From NCBI RefSeq assembly GCF_009908315.1, contig NZ_JAAATW010000001.1, positions 682,001-746,000 of the forward strand: a DNA stretch of 64,000 nt. The letters run 5' to 3'. Shown here piece after piece: positions 1-64,000 of this stretch. The translations under genes were made by a program, and so were the position numbers. Positions within the stretch are counted from its first letter, which is position 1. Every line of letters begins with the position of its first letter. Below the pieces are notes generated by a model. That model was not told where the DNA came from. It was given only the letters and a program-made list of their open reading frames with translations, and searched no databases. The stretch comes from Paragemmobacter ruber (GTDB lineage: Bacteria > Pseudomonadota > Alphaproteobacteria > Rhodobacterales > Rhodobacteraceae).

Positions 1-114
1 ATCCCCCAACCCGGCGTAACGCCTGTCTTGTACCAGTAATCCTTCAGTAACCAGTTCCATCAGGCGATGCCCCGGCAACGGACGGCATTTGTTTTGAGCG
101 ATCAGAAGGTTAAC

Positions 115-3100
115 ATGGATACGGGTGACACCCACATCGCCATCGTCGGAATGGCGGCACATCTGCCCGGGGCGCCCGACCTTGGCAGCTATTGGGAAAA
201 CCTGCGTGACGGCCGGTCCGCCGTGCGCCGCCTGACCGAGGAAGAGCTGATCGCCGCAGGGGAAAGCCCGGCGCAGCTCAAGAACCCCGCCTATGTTCCC
301 TTTGCCGCGCCGCTGGACGGGTTCGATCGCTTTGATGCCGAATTCTTCGGCTTCTCGCCCAAAGAGGCGGCGATCCTTGATCCGCAACACCGCCACTTCC
401 TCGAAGTGGCTTGGGAAGCGCTCGAAGATGCCGGCCACCCGCCTGAATCGTTCAGGGGCCGCATCGGCGTGTTTGCAGGCTGCGGGATGGGCAGCTATTT
501 CTACTTCAACCTCTGCTCCAACCGGTCGCTGGTGGACAGCACGGGGATGTTCCTGCTGCGCCATACCGGCAATGACAAGGATTTCCTTTCCACCCGCGTC
601 AGCCACATCTTCGATCTGAAGGGGCCGTCCCTTTCGATCCAGACCGCCTGCTCCACCTCGCTTGTCGCCGTGCACTATGCCGTGCAGGCGCTGCTCAATG
701 GCGAATGTGACATGGCGCTGGCGGGCGGGGTGACGATCGAACTGCCGCAGAATCGCGGGTACATCTACAAAGAGGGTGAGGTGCTCTCGCCCGATGGGGT
801 TTGCCATGCCTTCGATCATCGCGGCCAAGGCACCGTTTTCGGCTCTGGCGCGGGCACGGTCGTGCTGCGGCGTCTGGAAGATGCCATCGCCGACGGCGAT
901 CACATCTGGGCGGTGATCCGTGGCAGCGCGGTCAACAATGACGGTGCGGCGAAGGCGGGCTATCTCGCGCCGTCCGTCGAGGGCCAAGCCGCCTGCATCG
1001 CCGAGGCGCTTCAGGTGGCAGGCACCCCCGCCGACACGGTCGATTACATCGAATGTCACGGCACCGGCACCTATCTGGGCGATCCCATCGAAGTGGCCGC
1101 CCTGACAGAGGCCTTCCGCCGCACCACCGCCGAAACAGGCTTCGCCCGCATCGGCAGCGTGAAAACCAATATCGGCCATCTGGATACCGCCGCAGGCGTG
1201 GCCAGCCTCATCAAGGCCACGCTGTCGCTGCACAACCGCCAGATGCCGCCCAGCCTGAACTTCGAAAAGCCGAACCCCGCCATCGACTTTGAGGGCAGCC
1301 CCTTCCGCGTCAACGACCGCCTCACCGATTGGCCCCGCCGCAAGGGGCCGCGCCGCGCGGGCATCAACTCGCTTGGCGTGGGCGGCACCAACGCCCATGT
1401 GATCCTTGAAGAAGCACCCGAGGTTGCAGCGGCCGAGGCCAGCGATTGGCCCTTCCAACTGCTCTCGCTGTCCGCCCGCAGCCCAGCGGCGCTGAACGAG
1501 GCGTCACAGCGCCTTGCCGCCCATCTGCGCGCCCATCCCGAACAGCCGCTGGCCGATGTGGCCTTCACGCTGAAGGAAGGCCGCCGCGCCTTTGAACACC
1601 GCCGCGTGCTGGTCGCCGCAAGCCACGAAGAGGCGGCAAAGATGCTCGAGGCCGCCGATCCCCGCCGCGTCTTCACCCAGCGGCGCGTGGGCGATACCCC
1701 CGATGTCGTCTTCATGTTCCCCGGCGGCGGCGCGCAATACCCCAACATGGCGCGCGACCTCTATGAAACGGAACCCGTCTTTGCCGAATGGATGGACAAG
1801 GGCCTTGCCATCCTCGACCGGCTGACGACCGAGGATATCCGCGCCCTCTGGCTCCCCGAACCGGGGGCCGAGGCGCAGGCGGCGGAAACCCTGCGCCGCC
1901 CCTCGCTGCAACTGCCGCTGATCCTGATCGTGGAAATCGCGCTGGCCCGGTTGTGGGAAAGCTGGGGCGTGCGCCCCGCCGCGCTGATTGGCCATTCCAT
2001 GGGCGAAAACGCCGCCGCCTGCATCGCGGGCGTGATGACGCTGGAAGGCGTGATCGGACTTGTCCACCTGCGTGGGCGTCTGTTCGACACCGTCTCTGCA
2101 GGCGGCATGCTGTCCGTGCCCCTGTCCGAGGCCGCGCTTGCCCCCTATCTGGGCGATCTCGACATCGCCTCTGTCAACGCGCCGGAACTGACCGTCGTCT
2201 CCGGCTCTGACGCAGGCCTGCAAGCGCTGGCCGAACGCCTGCGCGCCGATGGGGTGGAAACCACCCGCATCGCCATCAACATCGCCGCCCACAGCCGGAT
2301 GCTGGAACCGATCCTCGCCGATTTCCGTGCCCATCTGGCGGGGATGACCCTGTCACCGCCGCGGATCCCCATCATCTCCAACCGCACCGGCCAGCCGCTA
2401 ACCGCCGAACAGGCGACCAGCCCGGATTACTGGGTCGCCCATCTGCGCGGCACCGTCCGCTTTGCCGACGGTATCGCCAAGCTGCGCGAAAAGGCCGAAC
2501 GCGTCTATCTGGAAGTCGGCCCCGGCCGCGCGCTGTCCACCCTCGCCCAGGCCAATGGCGTGATGGGCGGCCAGCCCGTCCCCTCCAGCCTGCGCCACCC
2601 CGATGACACCGTCTCAGACGACCGCCATTTCATCGCCACGCTGGGGCGTCTGTGGGCCTGCGGCGCGGCAACCGACTGGTCGCAACTCTGGGGCGATGCC
2701 CGCCGCCGCCGCGTGCCGCTGCCCACCTATCCCTTCCAGCGGTCGCGTTATTTCGTCGAACCCTCGCTGCCCAGTGCCGCGCCCGAGGCCGATCTCCTGC
2801 CCGCCCGCCACCGCGATCTGGCCGATTTCGGCTATCGCCTTGCCTGGCGCGCGGCGCCTGCCGATTGCCTTGTCGATGTGGAAAGCGAACTGGGCGCGCC
2901 CCTGACATGGCTGGTCTTTGCCGATGAAGCCGGCCTCGCCCGCGCCGCCGTCCAGCGCCTGCGCGCAGGCGGCCACCGTGTGATCACCGTCCATGCGGGC
3001 GATGCCTTCGCCCGCACGGGCGATGACACCTACACCCTTGCCCCCGAACACGGGCGCGAAGGCTATGACGCGCTCTTCGCCGATCTCGCCCTGCGCGACC

Positions 3101-6100
3101 TGACCCCTGCCCGCATCGGCCATTTCTGGCTGGTGACCGATGGCGAAACCTTCCGCCCCGGGTCCAGCTTCTTTCACCGCAATCTCGAACAGGGATTCTG
3201 GAGCCTGTTCTTCCTCGGCCAAGCCATGGGCGAGGCGGGGATGAAACCCCTGCCGCATCTCACCGTCTTCACCTCCGGCGCGGCGCAGGTGCGGCAAGAG
3301 GCGCTGCCCTACCCCGAGAAATCCGCTGTCACCGGCCCCGTCCGCGTGATGCCGCGCGAACTGCCCGGCCTGACCGCCGCGCTTGTGGATGTGGCCCTGA
3401 CCGACACCCGCCGCGGCATTCCGGCGGATACCGTCAACCTCGTGCTGGAAGAGATGCTCGCCACACCGGCCAACACCGTCGCCGCCCTGCGCGGCGCGCG
3501 CCGGTTCGAAACGCGCCTCGCCCCCGCGCCACTGCCCGCGTCCCTCGACATCCCCAAGGGATCGGTCTGGGTCGTCACAGGTGGCCTCGGCGGCATCGGC
3601 GTGACCGTGGCCGAACGCCTGATGCGCGACGCAGGCGCCAAGGTCGCGCTCATCGGGCGCAGCCTGCCAGCCCCCGGCAGCGCCCGCGCGGGCGTCCTGA
3701 AGCGGCTGGAACGGCTCGGCCCCGTGCTGGCGCTGGCCGCCGATGTCTGCAACCCCGAAGACATGCGCGCCGCGCTCGACCGGGCGCGCGCCGAACTTGG
3801 CCCCATCCATGGCCTTGTCCATGCCGCAGGCACCGTGGATGACGCGCCCCTTCTGGGCAAGGATCCCGGCTCTGCCGAAAACGTGCTGTCGCCCAAGGTG
3901 CATGGCACCAAACTGCTCGACAGCCTGCTTCCCGATGGCAGCCTTGCGCATATCGTGCTGTTCTCCTCCACCTCCACGGTGATCGCCCCAGCGGGTCAGT
4001 CCGATTACGTCGCCGCCAACGAATACCTCAATGCCTTCGCCCGCCACCGCGCGGGCGGCAGGACCAAGGTCACCGCCATCGACTGGGGCATCTGGTCGGG
4101 CATCGGCATGGCCGCAGATGCCGCCGCTCGCCGTCAGGGCGACGCCGCCGCCGATGCGCCGCTGCCGGGTCTGCCCATCCTCGACCGCATGGCGCGAACG
4201 GATGATGGCGCCCGCTTCTCCACCACGCTTTCCACCGCGCAATGGGTGATGGATGACCACCGCCTGAAGGATGGCACCGCCATCCTGCCCGGCGCCGCCT
4301 GGCCCGAAATCGTGGCCGAGGCGCTGTCGGCCTTGGGTCAGCCCGCCACCTTCACCCTCACCGGCCTTACGGTCCTGCGCCCTATCCGGCTGGAAGCCGA
4401 CGCCCCACGCGATCTGCGCGTGACGCTGATCCGCGAAAAGGGCGGCACCCAGCGGATCGAGGCGCGCATCCGCGAAACCGCAGGCTGGGCGCTGTCCGTC
4501 GTGGCCGAGGTGGCGCCCTTCTCCGACAGCCCCGGCACGCTGGACCTGGCCCCCATCGCCGCCCGCTGCCCTGATCGGCAGGCCGCGCGCGATGGCGTGG
4601 CGCTGCCCAGCGCGCAGGAGGATCGCGTGGCCTTTGGCCCGCGCTGGCAGGTGCTGCGCCACACCGCGCTCGGCACCGGCGAAGGCTTGGCGACCCTCGC
4701 CCTGCCCGCCCATGCGATGCGCGACACCGACACCACCGCCTTGCATCCCGCGCTTTACGACATCGGCACCGGCTGGGGCCTCGCCTTGCTGCCAACCGCG
4801 CCCGAAGGGGAAATCTGGGTCCCAGTCACATCCGGCACCGTGCGCGTCCACGCGCCGCTTCCGGCAGAAATCCGGTCATGGGTCCGCATCAAAGGCACGC
4901 CCAGCCCCGAGAACGCGGCCTTCGACGTAACCCTGACAGACCCCACCGGCCGCATCCTTGTCGAAGTCGCGGGCATCGCCTTCCGCTCGGTCAGCGCGGC
5001 CCTTGTGCTGGCCCGGCCCGCCCCGCCCACCCCGGCAGAGGTGCAGGCCGATGACGCCAACCGCAGCACCTCGCCCGCCGAGGCGCGGATGATGCAAGCC
5101 TTGGAAGACGGCATCCGCCCGGCCGAAGGGGCCGAGGCCTTCCTCCGCGCTCTGGCCTCAGACCATCCGCAGGTGCTGGTCTCCTCGCTCGACCTGCCCG
5201 CGCTCGTGCGGCAGGCCGATGCCGCCGACCGCCCGGCCGAGGCGGAAGGCCCCGGCTTCGCGCGCCCGGAACTCGAAAGCGCCTATGTCGCCCCGCGCAC
5301 CGAGGTGGAGCGTATCCTTGCGGGCTTCTGGTCCGAACTCCTCGGCGTGGCCGAGGTGGGGGTGGAGGATGACTTCTTCGCCTTGGGCGGCCATTCGCTG
5401 ATCGCGGTCCGCCTGTTTGCCATGATCCGCCGCCAGTGGAAGCTCGACTTCCCGATCTCGGTCCTGTTCGAGGCGCCGACCATCGCCCGCTGCGCTGCCC
5501 TGATCGCCGAACAGATCGGCCCCGAGGACGCGAAAGCCGCCGACCCGGCGGCCAAGGCCAACCCGGCCGGGCCGAAATACACCCATCTTGTCCCGATGCA
5601 CGGCGGCGAAGGCGGGGCGCGCACGCCCTTCTTCCTTGTCGCGGGCATGTTCGGCAACGTGCTGAACCTGCGCCATCTGGCCCATCTCGTGGGCAATGAC
5701 CGGCCCTTCTACGGGCTGCAGGCGCGCGGCCTGTTCGGCGATGCCGCGCCGCATGACCGCATCGAAGACGCCGCCACCAGCTGCATCGAAGAACTGCGCC
5801 AGATCCAGCCGCACGGCCCCTATCTTCTGGGCGGCTTCTCGGGCGGCGGCCTGACGGCATGGGACATGGCCCGCCAGTTGCGCGCGGCGGGCGAAGAGGT
5901 GGCGCTCGTCGTCCTGCTCGACACGCCGATGCCCGTGCCAACACCGCTGTCGCGCGCCGACCGCGCCATGATCAAGGCGGCCGAATTGCGCAAGGGCGGC
6001 GTCCGCTTCCTTGCCGAATGGGCGCGGCGACGGATGGAATGGGAACGCGCCCGCAAGGCCATCGCGGCGGGCGAGCCCGATACTTCGGTCCCCTCCTTCC

Positions 6101-6435
6101 ACAATGCCGCGATCGAGGCCGCCTTCCGCCGGGCCATCGGTGTCTACACGCTGGAAGCCTGGCCCGAAGGCCGCGTGGTCCTCTACCGCCCCCCGCTCGA
6201 CAAGCGGTGGAAGGTGACGGGCGGCAACTGGGTGAACAGCGAACGCGAATACGTCTACCCCGACAACCAGTGGACGCCCTTCGCCCCGAATATCGACGTG
6301 GTCGAAGTGCCGGGGGATCACGATTCGATGGTGCTGGAACCCAACGTCCGGGTGCTTGCCGCCCGGCTCCGCGCCGCATTGGCCGAGGCCGAGGCTGCCC
6401 AGCCCGCCGCCCCGCGCAAGCTCGCCGCTGAATGA
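115..6435 (+). CDS. Type I polyketide synthase, KS-AT-KR-DH-ACP-TE
   Basis: A single-module, cytoplasmic multidomain PKS of 2106 residues. The ketosynthase (about 7-435) has the triad Cys179 (TACSTS), His315 (ECHGTGT) and His355 (NIGHLD). The acyltransferase (about 530-830) has Ser628 in GHSMG; its specificity loop reads AAHS, neither the malonyl HAFH nor the methylmalonyl YASH form, so the extender is uncertain. A ketoreductase (about 1150-1340) has GGLGGIG at 1156-1162 and Tyr1298. A dehydratase-like hotdog segment follows (His1382). The ACP carries Ser1761 in GGHSL. A C-terminal thioesterase has Ser1909 (GFSGGG) and His2069. KR before DH is not the common order. I chose the ATG at 115 because AGAAGG lies 6 bases upstream and the KS homology starts just after it; the in-frame ATG at 67 has no such site. 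It is first in a unit with the NRPS 15 bases downstream. Confidence 0.93.
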   Translation: MDTGDTHIAIVGMAAHLPGAPDLGSYWENLRDGRSAVRRLTEEELIAAGESPAQLKNPAYVPFAAPLDGFDRFDAEFFGFSPKEAAILDPQHRHFLEVAWEALEDAGHPPESFRGRIGVFAGCGMGSYFYFNLCSNRSLVDSTGMFLLRHTGNDKDFLSTRVSHIFDLKGPSLSIQTACSTSLVAVHYAVQALLNGECDMALAGGVTIELPQNRGYIYKEGEVLSPDGVCHAFDHRGQGTVFGSGAGTVVLRRLEDAIADGDHIWAVIRGSAVNNDGAAKAGYLAPSVEGQAACIAEALQVAGTPADTVDYIECHGTGTYLGDPIEVAALTEAFRRTTAETGFARIGSVKTNIGHLDTAAGVASLIKATLSLHNRQMPPSLNFEKPNPAIDFEGSPFRVNDRLTDWPRRKGPRRAGINSLGVGGTNAHVILEEAPEVAAAEASDWPFQLLSLSARSPAALNEASQRLAAHLRAHPEQPLADVAFTLKEGRRAFEHRRVLVAASHEEAAKMLEAADPRRVFTQRRVGDTPDVVFMFPGGGAQYPNMARDLYETEPVFAEWMDKGLAILDRLTTEDIRALWLPEPGAEAQAAETLRRPSLQLPLILIVEIALARLWESWGVRPAALIGHSMGENAAACIAGVMTLEGVIGLVHLRGRLFDTVSAGGMLSVPLSEAALAPYLGDLDIASVNAPELTVVSGSDAGLQALAERLRADGVETTRIAINIAAHSRMLEPILADFRAHLAGMTLSPPRIPIISNRTGQPLTAEQATSPDYWVAHLRGTVRFADGIAKLREKAERVYLEVGPGRALSTLAQANGVMGGQPVPSSLRHPDDTVSDDRHFIATLGRLWACGAATDWSQLWGDARRRRVPLPTYPFQRSRYFVEPSLPSAAPEADLLPARHRDLADFGYRLAWRAAPADCLVDVESELGAPLTWLVFADEAGLARAAVQRLRAGGHRVITVHAGDAFARTGDDTYTLAPEHGREGYDALFADLALRDLTPARIGHFWLVTDGETFRPGSSFFHRNLEQGFWSLFFLGQAMGEAGMKPLPHLTVFTSGAAQVRQEALPYPEKSAVTGPVRVMPRELPGLTAALVDVALTDTRRGIPADTVNLVLEEMLATPANTVAALRGARRFETRLAPAPLPASLDIPKGSVWVVTGGLGGIGVTVAERLMRDAGAKVALIGRSLPAPGSARAGVLKRLERLGPVLALAADVCNPEDMRAALDRARAELGPIHGLVHAAGTVDDAPLLGKDPGSAENVLSPKVHGTKLLDSLLPDGSLAHIVLFSSTSTVIAPAGQSDYVAANEYLNAFARHRAGGRTKVTAIDWGIWSGIGMAADAAARRQGDAAADAPLPGLPILDRMARTDDGARFSTTLSTAQWVMDDHRLKDGTAILPGAAWPEIVAEALSALGQPATFTLTGLTVLRPIRLEADAPRDLRVTLIREKGGTQRIEARIRETAGWALSVVAEVAPFSDSPGTLDLAPIAARCPDRQAARDGVALPSAQEDRVAFGPRWQVLRHTALGTGEGLATLALPAHAMRDTDTTALHPALYDIGTGWGLALLPTAPEGEIWVPVTSGTVRVHAPLPAEIRSWVRIKGTPSPENAAFDVTLTDPTGRILVEVAGIAFRSVSAALVLARPAPPTPAEVQADDANRSTSPAEARMMQALEDGIRPAEGAEAFLRALASDHPQVLVSSLDLPALVRQADAADRPAEAEGPGFARPELESAYVAPRTEVERILAGFWSELLGVAEVGVEDDFFALGGHSLIAVRLFAMIRRQWKLDFPISVLFEAPTIARCAALIAEQIGPEDAKAADPAAKANPAGPKYTHLVPMHGGEGGARTPFFLVAGMFGNVLNLRHLAHLVGNDRPFYGLQARGLFGDAAPHDRIEDAATSCIEELRQIQPHGPYLLGGFSGGGLTAWDMARQLRAAGEEVALVVLLDTPMPVPTPLSRADRAMIKAAELRKGGVRFLAEWARRRMEWERARKAIAAGEPDTSVPSFHNAAIEAAFRRAIGVYTLEAWPEGRVVLYRPPLDKRWKVTGGNWVNSEREYVYPDNQWTPFAPNIDVVEVPGDHDSMVLEPNVRVLAARLRAALAEAEAAQPAAPRKLAAE

Positions 6436-6450
6436 GACAGGACTAACCCG

Positions 6451-11049
<4,599 letters not shown>

Positions 11050-11051
11050 CC

Positions 11052-11705
11052 ATGCTCGCCCCATCGGTGACCAGCGCAACGGAGGAAGCCCTTGCCGGGC
11101 TTTTCCCGCCCGGCACGGCCGTGGCGGCGCTGGTCATTGCCGATAACCGCGCGCCCCCCCACCCGGCCGAGGCCGCCGCCGTCGCCAGCGCCATCCCCCG
11201 CCGTCAGGCCGAATTCGCCGCCGGCCGCGCCGCCGCGCGGGCCGCGCTTTCCGCGCTGGGCCATGCCCCGGCGGCCATCCCCGCGGGCCCGCAGCGCCAG
11301 CCGCTCTGGCCCCCCGGCATCAGTGGCTCCATCGCCCATGGCGCCGGTGTCGCTGTGGCCGCCGTCCGCCGCGGCTCCCCCCTCGGGATCGACATCGAAC
11401 CCGATGCCGCGCTTGAACCCGATCTCTGGCCGCTCATCTGCTCGCCTGCCGAAACCGCAGCCCTTCCCGTCGCGCATCGCGGTGCCTATGTGCGGCAGGT
11501 GTTTTCCGCGAAAGAGGCCGTGTTCAAGGCCCAGTATCCAGTGACCGGCGCGATGCTGGGCTTTGATGCCGTAACCGTGCGGCTGACCGAGGCGGGCTTC
11601 GTGGCCCGCTTCGCCCGCAACACGGGCAGCTTCGCCGCCGGGCATGAGGTTTTGGGCCGTCTGCTGCGGCGGCAGGGTTTGATCCTTACAGGGGTGGCAT
11701 TATGA
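11052..11705 (+). CDS. 4'-phosphopantetheinyl transferase, EntD/Sfp type
   Basis: A 217-residue enzyme that transfers phosphopantetheine from CoA to carrier-protein serines, here presumably ACP Ser1761 of the PKS and PCP Ser1439 of the NRPS. The family motifs are clear: the WPPGISGSIAH segment at about 86-96, the magnesium-binding GIDIE at 112-116 and FSAKEAVFKAQYP at 151-163, a version of the WSxKEAxxK signature. The gene starts two bases after the NRPS stop codon and overlaps the next gene by ATGA, so it is co-transcribed with the assembly line it should activate. Length and motif spacing match EntD-type enzymes rather than AcpS. Confidence 0.93.
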   Translation: MLAPSVTSATEEALAGLFPPGTAVAALVIADNRAPPHPAEAAAVASAIPRRQAEFAAGRAAARAALSALGHAPAAIPAGPQRQPLWPPGISGSIAHGAGVAVAAVRRGSPLGIDIEPDAALEPDLWPLICSPAETAALPVAHRGAYVRQVFSAKEAVFKAQYPVTGAMLGFDAVTVRLTEAGFVARFARNTGSFAAGHEVLGRLLRRQGLILTGVAL

Positions 11706-12661
11706 CAAGAAAAGGACTGATCGCACTGGGCGCCGCCATCGTGGCGCTGGCCGCCGGGGCCGTGGCGTGGCGCATGATGCCCACGCCCGTGCCCACGCTG
11801 CCGGGCCTTGACGACGCGCAGATGTCGGCGCTCTTCGCCACCCCCCTGCCCGCGCCCGAAGAACCGATCCGCGTCTTCCACATCGGCCACAGCCTCGTGA
11901 ACCGCGACATGCCCGCCATGCTGGCCCAGCTTGCCGGCGAAGGCCACGGCTATGAAAGCCAGCTCGGCTGGGGCGCCACGCTGAAATCCCATTGGGGCGA
12001 CGAACCTGTGAACGGCTTCGAAGCGGAAAACGCCCATCCGCGCTACCGTGATGCCCGCGAAGCCGTGGCCAGCGGCGACTATGACGCCGTCGTCCTGACC
12101 GAGATGGTCGAAATCCGCGACGCCCTGCGCTATTTCGACAGCGCCCGCTACCTGCGCCAGTTCACCGAAGCCGCCCTCGCCGCCCGCCCCGATACCCGCG
12201 TCTACCTGTACGAGACGTGGCATCCGCTCGACGATCCCGATGGCTGGCTTGATCGGATCGACGCCGATCTCCCCCGCTACTGGGAAGGCGGCATCCTCCG
12301 CCCGGCGCTTTACGGCCTGCCCGAAGGCACGCGCATCCATCTCATCCCCGCCGGCCAGGCCCTCGCCGCCTTCGTGCGCGAGGTCGAGGCGCGCGGCGGT
12401 GTCGGCAACATCCGCAGCCGCACCGATCTGTTCTCCGACCAGATCCATCTCAACGACATGGGCAACTACTTCGTGGCCCTCGTCCATTACGCCGTGCTCT
12501 ACGGCTCCAGCCCCGAAGGGCTGCCGCATGACCTGCTGCTGGCAGACGGCAGCCCCGCCACCGCCCCCGATCCCGAAGCCGCCCGACTGATGCAGGATGT
12601 CGTCTGGCGCGTGGTCCGCAGCCTGCCCGCCACCGGTGTGGCCCCCGCGGCACCGTCGTGA
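11702..12661 (+). CDS. Membrane-anchored SGNH-hydrolase-like protein
   Basis: A 319-residue protein with an N-terminal hydrophobic anchor (about 5-25) followed by a soluble, probably periplasmic domain. A GHSL segment at 62-65 sits where SGNH/GDSL hydrolases carry the nucleophile block, and a D-x-x-H pair, Asp246 and His249 (DQIHLND), matches block V. Serine esterase or acyltransferase activity on a glycan or on the PKS/NRPS product is therefore plausible but not shown. A paralogue with the same two blocks lies at 21266-22195 inside the polysaccharide region, which links the two regions. Translation overlaps the phosphopantetheinyl transferase by ATGA. I do not recognise an exact named family. 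Confidence 0.6.
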   Translation: MTRKGLIALGAAIVALAAGAVAWRMMPTPVPTLPGLDDAQMSALFATPLPAPEEPIRVFHIGHSLVNRDMPAMLAQLAGEGHGYESQLGWGATLKSHWGDEPVNGFEAENAHPRYRDAREAVASGDYDAVVLTEMVEIRDALRYFDSARYLRQFTEAALAARPDTRVYLYETWHPLDDPDGWLDRIDADLPRYWEGGILRPALYGLPEGTRIHLIPAGQALAAFVREVEARGGVGNIRSRTDLFSDQIHLNDMGNYFVALVHYAVLYGSSPEGLPHDLLLADGSPATAPDPEAARLMQDVVWRVVRSLPATGVAPAAPS

Positions 12662-12742
12662 TCCCTTGCCGGGCCACCTTGCGTGGCCCGGCCTCTACCG
12701 AATGACCACAGCCCGCTGGGCCCCGAAGGATTGGAGTTTCCC

Positions 12743-14536
12743 GTGATCGACGTGTTCCGCAAGGTGTTCCTGCTTCTCGATGATCGGGAACGGCGCCGCT
12801 TCTGGCTGCTCACCTGCGTGATGATCGTCGTCGCCCTCGTCGAAGTGGTGGGTGTCTCGTCGGTTCTTGTTCTGCTCAACGTGCTGGCCGATCCGGCCAG
12901 CGTGGATAACAACCGCGCCCTGTCGATGCTGCGGGATTTCCTCGGTCTTGAGGACCGCTTCTCCTTCACCGTGGCCCTTTCTGCGATCGTGATGCTGGTC
13001 GTTGTCGGCGGTATGCTGGTCAAGGCCGCCGGCACCTACGCGATGCTGCGCTTTTCCACCATGCGGGGCTTTGCCATCTCCACCCGGCTCTTGGGCGCCT
13101 ATCTGCGGCAGCCCTACGGCTGGTTTCTCGATCGCAACAGTTCCGAAATCGGCAAGAATGTCCTGAGCGAGGTCGATGCCACCATCTCCCGTGTGGTCAC
13201 GCCCATCCTGCGCATCACCGCTAACGTGTTTCTCGTGCTGGCCATCATCGCCTTCCTCATGGTGGTGGATCCGCTGGTCACGCTGCTCGCCGCGACGATG
13301 CTTGGCGGCAGCTATGCCACCATCTACTTGCGCCTGCGCAACCGCCTGCGCCGGGCGGGCGAAGACATGATGCAGGCCCTCGCCGGCCGTTACCGCGTCG
13401 CACAGGAAGCGACCGGCGGCATAAAGGATGTGAAACTTCTGGGCCTTGAAGACAGCTACACCGATGCCTACCGCACGGTCGCCTACAGTTCGGCGCGCCA
13501 GATGGTCAACGTGGCGATCATGTCCGAACTGCCGCGCTTCCTGCTGGAGGCGATCACCTTCGGCGCGCTTCTAAGCCTCGTCCTTGTGCTTCTTGTGCGC
13601 AGCGACGGCGACATTGCCAGCATCGTGCCGATGCTGGGCGTCTTCGCCTTTTCCGTGATGCGCCTTCTGCCCTCGCTGCAGCAGATCTATCACGGTCTGG
13701 CCTCGATCCGGGGCGGCGCCGCCGTGCTTGACGCCATCGTCGCCGACTATCAGGCCGCCCCGATCACCGCCCCCGCCCGCATGAGCGATGTCAATGCAAT
13801 GCCGCTCGATAAGGCGCTCGATCTGTCGGACGTGGTCTTCCGCTACGCGCAGGCGGACCGCCCGTCGCTCAACGGGGTGAACCTCACCATCCCGGCCCGC
13901 ACCACGATCGGCCTTGTCGGCGGAACCGGCGCTGGCAAGACGACGCTCGTTGATGTGATCCTCGGCCTTCTCGCGCCCGCATCGGGCGAGATGCGCGCCG
14001 ATGGCACGCCCATCACGCCCGAAAACCTGCGGTCATGGCAAAAATCGCTGGGCTATGTTCCCCAGCAGATCTTCCTGACCGATGACACGGTCGCCGCCAA
14101 TATCGCCTTCGGCGTCCCGAAAGAGGCGATCGACCACGCCGCCCTCGAACGCGCGGCCCGCGCCGCCGCCTTGCATGATTTCGTCACCAACGAACTGCCG
14201 CAGGGATACGACACCGTTGTTGGCGAACGCGGGATCCGCCTCTCGGGCGGCCAGCGTCAGCGCATCGGCATCGCCCGCGCGCTTTACCGCGCGCCCTCGC
14301 TTCTGATCATGGATGAGGCGACAAGCGCGCTCGACAACATCACCGAACGGGTGGTGATGGAGGCGGTCCAGAACATCCGTGCGGATACGACGATCATCCT
14401 GATCGCGCACCGCCTGACCACGGTCAAGGATTGCGACCGCATCTTCCTGATGGAGAAAGGCCGCATCGCGGCATCCGGCACCTATGATGAACTGGTTTCC
14501 GGCAACGCCACCTTCCGTGCGATGGCCGTCGGCTAG
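12743..14536 (+). CDS. ABC exporter/flippase, fused permease-ATPase, PglK-like
   Basis: A 597-residue half-transporter with about six membrane segments in residues 1-310 and a C-terminal nucleotide-binding domain: Walker A GGTGAGKTT at 393-401, signature LSGGQ at 500-504, Walker B ending LLIMDE, then the switch histidine. The coupling-helix region (KDVKLLGLED) and general layout resemble the PglK/WlaB and MsbA group, which flips lipid-linked glycans or lipids across the inner membrane. The longer reading frame starts at a GTG at 12683, but I prefer the GTG at 12743, which has GGAG 6 bases upstream and gives the usual short N-terminus. It closes the PKS/NRPS unit, so it could export that product, or flip a lipid-linked unit for the neighbouring glycan genes. 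Confidence 0.85.
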   Translation: MIDVFRKVFLLLDDRERRRFWLLTCVMIVVALVEVVGVSSVLVLLNVLADPASVDNNRALSMLRDFLGLEDRFSFTVALSAIVMLVVVGGMLVKAAGTYAMLRFSTMRGFAISTRLLGAYLRQPYGWFLDRNSSEIGKNVLSEVDATISRVVTPILRITANVFLVLAIIAFLMVVDPLVTLLAATMLGGSYATIYLRLRNRLRRAGEDMMQALAGRYRVAQEATGGIKDVKLLGLEDSYTDAYRTVAYSSARQMVNVAIMSELPRFLLEAITFGALLSLVLVLLVRSDGDIASIVPMLGVFAFSVMRLLPSLQQIYHGLASIRGGAAVLDAIVADYQAAPITAPARMSDVNAMPLDKALDLSDVVFRYAQADRPSLNGVNLTIPARTTIGLVGGTGAGKTTLVDVILGLLAPASGEMRADGTPITPENLRSWQKSLGYVPQQIFLTDDTVAANIAFGVPKEAIDHAALERAARAAALHDFVTNELPQGYDTVVGERGIRLSGGQRQRIGIARALYRAPSLLIMDEATSALDNITERVVMEAVQNIRADTTIILIAHRLTTVKDCDRIFLMEKGRIAASGTYDELVSGNATFRAMAVG

Positions 14537-14547
14537 CGCGGCACGGC

Positions 14548-14564
14548 AGCGGCAGGGGGCCGCT
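14548..14564. terminator. Possible convergent hairpin
   Basis: AGCGGC and GCCGCT form a 6-bp stem with an AGGGG loop between the convergent ABC exporter and the membrane polymerase gene. There is no T-run on either side, so termination is only suggested by position. Confidence 0.3.
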
Positions 14565-16180
14565 CAGCCCTTCTTCTGCACCGCTGGCTGGGGCGCCCGG
14601 GGTCCCGCAGGGGAGCGGTGCCAAGCCGGGCCACCGCTGCCCCCCGCTTGCACTGGCGCGGCAGCCGACACCGCCGCCTGCGGCGCGGTCGCCGGTCGCG
14701 CAGGGGGCCGGTCGGTCAGGATGCCCCAACTGCGGCGCGGCCGTACCAGCGCCGGATCCGCGCCCGCTGTCCCTTCGGGCTGCTCCTGCGGCGCGCGGTA
14801 CAGATAGTAGCCCGCAATCGCACCACCCAGCAGCCAGGTCACGGGTGTCAGCGTCGCGTTGGGCAAAAGGTCCATCAGGTTCGCCGCCAGCACCAGCGCA
14901 AGACCCGCCGTCGCCGGTGTCGCGCTGGCCGCCTTGCGGCCAAAGGCCAAAAGAAGCGTGGGCATCGTCAACAAGCCAAACTGGGCGATGTAGCCCAGCC
15001 ACCCGAAGGCACCGATCACGATGATCCATGCGCCATCGGTCACGCTCAAGGTCCGTCCCGTCTCGGGGTCAAAGATCTCGTTGCGGCCCCACAAGCCCCA
15101 CCCCGCGATCGGCTTCAACGCCGCCCGCGCGCTCAGCGCATCTTCGTTGTCCAGCCGGAACTGCAACGACGCCGCGCGCTCCGCGCTCACCCGCTCGGCC
15201 ATCGCGACGACCTGCTCCGTCGGAACAAGCCCGCTGCTGCGCAAGACCGGGTAGATCAGCACGACCGCCGCGATCACCCCCGCGATCAGAAGCTGCGGCC
15301 GCACCCCCAGAAGCAGCGCCGCCGGTGCCAGCAGAAGCGCGATCACGAACGCGCCCAGGCTGTTCGACAGCAAAAGGACGATCAGCAGATAGACACCGGC
15401 AAAGAACCACTGCCCTGACCGCGCCCCCTCTGACATGCGCTGCCGCCAGAGGGCCGCCGCCGCGATCACCGCCATGCACAGAATCAGGGCAAGCCACAGC
15501 CCATGCTGCAGGAACACCACCGGGCGAAAACCTCCGGGCCGGATGTGCTGCAGGAAATCATGCGGGAAAAAGCCGTAGAACATCACGTTCAACTGCGGGC
15601 TCATCCGCACCTCAAACAGCACGGGCAGCGAATAGATCAGCAGCGCAGCCACGATGACCTTCAGCAGCAGGGCATGGCTCTCGGGCGAGGCGAGATAGCG
15701 CATGGCCAGAAGAAAGGGCAGCGCAGTCAACACCATGCGCATGATCACCGAAAACGCATCATGCAGCGAAAGACCCGGAAGCATGACCGGCCCATAGAAC
15801 AGCGGTTCGGAATTGGTCAGCACCGTCACCACCGGCGACAGGATCAGAAGCACGATCAACGGCGCGAAGGGTCCAAACATGGGCGCGCCGTGCCCAGTGT
15901 CCCCCCGTCCGCCAAAGCGCCGCGCATCCCGCTTGGCGGCCTTTTCCGCCTCCGTCATCCCCACCCCGCAGGCCAAAAGCAGCGCCGCGGTCAGGGCCGG
16001 CACAACATCCTTGTCCACCGCAGGGACCAAAGGCAGGTCAAAGCCTGTCCGCGATGGCAGCAGCAGATAGCCGCCCAGGATCGACCAGCACAGCGCCTCG
16101 ACCCGCGGCAGATAGCGAAACAGCAGGTAAACGGCCACCGGCCAGCTGAAGAGCACGAGGAAGGCAAGAGCATTCGGCAT
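14564..16180 (-). CDS. Polytopic membrane protein, Wzy/O-antigen-ligase-like
   Basis: A 538-residue protein made mostly of hydrophobic segments, about ten to twelve predicted helices, with one larger central periplasmic loop (around QHGLWL and the following helices) and a proline/alanine-rich polar C-terminal tail of about 80 residues. Topology and context resemble polysaccharide polymerases and O-antigen ligases, which join undecaprenyl-linked repeat units in the periplasm. Sequence motifs in this superfamily are weak, so the call rests on topology and neighbours: glycosyltransferases immediately upstream on the other strand and a Wzz/autokinase operon further on. No strong ribosome binding site precedes the ATG. 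Confidence 0.6.
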   Translation of the reverse strand: MPNALAFLVLFSWPVAVYLLFRYLPRVEALCWSILGGYLLLPSRTGFDLPLVPAVDKDVVPALTAALLLACGVGMTEAEKAAKRDARRFGGRGDTGHGAPMFGPFAPLIVLLILSPVVTVLTNSEPLFYGPVMLPGLSLHDAFSVIMRMVLTALPFLLAMRYLASPESHALLLKVIVAALLIYSLPVLFEVRMSPQLNVMFYGFFPHDFLQHIRPGGFRPVVFLQHGLWLALILCMAVIAAAALWRQRMSEGARSGQWFFAGVYLLIVLLLSNSLGAFVIALLLAPAALLLGVRPQLLIAGVIAAVVLIYPVLRSSGLVPTEQVVAMAERVSAERAASLQFRLDNEDALSARAALKPIAGWGLWGRNEIFDPETGRTLSVTDGAWIIVIGAFGWLGYIAQFGLLTMPTLLLAFGRKAASATPATAGLALVLAANLMDLLPNATLTPVTWLLGGAIAGYYLYRAPQEQPEGTAGADPALVRPRRSWGILTDRPPARPATAPQAAVSAAAPVQAGGSGGPAWHRSPAGPRAPQPAVQKKG

Positions 16181-16357
16181 CGGCGCGCGGCGACCTGTCG
16201 GGAGGGGCGTTTACATCAATGAACATTCTGTCATCAAACCCCTGTCCCCGTCCACCCTGTGACGCAGCACCCGCGCGCCCGGCCTGCCGCGTGAAACAGA
16301 CACGCGGTCCCATAGGGGATTGTCCCTGCCGATGCAGTCGGCATGGGGCAGACCCAT

Positions 16358-16368
16358 CTTAACATTTG
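16358..16368 (+). promoter_or_regulatory. TTAAY-type motif upstream of glycosyltransferase
   Basis: CTTAACATTTG, about 85 bases before the glycosyltransferase start, resembles the TTAATATGTG element before 21266. It sits in a 273-base divergent region (16181-16453) that is AT-richer than its surroundings and must hold both promoters; I see nothing else in it. Confidence 0.3.
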
Positions 16369-16453
16369 CAAACAACCGCCCGGTAAAGGCATGGTCCGGC
16401 GGCGATTCCCGCCATTGCGACACGCCCAACGCTCGGGCGAAAGGATACTGCCG

Positions 16454-17437
16454 ATGCCCAGCGACATTGCCGTCGTCATCGTGAACTATGGCACCGCCGA
16501 CATGGCCATCGCTGCGGTGGACAGCGTTCTGAACCGCACGCCCGACGGATTGGCGGTGGAGGTGCACCTCGTTGACAACGCCTCGCCCAACGGGGATGCC
16601 GCGATCCTGCGCCAGACCGCCGCGCGCTGGGGCGATGCCGTCACCCTGCATCTGGAAAGCACCAACCACGGCTTCGGGCGCGGCAACAATGTGGTTCTGC
16701 AAAAGCTCGCCCAGCGCGCGGATCGCCCGTCCAAGGTCTATCTCCTCAACCCCGATGCCCGCCTCGCCTCCAATGCGGTGGCCGAACTCGCGGCCTTTCT
16801 CGACAGCCATCCCAAGGCGGCTGTTGTCGGCAGCGCCATCCTGCACGAAGGCTCGCTCGCCCCGGCGGCCTGCGCCTTCCGCTTTCCCGGCGCGATCTCG
16901 GAATTCGTCACCGCCGTGAACTTCGGCCCGCTCACCCGGATGTTCGCGCGTCACCTCGTGGCCTATCCGGCCGAACTGCCGCTGCAAGAGGTGGATTGGG
17001 TCTCTGGCGCGTCGATGATGGCGCGGCTCGATGCGCTGATCGAGGCGAACTTCTTCGATCCCGATTTCTTCCTCTATTATGAAGAGGTCGATCTGATGCA
17101 CCGCCTGAAGCGGCGCGGCTGGCAGGTCTGGCACCTGCCGCAGGCCAAGGTGGTGCATGTCGCCGGTGCGGCCACCGGCGTGACCCGGCTCACCGACGAA
17201 CGCCCGCCGCTGCCCGCCTATTGGTACGAAAGCTGGCGGATGTATTTCGAAAAGCAGCACGGTCGCAGCGGCGCCCGCCGCGCCGCGCAGGCACGCCTTG
17301 CCGGCACGGCCCTTGGTGACCTCCTCGCCCGGCTGCGGGGCCGCCCGACCCATACACCGCAGAACTTCGCCGCGGATTTCCGCCGTCTGGTCCTTGGCCC
17401 GCTCCGGCAGCCGCCGGTCCGGGACGCGCGCGCCTGA
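16454..17437 (+). CDS. Glycosyltransferase family 2, rhamnosyltransferase-like
   Basis: A 327-residue GT-A enzyme expected to add a sugar to a lipid-linked repeat unit at the cytoplasmic membrane face. It opens with VVIVNYG and has VDNAS, the metal-binding LNPDA and a later YYEEVDL acceptor/base segment, a pattern typical of WbbL-like rhamnosyltransferases. I use the ATG at 16454, with AAAGGA 8 bases upstream; the frame is open further upstream but that part has no homology. The next glycosyltransferase starts 8 bases after its stop, so the two are co-expressed. Donor and acceptor cannot be read. Confidence 0.88.
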   Translation: MPSDIAVVIVNYGTADMAIAAVDSVLNRTPDGLAVEVHLVDNASPNGDAAILRQTAARWGDAVTLHLESTNHGFGRGNNVVLQKLAQRADRPSKVYLLNPDARLASNAVAELAAFLDSHPKAAVVGSAILHEGSLAPAACAFRFPGAISEFVTAVNFGPLTRMFARHLVAYPAELPLQEVDWVSGASMMARLDALIEANFFDPDFFLYYEEVDLMHRLKRRGWQVWHLPQAKVVHVAGAATGVTRLTDERPPLPAYWYESWRMYFEKQHGRSGARRAAQARLAGTALGDLLARLRGRPTHTPQNFAADFRRLVLGPLRQPPVRDARA

Positions 17438-17445
17438 CCCCGCCG

Positions 17446-18399
17446 ATGCCCGCCCCGCGCGTCGCCGCCATCCTGATCGGCCGCAACGAAGGCCCGCGCC
17501 TCGTGGCCGCGCTGGCCGCCCTGCCGCCCGATGTGGCCCCCGTGATCTATGTCGATTCCGGCTCGACCGACGGCTCCGTCGCCGCCGCCCGCGCCGCGGG
17601 CGCGCGTGTCGTGGCGCTGGACATGACACGCCCCTTCACCGCCGCCCGCGCCCGCAACGAAGGCTTTGCCGCGCTGGCCCCGGACCGCCCCGACTATGTC
17701 CAGTTCATCGACGGCGACTGCACGCTGGTCCCCGGCTGGATCGAAACCGCCACCGCCTTCCTCGACGCCCATCCCGCCGCCGCCGTCGCCTGCGGTCGCC
17801 GGCGCGAACGCTTTCCCGAAGCCTCGGTCTGGAACCGCCTCTGCGATGCCGAATGGGATACCCCCGTGGGCCGCGCCACCGCCTGCGGCGGCGATGCCCT
17901 GATGCGCACCGCAGCCTTCGCCGCCGCAGGCGGCTACAATCCCGGCCTGATCGCCGGCGAAGAGCCCGAGCTTTGCGTCCGCCTCCGCGCCGCCGGGTGG
18001 GAAATCTGGCGGCTGGACGCCGAGATGACGCTGCATGACGCCGCGATGACGCGCTTCCGCCAGTGGTGGAAGCGCACCCGCCGCGCAGGCCATGCCTTCG
18101 CCGAAGGCGCCGCGATCCATGGCAGGCCGCCCGAGCGCCACTTCGTGACCGAAACCCGCCGCGCCGTGATCTGGGGCGCAGCCCTGCCGCTGGCGGCACT
18201 CGCCGGGGCGGTGATGTCGCCTTGGGCGCTGCTTCTCTTGCTGCTCTACCCCGTGCAGATCCTTCGCCTTGCCCCCCGCATGGGGCTCACCCGCGCCACC
18301 TTCCTCACGCTCGGCAAACTGCCCGAGGCGGTGGGCGTGGCCGAATACTGGTTCGGCCGCCTGTCGGGCCGCCGCGCCGGGTTGATCGAGTACAAGTGA
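17446..18399 (+). CDS. Glycosyltransferase family 2 with C-terminal membrane segments
   Basis: A 317-residue GT-A fold protein: AAILIGRNEG start, YVDSGSTDGS nucleotide-binding segment, FIDGDC as the D-x-D metal site and a GEEPELCVRLR acceptor-side motif. Two hydrophobic stretches near the C-terminus (about 240-285) should anchor it in the inner membrane. It is the second gene of a two-gene + strand unit with the upstream glycosyltransferase and converges on the WecG-type gene 19 bases downstream. The sugar transferred is unknown. Confidence 0.87.
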   Translation: MPAPRVAAILIGRNEGPRLVAALAALPPDVAPVIYVDSGSTDGSVAAARAAGARVVALDMTRPFTAARARNEGFAALAPDRPDYVQFIDGDCTLVPGWIETATAFLDAHPAAAVACGRRRERFPEASVWNRLCDAEWDTPVGRATACGGDALMRTAAFAAAGGYNPGLIAGEEPELCVRLRAAGWEIWRLDAEMTLHDAAMTRFRQWWKRTRRAGHAFAEGAAIHGRPPERHFVTETRRAVIWGAALPLAALAGAVMSPWALLLLLLYPVQILRLAPRMGLTRATFLTLGKLPEAVGVAEYWFGRLSGRRAGLIEYK

Positions 18400-18418
18400 G
18401 CGGCAGGCCCCGCCGCCC

Positions 18419-19219
18419 CTAGCCCCGCCCGATCCGCCGCGCCGCAAGGGCAAGGCCCGGCAGCACCAGCGCGCAATCGAAATAACGCTTGGCCAGCCGC
18501 CGCGGATTGCTCAGCATCCGCCACAGCCATTCCATCGCGATCCGCCGCACCCAAAGCGGCGCCCGCGTCTGGTGCCCCACGATGAAATCAAGCCCCGCCC
18601 CGATCGACAGAAACCCCAGACCGGGATGGCGCGAGATACCGCGCGCGGCCAGCATCTCCTGCTTTGGCGCGCCCAGCGCCAGCAGGCAGAGGCGCGCCCC
18701 CGATGCCGCCACCTCATCCAGCAGGGCATCCGCCGCCGCGCTTTCGGGATCAAACCCCATCGGCGGGGCGATGCAGGCCGCCACCCGCAGCCCCTGATGA
18801 TCCGCCTCCAGCCGCGCCGCGGCGGCGCGCAGCACCGGCTCCGTCGATCCGAACAGCGCGACCGCCACCCCCTTGCGGGCCGCCATCGCCACGACGGGCG
18901 TGATCAGTTCCGATCCCGGCACCAGTTCCACATCCCGCCGCCCCGCCAGATGCGACAGCCAGACCACAGGATTGCCATCCGCCACCACATGGGTCTGCGC
19001 CGCATAGGCGCGCCGAAACGCCGGGGCGCGCCGCAGCTTCACGATATGGTCAAGGTTCAGCGTCGCCACCGCAAAACCCTGCCCCGCGTCAAGCGCCGCC
19101 TCCATCCCCGCCAGCAGCGCCGCCCGCGTCGGCACATCGACCAGCGCCAGAACCCCCGGCCCTGCCAATTCCTCGGGTTTGGGCCGTTCTTGACCGATGC
19201 GCGCCACAAAAATCTCCAT
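18419..19219 (-). CDS. WecG/TagA/CpsF family glycosyltransferase
   Basis: A 266-residue enzyme of the family that includes WecG (ManNAcA transferase) and TagA. Diagnostic segments are TLNLDHIVKLR, VVADGNPVVWLS with the conserved aspartate, and the C-terminal GAGLDFIVGHQTRAPLWVRRIAMEW membrane-association region (about 215-240). These enzymes usually add the second sugar to an undecaprenyl-diphosphate-linked first sugar, so this one may act directly after the ExoY-type enzyme at 31063-31755. The start is the ATG at 19219; the TTGTTAATAGGTGT motif covers the bases just upstream. It diverges from the glycosyltransferase at 19346. Confidence 0.9.
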   Translation of the reverse strand: MEIFVARIGQERPKPEELAGPGVLALVDVPTRAALLAGMEAALDAGQGFAVATLNLDHIVKLRRAPAFRRAYAAQTHVVADGNPVVWLSHLAGRRDVELVPGSELITPVVAMAARKGVAVALFGSTEPVLRAAAARLEADHQGLRVAACIAPPMGFDPESAAADALLDEVAASGARLCLLALGAPKQEMLAARGISRHPGLGFLSIGAGLDFIVGHQTRAPLWVRRIAMEWLWRMLSNPRRLAKRYFDCALVLPGLALAARRIGRG

Positions 19220-19221
19220 TT

Positions 19222-19235
19222 ACACCTATTAACAA
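19222..19235 (-). promoter_or_regulatory. TTGTTAATAGGTGT motif
   Basis: Reads TTGTTAATAGGTGT on the minus strand, only 2 bases upstream of the WecG-type start, and differs by one base from TTGTTAATATGTGT before the SGNH-like gene at 21266. Placed this close to the start it could repress translation or transcription, or serve the divergent glycosyltransferase instead. Confidence 0.35.
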
Positions 19236-19345
19236 CGCTTGGCGCAGTCCGCCGCGCTTGTCCAGTCGGTGCCGCTTGTGGCCCGCTTCGCCCGATGCCT
19301 ATGCTGCCGGAACAACCCGGCCCGAACCGTGATGATCCCTGCCCG

Positions 19346-20206
19346 ATGATGAAACAGCCCGACCCAGAGCCTGCCGCCCCCGCGCTCAGCGTGATCATCG
19401 CCGCCCGGAACGAGGCCGCCTATATCGACCGCTGCCTTCAGGCCCTGGCCGCGCAAGAGGATGTGGCAGGCGGGGTGCAGGTGGTGGTAGCGGCCAATGC
19501 CTGCACCGATGCGACCGTGGCGCTGGCCCGCGCCCATGCCCCGGCCTTTGCTGCGCGCGGCTGGACCCTTGCCGTCCTCGACCTGCCGCAAGGGGGCAAG
19601 CTCGGCGCACTCGCGGCGGGCGAAGTGGCCGCCACGGGGCGGGCGCTGGCCTATCTCGATGCCGATGTGATCTGCGACCCGCCCCTTCTGGGGCAACTGG
19701 CCCGGGCGCTGGATACGCCCGCCCCGCGCTATGCCACCGGCACCCTTGCGGTGACCCGCGCCCGCTCTGCCATCACCCGCGCCTATGCCCGCATCTGGAC
19801 GCGCCTGCCCTTCGTGCAGGGCGGGGCCGTCGGCGCGGGCCTCTTTGCCATGAACCGCGCCGGCCGCGCCCGCTGGGGCGACTGGCCCGCCATCATCTCG
19901 GACGACACCTTCGCCCGGCTCCACTTCACCCCCGCCGAACGGATCGAGGTGCCCGCCCGCTATCACTGGCCGATGGTCGAGGGGATGGCGAACCTGATCC
20001 GCGTGCGGCGGCGGCAGGATGCCGGCGTGCATCAGATCGCCCGCCTCTATCCCGATCTGCCCCGCAACGAATCCAAGGCGCCGCTCACCCGCGCACATCT
20101 GCTGCGGCTGGCGCTGACCGATCCGCTCGGGCTTGCCACCTATCTGACGGTCCATGTCGCCGTGCGCCTGCGTCCCGCCTCCGCCGACTGGACGCGCGGC
20201 CGCTAG
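19346..20206 (+). CDS. Glycosyltransferase family 2
   Basis: A 286-residue GT-A fold enzyme with SVIIAARNEAAYID at the start, VVVAANACTDAT for nucleotide binding and AYLDADV as the D-x-D site. It lacks the long hydrophobic tail of its neighbour at 17446. The frame is open far upstream, but homology begins at MKQPD, so I use the ATGATG at 19346; the ribosome binding site is weak and the exact start is uncertain. It ends 4 bases into the convergent methyltransferase gene. Likely part of the polysaccharide assembly set; sugar unknown. Confidence 0.83.
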   Translation: MMKQPDPEPAAPALSVIIAARNEAAYIDRCLQALAAQEDVAGGVQVVVAANACTDATVALARAHAPAFAARGWTLAVLDLPQGGKLGALAAGEVAATGRALAYLDADVICDPPLLGQLARALDTPAPRYATGTLAVTRARSAITRAYARIWTRLPFVQGGAVGAGLFAMNRAGRARWGDWPAIISDDTFARLHFTPAERIEVPARYHWPMVEGMANLIRVRRRQDAGVHQIARLYPDLPRNESKAPLTRAHLLRLALTDPLGLATYLTVHVAVRLRPASADWTRGR

Positions 20207-21093
20207 CCCTGCCGCAGCAGCGGCTTGCGCGCGCGGAACAACGCCTCGGGGCCGACAGCGGCAGGGGGCCCCATGACCTCCAGCCCGGCTTGGGCCAGCA
20301 TCCTTTGCATCACCCCGCGCGACGGATAGACCGGAAACGCGGTCGACCATTTGCTCGCCCGCACGATGATCCTGCGCCCAAGGAACATGTATCCCAGCGT
20401 GTTCACGACCGTGACGGTGTAGTTGCGGGCCGCCCCCGGACCCGACCAGAGCTGTCCGATGTGATCCGACACAAAGGCCCGCAGGAAGCCGCCGATCAAC
20501 ACCACCTCGCCCCCCGGTTTCAGCACGCGCGCGATCTCGCGGAACGCGGGGGTGATGTCGAAATACTGATGGGCCGAAACGCATAGCACGGTGTCGAACT
20601 GGCCCGTCTCGAACGGCAGCGCCTCCGCCTTGCCGGGCAGCGCCGTGACATTAGCCAAACCCTCGGCCTCGGCGAAGATCGCGCCGATCTGCCGATAGAT
20701 CCCCACCGGCTCCAACCCGACCACGCGGCGCGCGCGCGACCCGATCGACATCAGGTTCATCCCGCTTCCGCTGCCGATCTCCAGCACATCTTTCCCGAAC
20801 AGACATTCGGAAACAACCTGCGGCGCCTGCCCGGCAAAGGGAAGGGCGCGGTCCCTTTCGCGCCAGAACACATATTCCCGGCAGGAATCGGCGGCGAACC
20901 ACCCTGTCTCGGTCAGCCCGCCCGCGCCCGCACCCACCCAACCCAGCCGCTCCAGCCCGTGCCGGATCGCGGGATCCACCGGGGCCTGCGTCTCACCCCG
21001 CTGCAAGGCCGCCATGTAGCGGGCCGCGGCGAGCGCATCCTGCGACAGAAAGAACCCGCGCGCCCGGTCCAACTCTGCTTCAGACAGTTCCAT
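20203..21093 (-). CDS. Class I SAM-dependent methyltransferase
   Basis: A 296-residue protein with the Rossmann-type SAM site LEIGSGSGMNL (about 110-120), the acidic post-II segment (GLEPVG) and LKPGGEVVLIGG motif III. Residues 1-100 form a separate N-terminal part that probably determines the acceptor. Placed among glycosyltransferases, it may methylate a sugar of the repeat unit or the polyketide product, but neither is shown. GGGAG lies 5 bases before the start. It diverges from the SGNH-like gene at 21266. Confidence 0.83.
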   Translation of the reverse strand: MELSEAELDRARGFFLSQDALAAARYMAALQRGETQAPVDPAIRHGLERLGWVGAGAGGLTETGWFAADSCREYVFWRERDRALPFAGQAPQVVSECLFGKDVLEIGSGSGMNLMSIGSRARRVVGLEPVGIYRQIGAIFAEAEGLANVTALPGKAEALPFETGQFDTVLCVSAHQYFDITPAFREIARVLKPGGEVVLIGGFLRAFVSDHIGQLWSGPGAARNYTVTVVNTLGYMFLGRRIIVRASKWSTAFPVYPSRGVMQRMLAQAGLEVMGPPAAVGPEALFRARKPLLRQG

Positions 21094-21211
21094 CCCACTC
21101 CCATCCGCTTTTGTTGCAGGTGCCCGGCCCTGCGACCGCAGTCATACAAAGGTCCGATCTCGATTTTTCATGCAACGGCAGGCTTGACGTGCGCAAGGCG
21201 GCTGCAAATGT

Positions 21212-21225
21212 TTGTTAATATGTGT
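21212..21225 (+). promoter_or_regulatory. TTGTTAATATGTGT motif
   Basis: Lies 40 bases upstream of the SGNH-like gene in an AT-rich patch and matches 13 of 14 bases of the element before the WecG-type gene. A TTGACG at 21184-21189 is a possible -35 box, with no convincing -10 box at the usual distance. Confidence 0.35.
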
Positions 21226-21265
21226 TGCCGCATCCGTGCCGCATCCTCCACGTGAAAGGAAAGCC

Positions 21266-22195
21266 ATGAAGGCCTCGTTCCGGCTGATAGCGGGTGCATT
21301 TCTTGCCGCCGCGCTGATCCTGCCGACCCCCCCGCTCTTTGCCCAGGAACGCATGCCGCCGCGCAAGGCCAGCCCGATGACCGTCATGCAGGTCCACAGC
21401 GGCCACAGCCTGACCGATGCCTACAACACGAATCCGTGGCCCGGGCGATTGATCCTTGCCACCGAAAAGATCCGTGGCACGCGTCCCCATGACACGATCT
21501 TCAATTCCACGATCCCAGGCTCGCCCCTGCATTGGCGCTGGAACAACAGGAACGAGTATGGCGTTGACGCCCGACACGACATCGGTCGTTTTGAATTGCT
21601 CGTCACGACCGAAGGGGTCCCCTTCACGACAGATGACGAAACCTTCCGCAACGATACGCTCGCCTATCTTGATCGCTGGGTCGCCCATGCGTGGAAGGAA
21701 GGAAATCAGGGGCGCGGGGCGGAGTTGATGCTCTATTCCACTTGGAACACGTGGAAATACGCCGGCCCCATCCCCGACTATGACCCCGAAGGTGACGTTC
21801 CGTTCCGTGAACGTCTCAACCGCGACGGCGCGCGGTGGGAAGAGATGCAGGACAGCGCCAACGCCAACCGCCCCGAAGGCATGCCGCCGATCTACATGAT
21901 CCCCGGTCACCGCCTGATGATGCGGATCTACGATGATATCGAGGCGGGCAAAGCCCCGCATGGCCTCACCTCCATCGGCGATATCTTCGCCGATGAAATC
22001 CATCTGAACGACAAGGGCCAGTATGCCATCACGATGCTGGTCTATGCGGTGATCTATCAGCGCAACCCGCGCGAATTGCCCGACCGTCTGGCCGTGCCCG
22101 AAGACACGCTCAGCGCCGCGCAGGCCCGCTACTTCAAGACCATCGCCTGGGAAGTCGCCACCACCTACGATCGCACCGGCGTTCCCCCCGGCTGA
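21266..22195 (+). CDS. Secreted SGNH-hydrolase-like protein (paralogue)
   Basis: A 309-residue protein with a clear Sec signal peptide ending near LFAQ (about 26), so it is periplasmic or secreted. The GHSL segment at 46-49 and the Asp243/His246 pair (DEIHLND) are the same blocks seen in the membrane-anchored protein at 11702. A tryptophan-rich central part (STWNTWKYAG) is also shared in style. It may be an esterase, deacetylase or acyltransferase acting on the exported polysaccharide; this is inference from fold motifs and place. GAAAGGA lies 5 bases before the ATG, which decides this start over an upstream ATG at 21212. Confidence 0.62.
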   Translation: MKASFRLIAGAFLAAALILPTPPLFAQERMPPRKASPMTVMQVHSGHSLTDAYNTNPWPGRLILATEKIRGTRPHDTIFNSTIPGSPLHWRWNNRNEYGVDARHDIGRFELLVTTEGVPFTTDDETFRNDTLAYLDRWVAHAWKEGNQGRGAELMLYSTWNTWKYAGPIPDYDPEGDVPFRERLNRDGARWEEMQDSANANRPEGMPPIYMIPGHRLMMRIYDDIEAGKAPHGLTSIGDIFADEIHLNDKGQYAITMLVYAVIYQRNPRELPDRLAVPEDTLSAAQARYFKTIAWEVATTYDRTGVPPG

Positions 22196-22205
22196 CCAAG
22201 GCGCG

Positions 22206-22225
22206 GGGGCCGGCCCGCTGGCCCC
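22206..22225. terminator. Possible convergent GC hairpin
   Basis: GGGGCC and GGCCCC form a 6-bp stem with an 8-base loop, filling the gap between the convergent SGNH-like and epimerase genes and ending directly at the epimerase stop codon. No T-run follows. Confidence 0.3.
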
Positions 22226-23143
22226 TCACATCCCGCGCAGGAGCGCGGCCAAACCGTCCTCCAGCGTGACGCCCGCCGTCACCCCTAAAAGGTCGCGCGC
22301 ACGCGCCGGATCGCCCAGCGACTCGCGGATATCCCCCACCCGGGGCGCGGCATGCTGCACCACCGCCTGCCGCCCATGCAGCGCGGCCAAGGTGTCGATC
22401 AGCGCCAGAAGCGTCGTCGTCCGTCCCGTGCAGATGTTGAACACCTGCCCCGCCACCTCCGGCGCCCGCGCCATCGCCGCCAGCAGGAACCGCACCACAT
22501 CCGCCACAAAGACAAAGTCCCGCGTCTGCAACCCGTCGCCGAACACCGTCACCGGCAACCCCTGCGCCAGGCGGCTGTTGAAGATCGAGATCACGCCCGA
22601 ATAGGCCGAAGACGGATCCTGCCGCGGGCCATAGATGTTGAAGGGCCGCAACCCCACCGTCGGCAGGCCATGCACGCCCATGGCGATGCGCCCGTGCAAT
22701 TCCGATCCCAGCTTGTCCACGCCATAGGGCGTCTGCGGGCGCGGCACCCGCGCCTCATCCACCGCACCCGTCCCCGCGTCGCCATAGACCGCGGCGGAAG
22801 AGGTATAGACCACCGGCACCCGCCCCGCCCGCGCCGCCGCCTCGAACACCGTGACTGTGCCGGTCTGGTTGGTCAGATGCCCCTCGCGCCAATGTTCGTT
22901 GCAATAGGCAACCGACGCGATCCCTGCCAGATGGAACACCCCCGCGCAGCCCGCCATCGCCCGCGCCACGGCATCGGGGTCGGCCACATCGCCCTCGATC
23001 ACCCGCACCTCGGGCGCAAGGTTGGCCCGCTTGCCGGTGGACAGGTTGTCCAGCACCACCACCGCGTCGCCGCGCGCCAACAGCGCATCGGCCAAATGCG
23101 ATCCCACGAACCCGCAGCCCCCGGTGATCAGATACGTCGCCAT
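22226..23143 (-). CDS. NAD-dependent nucleotide-sugar epimerase/dehydratase
   Basis: A 305-residue short-chain dehydrogenase of the extended type. The NAD site GGCGFVGS is at 8-15, and the catalytic Ser115/116 with Tyr140 and Lys144 (YGVDK) is intact. The substrate region FNIYGPRQDPSSAYSGV and FGDGLQTRDFVFVADV match UDP-glucose or UDP-GlcNAc 4-epimerases, so it probably supplies a C4-epimerised sugar nucleotide for the polysaccharide. It is the last gene of the minus-strand operon running from 30193, 12 bases after the deacetylase. The exact sugar is not readable. Confidence 0.87.
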   Translation of the reverse strand: MATYLITGGCGFVGSHLADALLARGDAVVVLDNLSTGKRANLAPEVRVIEGDVADPDAVARAMAGCAGVFHLAGIASVAYCNEHWREGHLTNQTGTVTVFEAAARAGRVPVVYTSSAAVYGDAGTGAVDEARVPRPQTPYGVDKLGSELHGRIAMGVHGLPTVGLRPFNIYGPRQDPSSAYSGVISIFNSRLAQGLPVTVFGDGLQTRDFVFVADVVRFLLAAMARAPEVAGQVFNICTGRTTTLLALIDTLAALHGRQAVVQHAAPRVGDIRESLGDPARARDLLGVTAGVTLEDGLAALLRGM

Positions 23144-23155
23144 GCCATCCCGCCC

Positions 23156-24136
23156 TCAGATCCCGATCATTCGCAGCCGCAGCCGCGCCGCATCGTCATG
23201 CCGCCCCACGCCCACACGCGGCAGCGCGAACAGATCCGCCCCCCGCCGCCACAGCCCGCCATCCAGCGCCGCCGCCGTCGCAAATCCCAGTCCCGCCGCC
23301 GCCGCGCGCAACCCCGTCGAATGGTTCCCGTTCGGCCAGGCGAAATGCGCCACCGCCTGCCCCGTCCACGCCCGCAAAAGATCGCGCGACCGCGCCATGC
23401 TGTCCTGCGCCACATCCAGCGCCAGCTGGTCCAGCAGGTTGTGGCAATGGCTATGCGCCCCGATCGTCACCCAAGGGCTCTCGGCCAGCGCGGCCAGTTC
23501 CGCGCCCGTCATCGGCCCCAGCGGGGGCCGCCCCGGCGGCAGCGGATGGGCGGCAAGGATCGCATCCGTCAGCACCTCGCGCCGCGCCGGGCTTTCGGCC
23601 TTCAGCGCTTCCAGCAATCCACCAAGGCCCGCCCAGCGCGCGGGGCCGGGGGCGGCCGGAATGTCAAAGACACCGAACCCCGCCACCTCCACCCGATGCG
23701 CGCCCACACCCAGCGCACCCATCAGCCGGTCAAACCAATAGGGCCGCCCGCTTTCGATCTGCGCCGTCGCCACATAGACCAGAACCGGCACCCGCAGATC
23801 ATCCAAAAGCGGCAAGAGATGCCGGTGCAGCCCCGCCTCGCCATCATCAAAGGTCAGCACCGCCCGGGGCCGCCCGCCCTGCGCGCGCCCCGGCCCTTCG
23901 GCCAGCGCGGCATCCAGCGTGACGATCTCATAGCTTTCCGCCAGCATCGCCACCTGCACCCGGAAATCGGCCACCCGCAGCGCGGTCCAGGCATCGGGGC
24001 CGCCCGCATCGGGGCCAAGCGTGTGATAGCACAGCACCGTCACCGGATCGTCGGCCAGCGCCCGCGCCTGCAACGCCGCCCGCACCGGGGCCGCGCCAAG
24101 CACACCCCGCGCCGCCCGCTTCAGCAGGGCACTCAC
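23156..24136 (-). CDS. Polysaccharide deacetylase family protein (CE4)
   Basis: A 326-residue protein of the NodB/CE4 fold. The metal and catalytic motif TFDDGE is at 95-100 and the metal-binding HSHCH (HSxxH) follows near 235; AWPNGN resembles the conserved RxPxG-type segment. It likely removes N-acetyl groups from the glycan. No signal peptide is obvious, so its compartment is unclear. The frame is open to 24316, but I use the GTG at 24136, whose GTGA overlaps the stop of the upstream glycosyltransferase. XrtA-type polysaccharide loci commonly carry a deacetylase in this position. Confidence 0.85.
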   Translation of the reverse strand: MSALLKRAARGVLGAAPVRAALQARALADDPVTVLCYHTLGPDAGGPDAWTALRVADFRVQVAMLAESYEIVTLDAALAEGPGRAQGGRPRAVLTFDDGEAGLHRHLLPLLDDLRVPVLVYVATAQIESGRPYWFDRLMGALGVGAHRVEVAGFGVFDIPAAPGPARWAGLGGLLEALKAESPARREVLTDAILAAHPLPPGRPPLGPMTGAELAALAESPWVTIGAHSHCHNLLDQLALDVAQDSMARSRDLLRAWTGQAVAHFAWPNGNHSTGLRAAAAGLGFATAAALDGGLWRRGADLFALPRVGVGRHDDAARLRLRMIGI

Positions 24137-25386
24137 GCGCCCGCCTCGCCCCCGAACAGCGCCGCCAGCCGCGCCGCCTCGGTGTCGATGTGATGCCGGG
24201 CGCGGGCGCGCGCGATGGCCGCACGCCCCATCTCGTCCAGCCGGGCGTGCGGCGTGTCCAGCGCCTGCCCGAGCGTCCGCGTCAGGCTGTCCACATCGCC
24301 CGCAGGCACCAGCCACCCGGTGCGACCCGCCTCCACCAGTTCCGGTATCCCGGCCACAAATGTGGAAATCACCGCCCGCCCCTGCGCCATCGCCTCCATC
24401 AACACGACGGGCAGCCCTTCCATCAGGCTTGGCTGCACGATCAGCGTGGCCTCCCCGATCAGGCGGCGCACCTCGTCGCTGCCGATCCAGCCGGTGATCC
24501 GCACCCGCCCCTCCAGCCCCAGATCACGGATGCGCCCCTCGATCAGGCCACGCAACTCGCCATCCCCCGCCAGCACCAGCCGCACGTCAGGCCGCTCCAG
24601 CCGGGCAAAAGCCTCAAGCAGCGTCACATGCCCCTTTTCCGCGCACAGCCGCCCGATGCACAGCAGCACCGGCGCCTCGGGCAGTTCGGGCGGCTTGTCT
24701 GCAAAAAACGCCTCATCCAGCCCGCAATGCACCACCTTCAGCTTGGGCCAATCCACCGCCGGCAGCACCCGCATCAGCTGCGCTCGCGTATAGCTGCTGA
24801 CCGTCACCACGAATTTCGCCGCCGCCGTCTTGCGCGGAAAGGAAAGGATGCGGGCATTGTCGCTCTCATCCGCGCCATGCACGGTAAAGCTGTAGCTGGG
24901 GCCACCCAGCAGCCGCAACAGATGCGCCACATCCGCCGAATTCGTCCCGAAATGGGCATGCAGATGGCTGACCCCTTCGCCTTCCAGCCACAGCCGCAAC
25001 CGGCAGGCATGGGCGAACCAGATCAGATGATAAGGCCATGGCCGCACCGACCGGCGCGACATCGCAAGCGCCGCCTTCAGCGCCGTCCACGCCGCCTTGG
25101 GCCGCTGCGCGACATTCCGCACCACCGCCGCCGCCAAAGGCAGCAGCCCGTCCTTCAGCACATAGCGCGTCCGCGCCTGCTCGGCATGGTCCAGCGGATC
25201 CACCACCTCGGCATCCCAGCCGCGGATGGAATAGCGCAGCACCGTCACGCCCTGCCGCTCCAGCGCAAGGATCTCACGCCGGATGAAGGTATGGCTCACC
25301 TTGGGATACTGGTTCACCAGATAGGCGACCTTCAGCCCCGCCACCGCCTGCGCGGTCGTCTGGATATCGCGGTCTACGGCTTTCAC
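24133..25386 (-). CDS. Glycosyltransferase family 4
   Basis: A 417-residue GT-B fold enzyme. The N-terminal half has KVAYLVNQYPKVSHTFIRRE, the usual start for this branch of exopolysaccharide transferases. The C-terminal half has LCIGRLCAEKGHVTLLEAF and the retaining-type E-x7-E segment SLMEGLPVVLMEAMA. It should transfer a sugar from a nucleotide donor to a lipid-linked acceptor on the cytoplasmic side. It overlaps the deacetylase by 4 bases and follows the preceding glycosyltransferase by one base, so all are translated from one message. Confidence 0.88.
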   Translation of the reverse strand: MKAVDRDIQTTAQAVAGLKVAYLVNQYPKVSHTFIRREILALERQGVTVLRYSIRGWDAEVVDPLDHAEQARTRYVLKDGLLPLAAAVVRNVAQRPKAAWTALKAALAMSRRSVRPWPYHLIWFAHACRLRLWLEGEGVSHLHAHFGTNSADVAHLLRLLGGPSYSFTVHGADESDNARILSFPRKTAAAKFVVTVSSYTRAQLMRVLPAVDWPKLKVVHCGLDEAFFADKPPELPEAPVLLCIGRLCAEKGHVTLLEAFARLERPDVRLVLAGDGELRGLIEGRIRDLGLEGRVRITGWIGSDEVRRLIGEATLIVQPSLMEGLPVVLMEAMAQGRAVISTFVAGIPELVEAGRTGWLVPAGDVDSLTRTLGQALDTPHARLDEMGRAAIARARARHHIDTEAARLAALFGGEAGA

Positions 25387-25387
25387 A

Positions 25388-26716
25388 TCAAACTCCTGTC
25401 TGACGGGCGCGCGGCAGATGGGCGCGGATCAGTTCCGACCGATGGTGGAACACGGTCACATCATCGAACTGCGCCCCGTCCTCGGCCGCGCGCGCGACCA
25501 GCGCCGCCAGCGCGCCGCGATCCTGCGCCAGACCCGCCACAGCCTGCGCCAGCGCCGCCACATCGTCGCGCGGCACCAGCCGCCCGCCGCCATGGGCGGC
25601 GATCAGGTCCCGCGGAAAGGCGCTGTCATAGCCGACAATGGGCGTCCCACTGGTCAGCGCCTCGATCAGGCAGCGCGGGCTTTCCGGCGTCTTGTGGCAG
25701 AACATCATCAGATGCGCCGCGCGCACCTCGCCCGCCACCAGCGCCCGGTCCCGCACGAAGCCGGGCAGCTTCACCCGTCCCGCCAGCGGCCCCGCCGCGA
25801 CGCGGGCCCGCATCGCCTCAAGCTCGGTCCCCTCGCCCAGCCATGTGGCCTCGAAATCCACACCCGCCTGCGCCAGCCGCTCCAGCACCGCGATCCAGTC
25901 ATGCGGCCCCTTCATCTGATCGGCCCGCCCCATATAGCAAAGGCGCAACGCGCCGGACCGCAGGCCCGCGATCTTCGCCTCCAGCATGTCGGGCGCGATG
26001 TGATCGGCCTTGCGGATATGGATGTCGTGAACCACCTGCGGATTGCGCGACCAGGGCGCATAGGTCTCATAGGTCTCGCGCCCGTGGAACAGGCCCAGAT
26101 CGGCGCGGCGGATCAGATAGCGCTCCAGCCACGCCATCGGACGATGCGTCAAGGCCGCCTGCACCCGCCGCTTCCACGGCCCCGACCGCGCCGCCACGCG
26201 GACCACTTCGGATTCCACGCGGTCCGTCCAGACATAGAAGGGCAGCCCGCGCCGATGCGCCAGATAGGCCCCCACGCTGCCCCAATCCCCGAACAGCCCC
26301 CCGATCGCAAAGCCCAGGTAATCCGCCCGTCCGATCGCATCACGCAGGCGCGGCAGCACACCCGGCAAGGCGCGCAGAAAGCGGTCCGGGCGATAGGCCT
26401 CCGGCACGGTCACGATCTCGATCCGCTCCATCGCCGCGCCCACGGCCGCGGCCATCGGCACCCAGGATGCGGGCGGCTCTCCCGGCGCGACCGGCACGAT
26501 CACGATCAGCCGTTCGAAATTCTCCGCCCACAGCCGCAGGCCGTTGCAGGCCTGATCCTCCAGCAGCAGAACATCCCCCCGCCGATAGACAGGGACAGAG
26601 ATATACAGAAGCAGCGTCGCCGGCCGATGATCCACCACCGCCCCTGCCCCATCGCGGGGGCCACCGGCCACCCGCCCCCCCGCCGTGGCGGCGGTCTCAA
26701 TAGCCGTCATACCCAT
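25388..26716 (-). CDS. Glycosyltransferase, GT-B fold
   Basis: A 442-residue protein. The C-terminal half is recognisable as GT4-like by LCYMGRADQMKGPHDWI and the E-x7-E-like segment TPESPRCLIEALTSGTPIVG; the N-terminal half is divergent. The start lies inside the end of the autokinase gene: AGGA is 5 bases before the first ATG at 26716, with a second in-frame ATG at 26710. The overlap means the sequence coding for the kinase's tyrosine tail also carries this start. Donor and acceptor are unknown. Confidence 0.8.
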   Translation of the reverse strand: MGMTAIETAATAGGRVAGGPRDGAGAVVDHRPATLLLYISVPVYRRGDVLLLEDQACNGLRLWAENFERLIVIVPVAPGEPPASWVPMAAAVGAAMERIEIVTVPEAYRPDRFLRALPGVLPRLRDAIGRADYLGFAIGGLFGDWGSVGAYLAHRRGLPFYVWTDRVESEVVRVAARSGPWKRRVQAALTHRPMAWLERYLIRRADLGLFHGRETYETYAPWSRNPQVVHDIHIRKADHIAPDMLEAKIAGLRSGALRLCYMGRADQMKGPHDWIAVLERLAQAGVDFEATWLGEGTELEAMRARVAAGPLAGRVKLPGFVRDRALVAGEVRAAHLMMFCHKTPESPRCLIEALTSGTPIVGYDSAFPRDLIAAHGGGRLVPRDDVAALAQAVAGLAQDRGALAALVARAAEDGAQFDDVTVFHHRSELIRAHLPRARQTGV

Positions 26717-27527
26717 ACCCGTCCTGCGCGTTCAGATAGCGGCACTTGTTCAGCACCACGCCCAGCACCGTGGTCTGATCCGCCAGTTCCTTGCCCGCAC
26801 GGTCGATCTCATCCACCGTCGTCTGCTCGCTCGCCGCCACCATCAGCGCGCAGTCCACCTGATCCAGGAACGCCATCGTGTCGTCGATCACCAGCATCGG
26901 CGGCATGTCGAACAGGATCACATCCGGCTTGTAGCGCTCCTCGATCATGTCCACGGCCGCCGCCGCCTGCGTCGATGACAGAAGCTCCGCCGTATTGGCC
27001 ACCGCCGAGGCGCTGGTCCCGAAGGCAAGGTTCGGCCCGAACCGCACCAGCCCGCGCTCCGGCGGCTCAGTCCCGGCCAGGACGGCCGCCATCCGCGCGC
27101 CGCCCTCCAGCCCCAGCGTCTTCATCATCGCCGGGCGGCGCAGGTCCAACTCGATCACCATCACCCGCAATTCCGACTGCCGCGCCAGGCTGAAGGCCAG
27201 GTTGACGCAGGTCGTCGTCTTGCCGCAGGCCCCGCCCGGCGACGTGATGGCCACGCGCGACCACCCCTGTTCCCGCAGATGCCGCATCAGCGTCGTGCGC
27301 ATCAGGTCATAGGGGTTGGCATGGGCGCCGGGTTGATGGGCCACGATGCGCGCCGCCTCAAAGTGGCGCTCGTCGATCACCGCCACGGGCAAGGCCGACC
27401 ATGCCGCGATCACGCCGGTATCCTGCGGGGCCGGCGGCTTGGACTGCGGAACCGTCAGGGCGTTCCCCTGCAGGTTTCCCTGCCGTGCGGCACGCCCTTT
27501 GGCGATGGCGGTCTGGATACGCTCCAT
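26697..27527 (-). CDS. Bacterial tyrosine kinase, CpsD/CapB family
   Basis: A 276-residue cytoplasmic P-loop kinase that works with a Wzz-type membrane partner to control polysaccharide chain length. Walker A (SPGGACGKTT) is at 96-105, Walker A' (VMVIELDLRRP) at 122-132 and Walker B (VILFDMPP) at 203-210. The C-terminal tyrosine cluster expected for autophosphorylation is present but short: YGYDGY at 271-276. Its partner, the Wzz-type protein, ends 9 bases upstream. The arrangement matches the XrtA-associated tyrosine autokinase group, though no exosortase is in the window. Confidence 0.92.
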   Translation of the reverse strand: MERIQTAIAKGRAARQGNLQGNALTVPQSKPPAPQDTGVIAAWSALPVAVIDERHFEAARIVAHQPGAHANPYDLMRTTLMRHLREQGWSRVAITSPGGACGKTTTCVNLAFSLARQSELRVMVIELDLRRPAMMKTLGLEGGARMAAVLAGTEPPERGLVRFGPNLAFGTSASAVANTAELLSSTQAAAAVDMIEERYKPDVILFDMPPMLVIDDTMAFLDQVDCALMVAASEQTTVDEIDRAGKELADQTTVLGVVLNKCRYLNAQDGYGYDGY

Positions 27528-27536
27528 GGCTTTCCC

Positions 27537-29081
27537 TCAATTCTCGGGCTGGACGGGTTGCGCCTCGCCCGGCGCAGCGGCAGAGGCGACAGGCTCCTCC
27601 CGCGATGACAGGTACACGGTGAAGGCATATAGCAGCAGCGGCAGGCAGATCAGCCCGGCCACCCCCATCCCGATGGACCGGAACCGCTGCCGCCGCACCT
27701 CTTCCTCGGTCGCGATATAGGGGATCGTGCCAAAGGGCGTGATCCCCAGCGATGACACCAGTTCCACCGGGCGCCGCACGGTGCGGTTCAGCACATCGGT
27801 CAGGAACAGCATCAGCATCGTCAACAAAAGCCCGGCCCCGAACCCAGCCGCCACGATCAGCTTGCGGTTCGGCTCCGACGGCTCGACCGGCGGGATCGCC
27901 GGATCGACAACAACGATCCGCTGCCCGCGCGCCGTCACCTCGATGCGATCCCCCATCCGCGCGTCGGCAAGGCTCTGCACCGCCTGGTCGTACTGCACCC
28001 TGAGATTGACGAAATCGCTCTCCAATTCGCCCAGGACAATCGCATTCTCCGGCGTCTGCTCGATCGACTCCGCGATCCGCGCCAGTTCCTCCTCCAGCAT
28101 CCGCTTCTGATCGGCCATAAAGGCGATCTGCCCGTCGATATCGGCCACCTGCAATTCAAAGGTGCTCAGCGCCCCGTCACCCGTGCCGGTGCCCAACTGT
28201 TCCCGCACCGATTGCTCCAGCGCCTCCACCTGGGTCTGCAACGCGCGCACGCGCGGGTTCTCGGGCGCATAGATCACCAGTGCCGAGGCCAGTTCCTGGC
28301 GCAGCGCCTCAAGCCGCTGCTGTTCGGGCGTCAGGTCCGTCCCGGACGGTCCGATCCGCCCGGTCCGTTCATAAAGATCCTGCAACCGCTGACGGCGATC
28401 CCGCAGCCCGGCCAGTTCGCGGTTCACCTGCAGCAACTGCTCCTGCTGCGCCGCCTGACGACTGCGCCGGAATTCAAGGCTTTCCGGCAGCGCGTTGCGG
28501 TTGGCCTGCTCGAATTCAAGGATCCGCGCATTCTGCGCCGCAATCTCGGAGCTGAGCCGCTTCACCTCCTGCTCAAAGAATTCCAGCGTCCCGCCCGAGG
28601 CATCGGTCCGCAGCTCGACATTCTGCCGCAGGATCTGATCCACCAGCGCATTGGTCACCGACGAGGACAGGCCCGGATCCGGCGCGCTGAAAGACACCGT
28701 CAACACCCCCGTCCGCTGGTCAATGGAGGGCGTCGCCATCGTGATGCGACTGCGCATGTCCGCCACCCGCGCCCCTTCCGGCAACTCCGGCGCATCGGCA
28801 TAGATGTCGAACTGCGCGGCCAGATCCAGCATGTTCGTCGTGCTCAGGATGCGCTGCTGGATGCCCAACAGCACCTCGGTCGGCGTCGTGCGCACCGTGG
28901 ATGCCGCCAGTTCGTCGGGGATTTGCGGGCTTTCCACCAAAAGCCGCGCCTCGGCGCGATAGACCGGCGGCAGGGTATAGGCCATGAACACGCCCGCCAT
29001 CGTCGTGACCAGAAAGATCAGCACGACAAGCGGCAATCGGCGGACCAGAAGGGTCAGATAGAACCGCGGGTCAAAGTTCAT
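27537..29081 (-). CDS. Wzz/GNVR polysaccharide chain-length determinant
   Basis: A 514-residue inner membrane protein: a transmembrane helix at about 15-38, a Wzz domain, a long periplasmic coiled-coil region (about 170-370, rich in E/Q/R heptads), the GNVR segment with the conserved PxxP (IPPVEPSEP, about 410), then further hydrophobic helices at about 425-445 and 480-500. Such proteins set glycan chain length and activate the tyrosine kinase, here encoded next. Length and domain order fit the XrtA-system type. The start overlaps nothing; it lies 5 bases after the ATPase stop. Confidence 0.9.
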   Translation of the reverse strand: MNFDPRFYLTLLVRRLPLVVLIFLVTTMAGVFMAYTLPPVYRAEARLLVESPQIPDELAASTVRTTPTEVLLGIQQRILSTTNMLDLAAQFDIYADAPELPEGARVADMRSRITMATPSIDQRTGVLTVSFSAPDPGLSSSVTNALVDQILRQNVELRTDASGGTLEFFEQEVKRLSSEIAAQNARILEFEQANRNALPESLEFRRSRQAAQQEQLLQVNRELAGLRDRRQRLQDLYERTGRIGPSGTDLTPEQQRLEALRQELASALVIYAPENPRVRALQTQVEALEQSVREQLGTGTGDGALSTFELQVADIDGQIAFMADQKRMLEEELARIAESIEQTPENAIVLGELESDFVNLRVQYDQAVQSLADARMGDRIEVTARGQRIVVVDPAIPPVEPSEPNRKLIVAAGFGAGLLLTMLMLFLTDVLNRTVRRPVELVSSLGITPFGTIPYIATEEEVRRQRFRSIGMGVAGLICLPLLLYAFTVYLSSREEPVASAAAPGEAQPVQPEN

Positions 29082-29086
29082 CGGGC

Positions 29087-30193
29087 TTACTCACTTTTCG
29101 CAGGCTCGGGCTCAACGGGGAAGAAGGCCCCGTCATCCAGCACGTCTTGGATTATCTTGGGATCCACCAGCTTGCGCCCGGCGGTAAAGGCATAGACCAG
29201 CGCCAGATCGCACAGCCGGTTGACCATGCGCGGGACGCCCCCGGTCTTTTGATGGATCAGGACGATGGCCTCTGCCGTGAACAGGCGCCGCGTGCGCCCT
29301 GCCACCGCAAGCCGGTGCTGGATGTAGTCGCGCATCGTCGGCAGGTCCATCGCGGGCAGATGGAACAGCGCCGCCACCCGCTGCGCGAACTGGCGCATGT
29401 CGCGCCGGGCCACGATGTCGCGCAACTCGGGCTGTCCCACCAGCACCAGTTGCAACAGGACATCCCGGCCTGTGTTGATGTTGGTGAACATCCGCAACTC
29501 TTCCAGCGCGGCCCGGTCAAGGTTCTGTGCCTCGTCGAAGATCAGGATGACCCGCCGCCCCTGCGCATATTCGTCCAGCACATGGGTCTGGAACCGCGAG
29601 AAGAGATCGACATAGGTATCTTCCGGCACGGCGGGCAGTTCCAGCGACATCAGCACCCAGCGCAGCAACTCCTCGCGCGTGCCGATGGGGTTGGAAATCA
29701 GCCCGACCCGCACCTCCGGCACCAGCGACCGCAGCATGTGCTGCAAAAGCGTCGTCTTGCCGGCCCCCACCTCGCCCGTAATCAGCGTGATCGGGGCATG
29801 GGTCATCACGCCATATTCCAGCATCGCATAGGCGCGCTTGTGGGCGGGCGACCAGAACAGGAAATCCGGATCCGGCGTCAGGGAAAAGGGCTGCGCGGTC
29901 AGGCCGAAGAACTCGGTATAGATATCAAGGGCCGCCAGCACCGTCCGGCTCTCGCCTGCATTCGGCAGCGCGGGCAAAGCGGGCGCATTGGGCGCAGGCA
30001 GCGCAGCCCCCGCCGCCGCGACGCGGGGCTTGCGGCGCGATCCGATCACCGGCATCGGCGGCAGGGCGTCATCCGGGATGCCGCGCGGCGACACCGGCTC
30101 GATGCGCAGCGGATCACGCTCCGGCTCCGTGCCGGCGCGCGCGCTACGCCCCCGGCCGACAAATCGGCTCAGGCCGGGAATGACACTCCACAT
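29087..30193 (-). CDS. AAA ATPase, ExeA-like, XrtA-associated type
   Basis: A 368-residue cytoplasmic ATPase. After a proline/alanine-rich, basic N-terminal 85 residues it shows the typical entry YTEFFGLTAQPFSLTPDPDF, Walker A GEVGAGKTT at 140-148 and Walker B VILIFDEAQN at 215-224, followed by the LxLVGQPEL sensor. The same ATPase family sits beside Wzz and autokinase genes in XrtA (PEP-CTERM) polysaccharide loci; its role is not settled. The frame extends to 30424, but AGGAAAGA 5 bases before the ATG at 30193 supports this start. It is the first gene of the seven-gene minus-strand operon ending at 22226. Confidence 0.85.
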   Translation of the reverse strand: MWSVIPGLSRFVGRGRSARAGTEPERDPLRIEPVSPRGIPDDALPPMPVIGSRRKPRVAAAGAALPAPNAPALPALPNAGESRTVLAALDIYTEFFGLTAQPFSLTPDPDFLFWSPAHKRAYAMLEYGVMTHAPITLITGEVGAGKTTLLQHMLRSLVPEVRVGLISNPIGTREELLRWVLMSLELPAVPEDTYVDLFSRFQTHVLDEYAQGRRVILIFDEAQNLDRAALEELRMFTNINTGRDVLLQLVLVGQPELRDIVARRDMRQFAQRVAALFHLPAMDLPTMRDYIQHRLAVAGRTRRLFTAEAIVLIHQKTGGVPRMVNRLCDLALVYAFTAGRKLVDPKIIQDVLDDGAFFPVEPEPAKSE

Positions 30194-30431
30194 CCGCTCT
30201 TTCCTCATGGCAGGTCCCACCCCGGGGCGCCATGCCCGTCTCTGCCCGCAGGCCATGCCAGGTCCAGTGGCAAACCGGATGTCCCGGGCCAGTCCTTCCC
30301 TTGCGTCTGGGCAGGGTGGCACGTCACTGGATCCATCCCGTTCCCCTTGCTCCGATGCCAGCCACGCCCGGTGCCGTCCCGCGCCCCTGGCGCAGGACAG
30401 GCCCGAACGAATCGACGCTGGCACCGCATTC

Positions 30432-30448
30432 TCAACATTGGTTAACAG
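30432..30448 (-). promoter_or_regulatory. CTGTTAACCAATGTTGA motif
   Basis: On the minus strand this reads CTGTTAACCAATGTTGA, close to CTGTTAACCTATCTTAA at 32037. It lies about 240 bases before the first gene of the long polysaccharide operon. Confidence 0.35.
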
Positions 30449-30462
30449 TTCTTCCAGTTATC

Positions 30463-30478
30463 GTTCATATTTCTGAAC
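30463..30478. promoter_or_regulatory. Inverted repeat GTTCA-N6-TGAAC
   Basis: A perfect 5-bp inverted repeat with a 6-base AT-rich spacer in the divergent promoter region between the ATPase operon and the small membrane protein. Size and place suit a dimeric regulator's operator, but no regulator can be named. Confidence 0.3.
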
Positions 30479-30822
30479 AAGTGCGTTGCATTCATAGCGG
30501 TGATTGCGGCGCCACGTCGTCAATCCCATGGCTGGCAAAGGACAAATCGGGGCGCTGCCACGTCGGCGGGCGTGCTGCGGCACCCGCGACCCCGGTTCCG
30601 ACAGGCTGCCGCCCAGTAGCCCCCCGTGGCGCCCTGTCCCGCCCAACCCCCAACGCCCGGCGCGGAGGCGGCGAAGTTTTCAAATGATTGCAACAACCTG
30701 CGCGTTTCCGGCTGAATCCCGCCTGTCACGGCCTTTGTTGCGCCCTATTTTTGCCACGAATCGACGCAAAGGTTACTCTACTGAAATAGGCAGTGATGGC
30801 GGGCCAAAGGGGGAACCAACAC

Positions 30823-31044
30823 ATGATGGCAGGTCTCTTGATCATTTCCATGATCTCGGGCGCCGTGGCCGGTGTTGTCGCCCTTGCGCTGTCGATGCCG
30901 TTCTGGGCTGCCTTCCTCGCCTACGCCTTCTGCGGGATGGTCACGCTCGCCGTGATCGCGACGATCGTCAGCCTGCGCGGCAAAGGTGGCGCATCCGCCT
31001 ATCCGGCCTCGCTCGCGCCCGCTTCGGCCACCGCGCGCCGCTGA
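30823..31044 (+). CDS. Small two-helix membrane protein
   Basis: A 73-residue hydrophobic protein with two predicted membrane helices (about 3-25 and 28-50), then a short basic, alanine/serine-rich tail. I do not recognise a family. The ATG at 30823 has AAGGGGG about 9 bases upstream, while the in-frame ATG at 30793 has nothing. It stands alone, 19 bases from the convergent ExoY-type gene and facing away from the chain-length operon, so a part in polysaccharide export or its control is possible by location only. Confidence 0.6.
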   Translation: MMAGLLIISMISGAVAGVVALALSMPFWAAFLAYAFCGMVTLAVIATIVSLRGKGGASAYPASLAPASATARR

Positions 31045-31062
31045 CGCCGCGCCTGCACGGCC

Positions 31063-31755
31063 TCAGTGGCCCGTGCAGCGCAGCACCACACCAACGGTCG
31101 CGAACATCACCTTCACATCGGTGAACAGCGACAGCTTCTGCTCATATTCGGCGTCGAAATCCGCACGCTGGGCAAAGGTGCTTTCGTTGCGATCCGACAC
31201 CTGCCACAGCCCCGTCAGACCCGGCCGCAGCGAAAAGTAGGCATTGCCCGGATACAGCGCGCGCTGTTCGGTCATCATCGGGCGCGGCCCCACCAGGCTC
31301 ATGTCGCCCTTGAGAACGTTCCACAGCTGCGGCAGCTCGTCCAGCGACGACTTGCGCAGCACATGCCCGATCACCGTGATCCGCGGATCGCAGGTCAGCT
31401 TCTGATAGGCATCCCACTCCTGACGCGCCGTCTCATTTTCGGCCAGATAGGCCTCCAGATGCGCCTTGGCATCCGGCACCATCGTCCGCAGTTTCCACAG
31501 CTTGAACACCCGGCCATCCCGGCCGACCCGTTCCTGCTTGTAGAAGGGCGAATGTCCGTCCCGCGCCACCAACAGCGCCAACATGCCCACCAGCGGCAGC
31601 ACGAAGGGCAGCACGACAATCACCAGCAGGATGTCCAACACCCGCTTGCCTGCGTTGCGGTACAGACCAAAGCCCCGACGCTTGGTCCAAGCCGCGGAAT
31701 TGGCCGCCTTTGACCGGTCAAAATCGGTCAGTCCATCGTGAATTCTCGTGCTCAT
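31063..31755 (-). CDS. exoY: Undecaprenyl-phosphate sugar phosphotransferase, ExoY type
   Basis: A 230-residue initiating enzyme that transfers hexose-1-phosphate from a nucleotide sugar to undecaprenyl phosphate at the inner membrane, starting repeat-unit synthesis. It has one membrane segment (about 35-60) and the family core FKLWKLRTM, RKSSLDELPQLWNVLKGDMS and LVGPRPM, with the DE catalytic pair. It lacks the four extra N-terminal helices of WbaP, so it is the short ExoY/PglC-like type. GGAGG 8 bases before the ATG at 31755 decides the start against an upstream ATG at 31806. The symbol reflects the family; the sugar is not known. Confidence 0.87.
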   Translation of the reverse strand: MSTRIHDGLTDFDRSKAANSAAWTKRRGFGLYRNAGKRVLDILLVIVVLPFVLPLVGMLALLVARDGHSPFYKQERVGRDGRVFKLWKLRTMVPDAKAHLEAYLAENETARQEWDAYQKLTCDPRITVIGHVLRKSSLDELPQLWNVLKGDMSLVGPRPMMTEQRALYPGNAYFSLRPGLTGLWQVSDRNESTFAQRADFDAEYEQKLSLFTDVKVMFATVGVVLRCTGH

Positions 31756-32036
31756 TGTCAGAGCCTCCAGCAGCGGGTCGTTTTGGCGAATGGCAGTGGC
31801 GGCCATCCAGCCGTCAGCACCATCTCGGTTCAGGCTCTGGACCCTTGCGCCTGCGGCACAGGTCCAGCGGGAAAGGGCCCTCAGCCAGTACTCACGATCC
31901 GTTGCCGCGCCCTGCGGCGCAGAAGATCGACCAGACCAGGCAGCTCGGTCACGCGGTCGAGAAAAATACCCTTGTGCAGCATGTCATTCCTACTTTGCAG
32001 TGTCGGACCATTTTTCCGGCCCGTTCATTGCCCCCA

Positions 32037-32053
32037 CTGTTAACCTATCTTAA
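32037..32053 (+). promoter_or_regulatory. CTGTTAACCTATCTTAA motif
   Basis: Two TTAA half-sites separated by 6 bases, about 280 bases upstream of exoY. It resembles a CtrA box (TTAA-N7-TTAA in Caulobacter) but with one base less spacing, and matches the element at 30432-30448. Confidence 0.35.
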
Positions 32054-32280
32054 TTTGGGCGTGGGTCTAAACGAAAGTTTATATCTTGCCGCCTTACGGC
32101 CATAGTTTCGCCCTGATTGCCCGCCGGTCTCCCAGATAATTCAACGATTTGCGCGTGGATCGTTGCCATTGCGGCAACAGACCCGGATTTTGCACCTGCG
32201 AAACTGGACAGAAATCGGGCAGAACTTTGACGCGACTTCCGATGGATTTCACTCATAGGTTGTTTGCATCAATGCGGCAG

Positions 32281-32293
32281 TAACCAACGGTTA
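32281..32293. promoter_or_regulatory. Inverted repeat TAACC-AAC-GGTTA
   Basis: A perfect 5-bp inverted repeat with 3-base spacer in the AT-rich part of the exoY/glycosidase intergenic region. Possible operator; nothing further can be said. Confidence 0.25.
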
Positions 32294-32615
32294 GCGGAAC
32301 CTTGCTGATTGATTCGCGCAAAAACCCCGCCCATCGCGGCGGAATTCGGCTTGCCAACAACATCTGCCCCTCCCGCAGCCAGATCGGCAACTGCCCGCCG
32401 AAGATTGAAAAACTGCAAGCCCAGACGGCAACTCTCCCTATGGTTGAAATTTGTGACGGCCATTTCTCCCTCTGGAAACCACGCTTTTCCCTTTGCCAAA
32501 AGGCCGCGGCACAGGCCGGTGCCGCAGTCATCCCCACCATTTTCGGCATGTCAGAAAAGGACAAGAACATCCGCCCATGTCAGATTCGACCTGACGGCGG
32601 GAAATCGGCTACAAC

Positions 32616-32632
32616 GTGGTTAACCAAGATTA
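32616..32632 (+). promoter_or_regulatory. GGTTAACC motif next to the glycosidase start
   Basis: TGGTTAACCAAGATTAC matches the core GTTAACCAA-N2-TTR of the motif at 30432. It lies 20 bases before the chosen start, overlapping the expected translation initiation region. Confidence 0.3.
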
Positions 32633-32652
32633 CCATGGCACAGGGTCAATTC

Positions 32653-34656
32653 ATGCCGCCTCGTTTCCGATCCATTCATGTCGTAACGGCGCTGCTGGCC
32701 GCCGCCGCCACCGCCTGGCCCGCCCTCGCGCAGGAAGAACCCTCCACCCCTGCCCTCGGCGTGGATGATCCGGTGGTGTCATGGGGCCTCGCAGGCCTGT
32801 CCGATTGGGATACCTCGCGGCCCCTGATCGACATCGCGCGGAACATGCGCCCCTTCTGGGGTTTCAGCGGCGATGACTGGTCCACGATCGGCAACGAAGC
32901 CCTCGCCGCTGTCGGCGCCTTGGATGAAAACGGCTACCCCACCCGCATCCCGCAGGGGATGCGCGGCCTGCGCACCATCTGGGGCTGGAGCGAAGAGTAC
33001 GGCGCCGAAGGGCGCGCAGGCCTCTATGTCCTCACCTATCAGGGGCGCGGCACCCTGTCCCTGCATGGGGCGGCGCGGGTCATCACCGCCACGCCGGGCC
33101 GCATCGTATTCGAGAATGCAAGCGGCACGGGCTTCTGGCTCGACATTACCGCCATCGACAGCGGCAACCATATCCGCGACATCTCTATCGTGCGCGCCGA
33201 TCGCCTCGCGCTGGCCGAAGCCGGGGCCATGTTCGATCCCGACTGGCTCGCCCTCATCTCCGATGCGCGGGAACTGCGCTTCCTCGATTGGATGCAGACC
33301 AACAACGCCCCCCAGGTCAGCTGGGCAACCCGTCCCCGCCCGTCCGAAACCAGCTGGAACGCCAAGGGCGCGCCGGTCGAGGTGATGGTCCGCCTTGCCA
33401 ACGAAACCGGCACCGATCCGTGGTTCACCATGCCGCACACCGCCGATGCCGAATACACCCGCGCCTTCGCCACCTATGTGCGCGACAATCTCGATCCCCG
33501 GCTCAAGGCGCATGTCGAACTGTCCAACGAACTGTGGAACGGGGCGTTCGATCAGTTCCACTGGATGCGCGATCAGGCCATCGCCGCCTGGGGCGAAGAC
33601 ATCGCCGAAGATTGGGTGGCCATCTTCAGCTATCATACCAAAGTGGCGACCGAACAGGCGCTGATCTGGGAAGAGGTGTTCGGCGACGAAGCCTCCAGCC
33701 GAGTGGTGAACATCCTCGGCACGCAGATCGCCTATCTCTGGCTCAGCGAACAACAACTCATCGCCCCGGGCTGGAAGCAGCGCGAACCCGAAACCTATGT
33801 CGATCCGACCACCGTATTCGAAGAACTGGCCGTGACAGCCTATTTCGGCGGCAGCTTCATGGGTGAACCCGACGCCCGCGATCAGCTTCTGGCGCGCATC
33901 CGGGGTGGTGTCGAAGGCACCTATGCCTGGATGTTCGAACAAAGCACGACGGGCACCGTGCTCAAAGATTCGATCCCGATGCGCATGGCAACGGTGGCGG
34001 AACACCGGGCGCAGGCAGAAAGCTTTGGTCTGCGCCTCGTCGCCTACGAAGGCGGGCAGCACATGCATCACAGCTTCGCCGTCGATGGCCTGACCGAGGA
34101 AGTGGCCGATGAACTGGGCGCATATGTGCGCGAATTCATCCGCAGCCCCGAAATGGGTGCCCTCTACGGCGAACTGTTCGATGGCTGGAAAGCGGTGGGC
34201 CAAGGCCCGTTCATGCAGTTTACCGAAACCTCCGCCCCGTCGCGCTACGGATCCTGGGGCCTCCTCGCTTTCCCCGAAGATGACGTGCCCCGCGCCCGCG
34301 TGATCGCCGCGCGACAGGCCGAGGGCGGCTCATGGTGGGGCGAAGGCGGGGGGCCGCAATACCTGCAGGGCCGCACCGCAAACGGGACCGAAGCCGCGGA
34401 AACCATGACCGGCACGGCGGAAGAGGATTTCCTCGCAGGACTGGGCGGCGATGACACCTTCCCCGCCAGCATCGGGCGCGACGGCATCAATGGCGGCGAA
34501 GGCAAGGACCGCTTCACCCTGTCCGCTGCCGCAGACCGCTACACCATCACCGCCGAAGGGCCGGGCCACCGCGTCACCGGGCAGGGGGTGGATACCTATC
34601 TCGTCCATGTCGAAGAGATCGCCTTTGGCGATGGCACCACCCTGCCGCTCGACTGA
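32653..34656 (+). CDS. Secreted candidate clan GH-A glycosidase with RTX-like tail
   Basis: A 667-residue protein with a signal peptide ending at ALAQ (about 27). The segment HVELSNELWN has the Asn-Glu pair (Glu293) of clan GH-A acid/base residues, and Glu466 in LVAYEGGQH fits the second catalytic glutamate on strand 7; the 173-residue spacing is reasonable for a TIM barrel. The C-terminal 100 residues contain degenerate glycine/aspartate calcium-binding repeats (GLGGDDTF, GGEGKDRF), as in RTX proteins exported by type I secretion. Facing exoY across a long promoter region, it may trim or release the exopolysaccharide. AGGG lies 7 bases before the ATG at 32653; an ATG at 32635 is an alternative. 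Substrate unknown. Confidence 0.65.
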   Translation: MPPRFRSIHVVTALLAAAATAWPALAQEEPSTPALGVDDPVVSWGLAGLSDWDTSRPLIDIARNMRPFWGFSGDDWSTIGNEALAAVGALDENGYPTRIPQGMRGLRTIWGWSEEYGAEGRAGLYVLTYQGRGTLSLHGAARVITATPGRIVFENASGTGFWLDITAIDSGNHIRDISIVRADRLALAEAGAMFDPDWLALISDARELRFLDWMQTNNAPQVSWATRPRPSETSWNAKGAPVEVMVRLANETGTDPWFTMPHTADAEYTRAFATYVRDNLDPRLKAHVELSNELWNGAFDQFHWMRDQAIAAWGEDIAEDWVAIFSYHTKVATEQALIWEEVFGDEASSRVVNILGTQIAYLWLSEQQLIAPGWKQREPETYVDPTTVFEELAVTAYFGGSFMGEPDARDQLLARIRGGVEGTYAWMFEQSTTGTVLKDSIPMRMATVAEHRAQAESFGLRLVAYEGGQHMHHSFAVDGLTEEVADELGAYVREFIRSPEMGALYGELFDGWKAVGQGPFMQFTETSAPSRYGSWGLLAFPEDDVPRARVIAARQAEGGSWWGEGGGPQYLQGRTANGTEAAETMTGTAEEDFLAGLGGDDTFPASIGRDGINGGEGKDRFTLSAAADRYTITAEGPGHRVTGQGVDTYLVHVEEIAFGDGTTLPLD

Positions 34657-35122
34657 TCAGCACGCCGCGGGCGGGTCCTCTGGACAGCGGCGCGGGAACG
34701 CCCCGCCCCCCATCCCGGCGGGCAGGCCCAGGCGCGCGATCCCCTTGCGGTCACTGATGGCACCGTGACCTGCGGCCAGACCGCATATCCATGACGCAGG
34801 CCTCCGATAGGCCCTGCCGTCACGGCCAAGCATGACGAGCCGCTATCACTGCCCACCGTAACGATCCACCATCACGGACCGCCATCACGGACCGCCATCT
34901 CGACCGACAGTCACGCCCCGCCATCCCAACCGACCGTCCCACCCCGAGGTCGCACCCCAAAAGTCTCGAACAACCGGTCCACCGCGGCGCTCCCGCCGCT
35001 TCACACCACGTTAACCTTAACGCGGCGAATAGGCCCGGATCCGCCTGTCCGGTGCATACGCCTGTCTGCACGCGTTGCTGCACCCGATCCTGCACATGCG
35101 GCACCGGCCATCCCCCTGAAAA
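34657..35122. other. Intergenic region with short degenerate repeats
   Basis: No gene is supported between the glycosidase stop and the tctA terminator. The stretch holds degenerate ATCACGGACCGCC-like units, clearest as two perfect 13-base copies at 34869-34894 plus a partial third, and a GTTAACCTTAACG sequence at 35010-35022. No terminator with a T-run follows the glycosidase gene. Confidence 0.55.
34869..34907. repeat. 13-bp tandem repeat, three units
   Basis: CCATCACGGACCG occurs twice in perfect tandem (34869-34881, 34882-34894), then CCATCTCGACCGA. Looser copies continue on both sides. Confidence 0.7.
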
Positions 35123-35144
35123 CGCGGCGGATTAATCCGCCGCG
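35119..35144 (-). terminator. Intrinsic terminator of the tctCBA operon
   Basis: A 22-bp perfect palindrome (35123-35144, centre TTAA) downstream of tctA is followed on the minus strand by TTTT. Strong GC stem, small loop and T-run make it a convincing Rho-independent terminator, 25 bases after the stop codon. Confidence 0.8.
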
Positions 35145-35168
35145 CGCCGGGGTCGCCCGGATGCCGCC

Positions 35169-36686
35169 TCAGTCCTCTGCCGTCCCGATCTGCGACAGCG
35201 CATCGCCACGCCCCCGCGCCCGCAGGATCATCGGCACCACCAGCGCCGCCAGCGCCAACAGCAGCAGCACCGCCGCCACCGGCGATTGCACCAGCGTGGT
35301 CCAGTCTCCCTGCGAAATCGACAGCGCCCGCCGCAACTGCTGCTCTGCCATCGGCCCAAGGATCAGGCCCACCACAACCGGCGCGATAGGGTAATTGAAC
35401 AGCCGCATCAGATAGCCCATCGTCCCGAACAGGACGAGCATCATCAACTCCACCGGCGACGGGTTCACCCCCAGCGTGCCAAGGGTCGCAAAGACCAGGA
35501 TCCCGCCATAAAGCCACGGCTGCGGAATCTTCAGAAGCAGGATCCAGAACCGGATCAGCGGTAGATTCAGCACCAAAAGCATGACGTTAGCCACCAGCAG
35601 GCTGGCAATCAGCCCCCAGACAAGCTGCGGTGCGGTCGCAAACAGCAGCGGCCCCGGCTGCAAGCCGAACTGCTGGAAACCCGCCAGCATGATCGCCGCC
35701 GTCGCCGTCGTCGGCAGGCCCAGCGTCAGCAGCGGCACCAGCGTCCCGGCGGCGGCGGCGTTGTTCGCCGCCTCCGGCCCCGCGACGCCCTCAATCGCGC
35801 CTTTCCCGAATTCTTCCGGGTGCTTGGTCATGTTCCGCTCGGTCGCATAAGACAGGAACGATGCGATATCCGCCCCCCCGGCCGGCATCGACCCGATGGG
35901 AAATCCGATCGCCGTCCCGCGCAACCACGCCTTCCACGACCGCGCCCAATCCTGCGCCGTCATCCGCACCCGGCCCTTGATGGCAAGGATGCCGCTATCG
36001 TTATCCGGCCCCTGCGCCGCCACGAACAGGGCCTCGCCCAGCGCGAACATCGCAACGGCCAGCGTCGTGACCTCGATCCCGTCCAGCAGTTGCGGCACGC
36101 CAAAGGCCAGCCGCGTCTGCCCGGTCAACTGGTCGATCCCCACCATCGCCAGAGCCAAGCCTATGAAAAGCGACACCAATCCCCGCAGCGCGCTTTCCCC
36201 GAAAGCGGCGGAAACGGTGACAAAGGCCAGCACCATCAGCGCGAAATACTCGCGCGGGCCAAAGATCAGCGCCAGCTTCACGACATGCGGCGCAAGGAAA
36301 GCCAGCATCAGCGTGGCCAGCAACCCCGCCACGAAAGACCCGATGGCAGCAGTGGCCAGCGCTGGCCCGCCCCGCCCGGCGCGGGCCATCTTGTTGCCTT
36401 CCAGCGCGGTGATCACCGACGCGCTTTCTCCGGGCGTGTTCAACAGGATGGATGTCGTCGATCCGCCATACATCCCGCCATAGTAGATGCCCGCGAACAT
36501 GATCAGCGACCCGGCCGCATCCAGCCCATAGGTCACGGGCAGCAGAAGCGCCACCGTCAGCGCAGGCCCGATCCCGGGCAGCACACCCACCGCCGTGCCC
36601 AGCGTCACGCCGATCAGGGCGTAAAGCAGCATCATCGGCTCGAACGCCGTGGCAAGGCCTTGCAGAAGAAAGGAAAACGTATCCAT
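35169..36686 (-). CDS. tctA: Tripartite tricarboxylate transporter, large permease TctA
   Basis: A 505-residue polytopic inner membrane protein of the TctA (DUF112) family, with about eleven or twelve helices. Family landmarks are [23 protein letters not shown] near residue 40, [20 protein letters not shown] near 70 and [20 protein letters not shown] near 255. With TctB and the periplasmic TctC it imports carboxylates by cation symport. It starts one base after the TctB stop. Citrate-like substrates are typical, but TctC specificity varies widely, so the substrate is open. Confidence 0.95.
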
Positions 36687-36687
36687 C

Positions 36688-37176
36688 TCAGCGCCCGAAG
36701 ATCAGCATTTCAATCGGCCCCGCCGGCAGGTTCAGCTGCAGCAAGACGTCGAAAACCAGATAGATGAACATCCCCAGCCCGATGCCGGACAGGATCGCCC
36801 GCACAAACCGCCGCTCGCCAAAGGCCGCCGCCGCGCAGGTGAACAGAATCGTCGCGCCCAGCACGAAACCGATGGTGTGGATCGTGGCCACCATCACCAC
36901 CATCCCGCCCAAAAGCCACAGAAGCGGCACGGGTTGCTGCTTGGGTCGCGCAGGCCCCGGCCTGCGCCATCCCTCGATGCCCGTCGCAATCCCCAAAAGG
37001 ACCAGCGCCCCGCCGATCAGCCGCGGCACATCCCCCGCGCCCACGCCGGAATAGCCTGCCTTGGACGGGATGCGCGATCCGTCCCACAGCATCAGAGCAC
37101 CGATGGCGATCAGGAAGGCCGCGATGGCAAACGCCGCCCCATCGGGGCGGCGTCCGGTATCACCTTGCGGTGTCAT
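36688..37176 (-). CDS. tctB: Tripartite tricarboxylate transporter, small permease TctB
   Basis: A 162-residue membrane protein with four predicted helices, the usual size for TctB. It is poorly conserved in sequence but the position between tctC and tctA and features such as LWDGSRIP and [17 protein letters not shown] in its first half support the call. Its ATG overlaps the tctC stop codon (ATGA), so translation is coupled. Confidence 0.92.
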
Positions 37177-38117
37177 TGAACCAGACCGATGTCCTTGAGG
37201 ATCGCGGTCGTGGCCTCGATCTCCTTGGCCAGCTGCGCCTCGAAATCGGCCCCGGCGAGGTAGGTGTCAGCCCAGCCCTTGTCGGCCAGCGCCTTCTGCC
37301 AACCTTCGGATTTCGCCAGCTTTTCGATATCAGCCGTAACCTGCGCCTTCTGCTCGTCGCTCAGGCCGGGCGCGGCGGCGACCATCCGCCAGTTCTGCAC
37401 CACCACGTCATAGCCCGCTTCCGTCAGCGTCGGCGCATCCACGCCTTCAAGCCGCGCATCCGACGACACGGCCAGAAGGCGCATCGTGCCCGCCTCAACC
37501 TGCGGCAGGAACTCGCCAAGGCCCGAAATGCCCGCCGTCACCTGATTGCCCAGGATCGCCGCCGTCGCCTCGCCACCGCCCGAGAAGGCGACATAGTTGA
37601 TCTTGGTCGGGTCCACACCCGCCGCCTTGGCCAGAAGGCCCACGGTGATGTGGTCCACACCGCCCGCCGAACCACCGGCCCAGCTCACGGCGCCGGGATC
37701 GGCGGCCATCGCATCGACCAGACCCTTGATGTCCTGAATGGGCGACGCGGCAGGCACCACGATCGCCACCGCTTCGCCCGTCAGCCGCGCGATGGGCGTG
37801 ACATCGGCCAGCGACACGGGCGAGGCATTGGTCAGGATCGCGCCCACCATCACATAGCCGCCCACGATCAGCTGCGACGGATCACCCGATGAGCTGGCCA
37901 CGAACTGGGCCAGCCCCACGGTGCCGCCCGCGCCGGGGACGTTCGTCACCTGAACGCTGGACGAAATGCCTTCGGCCTGCATCACCTCTTGCATCGTGCG
38001 CGCGGTGGAATCCCAACCGCCACCGGGGCTTGCCGGGGCCATGATGCTGTAGTCATTGGCGAAGGCCGGAACGGCCAGCGCAGCGGCGAACATCGCGCCG
38101 TACAGGGCGTGTTTCAT
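37173..38117 (-). CDS. tctC: Tripartite tricarboxylate transporter, binding protein TctC (Bug family)
   Basis: A 314-residue periplasmic receptor with a signal peptide cleaved near AFA (about 19). The Bug-family ligand loop ASPGGGWDSTAR appears at about 28-39 and VTNVPGAGGTVGLAQF follows. It captures a carboxylate for TctAB. The frame runs to 38201, but GGAGGAGAT just before the ATG at 38117 and the signal peptide fix the start. It is the first gene of tctCBA and lies 117 bases from an unrelated-family binding protein on the same strand. Confidence 0.93.
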   Translation of the reverse strand: MKHALYGAMFAAALAVPAFANDYSIMAPASPGGGWDSTARTMQEVMQAEGISSSVQVTNVPGAGGTVGLAQFVASSSGDPSQLIVGGYVMVGAILTNASPVSLADVTPIARLTGEAVAIVVPAASPIQDIKGLVDAMAADPGAVSWAGGSAGGVDHITVGLLAKAAGVDPTKINYVAFSGGGEATAAILGNQVTAGISGLGEFLPQVEAGTMRLLAVSSDARLEGVDAPTLTEAGYDVVVQNWRMVAAAPGLSDEQKAQVTADIEKLAKSEGWQKALADKGWADTYLAGADFEAQLAKEIEATTAILKDIGLVQ

Positions 38118-38234
38118 CTTGATCTCCTCCCAAATCCCGGCATTCGGCCGGGGAAACTGTTCCCGGAAGTCACCTCCTCGTGCTTCCGATGGCGCACTCA
38201 AACACAGGAACCTGTCATCAACCTGACATGTCCC

Positions 38235-39302
38235 CTACTCTGCCCCAAGCGTTTCTTCGGCCCAGCGCTGCAAAAGCCGCCTGCGCTTGGACTGGTCCAG
38301 ATAGACCAGAAGGCCGGGGCTGACCCCCACAGGCTGCAATTGCGGGCCGAGAATCGCCTGCATCATCCGGGCGCTGTTGGCATCCGCCACCTCCAGCGAC
38401 ACTGCCGGAAGGCGCAGCTTGCGCGCCAGCACCTCCTGCCCTTCCCGGCTCATCAGAAAGCCGAGGAAGGCCTCGCCCAGTTCGGGATTGCGCGCCGCCC
38501 GCGGCACCAGCGCGACGCGCGAGACGACCACCGTGTAATCCTTCAGCAGGACCAGGCCGATCTCGGGCCGCTGCCGCGCCTGATCGGCGGCATAGGACCC
38601 AAGGATGTTGTAGCCCAGCTTCAGGCGCCCATCGGCCACCCTGTCGATGATGTCCTGACTGGTGGGAAACACCTCCAGCCCCGCCCGCGTCATCGCCCGG
38701 ATCAGCGCCCAGATATCGCCGAACAGTTCCTCATCCCGCGCCAGAAACAGGTATCCCAGCGCCGACCGCGTGATGTCATAGGTCCCCACCGCACCGCCCG
38801 ATGCCGCAGGCTGGGCGCGCAGCCAATCCATCAGCGCCAGCCGCGATTGCGGCGGGCCGTCGGGAAAGCTGGGGCGGTGATAGACCAGCACCGCAGGCTC
38901 GAAGGTCAGCGCATAGGCCGTGTCCTGCCACTGCGCCCAATCCGGCCAGTCGCGCGCCGCAGGCGGGCGCGCAGCCTGTGCATAGCCGTCATTGGCAAGG
39001 CTCATCTGCAGGTCCATGCCCGACGAGAACACGAAATCCGCCGTCACGCCCGGCCCGTCCGTTTCGGCGCGCACGCGGTCGCGGATCTCGCCGGTCAGCA
39101 GATCCTCGTAACGCACGGCGACGTCGGGATAGTTTTCCTGAAAGGCCGCGATCATCGGTGCGGCAAGGCTTTCATCCAGCGTGGAGTAGACCGTCAGTTC
39201 CTGCCCGGTCCTGCCAGAAGGGGCATCGAACAGGAACACCTCGCCCAGCGCAGGCCACGCCGCGCCGATTAACCCCACAAGAAACAGAACACCCCCCCGC
39301 AT
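38235..39302 (-). CDS. Orphan periplasmic ABC-type substrate-binding protein
   Basis: A 355-residue binding protein of the iron(III)/thiamine type II fold (FbpA-like), with a signal peptide ending near WPALG (about 20). It shows ELTVYSTLDE, FVFSSGMDLQ and a C-terminal ALVPRAARNPELGEAFLGFLMS segment. No permease or ATPase for it is nearby. It diverges from the tctD/tctE two-component pair, a known arrangement in which a binding protein may feed the sensor kinase. The frame is open to 39917, but only the part from 39302 is homologous. The start codon choice is moderately sure. Confidence 0.8.
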   Translation of the reverse strand: MRGGVLFLVGLIGAAWPALGEVFLFDAPSGRTGQELTVYSTLDESLAAPMIAAFQENYPDVAVRYEDLLTGEIRDRVRAETDGPGVTADFVFSSGMDLQMSLANDGYAQAARPPAARDWPDWAQWQDTAYALTFEPAVLVYHRPSFPDGPPQSRLALMDWLRAQPAASGGAVGTYDITRSALGYLFLARDEELFGDIWALIRAMTRAGLEVFPTSQDIIDRVADGRLKLGYNILGSYAADQARQRPEIGLVLLKDYTVVVSRVALVPRAARNPELGEAFLGFLMSREGQEVLARKLRLPAVSLEVADANSARMMQAILGPQLQPVGVSPGLLVYLDQSKRRRLLQRWAEETLGAE

Positions 39303-39330
39303 CCCCGCAGCTTGCCCCAAGGCAGAGCGG

Positions 39331-39359
39331 TTCACAACGGCGCTGTTCGGCCCTAGTCT
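39331..39359 (+). promoter_or_regulatory. Possible tctDE promoter
   Basis: TTCACA and TAGTCT are separated by 17 bases, placing a start of transcription about 25 bases before the tctD ATG. The -10 box is weak. Confidence 0.3.
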
Positions 39360-39389
39360 GCGGCCCAGTTCCGGGTGACGGGAGGCCCC

Positions 39390-40064
39390 ATGCGCATCAT
39401 GCTTGTCGAAGATGACCGCCCCCTCGCCGAGGCGCTGACCACGCTGCTGGGCCAGTCTGGCTATGCCGTGGACACGGTGCATGACGGCGCCTCGGCCGAG
39501 GTTCTGGGTGCCTCGGAACGCTTCGACCTTGTGATCCTCGACCTCAACCTTCCCGAAAAAGACGGGCTGTCCGTGCTGCGCGCCATGCGCGCCCGGTCCG
39601 ACGATGCCGCCGTGATGATCCTGACCGCGCGCGGCGCGCCAGAGGAACGGGTGCGCGGCCTGAACCTTGGCGCGGATGACTATCTGACCAAGCCCTTCGA
39701 CGTGACGGAATTCGAAGCCCGCGTCCGCTCGCTCCTGCGCCGCAAGGCGGGGCTGCGCGCCTCGACGCTGACCGTGGGCGATGTGACCTTCGATCTGATC
39801 TCGCGCCGCCTGACCACGCCCGCAGGCGGCATCGACCTGCCCGCGCGCGAACTCGCGCTGCTGGAACTGCTGTTTACACGGGCGGGGCGCGTGGTCAGCA
39901 AGGAAACGATCGTGCAATCGCTGACGTCACTCGACGACAGCCTGTCCGACAATGCGATCGAACAGTATGTCTCGCGGCTGCGGCGGCGGCTCAGCCCGCA
40001 TGGCGTGGTGCTGCGCACGGCGCGGGGCATCGGCTATTACATCGACAAAGCCGCCAGCGCATGA
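39390..40064 (+). CDS. tctD: Response regulator, OmpR/TctD type
   Basis: A 224-residue two-component regulator. The receiver domain has the acidic pair in VEDDRP, the phosphoacceptor Asp51 (LILDLNLP) and the conserved lysine in YLTKPFD. The C-terminal half is an OmpR-type winged helix (LPARELALLELL ... SLSDNAIEQYVSRLRRRL). GGAGG stands directly before the ATG at 39390. It overlaps the sensor kinase by ATGA. Likely target: the tctCBA operon and the divergent binding protein. Confidence 0.92.
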   Translation: MRIMLVEDDRPLAEALTTLLGQSGYAVDTVHDGASAEVLGASERFDLVILDLNLPEKDGLSVLRAMRARSDDAAVMILTARGAPEERVRGLNLGADDYLTKPFDVTEFEARVRSLLRRKAGLRASTLTVGDVTFDLISRRLTTPAGGIDLPARELALLELLFTRAGRVVSKETIVQSLTSLDDSLSDNAIEQYVSRLRRRLSPHGVVLRTARGIGYYIDKAASA

Positions 40065-41452
40065 CATCCGCCCCCGCCCTTTCGCGCTGGTCGCTGCGCC
40101 GCAGACTGCTGGGCGGTCTGCTGCTATCCACGGTCATCCTCGGCCTGATCGCATTGGTCGATACATGGGGCGAGGCCCGCCGCACGGCGCAAAGCGTATC
40201 GGATCGGGTGCTGGCCGGTTCGGCCCTCGCCATCGCCGAGCGGGTCAGCGTCGATTTGTCGGGCGACATTCAGGTGGATCTCCCCTATTCCGCGCTGGAT
40301 ATGCTGGCCTCTACCGCCGAGGACCGGGTTTTCTATCGCGTGGATGGGCCGGACGGCTTTCTCTCGGGCTATGAGGATCTGGCCACGCTGCCCGGCGCGC
40401 CCGGCGATGACACAGCCTTCGCAGACGGCCGCTATGGCGATACGCGCATCCGCATCGCCACGCATTTCGGGCAGGTCTCGACGGGCGAGGAATCGCTGCG
40501 CTTTTCCGTCACCGTGGCCGAATCCACGCGCGCCCGCGATGCCTTGGCGCGGTCGATCCTGATCCGCTCGGCGCTGCGGCTGGCAGGGCTGGCCGCAGGG
40601 GCGGCGCTGATCGTCTGGCTGATGGTGACCAATGCGCTGCGCCCCATGGACCGGCTGGCCCGCCGCCTTTCGGCCCGCGCGCCGGATGACCTGAGCCCCC
40701 TGCGCGCCGACATCCCTTCGGAAATGGCTGGCCCCATCGACGCGATGAACAGCTTCATGCAGCGGCTGGATGGTGCCGTGCAGGCCCTGCGCAACTTCAC
40801 CGGCAATGCGGGCCATCAATTGCGCACGCCGCTGGCCACGGTGCGGGCGCAGCTTGCCCTGATCGCCCGTACCACCCCGGATGCGGCGCAGGACAGCATC
40901 GCCAAGGCCGAGGCGGCGCTTGTGCGGGCAGAGCGGGTGCTGGCGCAGCTGATGGTGCTGGCCCGGGTGGATGCCGCCGCCGCCCGCCGCGCGCTGCCCG
41001 AAACCGATCTGGCCGCCATCGCCCGCACCACCACCGCCGAGGCGATCCCGAATGCCGATCGCTTCGGCCATGATCTTGGCTACGAGGGCGAGGATCGGCT
41101 GATCGCACGCGCCGATCCGGTGCTCTGCGCCGAACTTCTTACCAACCTTGTCGACAACGCGATCCGCTATGCCGGCCCGCAGGCGGTGATCACCGTGCGC
41201 GCCCTGTCCACCCCCGCCGGTCCCGTGCTCGAGGTGGAAGACAATGGCCCCGGCCTGCCCCCCGATGCGCTACCCCGCCTGCTTGCCCGGCAGGACCTGC
41301 GCAAGGATGCGCTGGAGGGGACGCATGGCCTTGGCCTTGCGGTGGTGGGCGAAATCGCCCGCCTCTTCGGCGCCCAGTTGCAGCAGGCACGCGCCGAGGA
41401 TCCGCCCCGGCACATCATCCGCTGCCGGTTCCCCGATCCCGACGCCGCCTGA
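40061..41452 (+). CDS. tctE: Sensor histidine kinase, TctE type
   Basis: A 463-residue inner membrane kinase: helix at about 16-35, a periplasmic 2CSK-type sensor domain (about 36-165), a second helix (about 170-190), HAMP-like linker, dimerisation domain with His252 in GHQLRTP, and an HATPase domain with N (LLTNLVDNAIRYA), DNGPGL and GTHGLGLAVV boxes. It probably senses a carboxylate, directly or through the neighbouring binding protein, and phosphorylates the partner regulator at Asp51. Its stop codon directly abuts the convergent exoD gene. Confidence 0.92.
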   Translation: MTSAPALSRWSLRRRLLGGLLLSTVILGLIALVDTWGEARRTAQSVSDRVLAGSALAIAERVSVDLSGDIQVDLPYSALDMLASTAEDRVFYRVDGPDGFLSGYEDLATLPGAPGDDTAFADGRYGDTRIRIATHFGQVSTGEESLRFSVTVAESTRARDALARSILIRSALRLAGLAAGAALIVWLMVTNALRPMDRLARRLSARAPDDLSPLRADIPSEMAGPIDAMNSFMQRLDGAVQALRNFTGNAGHQLRTPLATVRAQLALIARTTPDAAQDSIAKAEAALVRAERVLAQLMVLARVDAAAARRALPETDLAAIARTTTAEAIPNADRFGHDLGYEGEDRLIARADPVLCAELLTNLVDNAIRYAGPQAVITVRALSTPAGPVLEVEDNGPGLPPDALPRLLARQDLRKDALEGTHGLGLAVVGEIARLFGAQLQQARAEDPPRHIIRCRFPDPDAA

Positions 41453-42112
41453 TCAGAACGCGTTGAACAGGATGAAGGCCGCGGCCTTCACGAGGGCCCA
41501 GACCACGCCCGACACGATCACCATCGACAGCACGCCCACCAGCACGCCAAAGATCACCCACAGCCCGTCGCGTTCCAGAACGCCAAGCGCCATCAGGGAA
41601 ATCGCCAGCGCGGGCAGCATGTTGCCCAACGGGATGGGCAGCGCCAGCACGATGGCCAGCAGAAAGAAGATGCCCCCGATGATGCGCTCGCTCGGCGGGG
41701 CGGTCATGAAGAACAGCCGGGGGCGCAAGAGCCGCTCCACCCGCGCCAAAAGCGGCGTGACTCGCCCAACAAAGGCGTTGAAATCGCTGCGCGTCATGGA
41801 CCGATCCGCGATGATCGCGGGCAGCCATGGCAGCTTGCCCAGCATCATCTGCGCGGTCAGGTACAAAAGCGGCAGCCCCAGCACCGAGGATGTCCCCGGC
41901 GGGGTGGGCACGACATTGGGCAGCGCAAACAGCAGGATCAGCGCCGCCACCGCCCGCGCATCCATCGCCCGCATCAGATCGGATACCGAAACCCGCTCCC
42001 GCCGTTCATCGGCACCGATCTCGTCCAATATCTGCGAAAACCGCTTCTTCCCTTCGGGCGGCGCGCCTTCGATATTGCGAAACCGCCGCGCGATCTTCCG
42101 TCTCCGTGCCAT
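41453..42112 (-). CDS. exoD: ExoD family membrane protein
   Basis: A 219-residue inner membrane protein with about four or five helices in its C-terminal half and a basic N-terminus. The family pattern is SQILDEIG early, then LPNVVPTPPGTSSVLGLPLLYLTAQ and the final GVLERDGLWVIFGVLVGV. ExoD was first described in Rhizobium for exopolysaccharide production and alkali tolerance; the biochemical role is unknown. The ATG at 42112 has AGGAAAGGA about 11 bases upstream. It is not linked to the polysaccharide locus 7 kb away. Confidence 0.88.
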   Translation of the reverse strand: MARRRKIARRFRNIEGAPPEGKKRFSQILDEIGADERRERVSVSDLMRAMDARAVAALILLFALPNVVPTPPGTSSVLGLPLLYLTAQMMLGKLPWLPAIIADRSMTRSDFNAFVGRVTPLLARVERLLRPRLFFMTAPPSERIIGGIFFLLAIVLALPIPLGNMLPALAISLMALGVLERDGLWVIFGVLVGVLSMVIVSGVVWALVKAAAFILFNAF

Positions 42113-42205
42113 CGGCAGGCAGTCCTTTCCTTCGCTTGCCCCCAACTTCGGTGCTGGCGGGCGCCAGCGCAACCCTGCGCCCGCGCAGATTTCCTGTGGC
42201 GCGCC

Positions 42206-43918
42206 TCAGGGGATGATCTCGAACCGGTCCACATCCACCATGCCGTGATCGGTGATCTTCAGATGCGGGATCACCGGCAGGGCGAGAAAGGCCAGTTGCA
42301 GGAACGGCTCTTCCAGCACCACGCCCAATCCCGCCGCCGCGCCGCGCAGGGCGACCAAGGCCTCGCGCACCGTCTCGAAGGGGGCAAGGCTCATCAACCC
42401 GGCCACGGGCAAGGGCAATTCCGCCAGCAAGCGTCCGGCCTCCACCACCACAAAGCCCCCCTCGATCTCGCCCAGCCGATTCGCGGCCAGCGCCATATCG
42501 GCATAATCCACGCCCACGACAGCGATGTTGTGATGGTCATGACAGACGGTCGAAGCAATCGCCCCGCGCTTGAGGCCGAACCCCTGCACAAAGCCAGTGG
42601 CGATGTTGCCATTCACCCCGTGGCGTTCGATCACCGCGATGCGGATCAGGTCGCGCTGCGGATCGGGCCGCTTGTCGCCGTCGGTGGGTGCGATGTCATG
42701 GGTCAGATGTTCGGTGATGATCTTTCCCGGCAGGATGCCGATCACCGGCGTCTCAACCCGGTTGCCGCCACAGCGGAAATCCTGCGCCGCCACCCGCCGC
42801 GCCTTGACCGACTGGCGCGCCACTGGCGGGATCACCGCCCGCGCCGCAAAGGCCGCCTCCGTCACCTCCACCCCGCCCGCAAAGACCCGGGCCGCGTGGC
42901 AGCCCTCCAGACTGTCGATCACCGCGATATCGGCGCGCTTTCCCGGCGCGATCAGCCCGCGATCCTTAAGCCCGAACGCCTCGGCCGCCGAAAGGCTGGC
43001 CGCGCGATAGACCGCCAAGGGCGATGCACCCAGCGCGATGGCGGTGCGGATCATATGGTCCAGATGCCCATGCTCGGCGATGTCGAGCGGGTTGCGGTCA
43101 TCGGTGCACAGGCACAGATAGGGCGAATGGCGTTCCGTCAGCAGGGGCGCCAGCGCGTGCAGGTCCTTGGACACCGATCCCTCGCGGATCAGCACCCGCA
43201 TCCCCTTGCGCAGCTTCTCCAGCGCCTCGTCTGCGGTGGTGGCCTCATGCTCGGTGCGGATGCCCGCCGCGATGTAGCCGTTCAGATCATTGCCCCGCAG
43301 CAGCGGCGCATGGCCGTCGATATGCCGCCCCTGCCATGCCTCGAGCTTGGCCATGCAGGCCCCATCCTGCATCAGGACGCCGGGAAAGTTCATGAATTCC
43401 GCAAGCCCGATTCCGCGCGGATGGTCCATCAGCGGGATCAGGTCCGCCGCCTCCAGCCGTGCGCCGGCGGTTTCCATATGGGTGGACGGCACGCAAGAGG
43501 AAAGCTGCACCCGGATATCCATCAGCGTGCGGCTGGAGGCTTCCAGAAAATAGGTGATCCCCTCCACCCCGCAGACATTGGCGATCTCATGCGGATCGCA
43601 GATCGCCGTGGTCACGCCACGCGGGGTAACGCAGCGGTCAAACTCGAAGGGCGTCACCAGCGAGGATTCGATGTGCAGATGCGTGTCGATGAAGCCCGGC
43701 ACCAGAATGGCACCGCCCACATCCACCACGCGCCGCCCCTCATAACTGCCGAACACCCCCACGATCGTATCGCCGCAGATGGCCACATCCGTCGGCACCA
43801 GATCGCCCGTGACCAGATCGAACACCCGCCCCCCACGCAGCACCAGATCGGCAGGCACCACGCCGCGCCCCTGCGCGATTCGCTCGGACAGCGGGGCCTT
43901 GGGGGCAATCTGCGGCAT
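42206..43918 (-). CDS. ade: Adenine deaminase
   Basis: A 570-residue amidohydrolase converting adenine to hypoxanthine in purine salvage. The metal site [11 protein letters not shown] is near residue 90, with [16 protein letters not shown] and the C-terminal [14 protein letters not shown], all typical of the microbial Ade family and of the usual length. AAAGGAG is 8 bases before the ATG at 43918, which decides the start against a longer frame. It stands alone, 107 bases from the divergent DMT exporter. Confidence 0.94.
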
Positions 43919-44025
43919 GACGGGCACTCCTTTGCCACCAGAAAAGCCCAAGCATCGGCCGGGGTCCACCCCCCTTGCGGCGGGGAAGAAAGGATGATCC
44001 ACCGTTGCCAGCACCAGAGGTGACC

Positions 44026-44946
44026 ATGCGCCCGCTCCGCGGCATAGCCCTGAAACTCGGCTCCGTCCTCGTCTTCATCGTCATGGTGTCGATGATCAAG
44101 GCCACGGCAGAGCATGTGCCTGCCGGGCAGGCCGTGTTCTTCCGGTCGGCCTTCGCGATCCCGGTGATCGTGGTTTGGCTGATGCTGACACGCGAATTGT
44201 CCACCGGCCTGCGCGCCAAAAGCCCGATGGGCCATGTCTGGCGCGGCTTTGCGGGCACTTGTGCCATGGGCCTTGGCTTTGCCGGGCTCGCCTATCTGCC
44301 GCTGCCCGAGGTGACGGCCATAGGCTATGCCGCACCCCTGCTGACCGTGATCTTCGCAGCGATGTTTCTGGGGGAAGACGTGCGCCTGTTCCGCCTGTCC
44401 TGCGTGGCCCTTGGCATGGCGGGGGTGCTGATCGTGCTTTCGCCCCGCCTGACGGTGCTGGACGGCACCGCCAGCCATGCCGAGGCGTTCGGCGCCATGC
44501 TGGTGCTGGGCGGGGCCGTCTTTGCCGCGCTGGCGCAGGTCTTCGTGCGCAAACTGGTGCAGACGGAACGGACACCGGCCATCGTGTTCTACTTCTCGCT
44601 CACCGCGACGGTGCTGTCCTTGGCGACGCTGCCTTTTGGCTGGGTCTGGCCCACACCCATGGAAACGTTGCTTTTGATCGGGGCGGGCATCCTGGGCGGA
44701 TTGGGGCAGATCCTGCTCACCTCCAGCTACCGCGAGGCGGATGCCTCGCTGGTGGCGCCCTTCGATTATGCCTCCATGCTGTTTGCGCTGGCCATCGGCT
44801 GGTTCATCTTCGCCGAAGTCCCCAGTCGGACCATGCTGATCGGCGCGGCCCTGATCATCTGCGCGGGCATCCTGATCATCTGGCGCGAACGGCGGCTGGG
44901 CAAGGATCGCGCCCAGCAGCGCAAGGTCACGACGCCGCAAGGATGA
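44026..44946 (+). CDS. DMT superfamily transporter with two EamA domains
   Basis: A 306-residue inner membrane protein with ten predicted helices in two EamA repeats; family signs are [10 protein letters not shown] in the first and [20 protein letters not shown] in the second. Such carriers export or exchange small metabolites and the substrate cannot be predicted. AGAGGTG precedes the ATG at 44026. The gene converges on the glycosyltransferase-like gene at 44969 with a 22-base gap. Confidence 0.9.
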
Positions 44947-44968
44947 TGCCCCGGCCTGTCGGTCCCGG

Positions 44969-46267
44969 TCAGCCCGCCGCACGCCGCGGGCTATCGGCCG
45001 CCTCGACCACCGACAGGATGCGCTCGGCCGCCACCCGCGCGCCCTGATGGCGCTGCATGGCCTGCGCATTGGTGGCCAGCCGCGCCCGCATCGGCGCGTC
45101 GGCCAGAAGGCCGGTGATGGCCTGCGCGAACTCGGCCTCGGTCCAGCGATAACGGTCCAGCGCCCGCCCGACGCCCGCCTCCACTGCGCGGCAGGCATTG
45201 TCGTGCCCGTCCCAGCAATAGGGCATCACCAGCGACGGCACCCCGAAATACAGCGCCTCGCAGAACGAGTTGTTGCCGCCGTGATGGATGAAAAGCTGCG
45301 CCTGCGCCACGACAGATGGCTGGGGAAACCATGGCGCGACCAGCACATTGTCGGGCACGGCGGTGTATTCATCGCTCCACGATCCGCCATTCACCACAAA
45401 CCGGCAGGGCAGTTCGGCAAAGACGTCGATCATCCGCCGCATCAGCCCCACATCCATCGCGCCGAGCGACCCGAAACTTGTCAGCACCAGCGGCGCGTCG
45501 TTGTGGCTGGCAAATCCGGGCGACTGCCAGGCCGCCTCTTGCCGCATGCAGCCATCCAGAAACACGAACCGCTCCGGATCGAGCGGCCGCATCCGCGCGC
45601 GGCGGATGATCTGGGGCGCAAGCATGAGGTTGAGCCAGGGCGAAGGGTCCAGAAACCGCCCAGGCGGCGGGGGGGCGATGCCACAGTCGGCCAGAAAGGC
45701 CGACAGGCGGCGATGGGCGGGCGCCGTAACCTCCGCATAGGCCTGTGCGAAATCGTCCCACTGATCGCGCCCCGCCTCACCCAGCCCCGACAGGTAGGGT
45801 GGCACCGCCGGATCAGGCAATTCCGTCTCGGCGCAGGAGATGACGCGGATCCACGGCACGCCCGCCGTCGCGATGGCGGGAAACATCACCACATTGTCCA
45901 AGACGATCCCATCGGGCCGCAGGCTGGCCAGCAACTGGCGCAGCGGCTGTTCCACCGCCATCGCCGTATCCACGATCGCATCCCATGTCGGGCCCACATA
46001 GCTGTGGAGTTGCGCGCGGGGGGTCTGGCGAAAGGCATCGCGGTGGCGGTTGATGAAATCGGTCCAATCCGTCGCCTGCCCCTCACCCGAAATGGCCAAC
46101 TGGTATTCGGCGAAGCCATATTCGGCAAAGACCCCGCTAAAGCCGGGATGGCAGATGAAGATGGGCCGCGCCCCCATCCGACGCAGTTCCTGCGCGATGC
46201 CCACGCAGTTCAGCGCCGCGCCGAAACTGGCCTCGGGGAAAAGGGCGATGGTCTTGCCTGCGGTCAT
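44969..46267 (-). CDS. GT1/MGT-like GT-B protein lacking the usual catalytic histidine
   Basis: A 432-residue protein with a recognisable UGT-type donor site near 320-370: APWFPQPSVVAQA, IHHGGNNSFCEALYFGVPSLVMPY and WDGHDN. In ordinary UGTs the N-terminal GHxxP loop supplies the catalytic His; here that place reads FPEASFGAALNCVGIAQ with no histidine. The paralogue at 51301 has the same change. It might transfer a sugar by another mechanism, or do another reaction on an activated sugar. Its ATG overlaps the stop of the GntR regulator (ATGA), tying it to the polyamine-type transport locus. Confidence 0.8.
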   Translation of the reverse strand: MTAGKTIALFPEASFGAALNCVGIAQELRRMGARPIFICHPGFSGVFAEYGFAEYQLAISGEGQATDWTDFINRHRDAFRQTPRAQLHSYVGPTWDAIVDTAMAVEQPLRQLLASLRPDGIVLDNVVMFPAIATAGVPWIRVISCAETELPDPAVPPYLSGLGEAGRDQWDDFAQAYAEVTAPAHRRLSAFLADCGIAPPPPGRFLDPSPWLNLMLAPQIIRRARMRPLDPERFVFLDGCMRQEAAWQSPGFASHNDAPLVLTSFGSLGAMDVGLMRRMIDVFAELPCRFVVNGGSWSDEYTAVPDNVLVAPWFPQPSVVAQAQLFIHHGGNNSFCEALYFGVPSLVMPYCWDGHDNACRAVEAGVGRALDRYRWTEAEFAQAITGLLADAPMRARLATNAQAMQRHQGARVAAERILSVVEAADSPRRAAG

Positions 46268-47205
46268 GCCGATCCTGCCTGCCGGGCCACGATCTTGAAG
46301 GCGGGCGGCACGCCGCGCCCCGCCAGACGTGGCCTTTGGGATTGTGACTGCTGGATGTGCACGCGCATCAGATCGGCGGCAAGCTGCATCTGACCCCGCT
46401 CGATCTGTTCCACGATCTGCAAGTGTTCCAGATTGGACTGCATCAGCCGCCAGGTCGAAACCGGGCCGCAGGGTGCCGCGCGGCGGCGGCGGTGGTGGCC
46501 CGCCAGGACCTCGGCCAGAAAGGGGTTGCCGCAGCCCTTGGCGACCAGCATGTGGAAATCGAAATCCGTCCGCTCGAACAGGCGGCGGTTGAAGCTGTCC
46601 TCCTCCATCCGCCGCAGGGTCAGCATGGCCTGACGCAGCGACAGGATCGCCGTCGCGTCGCGGCGAAAGCCCGGCATCGTCAGCGCCAGGGGTTCGGTCG
46701 CAAGCCGGAACTCATAGCTTGCCGCCGCCGCATCAGCACTGACCGCGAATTGCTTGAGCAGCCATTGCTGCCCCGCGCCCCGTTCCGCAAGCCCCTCTTC
46801 GCCAAGCCTTGCCAGCGCATTCTGCACCGAGGCCCGCGCCGCGCCATAGCGGCGCTGCAAGCTGGCCACGGTCTGCGCCTCTTCGATCCGCCCGGCGCCC
46901 AGATCGCGCAGGATCGCCGCATGCAGGCTGTCCTCCGCCGCCTCTGGCCCCGGCGGCACCAGCCCCGGCACCAGCGCCGCGTCGATGGCAAGGGACAGGC
47001 CACCTTCGGGATCGGGGGCGGCCACCCCCTGCTCCACCAGAACCAGAAGCGCCTTGCGGATCGGCGTGCGCGATACGTTGCACAGCGCGGCCAGCGCCTG
47101 TTCCACAAGCCGCTCCCCCGCCTTCATGTCGCGCTCCGTCGCAAGCTGAAGTATTTTTTGCGCCAACTCGACATGCCGAAGATACGCGCGCCCCTTGTCC
47201 GACAT
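46264..47205 (-). CDS. GntR family regulator with two winged-helix segments
   Basis: A 313-residue transcription factor. Residues about 10-70 form a typical GntR winged helix (AGERLVEQALAALCNVSRTPIRKAL). A second similar segment follows at about 90-150 (RIEEAQTVASLQRRYGAARASVQNALARLGEEGLAERG), before an FCD-like ligand domain with SYEFRLATEPLAL and FHMLVAKGCGNPFL. Two DNA-binding segments in one GntR chain are unusual. It diverges from the PotD-like gene, whose promoter it probably represses until a substrate binds. AAGGA is 7 bases before the ATG at 47205. Confidence 0.83.
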   Translation of the reverse strand: MSDKGRAYLRHVELAQKILQLATERDMKAGERLVEQALAALCNVSRTPIRKALLVLVEQGVAAPDPEGGLSLAIDAALVPGLVPPGPEAAEDSLHAAILRDLGAGRIEEAQTVASLQRRYGAARASVQNALARLGEEGLAERGAGQQWLLKQFAVSADAAAASYEFRLATEPLALTMPGFRRDATAILSLRQAMLTLRRMEEDSFNRRLFERTDFDFHMLVAKGCGNPFLAEVLAGHHRRRRAAPCGPVSTWRLMQSNLEHLQIVEQIERGQMQLAADLMRVHIQQSQSQRPRLAGRGVPPAFKIVARQAGSA

Positions 47206-47307
47206 CGGCAGATCCTTCCCGTTCCCGCCAAGTTTACCCAGAAATCGGCCTGATACCAGCGGATATCGCCCATCTGCAGGAATCTTGCAGGGCAACCGAT
47301 TCAACAG

Positions 47308-47334
47308 TTGACGCATTTTTTTCGAAAATAATAC
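47308..47334 (+). promoter_or_regulatory. Promoter of the transport operon with TTTTCGAAAA palindrome
   Basis: TTGACG (47308-47313) and TAATAC (47329-47334) are 15 bases apart; a shifted ATACAG gives 17. The 10-bp palindrome TTTTCGAAAA (47319-47328) lies between the boxes, where a bound GntR dimer would block RNA polymerase. The start codon is 70 bases downstream. Confidence 0.45.
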
Positions 47335-47403
47335 AGTTTGCGCACAGACCGCACAAAGCGGCGACCCGGCCAAGAGCCGACCACCAACAGAAGGAGCATC
47401 GCC

Positions 47404-48468
47404 GTGACCCAGAGGATTACCCCTAGCCTGCCACCCCTTGCCCCCGCGCTGGCGGCCATCGCGCTGATCGCGACCGCCCCGGCCACGCTGGCGGCGGATC
47501 TCGTCATCTCGAACTGGGATGGCTACATGGCCCCCGACATCGCCGAAACCTTCAAGGCCGCAACCGGGCTGGAGGTGGAAATCGTCAACCACGCCACCAA
47601 CGAAGAAATCATGGGCAAGCTGATGGCCAGTCAGGGCGCGGGCTATGACGTGGTCTTTGTGTCTTCGCCCTTTGCCGAGATCCTGAACAAGCAGGGCCTG
47701 CTTGCCCCCATCGACCATGCGGCGGTGCCCAACATCGCCAATCTCTACCCCGAGGCGGCGGCGTTGGCCTATGACCCCGGTGCCACCTTCGCGGTCCCTT
47801 ATGCCTGGGGGACGACGGGGCTGTGCTACCGCTCCGATCTGGTGGAAGGCACGCCCGACAGCTGGTCGGCGCTGCTGCAGCCTGCGGATGCGCTGAAGGG
47901 CAAGGTCACCATGCTGGCCACCGACCGCTGGCTGATGGCGGCGGGCCTGCTGGCGCAGGGGTCTTCGGTCAATGAAGCCGATCAGGCCAAGATCGACGCC
48001 GCCCGCGACCTGCTGATCGAGGCGAAGAAATCCCTCCTCGCCTATGACGACACAACCTTCTATGCCAAGCTCGTCTCGGGCGAGGCGTCGCTGGTGCATG
48101 CCTGGGATGGCTGGTGCAATTACGGCATCGCCGAAAACGCCGACATCCGTTTTGCCGTGCCGAAGGAAGGATCCGACCTCTGGGTGGATACGATGGTCGT
48201 GATGGCGAATGGCGAGAACCGCGAGAACGCGATGAAGTTTCTGAACTTCATCCTCGATGCCGGCAACCACGCCTGGGCGGCGCAGAACATCCTGTACAAG
48301 GTGCCGAACAAAGCCGCGATGGAAAGCCTTGATCCCGCGCTGTTGGAGCAGTTCCCGAATATGGCAATCACCCCGGCAGAGCTGGCGGGGTACGAGCTCA
48401 TGCGCGATCTGGGCGATGCCCAACCCGCCTTCTCCCGCGCGGTGAGCGAGATCAAGGCCGCGAACTGA
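47404..48468 (+). CDS. Periplasmic binding protein, PotD/spermidine-putrescine type
   Basis: A 354-residue binding protein with a signal peptide ending near TLAA (about 31). SNWDGYMAPDIAETF, YAWGTTGLCYRSD and VHAWDGWCNYG are typical of PotD/PotF-like receptors for polyamines and related amines. The exact ligand residues cannot be assigned by eye. The start is a GTG with AGAAGGAG 7 bases upstream. It is the first gene of an eight-gene unit and is followed by a strong hairpin before the permease genes, which may keep the binding protein message more abundant. Confidence 0.9.
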   Translation: MTQRITPSLPPLAPALAAIALIATAPATLAADLVISNWDGYMAPDIAETFKAATGLEVEIVNHATNEEIMGKLMASQGAGYDVVFVSSPFAEILNKQGLLAPIDHAAVPNIANLYPEAAALAYDPGATFAVPYAWGTTGLCYRSDLVEGTPDSWSALLQPADALKGKVTMLATDRWLMAAGLLAQGSSVNEADQAKIDAARDLLIEAKKSLLAYDDTTFYAKLVSGEASLVHAWDGWCNYGIAENADIRFAVPKEGSDLWVDTMVVMANGENRENAMKFLNFILDAGNHAWAAQNILYKVPNKAAMESLDPALLEQFPNMAITPAELAGYELMRDLGDAQPAFSRAVSEIKAAN

Positions 48469-48487
48469 CACCCATGCCCTAGGACCG

Positions 48488-48512
48488 GCGGGGGGGACCA
48501 AGTCCCCCCCGC
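48488..48512 (+). other. G-run hairpin between binding protein and permease genes
   Basis: A perfect 11-bp stem, GCGGGGGGGAC and its complement, with a CAA loop. It follows the binding protein stop by 19 bases and has no T-run, so an mRNA-stabilising or attenuating role inside the operon is likelier than full termination. A related hairpin lies at 54889-54914. Confidence 0.7.
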
Positions 48513-48576
48513 ACCCCCCCACCCTCCCCCTTACCCACCGCAACCCCTTGCCGCATGCCGCGCGACCGGAGAAGCC

Positions 48577-49449
48577 TTGCCCGCCTTCCTTCGCAGACCA
48601 GACCCCCGCGCCCTGCCAGCCCTGCTCTGGCTCGTGCTGTTCATGGTCGTGCCGTGCCTGCTGCTTTTTGCCTATGCATTCTTTGAACGCGGCACATGGG
48701 GCGGGATCGTCTACACCTTCACGCTTGGCAACTTCGCCCGCGTGTTCGACCCCCTCTATGCGGGCGTCTTCCTGACATCCGCCCGCATCGCCGCAACGGC
48801 CACAGCGATCGCCCTGCTGATCGCCTACCCGGCGGCCTATGCCATCAGCCGCGCCCCGCGCCGCCGCCAGCCGATCCTTCTGTTCTTCGCCGTCCTGCCG
48901 TTCTGGAGCAACTACCTGATCCGCACCTATGCCTGGATCGTGCTTCTGAACCGTGAAGGCCTGATTAATAGCCTGCTCACCAGCGCAGGCTACACGGGCG
49001 AGCCCCTGTCGATGCTCTACACCGAAGGCGCGGTGATCGTGGGGCTGGTCTACAACTACCTGCCCTTCGTCATCCTTGCGATCTATTCCAGCCTGTCGCG
49101 CCTTGATCCGCAACTGGCCGAGGCGTCGCGCGACCTTGGCGCCGGGCCGGTGCGCACCTTCCTGCGGGTGACATTGCCCATGACGCTGCCGGGCGTGGCG
49201 GCCGGGGGCGTGTTCATCTTCGTCCTCTCCATCGGCAACTTCGTCACCCCGGCGCTGCTGGGGGGCGGGCGGTTCCAGATGATCGGCAACCTTGTCTATG
49301 ACCAGTTCCTGACCGCCAATGACTGGCCCTTCGGCGCGGCGCTGGGGATGATCCTCATCCTTCTGATGCTCCTCCTTCTGACCATTCAGGCCCGGCTGAC
49401 GGACCGCGCCGCGGGCACCCGCCCGCCCGCGCGCGAGGAGGCGGCATGA
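48577..49449 (+). CDS. ABC importer permease, PotB-like
   Basis: A 290-residue inner membrane protein with six helices and the EAA loop EASRDLGAGPVRTFLRVTLP, which contacts the ATPase. It starts at a TTG with GGAG 5 bases upstream; the next in-frame ATG (48643) would cut into the first helix. It forms the translocation pore with the PotC-like protein, whose gene overlaps it by ATGA. Confidence 0.9.
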   Translation: MPAFLRRPDPRALPALLWLVLFMVVPCLLLFAYAFFERGTWGGIVYTFTLGNFARVFDPLYAGVFLTSARIAATATAIALLIAYPAAYAISRAPRRRQPILLFFAVLPFWSNYLIRTYAWIVLLNREGLINSLLTSAGYTGEPLSMLYTEGAVIVGLVYNYLPFVILAIYSSLSRLDPQLAEASRDLGAGPVRTFLRVTLPMTLPGVAAGGVFIFVLSIGNFVTPALLGGGRFQMIGNLVYDQFLTANDWPFGAALGMILILLMLLLLTIQARLTDRAAGTRPPAREEAA

Positions 49450-50225
49450 AACCGCATCGCTGGGCCGGTCGCACGATCCTGATCCTTGTCTTCGGGTTTC
49501 TCTACCTGCCCATCGCGGTGCTGGTTGGCCTTTCCTTCAACGCCTCTGGCCTGCCCACGGTTTGGTCGGGCTTCACATTGCAATGGTACGGCGCGCTGGC
49601 CAGCAACAGCGACATTCTGGGCGCGGCCTCCAACACCCTGATCGTGGCTGCCTTTGCCACGCTGATCTCCACCATCCTTGGCACGCTTCTGGCGCTGGGG
49701 CTGGAAAACCGCCGCCGCAACGGGACGGTGGTCGAGGCGCTGGTCTTCGCGCCCATGGTGATCCCGGATATCGTGCTGGCGGTGGGGTTGTTGTCCTTTT
49801 TCTCGCGCCTCGGGCTGCCCCTTGGCCTGCACACGATCGTGGTCAGCCATGTGATCTTCTGCCTTGCCTTCGTCTGCTCCATCGTCCGCGCCCGGCTGAA
49901 GCATTTCGACCATTCCATCGTCGAGGCGTCGCGCGATCTGGGCGCCTCGGGCTGGACGACGTTCTGGCGCGTCACCTGCCCCGTCCTTCTGCCCGCGATC
50001 ATCGCCGGGGCACTGTTGGCCTTCACCCTGTCCATCGACGAATTCATCATCGCCTTCTTCACGGCGGGCGCAGGGCGATCGTCGATCACGCTGCCCATGC
50101 AGATCTATTCGATGATCCGCTTCGGCATCACGCCGGAAATCAACGCCCTCGCCACCCTCGTCATGGGCGTCAGCGCCACCGCCCTGATCCTGTCGCAATG
50201 GCTTAACAAGGATACGTTGCGATGA
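49446..50225 (+). CDS. ABC importer permease, PotC-like
   Basis: A 259-residue permease with six helices and the EAA loop EASRDLGASGWTTFWRVTCP. FTLSIDEFIIAFFTAG is a hallmark of PotC-type subunits of spermidine/putrescine importers. Start and stop both overlap neighbouring genes by 4 bases, so PotB, PotC and PotA homologues are translated in a coupled series. Confidence 0.92.
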   Translation: MKPHRWAGRTILILVFGFLYLPIAVLVGLSFNASGLPTVWSGFTLQWYGALASNSDILGAASNTLIVAAFATLISTILGTLLALGLENRRRNGTVVEALVFAPMVIPDIVLAVGLLSFFSRLGLPLGLHTIVVSHVIFCLAFVCSIVRARLKHFDHSIVEASRDLGASGWTTFWRVTCPVLLPAIIAGALLAFTLSIDEFIIAFFTAGAGRSSITLPMQIYSMIRFGITPEINALATLVMGVSATALILSQWLNKDTLR

Positions 50226-51271
50226 CCGCCGCAGCTGACCGCTTCCTCGCCCTCGAAGGGCTGACCAAGGATTTCGGGGCCACCCGCGCCGTGGACGGCA
50301 TCTCGCTCGATCTGCGGCGGAACGAATTCTTCGCCCTGCTCGGCCCTTCCGGCTGCGGCAAATCCACCCTGCTGCGGATGCTGGCGGGGTTCGAGGCGCC
50401 GACCGAAGGCCGCATCCTGCTGGACGGGCAGGACATCACCGCGCTGAAACCCGAACGCCGCCCGCTGAACCTGATGTTCCAATCCTATGCGCTGTTCCCG
50501 CACATGACGGTGGCGCGCAACATCGCCTACGGGCTGGAGATGGAGCGTCTTGCCAAGCCAGAGATCGCCGCGCGCGTCGATGAGATCATGGCGGTGACCG
50601 ACCTCGCCCCCTTCGCCGACCGCAAGCCGGATCAACTGTCGGGCGGCCAGAAGCAGCGCGTGGCCCTAGCCCGCGCCCTGGTGAAACGGCCGCGCGTGCT
50701 GCTCCTGGACGAACCCTTGGGCGCGCTGGACCGCAAGCTGCGCGAAAGGATGCAGCTGGAACTGAAACGCCTGCAGCATGAGGTGGGGATCACCTTCGTC
50801 ATCGTCACCCATGATCAGGAAGAGGCGCTGGTGATGGCCGACCGCATTGCCATCCTGCGCGACGGGCGGCTTCTGCAATGCGGCACGCCGGAAGATGTCT
50901 ACCAACGGCCCGCCGACCGGTTCGTTGCGAATTTCATCGGCACGATGAACTTCGTCCCCGGCGTGATTGACGCGGGCGCCCGCTTCACCGCCCCTGCGAT
51001 CGACCTGGCCGCACCGGGCGCCCCGCCCGGGCGTGCCGTCCTCGCCATCCGGCCCGAGGATGTGGCGCTGGCCGAACCGGGCGCGGGCATCCCCGCCACC
51101 TTGCGCGACATCGCCTATCACGGCTTGGACCGCGTGCTGCATGTCACCCTGTCCGCCTGCGGCACCCCGCTGCAACTGCGCATCCCTGCCCGTGCCGACC
51201 TCACCCCCGCCGTGGGCGGCACGCTGCACATCGCCCTGCCCCCCGACCGCTGCACCTTCTTTCCCGACTGA
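50222..51271 (+). CDS. ABC importer ATPase, PotA-like
   Basis: A 349-residue ATP-binding subunit: Walker A GPSGCGKST near residue 41, Q-loop QSYALFPHM, signature LSGGQKQRVALARAL, Walker B VLLLDEPLGALD and the switch histidine in VTHDQEEAL. A C-terminal TOBE domain (about 270-349) is present, as in PotA and other carbohydrate/polyamine-type ATPases. It energises the two permeases encoded immediately upstream. Confidence 0.94.
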   Translation: MTAAADRFLALEGLTKDFGATRAVDGISLDLRRNEFFALLGPSGCGKSTLLRMLAGFEAPTEGRILLDGQDITALKPERRPLNLMFQSYALFPHMTVARNIAYGLEMERLAKPEIAARVDEIMAVTDLAPFADRKPDQLSGGQKQRVALARALVKRPRVLLLDEPLGALDRKLRERMQLELKRLQHEVGITFVIVTHDQEEALVMADRIAILRDGRLLQCGTPEDVYQRPADRFVANFIGTMNFVPGVIDAGARFTAPAIDLAAPGAPPGRAVLAIRPEDVALAEPGAGIPATLRDIAYHGLDRVLHVTLSACGTPLQLRIPARADLTPAVGGTLHIALPPDRCTFFPD

Positions 51272-51300
51272 CCCGATCCTGATCCGCAAAAGGAGCCACC

Positions 51301-52593
51301 ATGCCAAAGACCATCGCCTTCTTCCCCGAAGCGGCCTTCGGCCCCGCGCTGAACTCTGTCGGCATCGCGCAGGCGGTGCAGGCCTTGGGCCACAAGGCCG
51401 TGTTCCTGTCCGATCCGGGGTTTCTGTCTGTCTACGAAGGCTATGGGTTCGAAGCCCATCCCGTGAACCTGTCCGAACCCATGCCGCCCGAACAGATGGC
51501 CAAGTTCTGGGAGGATTTCATCAACGGCCACATCCCGAACTTCCGCAAATCGCCCTATGACCAGATCGACAATTACGTTCTGGATTGCTGGACCGCGATC
51601 GTGGAAAGCGCGCGCTGGGCGCAAAAGGACCTGCCCGCCGTGCTCGACCGGATCAAGCCCGACATGATCTGCGTGGACAATGTGATCCTGTTCCCGGCAA
51701 TCAAGCAATTCGGCAAACCCTGGGTGCGGATCATCTCCTGTTCCGAGAACGAGATCGAGGATGAGGCAATCCCTCCCCACCTGTCGGGCTGCAAGGCCGC
51801 GGATCACGCCTGCCACGCCGCCTATCGCGCGCGCTTCAACGCCGTGATCAAGCCGCTGCATGACCAGTTCAACGCCTTCCTCGCCGAAAATGGCGAAGCC
51901 GCCTATCCGCTGGGCCAGTTCTTCGAGGCGTCGCCCTTCATGAACCTGCTCCTCTACCCGGAACCGGTGAAATTCACCCGCAGCGAGCCGCTGAACCCCG
52001 CGCAGTTCCAGTATCTGGAGGGCTGCGTCCGCAAGGAAAAACCCTATGAGATGCCCGCCTTCGCCGCCCATGGTGACAAGCCGCTGATCTATGTCTCCTT
52101 CGGCAGCCTTGGCGCGGGCGATACGGACCTGCTCAAGCGCATCATCGCCGCCATCGGCAAGATGCCCTATCGCGCGCTGGTGAACGTGGGCGATTACTTG
52201 GGCGAATACAGCGACCTGCCGCCCAACGTGGTGATCGACAGCTGGTTCCCCCAGCCTTCGGTCATCCCTATGGTGGATGCTGTCATCCATCACGGCGGCA
52301 ACAACAGCTTTACCGAGTGCCTCTATTTCGGAAAGCCTGCGATCATCATGCCCTATGTCTGGGACGGGCATGACAACGCCACCCGCGTCGATGAAACCGG
52401 CCACGGCTTCCACCTGCACCGCTATGACTGGACCGATGCCGACCTTGCCGCGAAACTGCAGGCCTGCCTGACCGACCCCGCCATGAAGGCGCGGCTGGCC
52501 GCCACCTCGGCCCATATGCAATCGCGCAACGGCCAGCAGAAGGCCGCCGCCATCCTTGATCAGATCGTCACAACCGGGGCCTTCCATGCCTGA
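51301..52593 (+). CDS. GT1/MGT-like GT-B protein, paralogue of the 44969 gene
   Basis: A 430-residue protein similar over its whole length to the product of 44969-46267. The donor-site region has DSWFPQPSVIPMV, IHHGGNNSFTECLYFGKPAIIMPY and WDGHDN. The N-terminal loop reads FPEAAFGPALNSVGIAQ, again without the catalytic histidine of classical UGTs. A strong AAAGGAG precedes the ATG, 29 bases after the ATPase stop, and the cupin gene overlaps its end by 8 bases. Encoding a GT-B protein inside an importer operon suggests it acts on the imported compound. Confidence 0.82.
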   Translation: MPKTIAFFPEAAFGPALNSVGIAQAVQALGHKAVFLSDPGFLSVYEGYGFEAHPVNLSEPMPPEQMAKFWEDFINGHIPNFRKSPYDQIDNYVLDCWTAIVESARWAQKDLPAVLDRIKPDMICVDNVILFPAIKQFGKPWVRIISCSENEIEDEAIPPHLSGCKAADHACHAAYRARFNAVIKPLHDQFNAFLAENGEAAYPLGQFFEASPFMNLLLYPEPVKFTRSEPLNPAQFQYLEGCVRKEKPYEMPAFAAHGDKPLIYVSFGSLGAGDTDLLKRIIAAIGKMPYRALVNVGDYLGEYSDLPPNVVIDSWFPQPSVIPMVDAVIHHGGNNSFTECLYFGKPAIIMPYVWDGHDNATRVDETGHGFHLHRYDWTDADLAAKLQACLTDPAMKARLAATSAHMQSRNGQQKAAAILDQIVTTGAFHA

Positions 52594-52948
52594 CAGCCTG
52601 AAATCATCCGCCCCGCATATCCATGGGGCCACCACATTCTCCGATCTTGCCGATTGGGGTGCACAGCCCGATTGCCTTGAAGGCCAATCCCATTCCACCG
52701 GGCGGCTTCTGTTCAAGGGGCCGGGGAACCAGCCCGAATGCGGCATCTGGGTCTGCACCCCGGGCCGCTGGCGCCTGTCCATCCCGCGCGACGAATTCTG
52801 CCATTTCGTCGCCGGGCGGGCCACTTACCGCTCTGACACGGGCGAGGTGATCGAGATCACGCCCGGCACCGCCGTCCTGTTCCCCGCTGGCTGGACCGGC
52901 GAATGCACCGTGCATGACACGATGCGCAACATCTATCTGCTGGCCTGA
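52586..52948 (+). CDS. Cupin-domain protein, DUF861/Cupin_3 type
   Basis: A 120-residue single cupin. The core IPRDEFCHFVAGRATY, then EVIEITPGTAVLFPAGWTGECTVHDT, follows the EutQ/ureidoglycine-aminohydrolase-like pattern, with candidate metal ligands in DEFCHF and the later His. It may be a small isomerase, lyase or binding protein for a pathway intermediate. The ATG at 52586 lies inside the preceding gene's end. A second, similar cupin follows 38 bases later. Confidence 0.83.
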   Translation: MPDSLKSSAPHIHGATTFSDLADWGAQPDCLEGQSHSTGRLLFKGPGNQPECGIWVCTPGRWRLSIPRDEFCHFVAGRATYRSDTGEVIEITPGTAVLFPAGWTGECTVHDTMRNIYLLA

Positions 52949-52986
52949 CCGACCCGGTCACCAGCCCCAACACGGAAAGAAGAACC

Positions 52987-53334
52987 ATGACCGCCACACC
53001 GCTGATGCGCAAACCGCTGGAACAGACGGAACTGAAGGATTGGGGCGTGATCCCCACCATGATCGAAGGCGAAAGCCGCACCTCCGGCCTTGTCATCCAC
53101 AAGGGGCCGGACGGACAATCCGAATGTGGCCTGTGGGTCTGCACGCCGGGCAAATGGGAATGTCACGTCACGCGTGACGAATTCTGCCACTTCCTTCAGG
53201 GCCGCTGCACCTATGTCCACGAAAGCGGCGAGGTGATCGAGATCACGCCCGACACCGCCGCCTTCTTCCCGCAGGACTGGAAGGGGGTCTGCACCGTGCA
53301 TGAGACGATCAAGAAGGTCTACATGATCCGCTGA
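52987..53334 (+). CDS. Cupin-domain protein, DUF861/Cupin_3 type (second copy)
   Basis: A 115-residue paralogue of the preceding cupin: same layout (LKDWGVIPTMIEGES, SECGLWVCTPGKW, TRDEFCHFLQGRCTY, EVIEITPDTAAFFPQDWKG). The two genes probably arose by tandem duplication and may form a hetero-oligomer. GAAAGAAG precedes the ATG. Function is unknown beyond the fold; it lies between the GT1-like gene and the aldehyde dehydrogenase. Confidence 0.84.
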   Translation: MTATPLMRKPLEQTELKDWGVIPTMIEGESRTSGLVIHKGPDGQSECGLWVCTPGKWECHVTRDEFCHFLQGRCTYVHESGEVIEITPDTAAFFPQDWKGVCTVHETIKKVYMIR

Positions 53335-53373
53335 CGCCCCACCTTCCGTCACAATACCAAGGACCGCCGGACG

Positions 53374-54882
53374 ATGCCCTTCGACCTGAACCAGCCCTGT
53401 CACTTCCTGCAGGGCGGCTACATGCCCCTGTCCGGGCCACCCCGCCCGGTGATCGACCCCGCCACGCTGGCCACCGTCGGCCAGATCGCCGACAGCACGG
53501 GGGCCGAGATCGACCAGGCGCTCGCCGCCGCGACGGCGGCGCAGCGCCACTGGGCGCGGCTTGATGCCAAGACCCGCGCCACGGCGCTGCACCGCGTGGC
53601 CGCCCGGATCGAGGCGACCGACATGCGCTTTTGTGCCGAAACCATGTCGCGCGAGATGGGCAAACCCTACCCCGAAGCCATCGGCGAGGTCGCCAACTGC
53701 GCGGGCGCCTTCCGCTATTTTGCCGAGATGGCCCGTGATGACGGGGGCAAGGTCGCAGGCACCACACAGGCGGGGTCCTTCCAGTTCGCGCGGTATGAAC
53801 CCTTGGGACTGTCCGTCCACATCATGCCGTTCAACTTCCCCATCCTTCTGATGTGCTGGACGGTGGCCGCCTCGCTTGCCGCCGGAAATGGCTGCATCAT
53901 CAAGCCCGCGCCTGCCACCACCCTATCCACGCTCATCTTCATGGAGGTGTTCGCCGACCTGCCCCGCGGCCTTGTCGCCTGCCTGCCCGGCGGGGCGGAT
54001 TGCGCGCAGGCGCTGATCAAGTCGCCCCGCACCCATGCCGTGGCCTTCACCGGATCGATCGCCGCCGCGCGCCACGTGGCCATGGCGGCAGCGGGCGAGA
54101 TGAAACCGGCCGTGATCGAGGCCGGGGGATCGGACCCGATGATCATTACGCGCCATGCCCCCCTCGACGTGGCCGCTGCCGGCGCCGTGACGGCCGCCTT
54201 CCACATGTCGGGGCAGGTCTGCACCTCGGCCGAGCGGTTCTTTGTCGAAGACGCGATCCATGACGATTTCGTTGCCCGCTTCGCGCGGGAAACCGCGCGT
54301 CTGCGCATCGGCCATGGCCTGAGCCGGGCCGAGATCGGGCCGCTCGTTTCAGAGGCGGCAAGGGACAAGGTCATCCGTCTGGTGGAAGACGCCCGCGCCA
54401 AGGGCGCCACCGTCATCACCGGGGGCCGCATCCCGCCCGACCAGCCCGTGGGTTGGTTCTACGAACCCACGATCCTGACGGGCTGCACCCCCGACATGGA
54501 TATCCTGCGCGAGGAATGTTTCGGCCCCGTCGCCGCCATCTGCCGCGTGCCGGATTTCGACACGGCCATCACGATGGCGAACGCGTCGGATTTCGGCCTT
54601 GGCGCGTCGATCTTCACCACCGCGCTGGACGAGGCGATGGACGCCGCCGAACGGCTGGAGGCGGGGATGGTCTGGGTCAACAACCCGCTGATCGACAATG
54701 ACGCCCTGCCCTTCGGCGGGTGGAAGAAATCCGGGATCGGGCGCGAGCTGTCGCGCCTCGGGCTGGACACGTTCCGCCGATCCAAGATGGTGGTCATCGA
54801 CCACAAACCCACGATCCAGGGGTGGTGGTACCCCTATCCCGACGACTGGTTCCACGATTCCGTCGGGCGCAGCCATGTCTGA
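53374..54882 (+). CDS. NAD(P)-dependent aldehyde dehydrogenase
   Basis: A 502-residue ALDH of the succinate-semialdehyde/aminobutyraldehyde group. The oxyanion asparagine is in MPFNFP, the general base is Glu249 (IEAGGSD) and the nucleophile Cys283 (GQVCTSAE); GWKKSGIGRE near the C-terminus is typical. It oxidises an aldehyde to an acid, as expected at the end of amine breakdown, though no amine oxidase or transaminase is seen nearby. AAGGA lies 10 bases before the ATG; an ATG at 53422 is possible. It is the last gene of the unit. Confidence 0.9.
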   Translation: MPFDLNQPCHFLQGGYMPLSGPPRPVIDPATLATVGQIADSTGAEIDQALAAATAAQRHWARLDAKTRATALHRVAARIEATDMRFCAETMSREMGKPYPEAIGEVANCAGAFRYFAEMARDDGGKVAGTTQAGSFQFARYEPLGLSVHIMPFNFPILLMCWTVAASLAAGNGCIIKPAPATTLSTLIFMEVFADLPRGLVACLPGGADCAQALIKSPRTHAVAFTGSIAAARHVAMAAAGEMKPAVIEAGGSDPMIITRHAPLDVAAAGAVTAAFHMSGQVCTSAERFFVEDAIHDDFVARFARETARLRIGHGLSRAEIGPLVSEAARDKVIRLVEDARAKGATVITGGRIPPDQPVGWFYEPTILTGCTPDMDILREECFGPVAAICRVPDFDTAITMANASDFGLGASIFTTALDEAMDAAERLEAGMVWVNNPLIDNDALPFGGWKKSGIGRELSRLGLDTFRRSKMVVIDHKPTIQGWWYPYPDDWFHDSVGRSHV

Positions 54883-54888
54883 ATGGCG

Positions 54889-54914
54889 GCGGGGGGGCGC
54901 AAGCGCCCCCCCGC
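54889..54914. terminator. G-run hairpin between convergent aldehyde dehydrogenase and ettA
   Basis: GCGGGGGGGCGC pairs perfectly with GCGCCCCCCCGC around an AA loop, giving a 12-bp stem 6 bases after the dehydrogenase stop and 19 from the ettA stop. No T-run follows, but place and strength suit a two-way terminator. The right arm is followed by ACCCCCCC, as at 48488. Confidence 0.6.
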
Positions 54915-54933
54915 ACCCCCCCGGCCCTTCGGA

Positions 54934-56589
54934 TCAGCGGGTGAACTTCTTGTACTTCACCCGCTTCGGCTCTACCGAATCCGGGCCGAGGCGGCGGATC
55001 TTGTCTTCCTCGTAATCTTGGAAATTGCCTTCGAACCATTCCACATGGGCATCGCCTTCGAAGGCGAGGATATGGGTGCAAAGCCGGTCAAGGAAGAAAC
55101 GGTCGTGGCTGATGATCACCGCGCAGCCCGCGAATTCCTCGATCGCCGCTTCCAGCGCCTGCAGCGTTTCCACGTCCAGATCGTTGGTCGGTTCGTCCAG
55201 CAGCAGGACGTTGCCGCCGGATTTCAAGAGCTTGGCCATATGCACCCGGTTGCGCTCCCCGCCCGACAGGATGCCCACCTTCTTCTGCTGGTCTGATCCC
55301 TTGAAGTTGAAAGAGGAACAATAAGCGCGAGAGTTCACCTCGGCATCGCCCAGAACCACGATATCCAGCGCGTCGGTGATCTCTTCCCAGACGTTCTTGT
55401 TGGGGTCCAGCGCATCGCGCGACTGGTCCACATAGGACAGCTGCACCGTATCGCCCAGCGTGATCGTCCCGCTGTCGGGCTTTTCCTGCCCGGTGATCAT
55501 CTTCATCAGCGTGGATTTCCCCGCGCCGTTCGGCCCGATCACGCCCACGATCCCGCCGGGGGGCAACGAGAAGCTGAGGTTCTCGATCAGCTGCTTGTCG
55601 CCCATCGCCTTGGACACGTTCTCGAACTCGATGACCTTCGATCCAAGGCGCGGACCGTGCGGGATGATGATCTGGGCCTTGCCCACCAGTTCCTTGACCG
55701 ATTCATCCGCCATCTTCTCATAGGCCTGGATACGGGCCTTGGATTTGGCCTGCCGCGCCTTGGCGCCCGCGCGGATCCATTCCAGTTCCTTTTCCAGAAC
55801 CTTCTGCTTGGCCTTGTCCTCGCGCGCTTCCTGCGCCAACCGCTTGGCCTTGGCATCCAGCCACGACGAATAGTTGCCCTCATGCGGGATGCCGCGCCCG
55901 CGTTCCAGTTCCAGGATCCAGGTCGTGATGTCGTCCAGGAAATAGCGGTCGTGGGTGACCGTCAGGATCGTGCCCTTGTATTCGATCAGGTGCTTTTGCA
56001 GCCAGGCGATGGTTTCGGCATCAAGGTGGTTCGTCGGTTCGTCGAGCAGCAGCATGTCGGGCGCCTCAAGCAGCAGCTTGCACAGCGCCACGCGGCGGCG
56101 TTCCCCGCCCGACAGGGTTTCGACATTCGCATCATCGGGCGGGCAGCGGAGCGCCTCCATCGCGACGTCGATCTGGCTGTCGAGATCCCAGAGGTTTTCG
56201 GCGTCGATCTCATCCTGCAGACGGGCCATCTCTTCGGCGGTCTCGTCCGAATAGTTCATGGCCAGTTCGTTGTAGCGGTCGAGCTTGGCCTGCTTTTCGG
56301 CAACCCCCAGCTTGACGTTCTCGCGCACGGTCAGGTTCGGGTCGAGGTGCGGCTCCTGCGGCAGATAGCCGACCTTGGCGCCTTTGGCGGCCCAAGCCTC
56401 ACCCTGAAAATCCTTGTCCCAGCCGGCCATCACGCGCAGCAGAGTAGATTTCCCCGCCCCGTTCACCCCAACCACGCCGATCTTGACGCCGGGCAGAAAG
56501 TTCAGGCGGATGTTTTCAAACACCTTCTTGCCGCCGGGATAGGTCTTTGACACGCCATCCATGTGATAGACGTATTGATACGAGGCCAT
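54934..56589 (-). CDS. ettA: Energy-dependent translational throttle protein EttA (ABC-F)
   Basis: A 551-residue cytoplasmic ABC-F ATPase, close to the 555 of E. coli EttA. It binds the ribosomal E site and gates the first elongation steps by energy state. Two ATPase domains are seen, Walker A GVNGAGKST near 40 and GPNGAGKST near 350, with LSGGERRR and LSGGERNR signatures, and between them a charged helical linker (about 240-320) that contacts the P-site tRNA. There are no membrane segments. AGGAG lies 8 bases before the ATG at 56589; the frame upstream is not homologous. Confidence 0.95.
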   Translation of the reverse strand: MASYQYVYHMDGVSKTYPGGKKVFENIRLNFLPGVKIGVVGVNGAGKSTLLRVMAGWDKDFQGEAWAAKGAKVGYLPQEPHLDPNLTVRENVKLGVAEKQAKLDRYNELAMNYSDETAEEMARLQDEIDAENLWDLDSQIDVAMEALRCPPDDANVETLSGGERRRVALCKLLLEAPDMLLLDEPTNHLDAETIAWLQKHLIEYKGTILTVTHDRYFLDDITTWILELERGRGIPHEGNYSSWLDAKAKRLAQEAREDKAKQKVLEKELEWIRAGAKARQAKSKARIQAYEKMADESVKELVGKAQIIIPHGPRLGSKVIEFENVSKAMGDKQLIENLSFSLPPGGIVGVIGPNGAGKSTLMKMITGQEKPDSGTITLGDTVQLSYVDQSRDALDPNKNVWEEITDALDIVVLGDAEVNSRAYCSSFNFKGSDQQKKVGILSGGERNRVHMAKLLKSGGNVLLLDEPTNDLDVETLQALEAAIEEFAGCAVIISHDRFFLDRLCTHILAFEGDAHVEWFEGNFQDYEEDKIRRLGPDSVEPKRVKYKKFTR

Positions 56590-56718
56590 CGTGCCGCTCC
56601 TGCGTGAATCCTTGGGAATGTTGGGGGGACATGTAGCGATAATGCTGGACAGTGGCAACGTGAGGTGATTGGGGCGGAAGGGATTGGGCAGTTGCCCGGA
56701 TTTGCAGCGGAGGGCGGC

Positions 56719-57315
56719 GTGCGGGCAGGTTTCCCCGTGGCGCGGAAGGGCATGGTGATCGGGCTTCTGGGCGGCAGCTTCGATCCCGCGCATGGCGGAC
56801 ACGCCCATATCACGCGCGAGGCGCTCAAGCGGATGGGGCTTGACCGTGTCTGGTGGCTTGTCAGCCCCGGCAACCCGCTCAAGGTGCAGGGACCGGCCCC
56901 GCTGCCCGACCGCATGGCGCGGGCCCGGGCCGTGATGCGCGATCCCCGGGTGGTGGTCAGTGATCTGGAGGCACGGCTCGGCACCCGCTTCACGGCGGAA
57001 ACGCTCACGCGGTTGCGGGCGATCTATCCCGGCGTGCGCTTCGTCTGGCTGATGGGGGCCGACAACCTCGGTCAGTTCCACCGCTGGGAACGGTGGGAGG
57101 ATATCCTGCGCATGGTCCCCGTCGGCGTGCTGGCACGGCCCGGCTGGGGCGTGCGCGCGCGCATGTCCAAGGCCGCCCGCATCTACGGCGGCGATCTGGT
57201 GGATCGCGGCGAAGTGCTGCGCAGCAAGCGCGCCCCCGCATGGTGTTTCGTGAACCTGCCCATGGATTCGTCTTCCTCCACCGCGATCCGGGCGCGCGGG
57301 GAATGGCGGCGCTGA
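56719..57315 (+). CDS. nadD: Nicotinate-nucleotide adenylyltransferase
   Basis: A 198-residue enzyme forming deamido-NAD from nicotinate mononucleotide and ATP. The nucleotidyltransferase motif [11 protein letters not shown] is at about 16-26, [11 protein letters not shown] follows, and the C-terminal [11 protein letters not shown] is the ISSTxIR-like motif. I chose the GTG at 56719 because GGAGGG is 4 bases upstream and the extra residues (GFPVARKGM) are common in related NadD proteins; the ATG at 56752 is an alternative. The next gene starts 88 bases later on the same strand. Confidence 0.92.
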
Positions 57316-57403
57316 TGTCTCCCTGATGCGGCGCGGCGTTTCTTCCGCTTGCCGCAGGGGCAAGGCTTTGGCTAGGGTTTGCCCCGCAACATCGGGGGGT
57401 GGA

Positions 57404-58879
57404 ATGGTATCGCGACGGTTCGTTCTTGGGGGCGTTCTCGCCGGTCTGGCATCACCCGGTCTGGCCGAGGGCCTGCTGCGCAGCCCCCGTCCGATGCCCC
57501 GCCCCTCGGGCCAGACCACGCTCTCCACCTCTGGCCCCGAACCGGGCGCGTTGATCGAGGCAGCGGGTCTGGGCGGCGTGGTGGGCTACGCCGTCGCCGA
57601 TGCCCGCAGCGGCCAGCTGCTCGAGGCGGTCGCAGAGCGCGAGGCGCTGCCACCCGCCAGCACGGCCAAGGCCATCACCGCCCTCTACGGGCTTGAAAAA
57701 CTGGGAACGGGCCACCGCTTCACCACCCGCATCCTCGTGACCGGCCCGGTCCAGGGCGGGCGGGTGAACGGCGATCTCATCCTCCTTGGCTCTGGCGACC
57801 CGGAGCTTGACACCGACCGTATGGGTGACCTCGCCGCGCAACTGGCGGCGACTGGCATCCGTGGCATATCGGGCCGGTTCCTGATCCACGATTCCGCCTT
57901 GCCCGCCATCAGTGCAATCACCTCGGACCAGCCGGATCATGTGGGCTACAACCCGGCGATTTCGGGCCTGAACCTCAACTACAACCGCGTGCATTTCGAA
58001 TGGAAGCGCGCGCAGGGCGGCTGGGGCGTGGCCATGGATGCGCGCGGCGAACGCTTCGCCCCCCCGGTCCGCATGGCCCGGATGGAAGTGGTGAAACGGC
58101 AATCGCCCCTCTTCACCTGGCGCGAACGCGCCGGGGCCGAGGAATGGACCGTCGCCAGCGAAGCCTTGGGCAAGGGCGGCAGCCGTTGGCTGCCCGTGCG
58201 CAACCCCGGTGCCTATGCGGGAGAGGTGTTCCAATCCCTCGCTCGCGCGCAGGGGATCGACCTGCCCGATCCCGCCCGCACCCCCCGCCTGCCGCAAGGG
58301 GCGCAGGTCGTCGCGCAACTGACGGGCGATCCCTTCCCCGATGTGCTGCGCCGCATGCTGCGCTGGTCCACCAACCTGACGGCCGAGGTGGTGGGCCTCA
58401 CCGCCTCTGGTGCCGGGGGCCTCCGCGCCTCTGGGGATGCGATGTCGGATTGGGTCCGCGCCCGGCTTGGCGCAGACGGGCGCTTTGTCGATCATTCCGG
58501 TCTGGGCGGCAACAGCCGGATCAGCCCGGCTGAAATGGTGCGTGCGCTGGTCGCGGCGCAGGCCACGCCCGCAGGCAGCGCGCTGAAGCCAGTCCTGCGC
58601 GACATCGGCATGCGCAACGGCGATGGCGAGGAAATCGAAAGCCCCGTCACCGTGATCGGCAAGACCGGGACGCTGAACTTCGTCTCGTCGCTGGTGGGCT
58701 ATGTGCAACCGCCATCAGGGCGCGAACTGGCCTTTGCCATCTTCTGCGCCGATGCGGCGCGGCGCGACCGCCTGTCGGTCGCCGAACGCGAAGAACCGCA
58801 GGGCGGCAAGGCCTGGACCCGCCGCGCCCGCCGCCTGCAAGGCCAGCTCATCGCACGCTGGGCCGGGCTTTACGCCTGA
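57404..58879 (+). CDS. dacB: D-alanyl-D-alanine carboxypeptidase/endopeptidase, PBP4 family
   Basis: A 491-residue periplasmic S13 peptidase acting on peptidoglycan peptides. The N-terminus SRRFVLGG followed by a hydrophobic stretch and PGLA looks like a twin-arginine signal, unusual but not unknown for this family. Catalytic motifs are STAK at 86-89, STN in RWSTNLTAEVV and KTG in GKTGTLN. GGGGGGTGGA precedes the ATG at 57404. It lies downstream of nadD on the same strand and ends 10 bases from the convergent TerB-like gene. Confidence 0.92.
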   Translation: MVSRRFVLGGVLAGLASPGLAEGLLRSPRPMPRPSGQTTLSTSGPEPGALIEAAGLGGVVGYAVADARSGQLLEAVAEREALPPASTAKAITALYGLEKLGTGHRFTTRILVTGPVQGGRVNGDLILLGSGDPELDTDRMGDLAAQLAATGIRGISGRFLIHDSALPAISAITSDQPDHVGYNPAISGLNLNYNRVHFEWKRAQGGWGVAMDARGERFAPPVRMARMEVVKRQSPLFTWRERAGAEEWTVASEALGKGGSRWLPVRNPGAYAGEVFQSLARAQGIDLPDPARTPRLPQGAQVVAQLTGDPFPDVLRRMLRWSTNLTAEVVGLTASGAGGLRASGDAMSDWVRARLGADGRFVDHSGLGGNSRISPAEMVRALVAAQATPAGSALKPVLRDIGMRNGDGEEIESPVTVIGKTGTLNFVSSLVGYVQPPSGRELAFAIFCADAARRDRLSVAEREEPQGGKAWTRRARRLQGQLIARWAGLYA

Positions 58880-58889
58880 CAGGCGCGGC

Positions 58890-59309
58890 TCAGGGCTTCA
58901 TATGGCGCACCCTCGCGCCCCATTCGATGGCGGCGGCGTGCAGGCGGTCCACCTTCAACTCTTCCCGCACCTCTTCCAGCATCCGCAACTCCACCTCGTT
59001 GTGCTGGCCATCCGATGTCACCACATCGCAGGCCAGCGCATAGGCCGTCTCGTTCAGCCGTTCGGGCAACGCCTCGCGGATCAGGCCGAACAGCGCGTCA
59101 AGCCCATCCTCCTCTTCGAACAGGTCAAAGACGATCTGGCTGATGCGGCGGATGCGGTCGGTGTCGTAATCGGCAAAGACCGGCATATGGTTCACCATGC
59201 GCTGGATCGCCACCAGTTCGGCCATGCGCATGTTCTGGTCGGATGCCGAACAGGCCACCATGACGGCGATCAGCGCGTCCTGCGGCGACATGGGGGCGGT
59301 ATCGGACAT
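58890..59309 (-). CDS. TerB-like (TerB superfamily) protein
   Basis: A 139-residue all-helical protein resembling the tellurite-resistance TerB fold, with two similar helical halves and acidic loops (SASDQNMRMAEL, TSDGQHNEVEL) that bind metal in relatives. No other ter genes are present, so tellurite resistance should not be assumed. Diverges from lysK. Confidence 0.8.
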   Translation of the reverse strand: MSDTAPMSPQDALIAVMVACSASDQNMRMAELVAIQRMVNHMPVFADYDTDRIRRISQIVFDLFEEEDGLDALFGLIREALPERLNETAYALACDVVTSDGQHNEVELRMLEEVREELKVDRLHAAAIEWGARVRHMKP

Positions 59310-59366
59310 TCCAAAGCATCCTTGATGTTCGCAGCCCGCATCCCGGGCCTATCTTGTCGCACATTA

Positions 59367-59395
59367 TTGACGTGATGCAGGGGCGGCAATAGAGG
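59367..59395 (+). promoter_or_regulatory. Possible lysK promoter
   Basis: TTGACG and TAGAGG are 17 bases apart, ending 54 bases before the lysK start. The -35 box is good, the -10 box weak. Confidence 0.35.
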
Positions 59396-59449
59396 ACGGG
59401 GGTTTGCGGGGGCATGGGGCCCCGGGCAGATGCCAAAGGATGTGAAGCC

Positions 59450-61030
59450 ATGTCTTCCCTGCGCGATGCGGCGATGAAATCGAAAGCCTGGCCCTTTGAA
59501 GAGGCCCGCGCCATCCTGAAACGGTATGAAAAGAAGGATCCCGAAAAGGGGTACGTCCTGTTCGAGACAGGCTATGGCCCCTCCGGCCTGCCCCATATCG
59601 GCACCTTCGGCGAAGTGGCGCGCACGACCATGATCCGCCGCGCGTTTGAGGTGATCAGCGACATCCCGACCCGGCTCATCTGCTTTTCCGACGATCTCGA
59701 CGGTATGCGCAAGGTGCCCGAGAACGTGCCTCAGCAGGACATGCTGCGCCAGCATATGCAAAAGCCGCTCACCAGCGTGCCCGACCCTTACGGCGAATAT
59801 GAAAGCTTCGGCCACCACAACAACGCCATGCTGCGGCGGTTCCTCGATACCTTCGGCTTCCAGTACGACTTCATCTCGGCGACCGACTTCTACGGCTCGG
59901 GCCAGTTCGACGCCACGCTGCGCCTTGCGGCCGAGCGCTATGATGCGATCATGAACATCATGCTGGCGTCCCTGCGCGAGGAACGCCAGCAGACCTATTC
60001 CTGCTTCCTGCCGATCCACCCCGAGACGGGCCGCGTGCTCTATGTGCCCATGAAGAATGTCGATGCCGCGCGGGGCGAGATCACCTTCGACGATGAGGAT
60101 GGCCGTGAATGGACCCTGCCGGTGACAGGCGGCCATGTGAAGCTGCAATGGAAGCCCGATTTCGGCGCCCGCTGGGCCGCGCTCGGCGTGGATTTCGAAA
60201 TGTACGGCAAGGATCACAGCACCAACACGCCGATCTATGACGGCATCTGCGAGGTGCTGGGCGGCCGAAAGCCCAACCACATGACCTATGAGCTGTTCCT
60301 CGACGATCAGGGGCAGAAGATTTCCAAATCCAAGGGCAACGGCCTGACCATCGACGAATGGCTGACCTATGCCGCCACGGAAAGCCTGTCCTATTTCATG
60401 TATCAAAAGCCCAAGACGGCCAAGCGGATGCATTTCGACGTCATCCCGCGCGCGGTGGATGAATACCACCAGCAGCTTCGCGCCTATCCGACGCAGGATG
60501 TGGAGGGTCAGGTCAACAACCCGGTCTGGCATATCCATGGCGGCAACCCGCCGGAATCGAAAATGGTCGTCCCCTTCGGCATGCTCTTGAACCTTGCCAG
60601 CGTCGCGGGGGCCAAGGATGCCAAAGGGCTGTGGGGCTATATCCACGCCTATGCGCCCGAGGCCAGCCCCGAAACCCATCCCGATCTGGACGCGGCGGCG
60701 GGCTTTGCCGTCCGCTACTTTGCCGACCGCATCGCCCCCACGCGGCAGTTCCGCGCCCCCGACGCCCGCGAACGCGCCGCGATCGAGGATCTGCGCACCC
60801 GCCTTGCGGCATGGGATGGCGGCCTTGATGCCGATGCGCTGCAAAGCATGGTCTTCGCCGTGGGCAAGGATCACGGCTTCGAACCGCTGCGCGACTGGTT
60901 CAAGGCGCTGTATGAAGTGCTGCTCGGTGCCAGCGAAGGCCCGCGCTTCGGTGGTTTCATCGCGCTCTATGGCGTGGATGAAACCATCGCCCTGATCGAC
61001 AAGGGGCTGGCCGGCGCACTGCCCGCCTGA
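59450..61030 (+). CDS. lysK: Lysyl-tRNA synthetase, class I
   Basis: A 526-residue enzyme charging tRNA-Lys. The class I HIGH motif appears as HIGT at 49-52 and KMSKS as KISKS at 290-294, with the LysRS-I zone GYGPSGLPH. Class I LysRS is the usual form in alphaproteobacteria and archaea, unlike the class II enzyme of most bacteria. AAAGGA lies 9 bases before the ATG at 59450, which decides the start against an ATG at 59414. An inverted repeat follows the stop at 61052-61078. Confidence 0.95.
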
Positions 61031-61051
61031 TCCTCGGCGCGCTTTGCAAAG

Positions 61052-61078
61052 GGTCAATCCTGCCCTGCGGGATTGACC
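61052..61078. other. Inverted repeat downstream of lysK
   Basis: GGTCAATCC and GGATTGACC form a 9-bp stem with a 9-base loop, 21 bases after lysK. No T-run follows; a terminator or processing site is possible. Confidence 0.45.
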
Positions 61079-61132
61079 TGATCCCGCATCGGTCTAGCCT
61101 TGGCATTGGGGACGTTTCTCAGCGAGGCCGCC

Positions 61133-61534
61133 ATGCGCCGTACCGCCTTTGGACTTCTGACTGCCCTCTGCCTTGCCCTGCCCGCCTTCGCACAGGAAGA
61201 TCCGGTCCAGCAGACCATCCTCAACCAGATCGAGGCGTTCAAGGCCGACGATTTCGCTACCGCCTTCACCTTCGCCTCGCCCACCATCAAGTCGATCTTC
61301 ATGTCGCCCGAAAATTTCGGGATGATGGTCAAGAACGGCTATCCCATGGTCCACCGCCCGGGCGCCGTGCAGATGCTCGAACAGCGCGAGATCGCAGGAA
61401 GGCTGTGGCAGAAGGTGATGATCACCGATCAATCCGGCCGCACCCATATCCTCGATTACCAGATGATCCAGACGGAGGAAGGCTGGCAGATCAACGCCGT
61501 CCAGCTGCTGCCCGAACCCGGTGTCGGGGCCTGA
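61133..61534 (+). CDS. Exported DUF4864 protein
   Basis: A 133-residue protein with a Sec signal peptide ending at AFAQ (about 20). The remainder matches the DUF4864 pattern: repeated short helices (QQTILNQIEAFKADDFATAFTFASP), then a beta sheet (RPGAVQMLEQ ... ILDYQMIQTEEGWQINAVQLL), a SnoaL/NTF2-like shape. No catalytic residues are evident; function unknown. GAGG is 5 bases before the ATG. Confidence 0.85.
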   Translation: MRRTAFGLLTALCLALPAFAQEDPVQQTILNQIEAFKADDFATAFTFASPTIKSIFMSPENFGMMVKNGYPMVHRPGAVQMLEQREIAGRLWQKVMITDQSGRTHILDYQMIQTEEGWQINAVQLLPEPGVGA

Positions 61535-61571
61535 CGGGCTGGCCTCTCGGCGCACGCTCGTCTGACATCCC

Positions 61572-61610
61572 GTTAACCCTGCCTTGCTACCCGTTTGCCC
61601 GTTGTTAACC
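61572..61610. promoter_or_regulatory. Two GTTAACC direct repeats
   Basis: GTTAACC occurs at 61572-61578 and 61604-61610, 32 bases apart, three helical turns. TTAACC is the core of CtrA half-sites in alphaproteobacteria. They lie just before the beta-helix gene. Confidence 0.4.
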
Positions 61611-61624
61611 GGCGAGGGGACAAG

Positions 61625-63913
61625 ATGAACAAGGCAGTGACGGACGGGCTGGTGCTGATGCCTCCGGCTTTTGAGGCGGGGCTGAACCTGTGGTCGCGCG
61701 AAGACGGGCTTCCCGGTCAGGGATCTTGGGCCAATCAGCCCAATGCGGCCTTCGTCCCCGCCGATCAGGACTTCAGCGGCTGTCTTGAGGTGCAAAAGAC
61801 CACCGCCACGCTGAAGCTGCGCAGCTTCCAGCAGATCCCCTGCCGCCCGGGCATGTATCTGCGCGTGACCGCCCGCGTGAAATGCCTCTCCGGTCCCTTT
61901 CCTTCGGTGCGCATCGCGGCCTTTGCCGCAGCGGCCAACGGCGCGAATGTTCCCACCGCCGTCCAGATCGGGCCGACCGTCGCGCTGGATCAGTATGGCG
62001 AGGTGGTCACCGTTCAGGCACTGGTCGGTTCGGGCAACCGCAGCGGGGTGGACATGGTCTGGGGCACCGCACCCGCCTATGGCCATTTCGGGATTGATCT
62101 GACGGGTCCCACCGGCGCAGTGGTGCGCATCGACGACATCACCATCGAAGACGCGACCGACGTCTTCCATCGCAACATGATGACCTGGGTCGATGTGCGC
62201 GACTACGGCGCCCGGGGCGATGGCATCACCGACGATACCGCCGCCTTCGAGGCCGCCGATGCCGCCGCAGGACAGCGCTCCGTCCTCGTCTCGGCGGGCA
62301 CCTACAGGCTGGCGGGCAACGTGACGTTTGAAAGCGATGTGCGCTTCGAAGGCACCGTCACCATGCCGCCCGAGATCCGCCTCACCTGCACCCGCAATTT
62401 CGACCTGAACACCTATGCCGCCGCCTTCGGCGGCGAAGAGGCAGGCTTCCGCAAGGCCGTGCAGGCCCTGTTCTTCTTCACCGATCATGTCGAACTTGAT
62501 CTGTCCGGCCGCCGCATCGCGCTCTCTGCGCCGGTGGACATGGCGGCCCTGTCGGGGCTTATGACCTTCAACCAGCGCCGTGTCATCCGCAACGGCCAGC
62601 TTGAGGCCGCCGCCGGCCCGGCATGGGACACCACCACCGTCACCTCCGTCGCCACCTATTCCGTGGCACAGCCCGAAACCCTGACGGGGGTTGCCAACAT
62701 CGCCAACATCCCTGTTGGCGCACGCATCTCGGGCACCGGCGTGGGGCGCGAGGTCTATGTCCGCGCCGTCAACGTCGCCGCCGGAAGCCTGACCCTGTCG
62801 ATGCCCCTTTTCGCTGCTGCCGGAACGCGCACCTTCACCTTCCAGCGCTATCGCTATCTCGTCGATCTGAGCGGTTTCGAAAACCTCAGCCGGCTGGAAT
62901 TCCGCGAGATCGAGTTCGGCTGCGCAGGCACCGCCAGCGGCCTGATCCTGCCCCGCGTCGGCATCGCGCTGCGGGTGGATAACTGCGTCTTCAACCGCCC
63001 GCGCGACCGGGGCATCACCTCCATCGGTTCGGGCTGTCAGGGGCTCATGGTCGATCTCTGCCAGTTCCTGTCGAACGAACAGGACGTCCCCGCCCAGAAC
63101 CGCACCACCATCGCGCTGAACGTGAATGCCAATGACGCCAAGCTGCGCGAGAACCGCATCGTGCGCTTTGCCCATTTCGCGGTGCTGGGGGGATCGGGCC
63201 ACCTCGTCGTGGCCAACCACTTCTTTCAGGGCGATGATCAGGTCGCCGGTCTGCGGCGCGCAGGCCTCATCTTCACCTCGACCCATGCCCGCAGCGTGGT
63301 GACCGGCAACTACATCGACAACTGCTTTGTCGAATGGTCCAACGAACACGACCCCGAGCCGGATTTCAGCAACGAGCTGTCCTTCGGCGGCCTCACGATT
63401 TCGGGCAATATCTTCATGGCCATCGACGTGAGCAGCGCCTTCCGCTGGATCGTGGTCACCCCCCGGGGTCCGGGCCATTTCATCAACGGGCTGGTGGTCA
63501 CCGACAACGCCTTTCGCGTGGTCAATGGCAGCGTGGAGCGGGTCGAGATGGTGGATGACACCTTCGCCACGCTCGATTTCGGGCGGATGCGCAACATCAC
63601 CTTCGATGCCAATGCCTTCCACTCCGTGTCGCAGATCACCGTGAGCCCGGTCATCATCGAACATTCCCAGACCACCGCCTCTGACACATGGGTTGTCTCG
63701 CCTGGGCCCTTCCTGCCCTTTGGCGGCAGGGCGCGGGTGGTGTCGGGTCTGGTGCCTGAGGGCCCGGTGCAGAACGCCGCGAATGTCGCGCAATATGTGC
63801 AGCCCCACGTTCTGGTGGAACAGGGCAGCGCGCGCAATCAGGTGCATGTCCGCTGGCCCACGCCCGTGCGCGGGCGCGTCCTTCTCACCGTGCGCGCGGA
63901 CAATCCCACCTGA
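61625..63913 (+). CDS. GH28-related/pectate-lyase-superfamily beta-helix protein
   Basis: A 762-residue protein with no signal peptide. Residues 1-190 look like a beta-sandwich, possibly carbohydrate-binding. The pectate-lyase-superfamily entry VRDYGARGDGITDDTAAFEAAD begins near 195, followed by many short strands of a right-handed beta helix (NNCVFNR-, VTGNYIDNCF-, ISGNIF-like rungs). Similar leaderless proteins are common in Rhodobacteraceae. The fold is shared by phage tailspikes and glycan lyases; lack of a leader argues for a particle-borne or cytoplasmic protein rather than a secreted enzyme. GAGGGG is 5 bases before the ATG. Confidence 0.8.
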   Translation: MNKAVTDGLVLMPPAFEAGLNLWSREDGLPGQGSWANQPNAAFVPADQDFSGCLEVQKTTATLKLRSFQQIPCRPGMYLRVTARVKCLSGPFPSVRIAAFAAAANGANVPTAVQIGPTVALDQYGEVVTVQALVGSGNRSGVDMVWGTAPAYGHFGIDLTGPTGAVVRIDDITIEDATDVFHRNMMTWVDVRDYGARGDGITDDTAAFEAADAAAGQRSVLVSAGTYRLAGNVTFESDVRFEGTVTMPPEIRLTCTRNFDLNTYAAAFGGEEAGFRKAVQALFFFTDHVELDLSGRRIALSAPVDMAALSGLMTFNQRRVIRNGQLEAAAGPAWDTTTVTSVATYSVAQPETLTGVANIANIPVGARISGTGVGREVYVRAVNVAAGSLTLSMPLFAAAGTRTFTFQRYRYLVDLSGFENLSRLEFREIEFGCAGTASGLILPRVGIALRVDNCVFNRPRDRGITSIGSGCQGLMVDLCQFLSNEQDVPAQNRTTIALNVNANDAKLRENRIVRFAHFAVLGGSGHLVVANHFFQGDDQVAGLRRAGLIFTSTHARSVVTGNYIDNCFVEWSNEHDPEPDFSNELSFGGLTISGNIFMAIDVSSAFRWIVVTPRGPGHFINGLVVTDNAFRVVNGSVERVEMVDDTFATLDFGRMRNITFDANAFHSVSQITVSPVIIEHSQTTASDTWVVSPGPFLPFGGRARVVSGLVPEGPVQNAANVAQYVQPHVLVEQGSARNQVHVRWPTPVRGRVLLTVRADNPT

Positions 63914-63949
63914 CCGCCCCCGAAACGGGGCGGCAGATGGGGCCGCCCC
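63914..63949. terminator. Overlapping hairpins after the beta-helix gene
   Basis: CCGCCCC (63914-63920) can pair with GGGGCGG (63927-63933), while GGGGCGGC (63927-63934) can instead pair with GCCGCCCC (63942-63949). The two structures exclude each other. No T-run follows. The remaining bases to 64000 show no gene. Confidence 0.4.
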
Positions 63950-64000
63950 GGTTACAGAACGCCCGGTTACAGATCGCCCGGCTGCAGTCGAAACGCCCGC

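Follow-up and report, generated by a model that had tools for sequence, protein, structure and literature searches.

The window, a stretch of 64,000 nucleotides of Paragemmobacter ruber DNA, contains a ten-gene unit in which a PotABCD-type importer stands together with two GT-B proteins, two cupins, and an aldehyde dehydrogenase (ALDH). Many bacteria carry the unit, and salt-loving archaea have part of it. Its GT-B proteins form, as judged from their alignment, one subfamily with an altered active site. We tentatively propose, with somewhat less than even confidence, that the unit breaks down an amine with the help of a sugar that is attached for a time and then salvaged ("cryptic glycosylation"), where we infer the substrate, the sugar, and every reaction from sequence. 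A preliminary description had considered the locus possibly undescribed and, indeed, no description of a GT/cupin/PotABCD/ALDH unit was found in open-licence papers.

Extent, recurrence, and origin of the unit

The ten genes occupy window positions 44969 to 54882. Open reading frames and Pfam matches bear out the genes, families, and overlaps (GTa/GntR, PotB/PotC, PotC/PotA, and GTb/Cup1) of the preliminary description, with GTa and the regulator running leftward and the importer genes, GTb, the cupins, and ALDH rightward:

44945..54915, no strand: whole unit, with limits set by the congener empty site
44969..46267, minus strand: GTa, GT1-like GT-B protein, 432 aa; accessory, match of at least 45% identity in 78/112 loci
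46264..47205, minus strand: GntR/FCD regulator, 313 aa, with GntR and FCD domains
47206..47403, no strand: divergent intergenic region with a putative sigma70-like TTGACG/TAATAC pair, found by eye
47404..48468, plus strand: PotD-type solute-binding protein (SBP_bac_8); frame open from 47338, probable start GTG 47404
48577..49449, plus strand: PotB-type permease (BPD_transp_1)
49446..50225, plus strand: PotC-type permease (BPD_transp_1)
50222..51271, plus strand: PotA-type ATPase (ABC_tran and TOBE_2; TIGR01187, 360.0 bits, cut-off 355.6)
51301..52593, plus strand: GTb, GT1-like GT-B protein, 430 aa; the gene least often missing
52586..52948, plus strand: Cup1, Cupin_3, ATG 52586; in 88/112 loci
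52987..53334, plus strand: Cup2, Cupin_3; in 102/112 loci
53374..54882, plus strand: ALDH (Aldedh); in 92/112 loci
54889..54914, no strand: perfect 12-bp inverted repeat 3′ of ALDH, terminator-like; right edge of the unit

All four importer parts are present, PotA alone passing an NCBIfam cut-off among those shown (TIGR01187); ALDH scores too low for the cut-offs of all 25 NCBIfam models shown, and neither Cup1 nor Cup2 has an NCBIfam match. Only 13 to 44 bp separate the two flanks in 5 of 18 congeners. There, the left flank ends at window base 44942-44944, and the right flank, which is present in all 19 genus members, begins at 54915-54938. The edges of this empty site fit both ends of the unit. 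A neighboring EamA exporter was left out of the unit because relatives without the unit keep it beside the flank.

GTa, GTb, PotD, Cup2, and ALDH occur together in 74 of the 112 loci compared. This count and the congener empty site fitting both ends make the co-occurrence more than chance. The single unit proposed in the preliminary description, together with the co-occurrence of the GT pair with cupin and PotD genes for which it had suggested a search, is supported. The gene order is kept in Rhizobiales, Rhodobacterales, and one family of the phylum outside Alphaproteobacteria. GTb is present in 111/112 loci, which were found through GTb, and the 80 genome loci lean to close relatives since they are the best 80 of at least 575 confirmed matches. 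Some records are repeated (L019 and L035 belong to one species; L131 and L065, whose contigs are equally long, are probably one genome), and the archaeal and actinobacterial branches are represented by plasmid records. In haloarchaeal loci, the PotD relatives are distant ones only (25 to 31%), and two of three actinobacterial records carry PotDBCA beside the GT. Nine of 112 loci have no cupin match; four of the nine are the actinobacterial and Pseudomonas plasmid records, and others are cut by contig ends. The comparison of cupins dropped matches with a stop and labelled every match below 55% "Cup3". GT and cupin genes among unrelated neighbors, which the preliminary description would have held against its reading, were seen in part: 9/112 loci have GT and cupin without PotD or ALDH.

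The unit probably arrived by transfer, since all ten proteins are nearer to Rhizobiales copies (best matches of 73 to 94%) than to their counterparts in three genomes of the same family (35 to 84%; matches of coverage ≤80% dropped); for Cup1, the values are 84% versus 67 to 73%. The Rhizobiales flank genes ALDH2 and SDH (saccharopine-dehydrogenase-like) were rejected as pathway parts, the window copy having come without both; at 1e-10, the P. ruber genome contains no match to SDH.

GT-B active site, PotD pocket, and additional genes of relatives

GTa and GTb match EryCIII-like_C, UDPGT, and Glyco_tran_28_C above the Pfam cut-offs (UDPGT, 40.4 and 64.9 bits; cut-off 19.5), and the fold is GT-B (model pLDDT 91.5; best PDB match 7lvy, TM 0.90). 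A macrolide-resistance reading was discarded, the scores being far under curated cut-offs (TIGR01426, macrolide glycosyltransferase: 118.1 and 108.4 bits versus 260). The His after the first strand, which we take to be catalytic in GT1 and whose counterpart in 7lvy aligns to the same position, is absent in all 188 cluster GT-B proteins (Pro in 110, Ala in 78; only frames of at least 380 aa were kept), and the donor-site Gln of the DQ motif is replaced by Gly in 185/188. Sugar transfer by the usual GT1 mechanism is therefore doubtful. HHGGNN, Gln318, Glu339, and Asp355, presumably the nucleotide-sugar side of GT1, are kept in 185 to 188 of 188, with Gln318, His331, Glu339, and Asp355 present in every sequence. 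Conservation of the C-terminal pattern residues, Gly356 included, is partly selected because a match to [VF]IHHGGNN or [IV][ML]PY[VC]WDG was what brought a locus into the genome scan; in 42 rows from other searches, outside the pattern-selected loci, the positions recounted are kept in 39 to 42, Gly356 in 39, and the His is absent in all 42. The rebuilt site comprises Glu10, Asn18, Asp126-Asn127, Glu151, and Trp354-Asp355-Gly356, and new acidic residues are invariant across the 188 sequences, a set that thinning at 80% identity reduces to 48. The altered site lay beyond what the preliminary description could see.

The acidic polyamine ligands of E. coli PotD are E36, D168, E171, and D257. Three of the four are replaced in 85/85 cluster PotDs, two actinobacterial ones included (E36 by Gly/Ala, D168 by Thr, E171 by Trp), and D257 is kept; 16 of 100 PotD-like proteins, below 45% identity, had been dropped as other transporters. 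W60, Y63, T195, R197, W198, W256, D257, W259, D284, and Y320 are identical in 85/85, which would fit one ligand across the cluster loci and which we count for our model. A plain polyamine importer is weakened by the three replacements, and yet neighboring acids (D61 in 73/85, D196 in 83/85, D257 in 85/85) might compensate, so that a polyamine ligand is possible.

An amine-type substrate is favored because some relatives add a glutamine-synthetase-like (GS-like) ligase and a DAO-family oxidase. The ligase is present at ≥65% in 21/112 loci and the oxidase at ≥85% in 19 of these 21; Mesorhizobium-type loci have such a ligase together with an FAD oxidase, and another DAO lies in L125, L165, and L173. 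The absence of gamma-glutamyl ligase and amine oxidase stated in the preliminary description is true for the window, but some relatives carry both beside cluster genes. In L172, an aldehyde:ferredoxin oxidoreductase adjoins GTb, and its 12-kb stretch has no ALDH. The P. ruber genome gave one DAO oxidase match (32%); naming the missing oxidase from such matches was abandoned, there being too many DAO oxidases per genome.

Sugar kinases form another addition. An AmgK-like kinase is encoded in 11 of the 92 loci with GTb, Cup2, and ALDH, in all 11 flanked by Cup2 and ALDH and co-directional with them; five of the 11 are from one family. All six tested genomes with a cluster AmgK have a second copy, and the other six tested, P. 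ruber included, have a single one. In a tree, one branch (support 91/90) sets the cluster copies apart, and they look like one lineage, not repeated recruitment. In two haloarchaeal plasmids, a ROK kinase gene, on the opposite strand, and a phosphohexomutase gene come after GT-cupin-ALDH, in place of an AmgK-like kinase. By family assignment (ROK kinase, mutase, and tested AmgK-like kinases are all under their own NCBIfam cut-offs), either set would turn free hexose into hexose-1-phosphate. One operon (L061) adds an aldose 1-epimerase; a second match (L054, 31%) was far from the cluster and was not counted. A crude motif scan, which had no positive control, returned no nucleotidyltransferase.

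Proposed model of a borrowed sugar and its rivals

In our model, the unit would catabolize a single, specific cationic compound, for which an amine is the likeliest candidate, with the sugar as a temporary handle. The compound would be imported by PotD/PotABC, and GTb would move a hexosyl group from a nucleotide sugar onto it, protecting or activating it, while GTa may help GTb or act on a second site. An amine- or alcohol-oxidizing step by an enzyme outside the unit, for which the DAO-type oxidase adjoining cluster genes in some relatives is a candidate, would give an aldehyde, which ALDH would oxidize to the acid. Release of the sugar by a Cupin_3 protein is a guess. The free hexose would be phosphorylated to hexose-1-phosphate by the AmgK-like kinase (in-cluster in some relatives, elsewhere in P. 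ruber) or, in haloarchaea, by the ROK kinase and mutase, ready to become a nucleotide sugar again. Of the earlier proposal that an amine or glycosylated substrate is sugar-modified and then oxidized, the amine is favored, and the sugar and oxidation parts gain indirect support from the relatives' sugar kinases. Counting against the model are the loss of the GT1 His and Gln, the presence of AmgK in only 11/92 loci, as what looks like one lineage, the empty nucleotidyltransferase scan, the origin of ROK kinase plus mutase from two plasmids, the lack of an amine-oxidizing gene in the unit, and the nine GT-cupin loci without PotD or ALDH.

It is unlikely that the compound is imported already glycosylated, with PotABC taking in a glycosylated amine, the GT-B proteins and cupins freeing it, and kinases and ALDH catabolizing the sugar and the aglycone, respectively. 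The sugar kinases and aldose epimerase would fit sugar release equally with recycling, and the three lost PotD acids also suit such a ligand; however, ROK kinase plus mutase and the anomeric kinase point to hexose-1-phosphate, toward nucleotide sugar, and the GT-B proteins would need to run in reverse. Storage or detoxification of an imported amine by glycosylation, the alternative of the preliminary description, in which ALDH and cupins would deal with a by-product, appears quite improbable: the separate cluster AmgK, the GS-like ligase, and the DAO oxidase in relatives look catabolic, and no exporter is among the gene families present in >20 loci, although the mite UGTs, the closest solved relatives, are discussed as detoxifying in PMC4652392. 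The lost His and Gln and the new invariant acids might also mean that the GT-B proteins do something other than glycosyl transfer, with the rebuilt site carrying out a different reaction on the imported compound, either nucleotide-sugar-linked or nucleotide-free. We give this a low probability, the kept nucleotide-sugar residues and the co-occurrence of sugar kinases with GT-B genes speaking against it.

Our model of temporary glycosylation links a widespread operon, for which no description was found, with a specific hypothesis: during catabolism, bacteria would attach a sugar to a substrate on loan and then reclaim it; the cryptic glycosylations met in the literature are biosynthetic. That the sugar is a reusable handle like coenzyme A or glutamate, and that a non-canonical GT-B protein without the usual base, an oxidation, a cupin deglycosylase, and a dedicated C1 kinase would make up a new pathway class, is conceivable but rather doubtful. 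Whichever reading holds, the chemistry of a GT-B subfamily whose active site is rebuilt would be worth knowing, and a PotD pocket near-invariant from Proteobacteria to Actinobacteria poses a testable ligand question.

Comparison with known systems

The Puu (gamma-glutamylputrescine) pathway set consists of a gamma-glutamyl ligase, a DAO oxidase, an ALDH, and a class-I GATase. ALDH alone of these is present in the unit, which has two GT-B proteins and cupins instead; in some relatives, the likeness extends to a GS-like ligase and a DAO oxidase. In the cell-wall sugar salvage by AmgK/MurU, an anomeric sugar kinase feeds a nucleotide sugar, as proposed here for the cluster kinase of some relatives. 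Unlike in that system, the kinase inside these clusters is a separate second AmgK-like lineage; the P. ruber unit has none, its one copy lying elsewhere in the genome. Cup1 and Cup2 share Pfam Cupin_3 (EutQ-like), presumably kin to ureidoglycine aminohydrolase.

Among GT1 UDP-glycosyltransferases, the nearest solved ones are spider-mite UGT203A2 (7lvy) and UGT202A2, of a family that PMC4652392 also discusses as gained from bacteria. The GT-B fold and the C-terminal nucleotide-sugar motif are shared, whereas the cluster proteins have Pro/Ala for the His and Gly for the DQ Gln and lie in an importer/ALDH operon. A precedent for cryptic glucosylation is nicotine biosynthesis, in which, according to PMC13184244, a sugar is put on and later removed, steering the chemistry. 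That case is from a plant, biosynthetic, and relies on a beta-glucosidase for removal, whereas here, from gene company, such a sugar is proposed for catabolism with sugar salvage.

Gene content, boundaries and probable acquisition of the unit

The ten genes listed in the preliminary description are all present in the window, as confirmed by open reading frames and family assignments. Features of the window are:

within 44969-54882, leftward (-): GTa, a GT1-like GT-B protein, and a GntR/FCD regulator, overlapping
within 44969-54882, rightward (+): PotD, PotB, PotC, PotA, GTb (the second GT1-like GT-B protein), two Cupin_3 proteins (Cup1 and Cup2) and an aldehyde dehydrogenase (ALDH), with overlaps or small gaps
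within 67-11049: polyketide synthase, 2122 aa (ketosynthase, acyltransferase, ketoreductase, dehydratase, carrier and thioesterase domains)
within 67-11049: fusion protein, 1532 aa (formyltransferase, AMP-binding, luciferase-like monooxygenase and carrier domains)

The two very long genes at 67-11049, where the window begins, form a PKS/NRPS-like hybrid cluster. Two further long open frames, at 32302-34656 (784 aa) and 38235-39917 (560 aa), have no Pfam match at 1e-10 and may be shadow frames.

GTb is absent from all 18 congeners listed, and the right-hand flank is kept in all of them (incomplete in one). Five congeners (L198, L201, L203, L204 and L207) have an empty site with the flanks 13 to 44 bp apart. 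In window coordinates, their left flank stops at 44942-44944 and their right flank starts at 54915-54938; for the remaining 13, the stretch examined showed no left flank. All ten proteins have their top match in Rhizobiales loci (73 to 94%), and the values for three genomes from the same family as the window are 35 to 84%. Cup1 is 84% identical to Rhizobiales proteins versus 67 to 73% to same-family proteins, the latter range coming from a separate comparison, with no same-family match under the filter of the main one. A perfect 12-bp inverted repeat lies directly 3' of ALDH, and the G+C content within the unit (0.656) is nearly equal to that outside (0.658 and 0.647). Judged from the empty sites and the protein matches, the ten genes are one unit that was probably acquired. 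In many Rhizobiales, the unit is flanked by ALDH2 and a saccharopine-dehydrogenase-like gene; both are missing from the window unit, the latter having no match anywhere in the window's genome, and therefore, the ten genes look like a self-contained module.

Distribution and a likely enzymatic core

For the public-genome scan, the best 80 of 575 confirmed hits were retained for locus comparison. With the scan so represented, GTb was matched in 111 of the 112 loci compared, Cup2 in 102, ALDH and PotD (at least 45%) in 92 each, Cup1 in 88, and GTa in 78; GTa, GTb, PotD, Cup2 and ALDH occur jointly in 74. Matches were found in 7/148 sampled genomes of relatives (the window genome included), 8/398 across the phylum, 17/17 in the order of genome G126, 2/274 in the class of genome G200 and 20/248 in the family of G200, which lies outside the window's class. 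On two haloarchaeal plasmids, there are genes for IclR, a GT, a cupin, ALDH, a ROK kinase and a phosphohexomutase, and PotDBCA adjoins a GT (~38% identity) in two of three actinobacterial plasmid records.

Nine of the 112 loci have GT and cupin with neither PotD nor ALDH, and in nine others, several of them at contig ends, no cupin was seen. Both groups count against the genes being strictly one unit and point to GT and cupin as its probable enzymatic core. In L071, L096 and L104, GTb and Cup2 are present with no match for the transporter or ALDH, and such a minimal pair may serve an internal substrate. Upstream of the pair in L096 and L104 is a 555-aa gene, whose product in L096 has beta-lactamase-hydrolase-like phosphatase and pyridine-nucleotide reductase domains. 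Many Rhizobiales (L027, L031, L051, L095 and others) have a third, more divergent cupin adjoining Cup1 and Cup2, usually between them (up to 25 copies, counting every cupin match below 55%).

The predicted ligand pocket and a GT-B subfamily with an apparently rebuilt catalytic side

The polyamine ligands of E. coli PotD are, as we assume, the aromatic residues W34, Y37, W229, W255 and Y293 plus four acids. In the alignment of cluster PotDs to E. coli PotD, W34, Y37, W229 and Y293 are found in 85/85 and W255 in 84/85, and three of the four acids are lost. Acids at adjacent positions (D61 in 73/85, D196 in 83/85, D257 in 85/85) could compensate for some of these. The pocket is near-invariant, two actinobacterial proteins included, and the natural reading would be a single, conserved, cationic ligand, perhaps not a classical polyamine.

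The confidently predicted structure of GTb (pLDDT 91.5) has as its nearest solved structure the spider-mite UGT203A2 (7lvy), with a modelled TM score of 0.90 and 179 bits by sequence. At the position that we take to be the catalytic histidine of GT1, His in 7lvy, the 188 sequences have either Pro (110) or Ala (78). In 185/188, Gly replaces the Gln of the DQ donor motif, which is retained in three actinobacterial proteins only. Identical in 188/188, with the caveat that the C-terminal patterns used in the genome scan would favour some of them, are Glu10, Asn18, Asp126, Asn127, Cys147, Glu151, Gln318, His331, Asn334, Asn335, Glu339, Asp355, Asp358 and Asn359. The recounted positions gave the same pattern after thinning at 80% identity (48 sequences) and in 42 rows from outside the scan. 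From the alignment, this looks like a GT-B subfamily whose nucleotide-sugar side is kept and whose catalytic side is rebuilt. Loss of the histidine could mean that an amine acceptor is handled by Glu10, that another chemistry is catalyzed, or that glycosyl transfer is of a new type. The actinobacterial L023, L025 and L026 have the Gln and lack the His, so the loss of His may predate that of Gln. A bacterial origin of the spider-mite UGT family has been suggested (PMC4652392), and the subfamily of GTb may be near the donor.

A proposed catabolic route and its relation to known systems

Genes in related loci favour an amine as the substrate and an aldehyde as the intermediate, because 19 Mesorhizobium-type loci have genes for a glutamine-synthetase-like ligase and a DAO-family oxidase after GTa, L070 and L079 have the ligase gene after ALDH, a DAO oxidase adjoins cluster genes in L125, L165 and L173 (partial frame in L130), and an aldehyde:ferredoxin oxidoreductase adjoins GTb in L172, where neither ALDH nor cupin was seen within the 12-kb stretch.

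An AmgK-like sugar kinase lies between Cup2 and ALDH, always on the same strand, in 11/92 loci, five of them from the family of G200; the two tested scored 246 and 180 bits on AmgK models, below the cut-off of 500. A second, separate AmgK is encoded elsewhere in all six tested genomes with a cluster copy, and the other six genomes tested, the window's among them, have a single AmgK. The cluster copies share one side of a branch (support 91/90), so they look like one lineage and not like repeated recruitment. In both haloarchaeal loci, the genes just 3' of ALDH encode a ROK kinase, read from the opposite strand and with a glucokinase as its best model, and a GlmM-like mutase; both proteins score below cut-off. 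One operon (L061) has an aldose 1-epimerase. AmgK on the one hand and ROK kinase plus mutase on the other would convert free hexose into hexose-1-phosphate in unrelated ways, which suggests sugar release and recycling, i.e., that a free sugar would be made and then fed back to the nucleotide-sugar pool.

Our best reading, a tentative one with somewhat less than even confidence, is catabolism with a borrowed sugar: the importer would take up a compound that would be glycosylated and then oxidized, the cupin would act as the deglycosylating protein, and salvage of the sugar would be the last step. Its main weakness includes the presence of AmgK in a minority of loci.

No description of the locus or pathway was found by title and abstract in open-licence PubMed Central papers, and therefore, we place the unit as a variant within a kind already known, importer-linked amine catabolism. 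Cryptic glucosylation has a known case (PMC13184244), which is biosynthetic, whereas the role proposed for the window unit would be catabolic.
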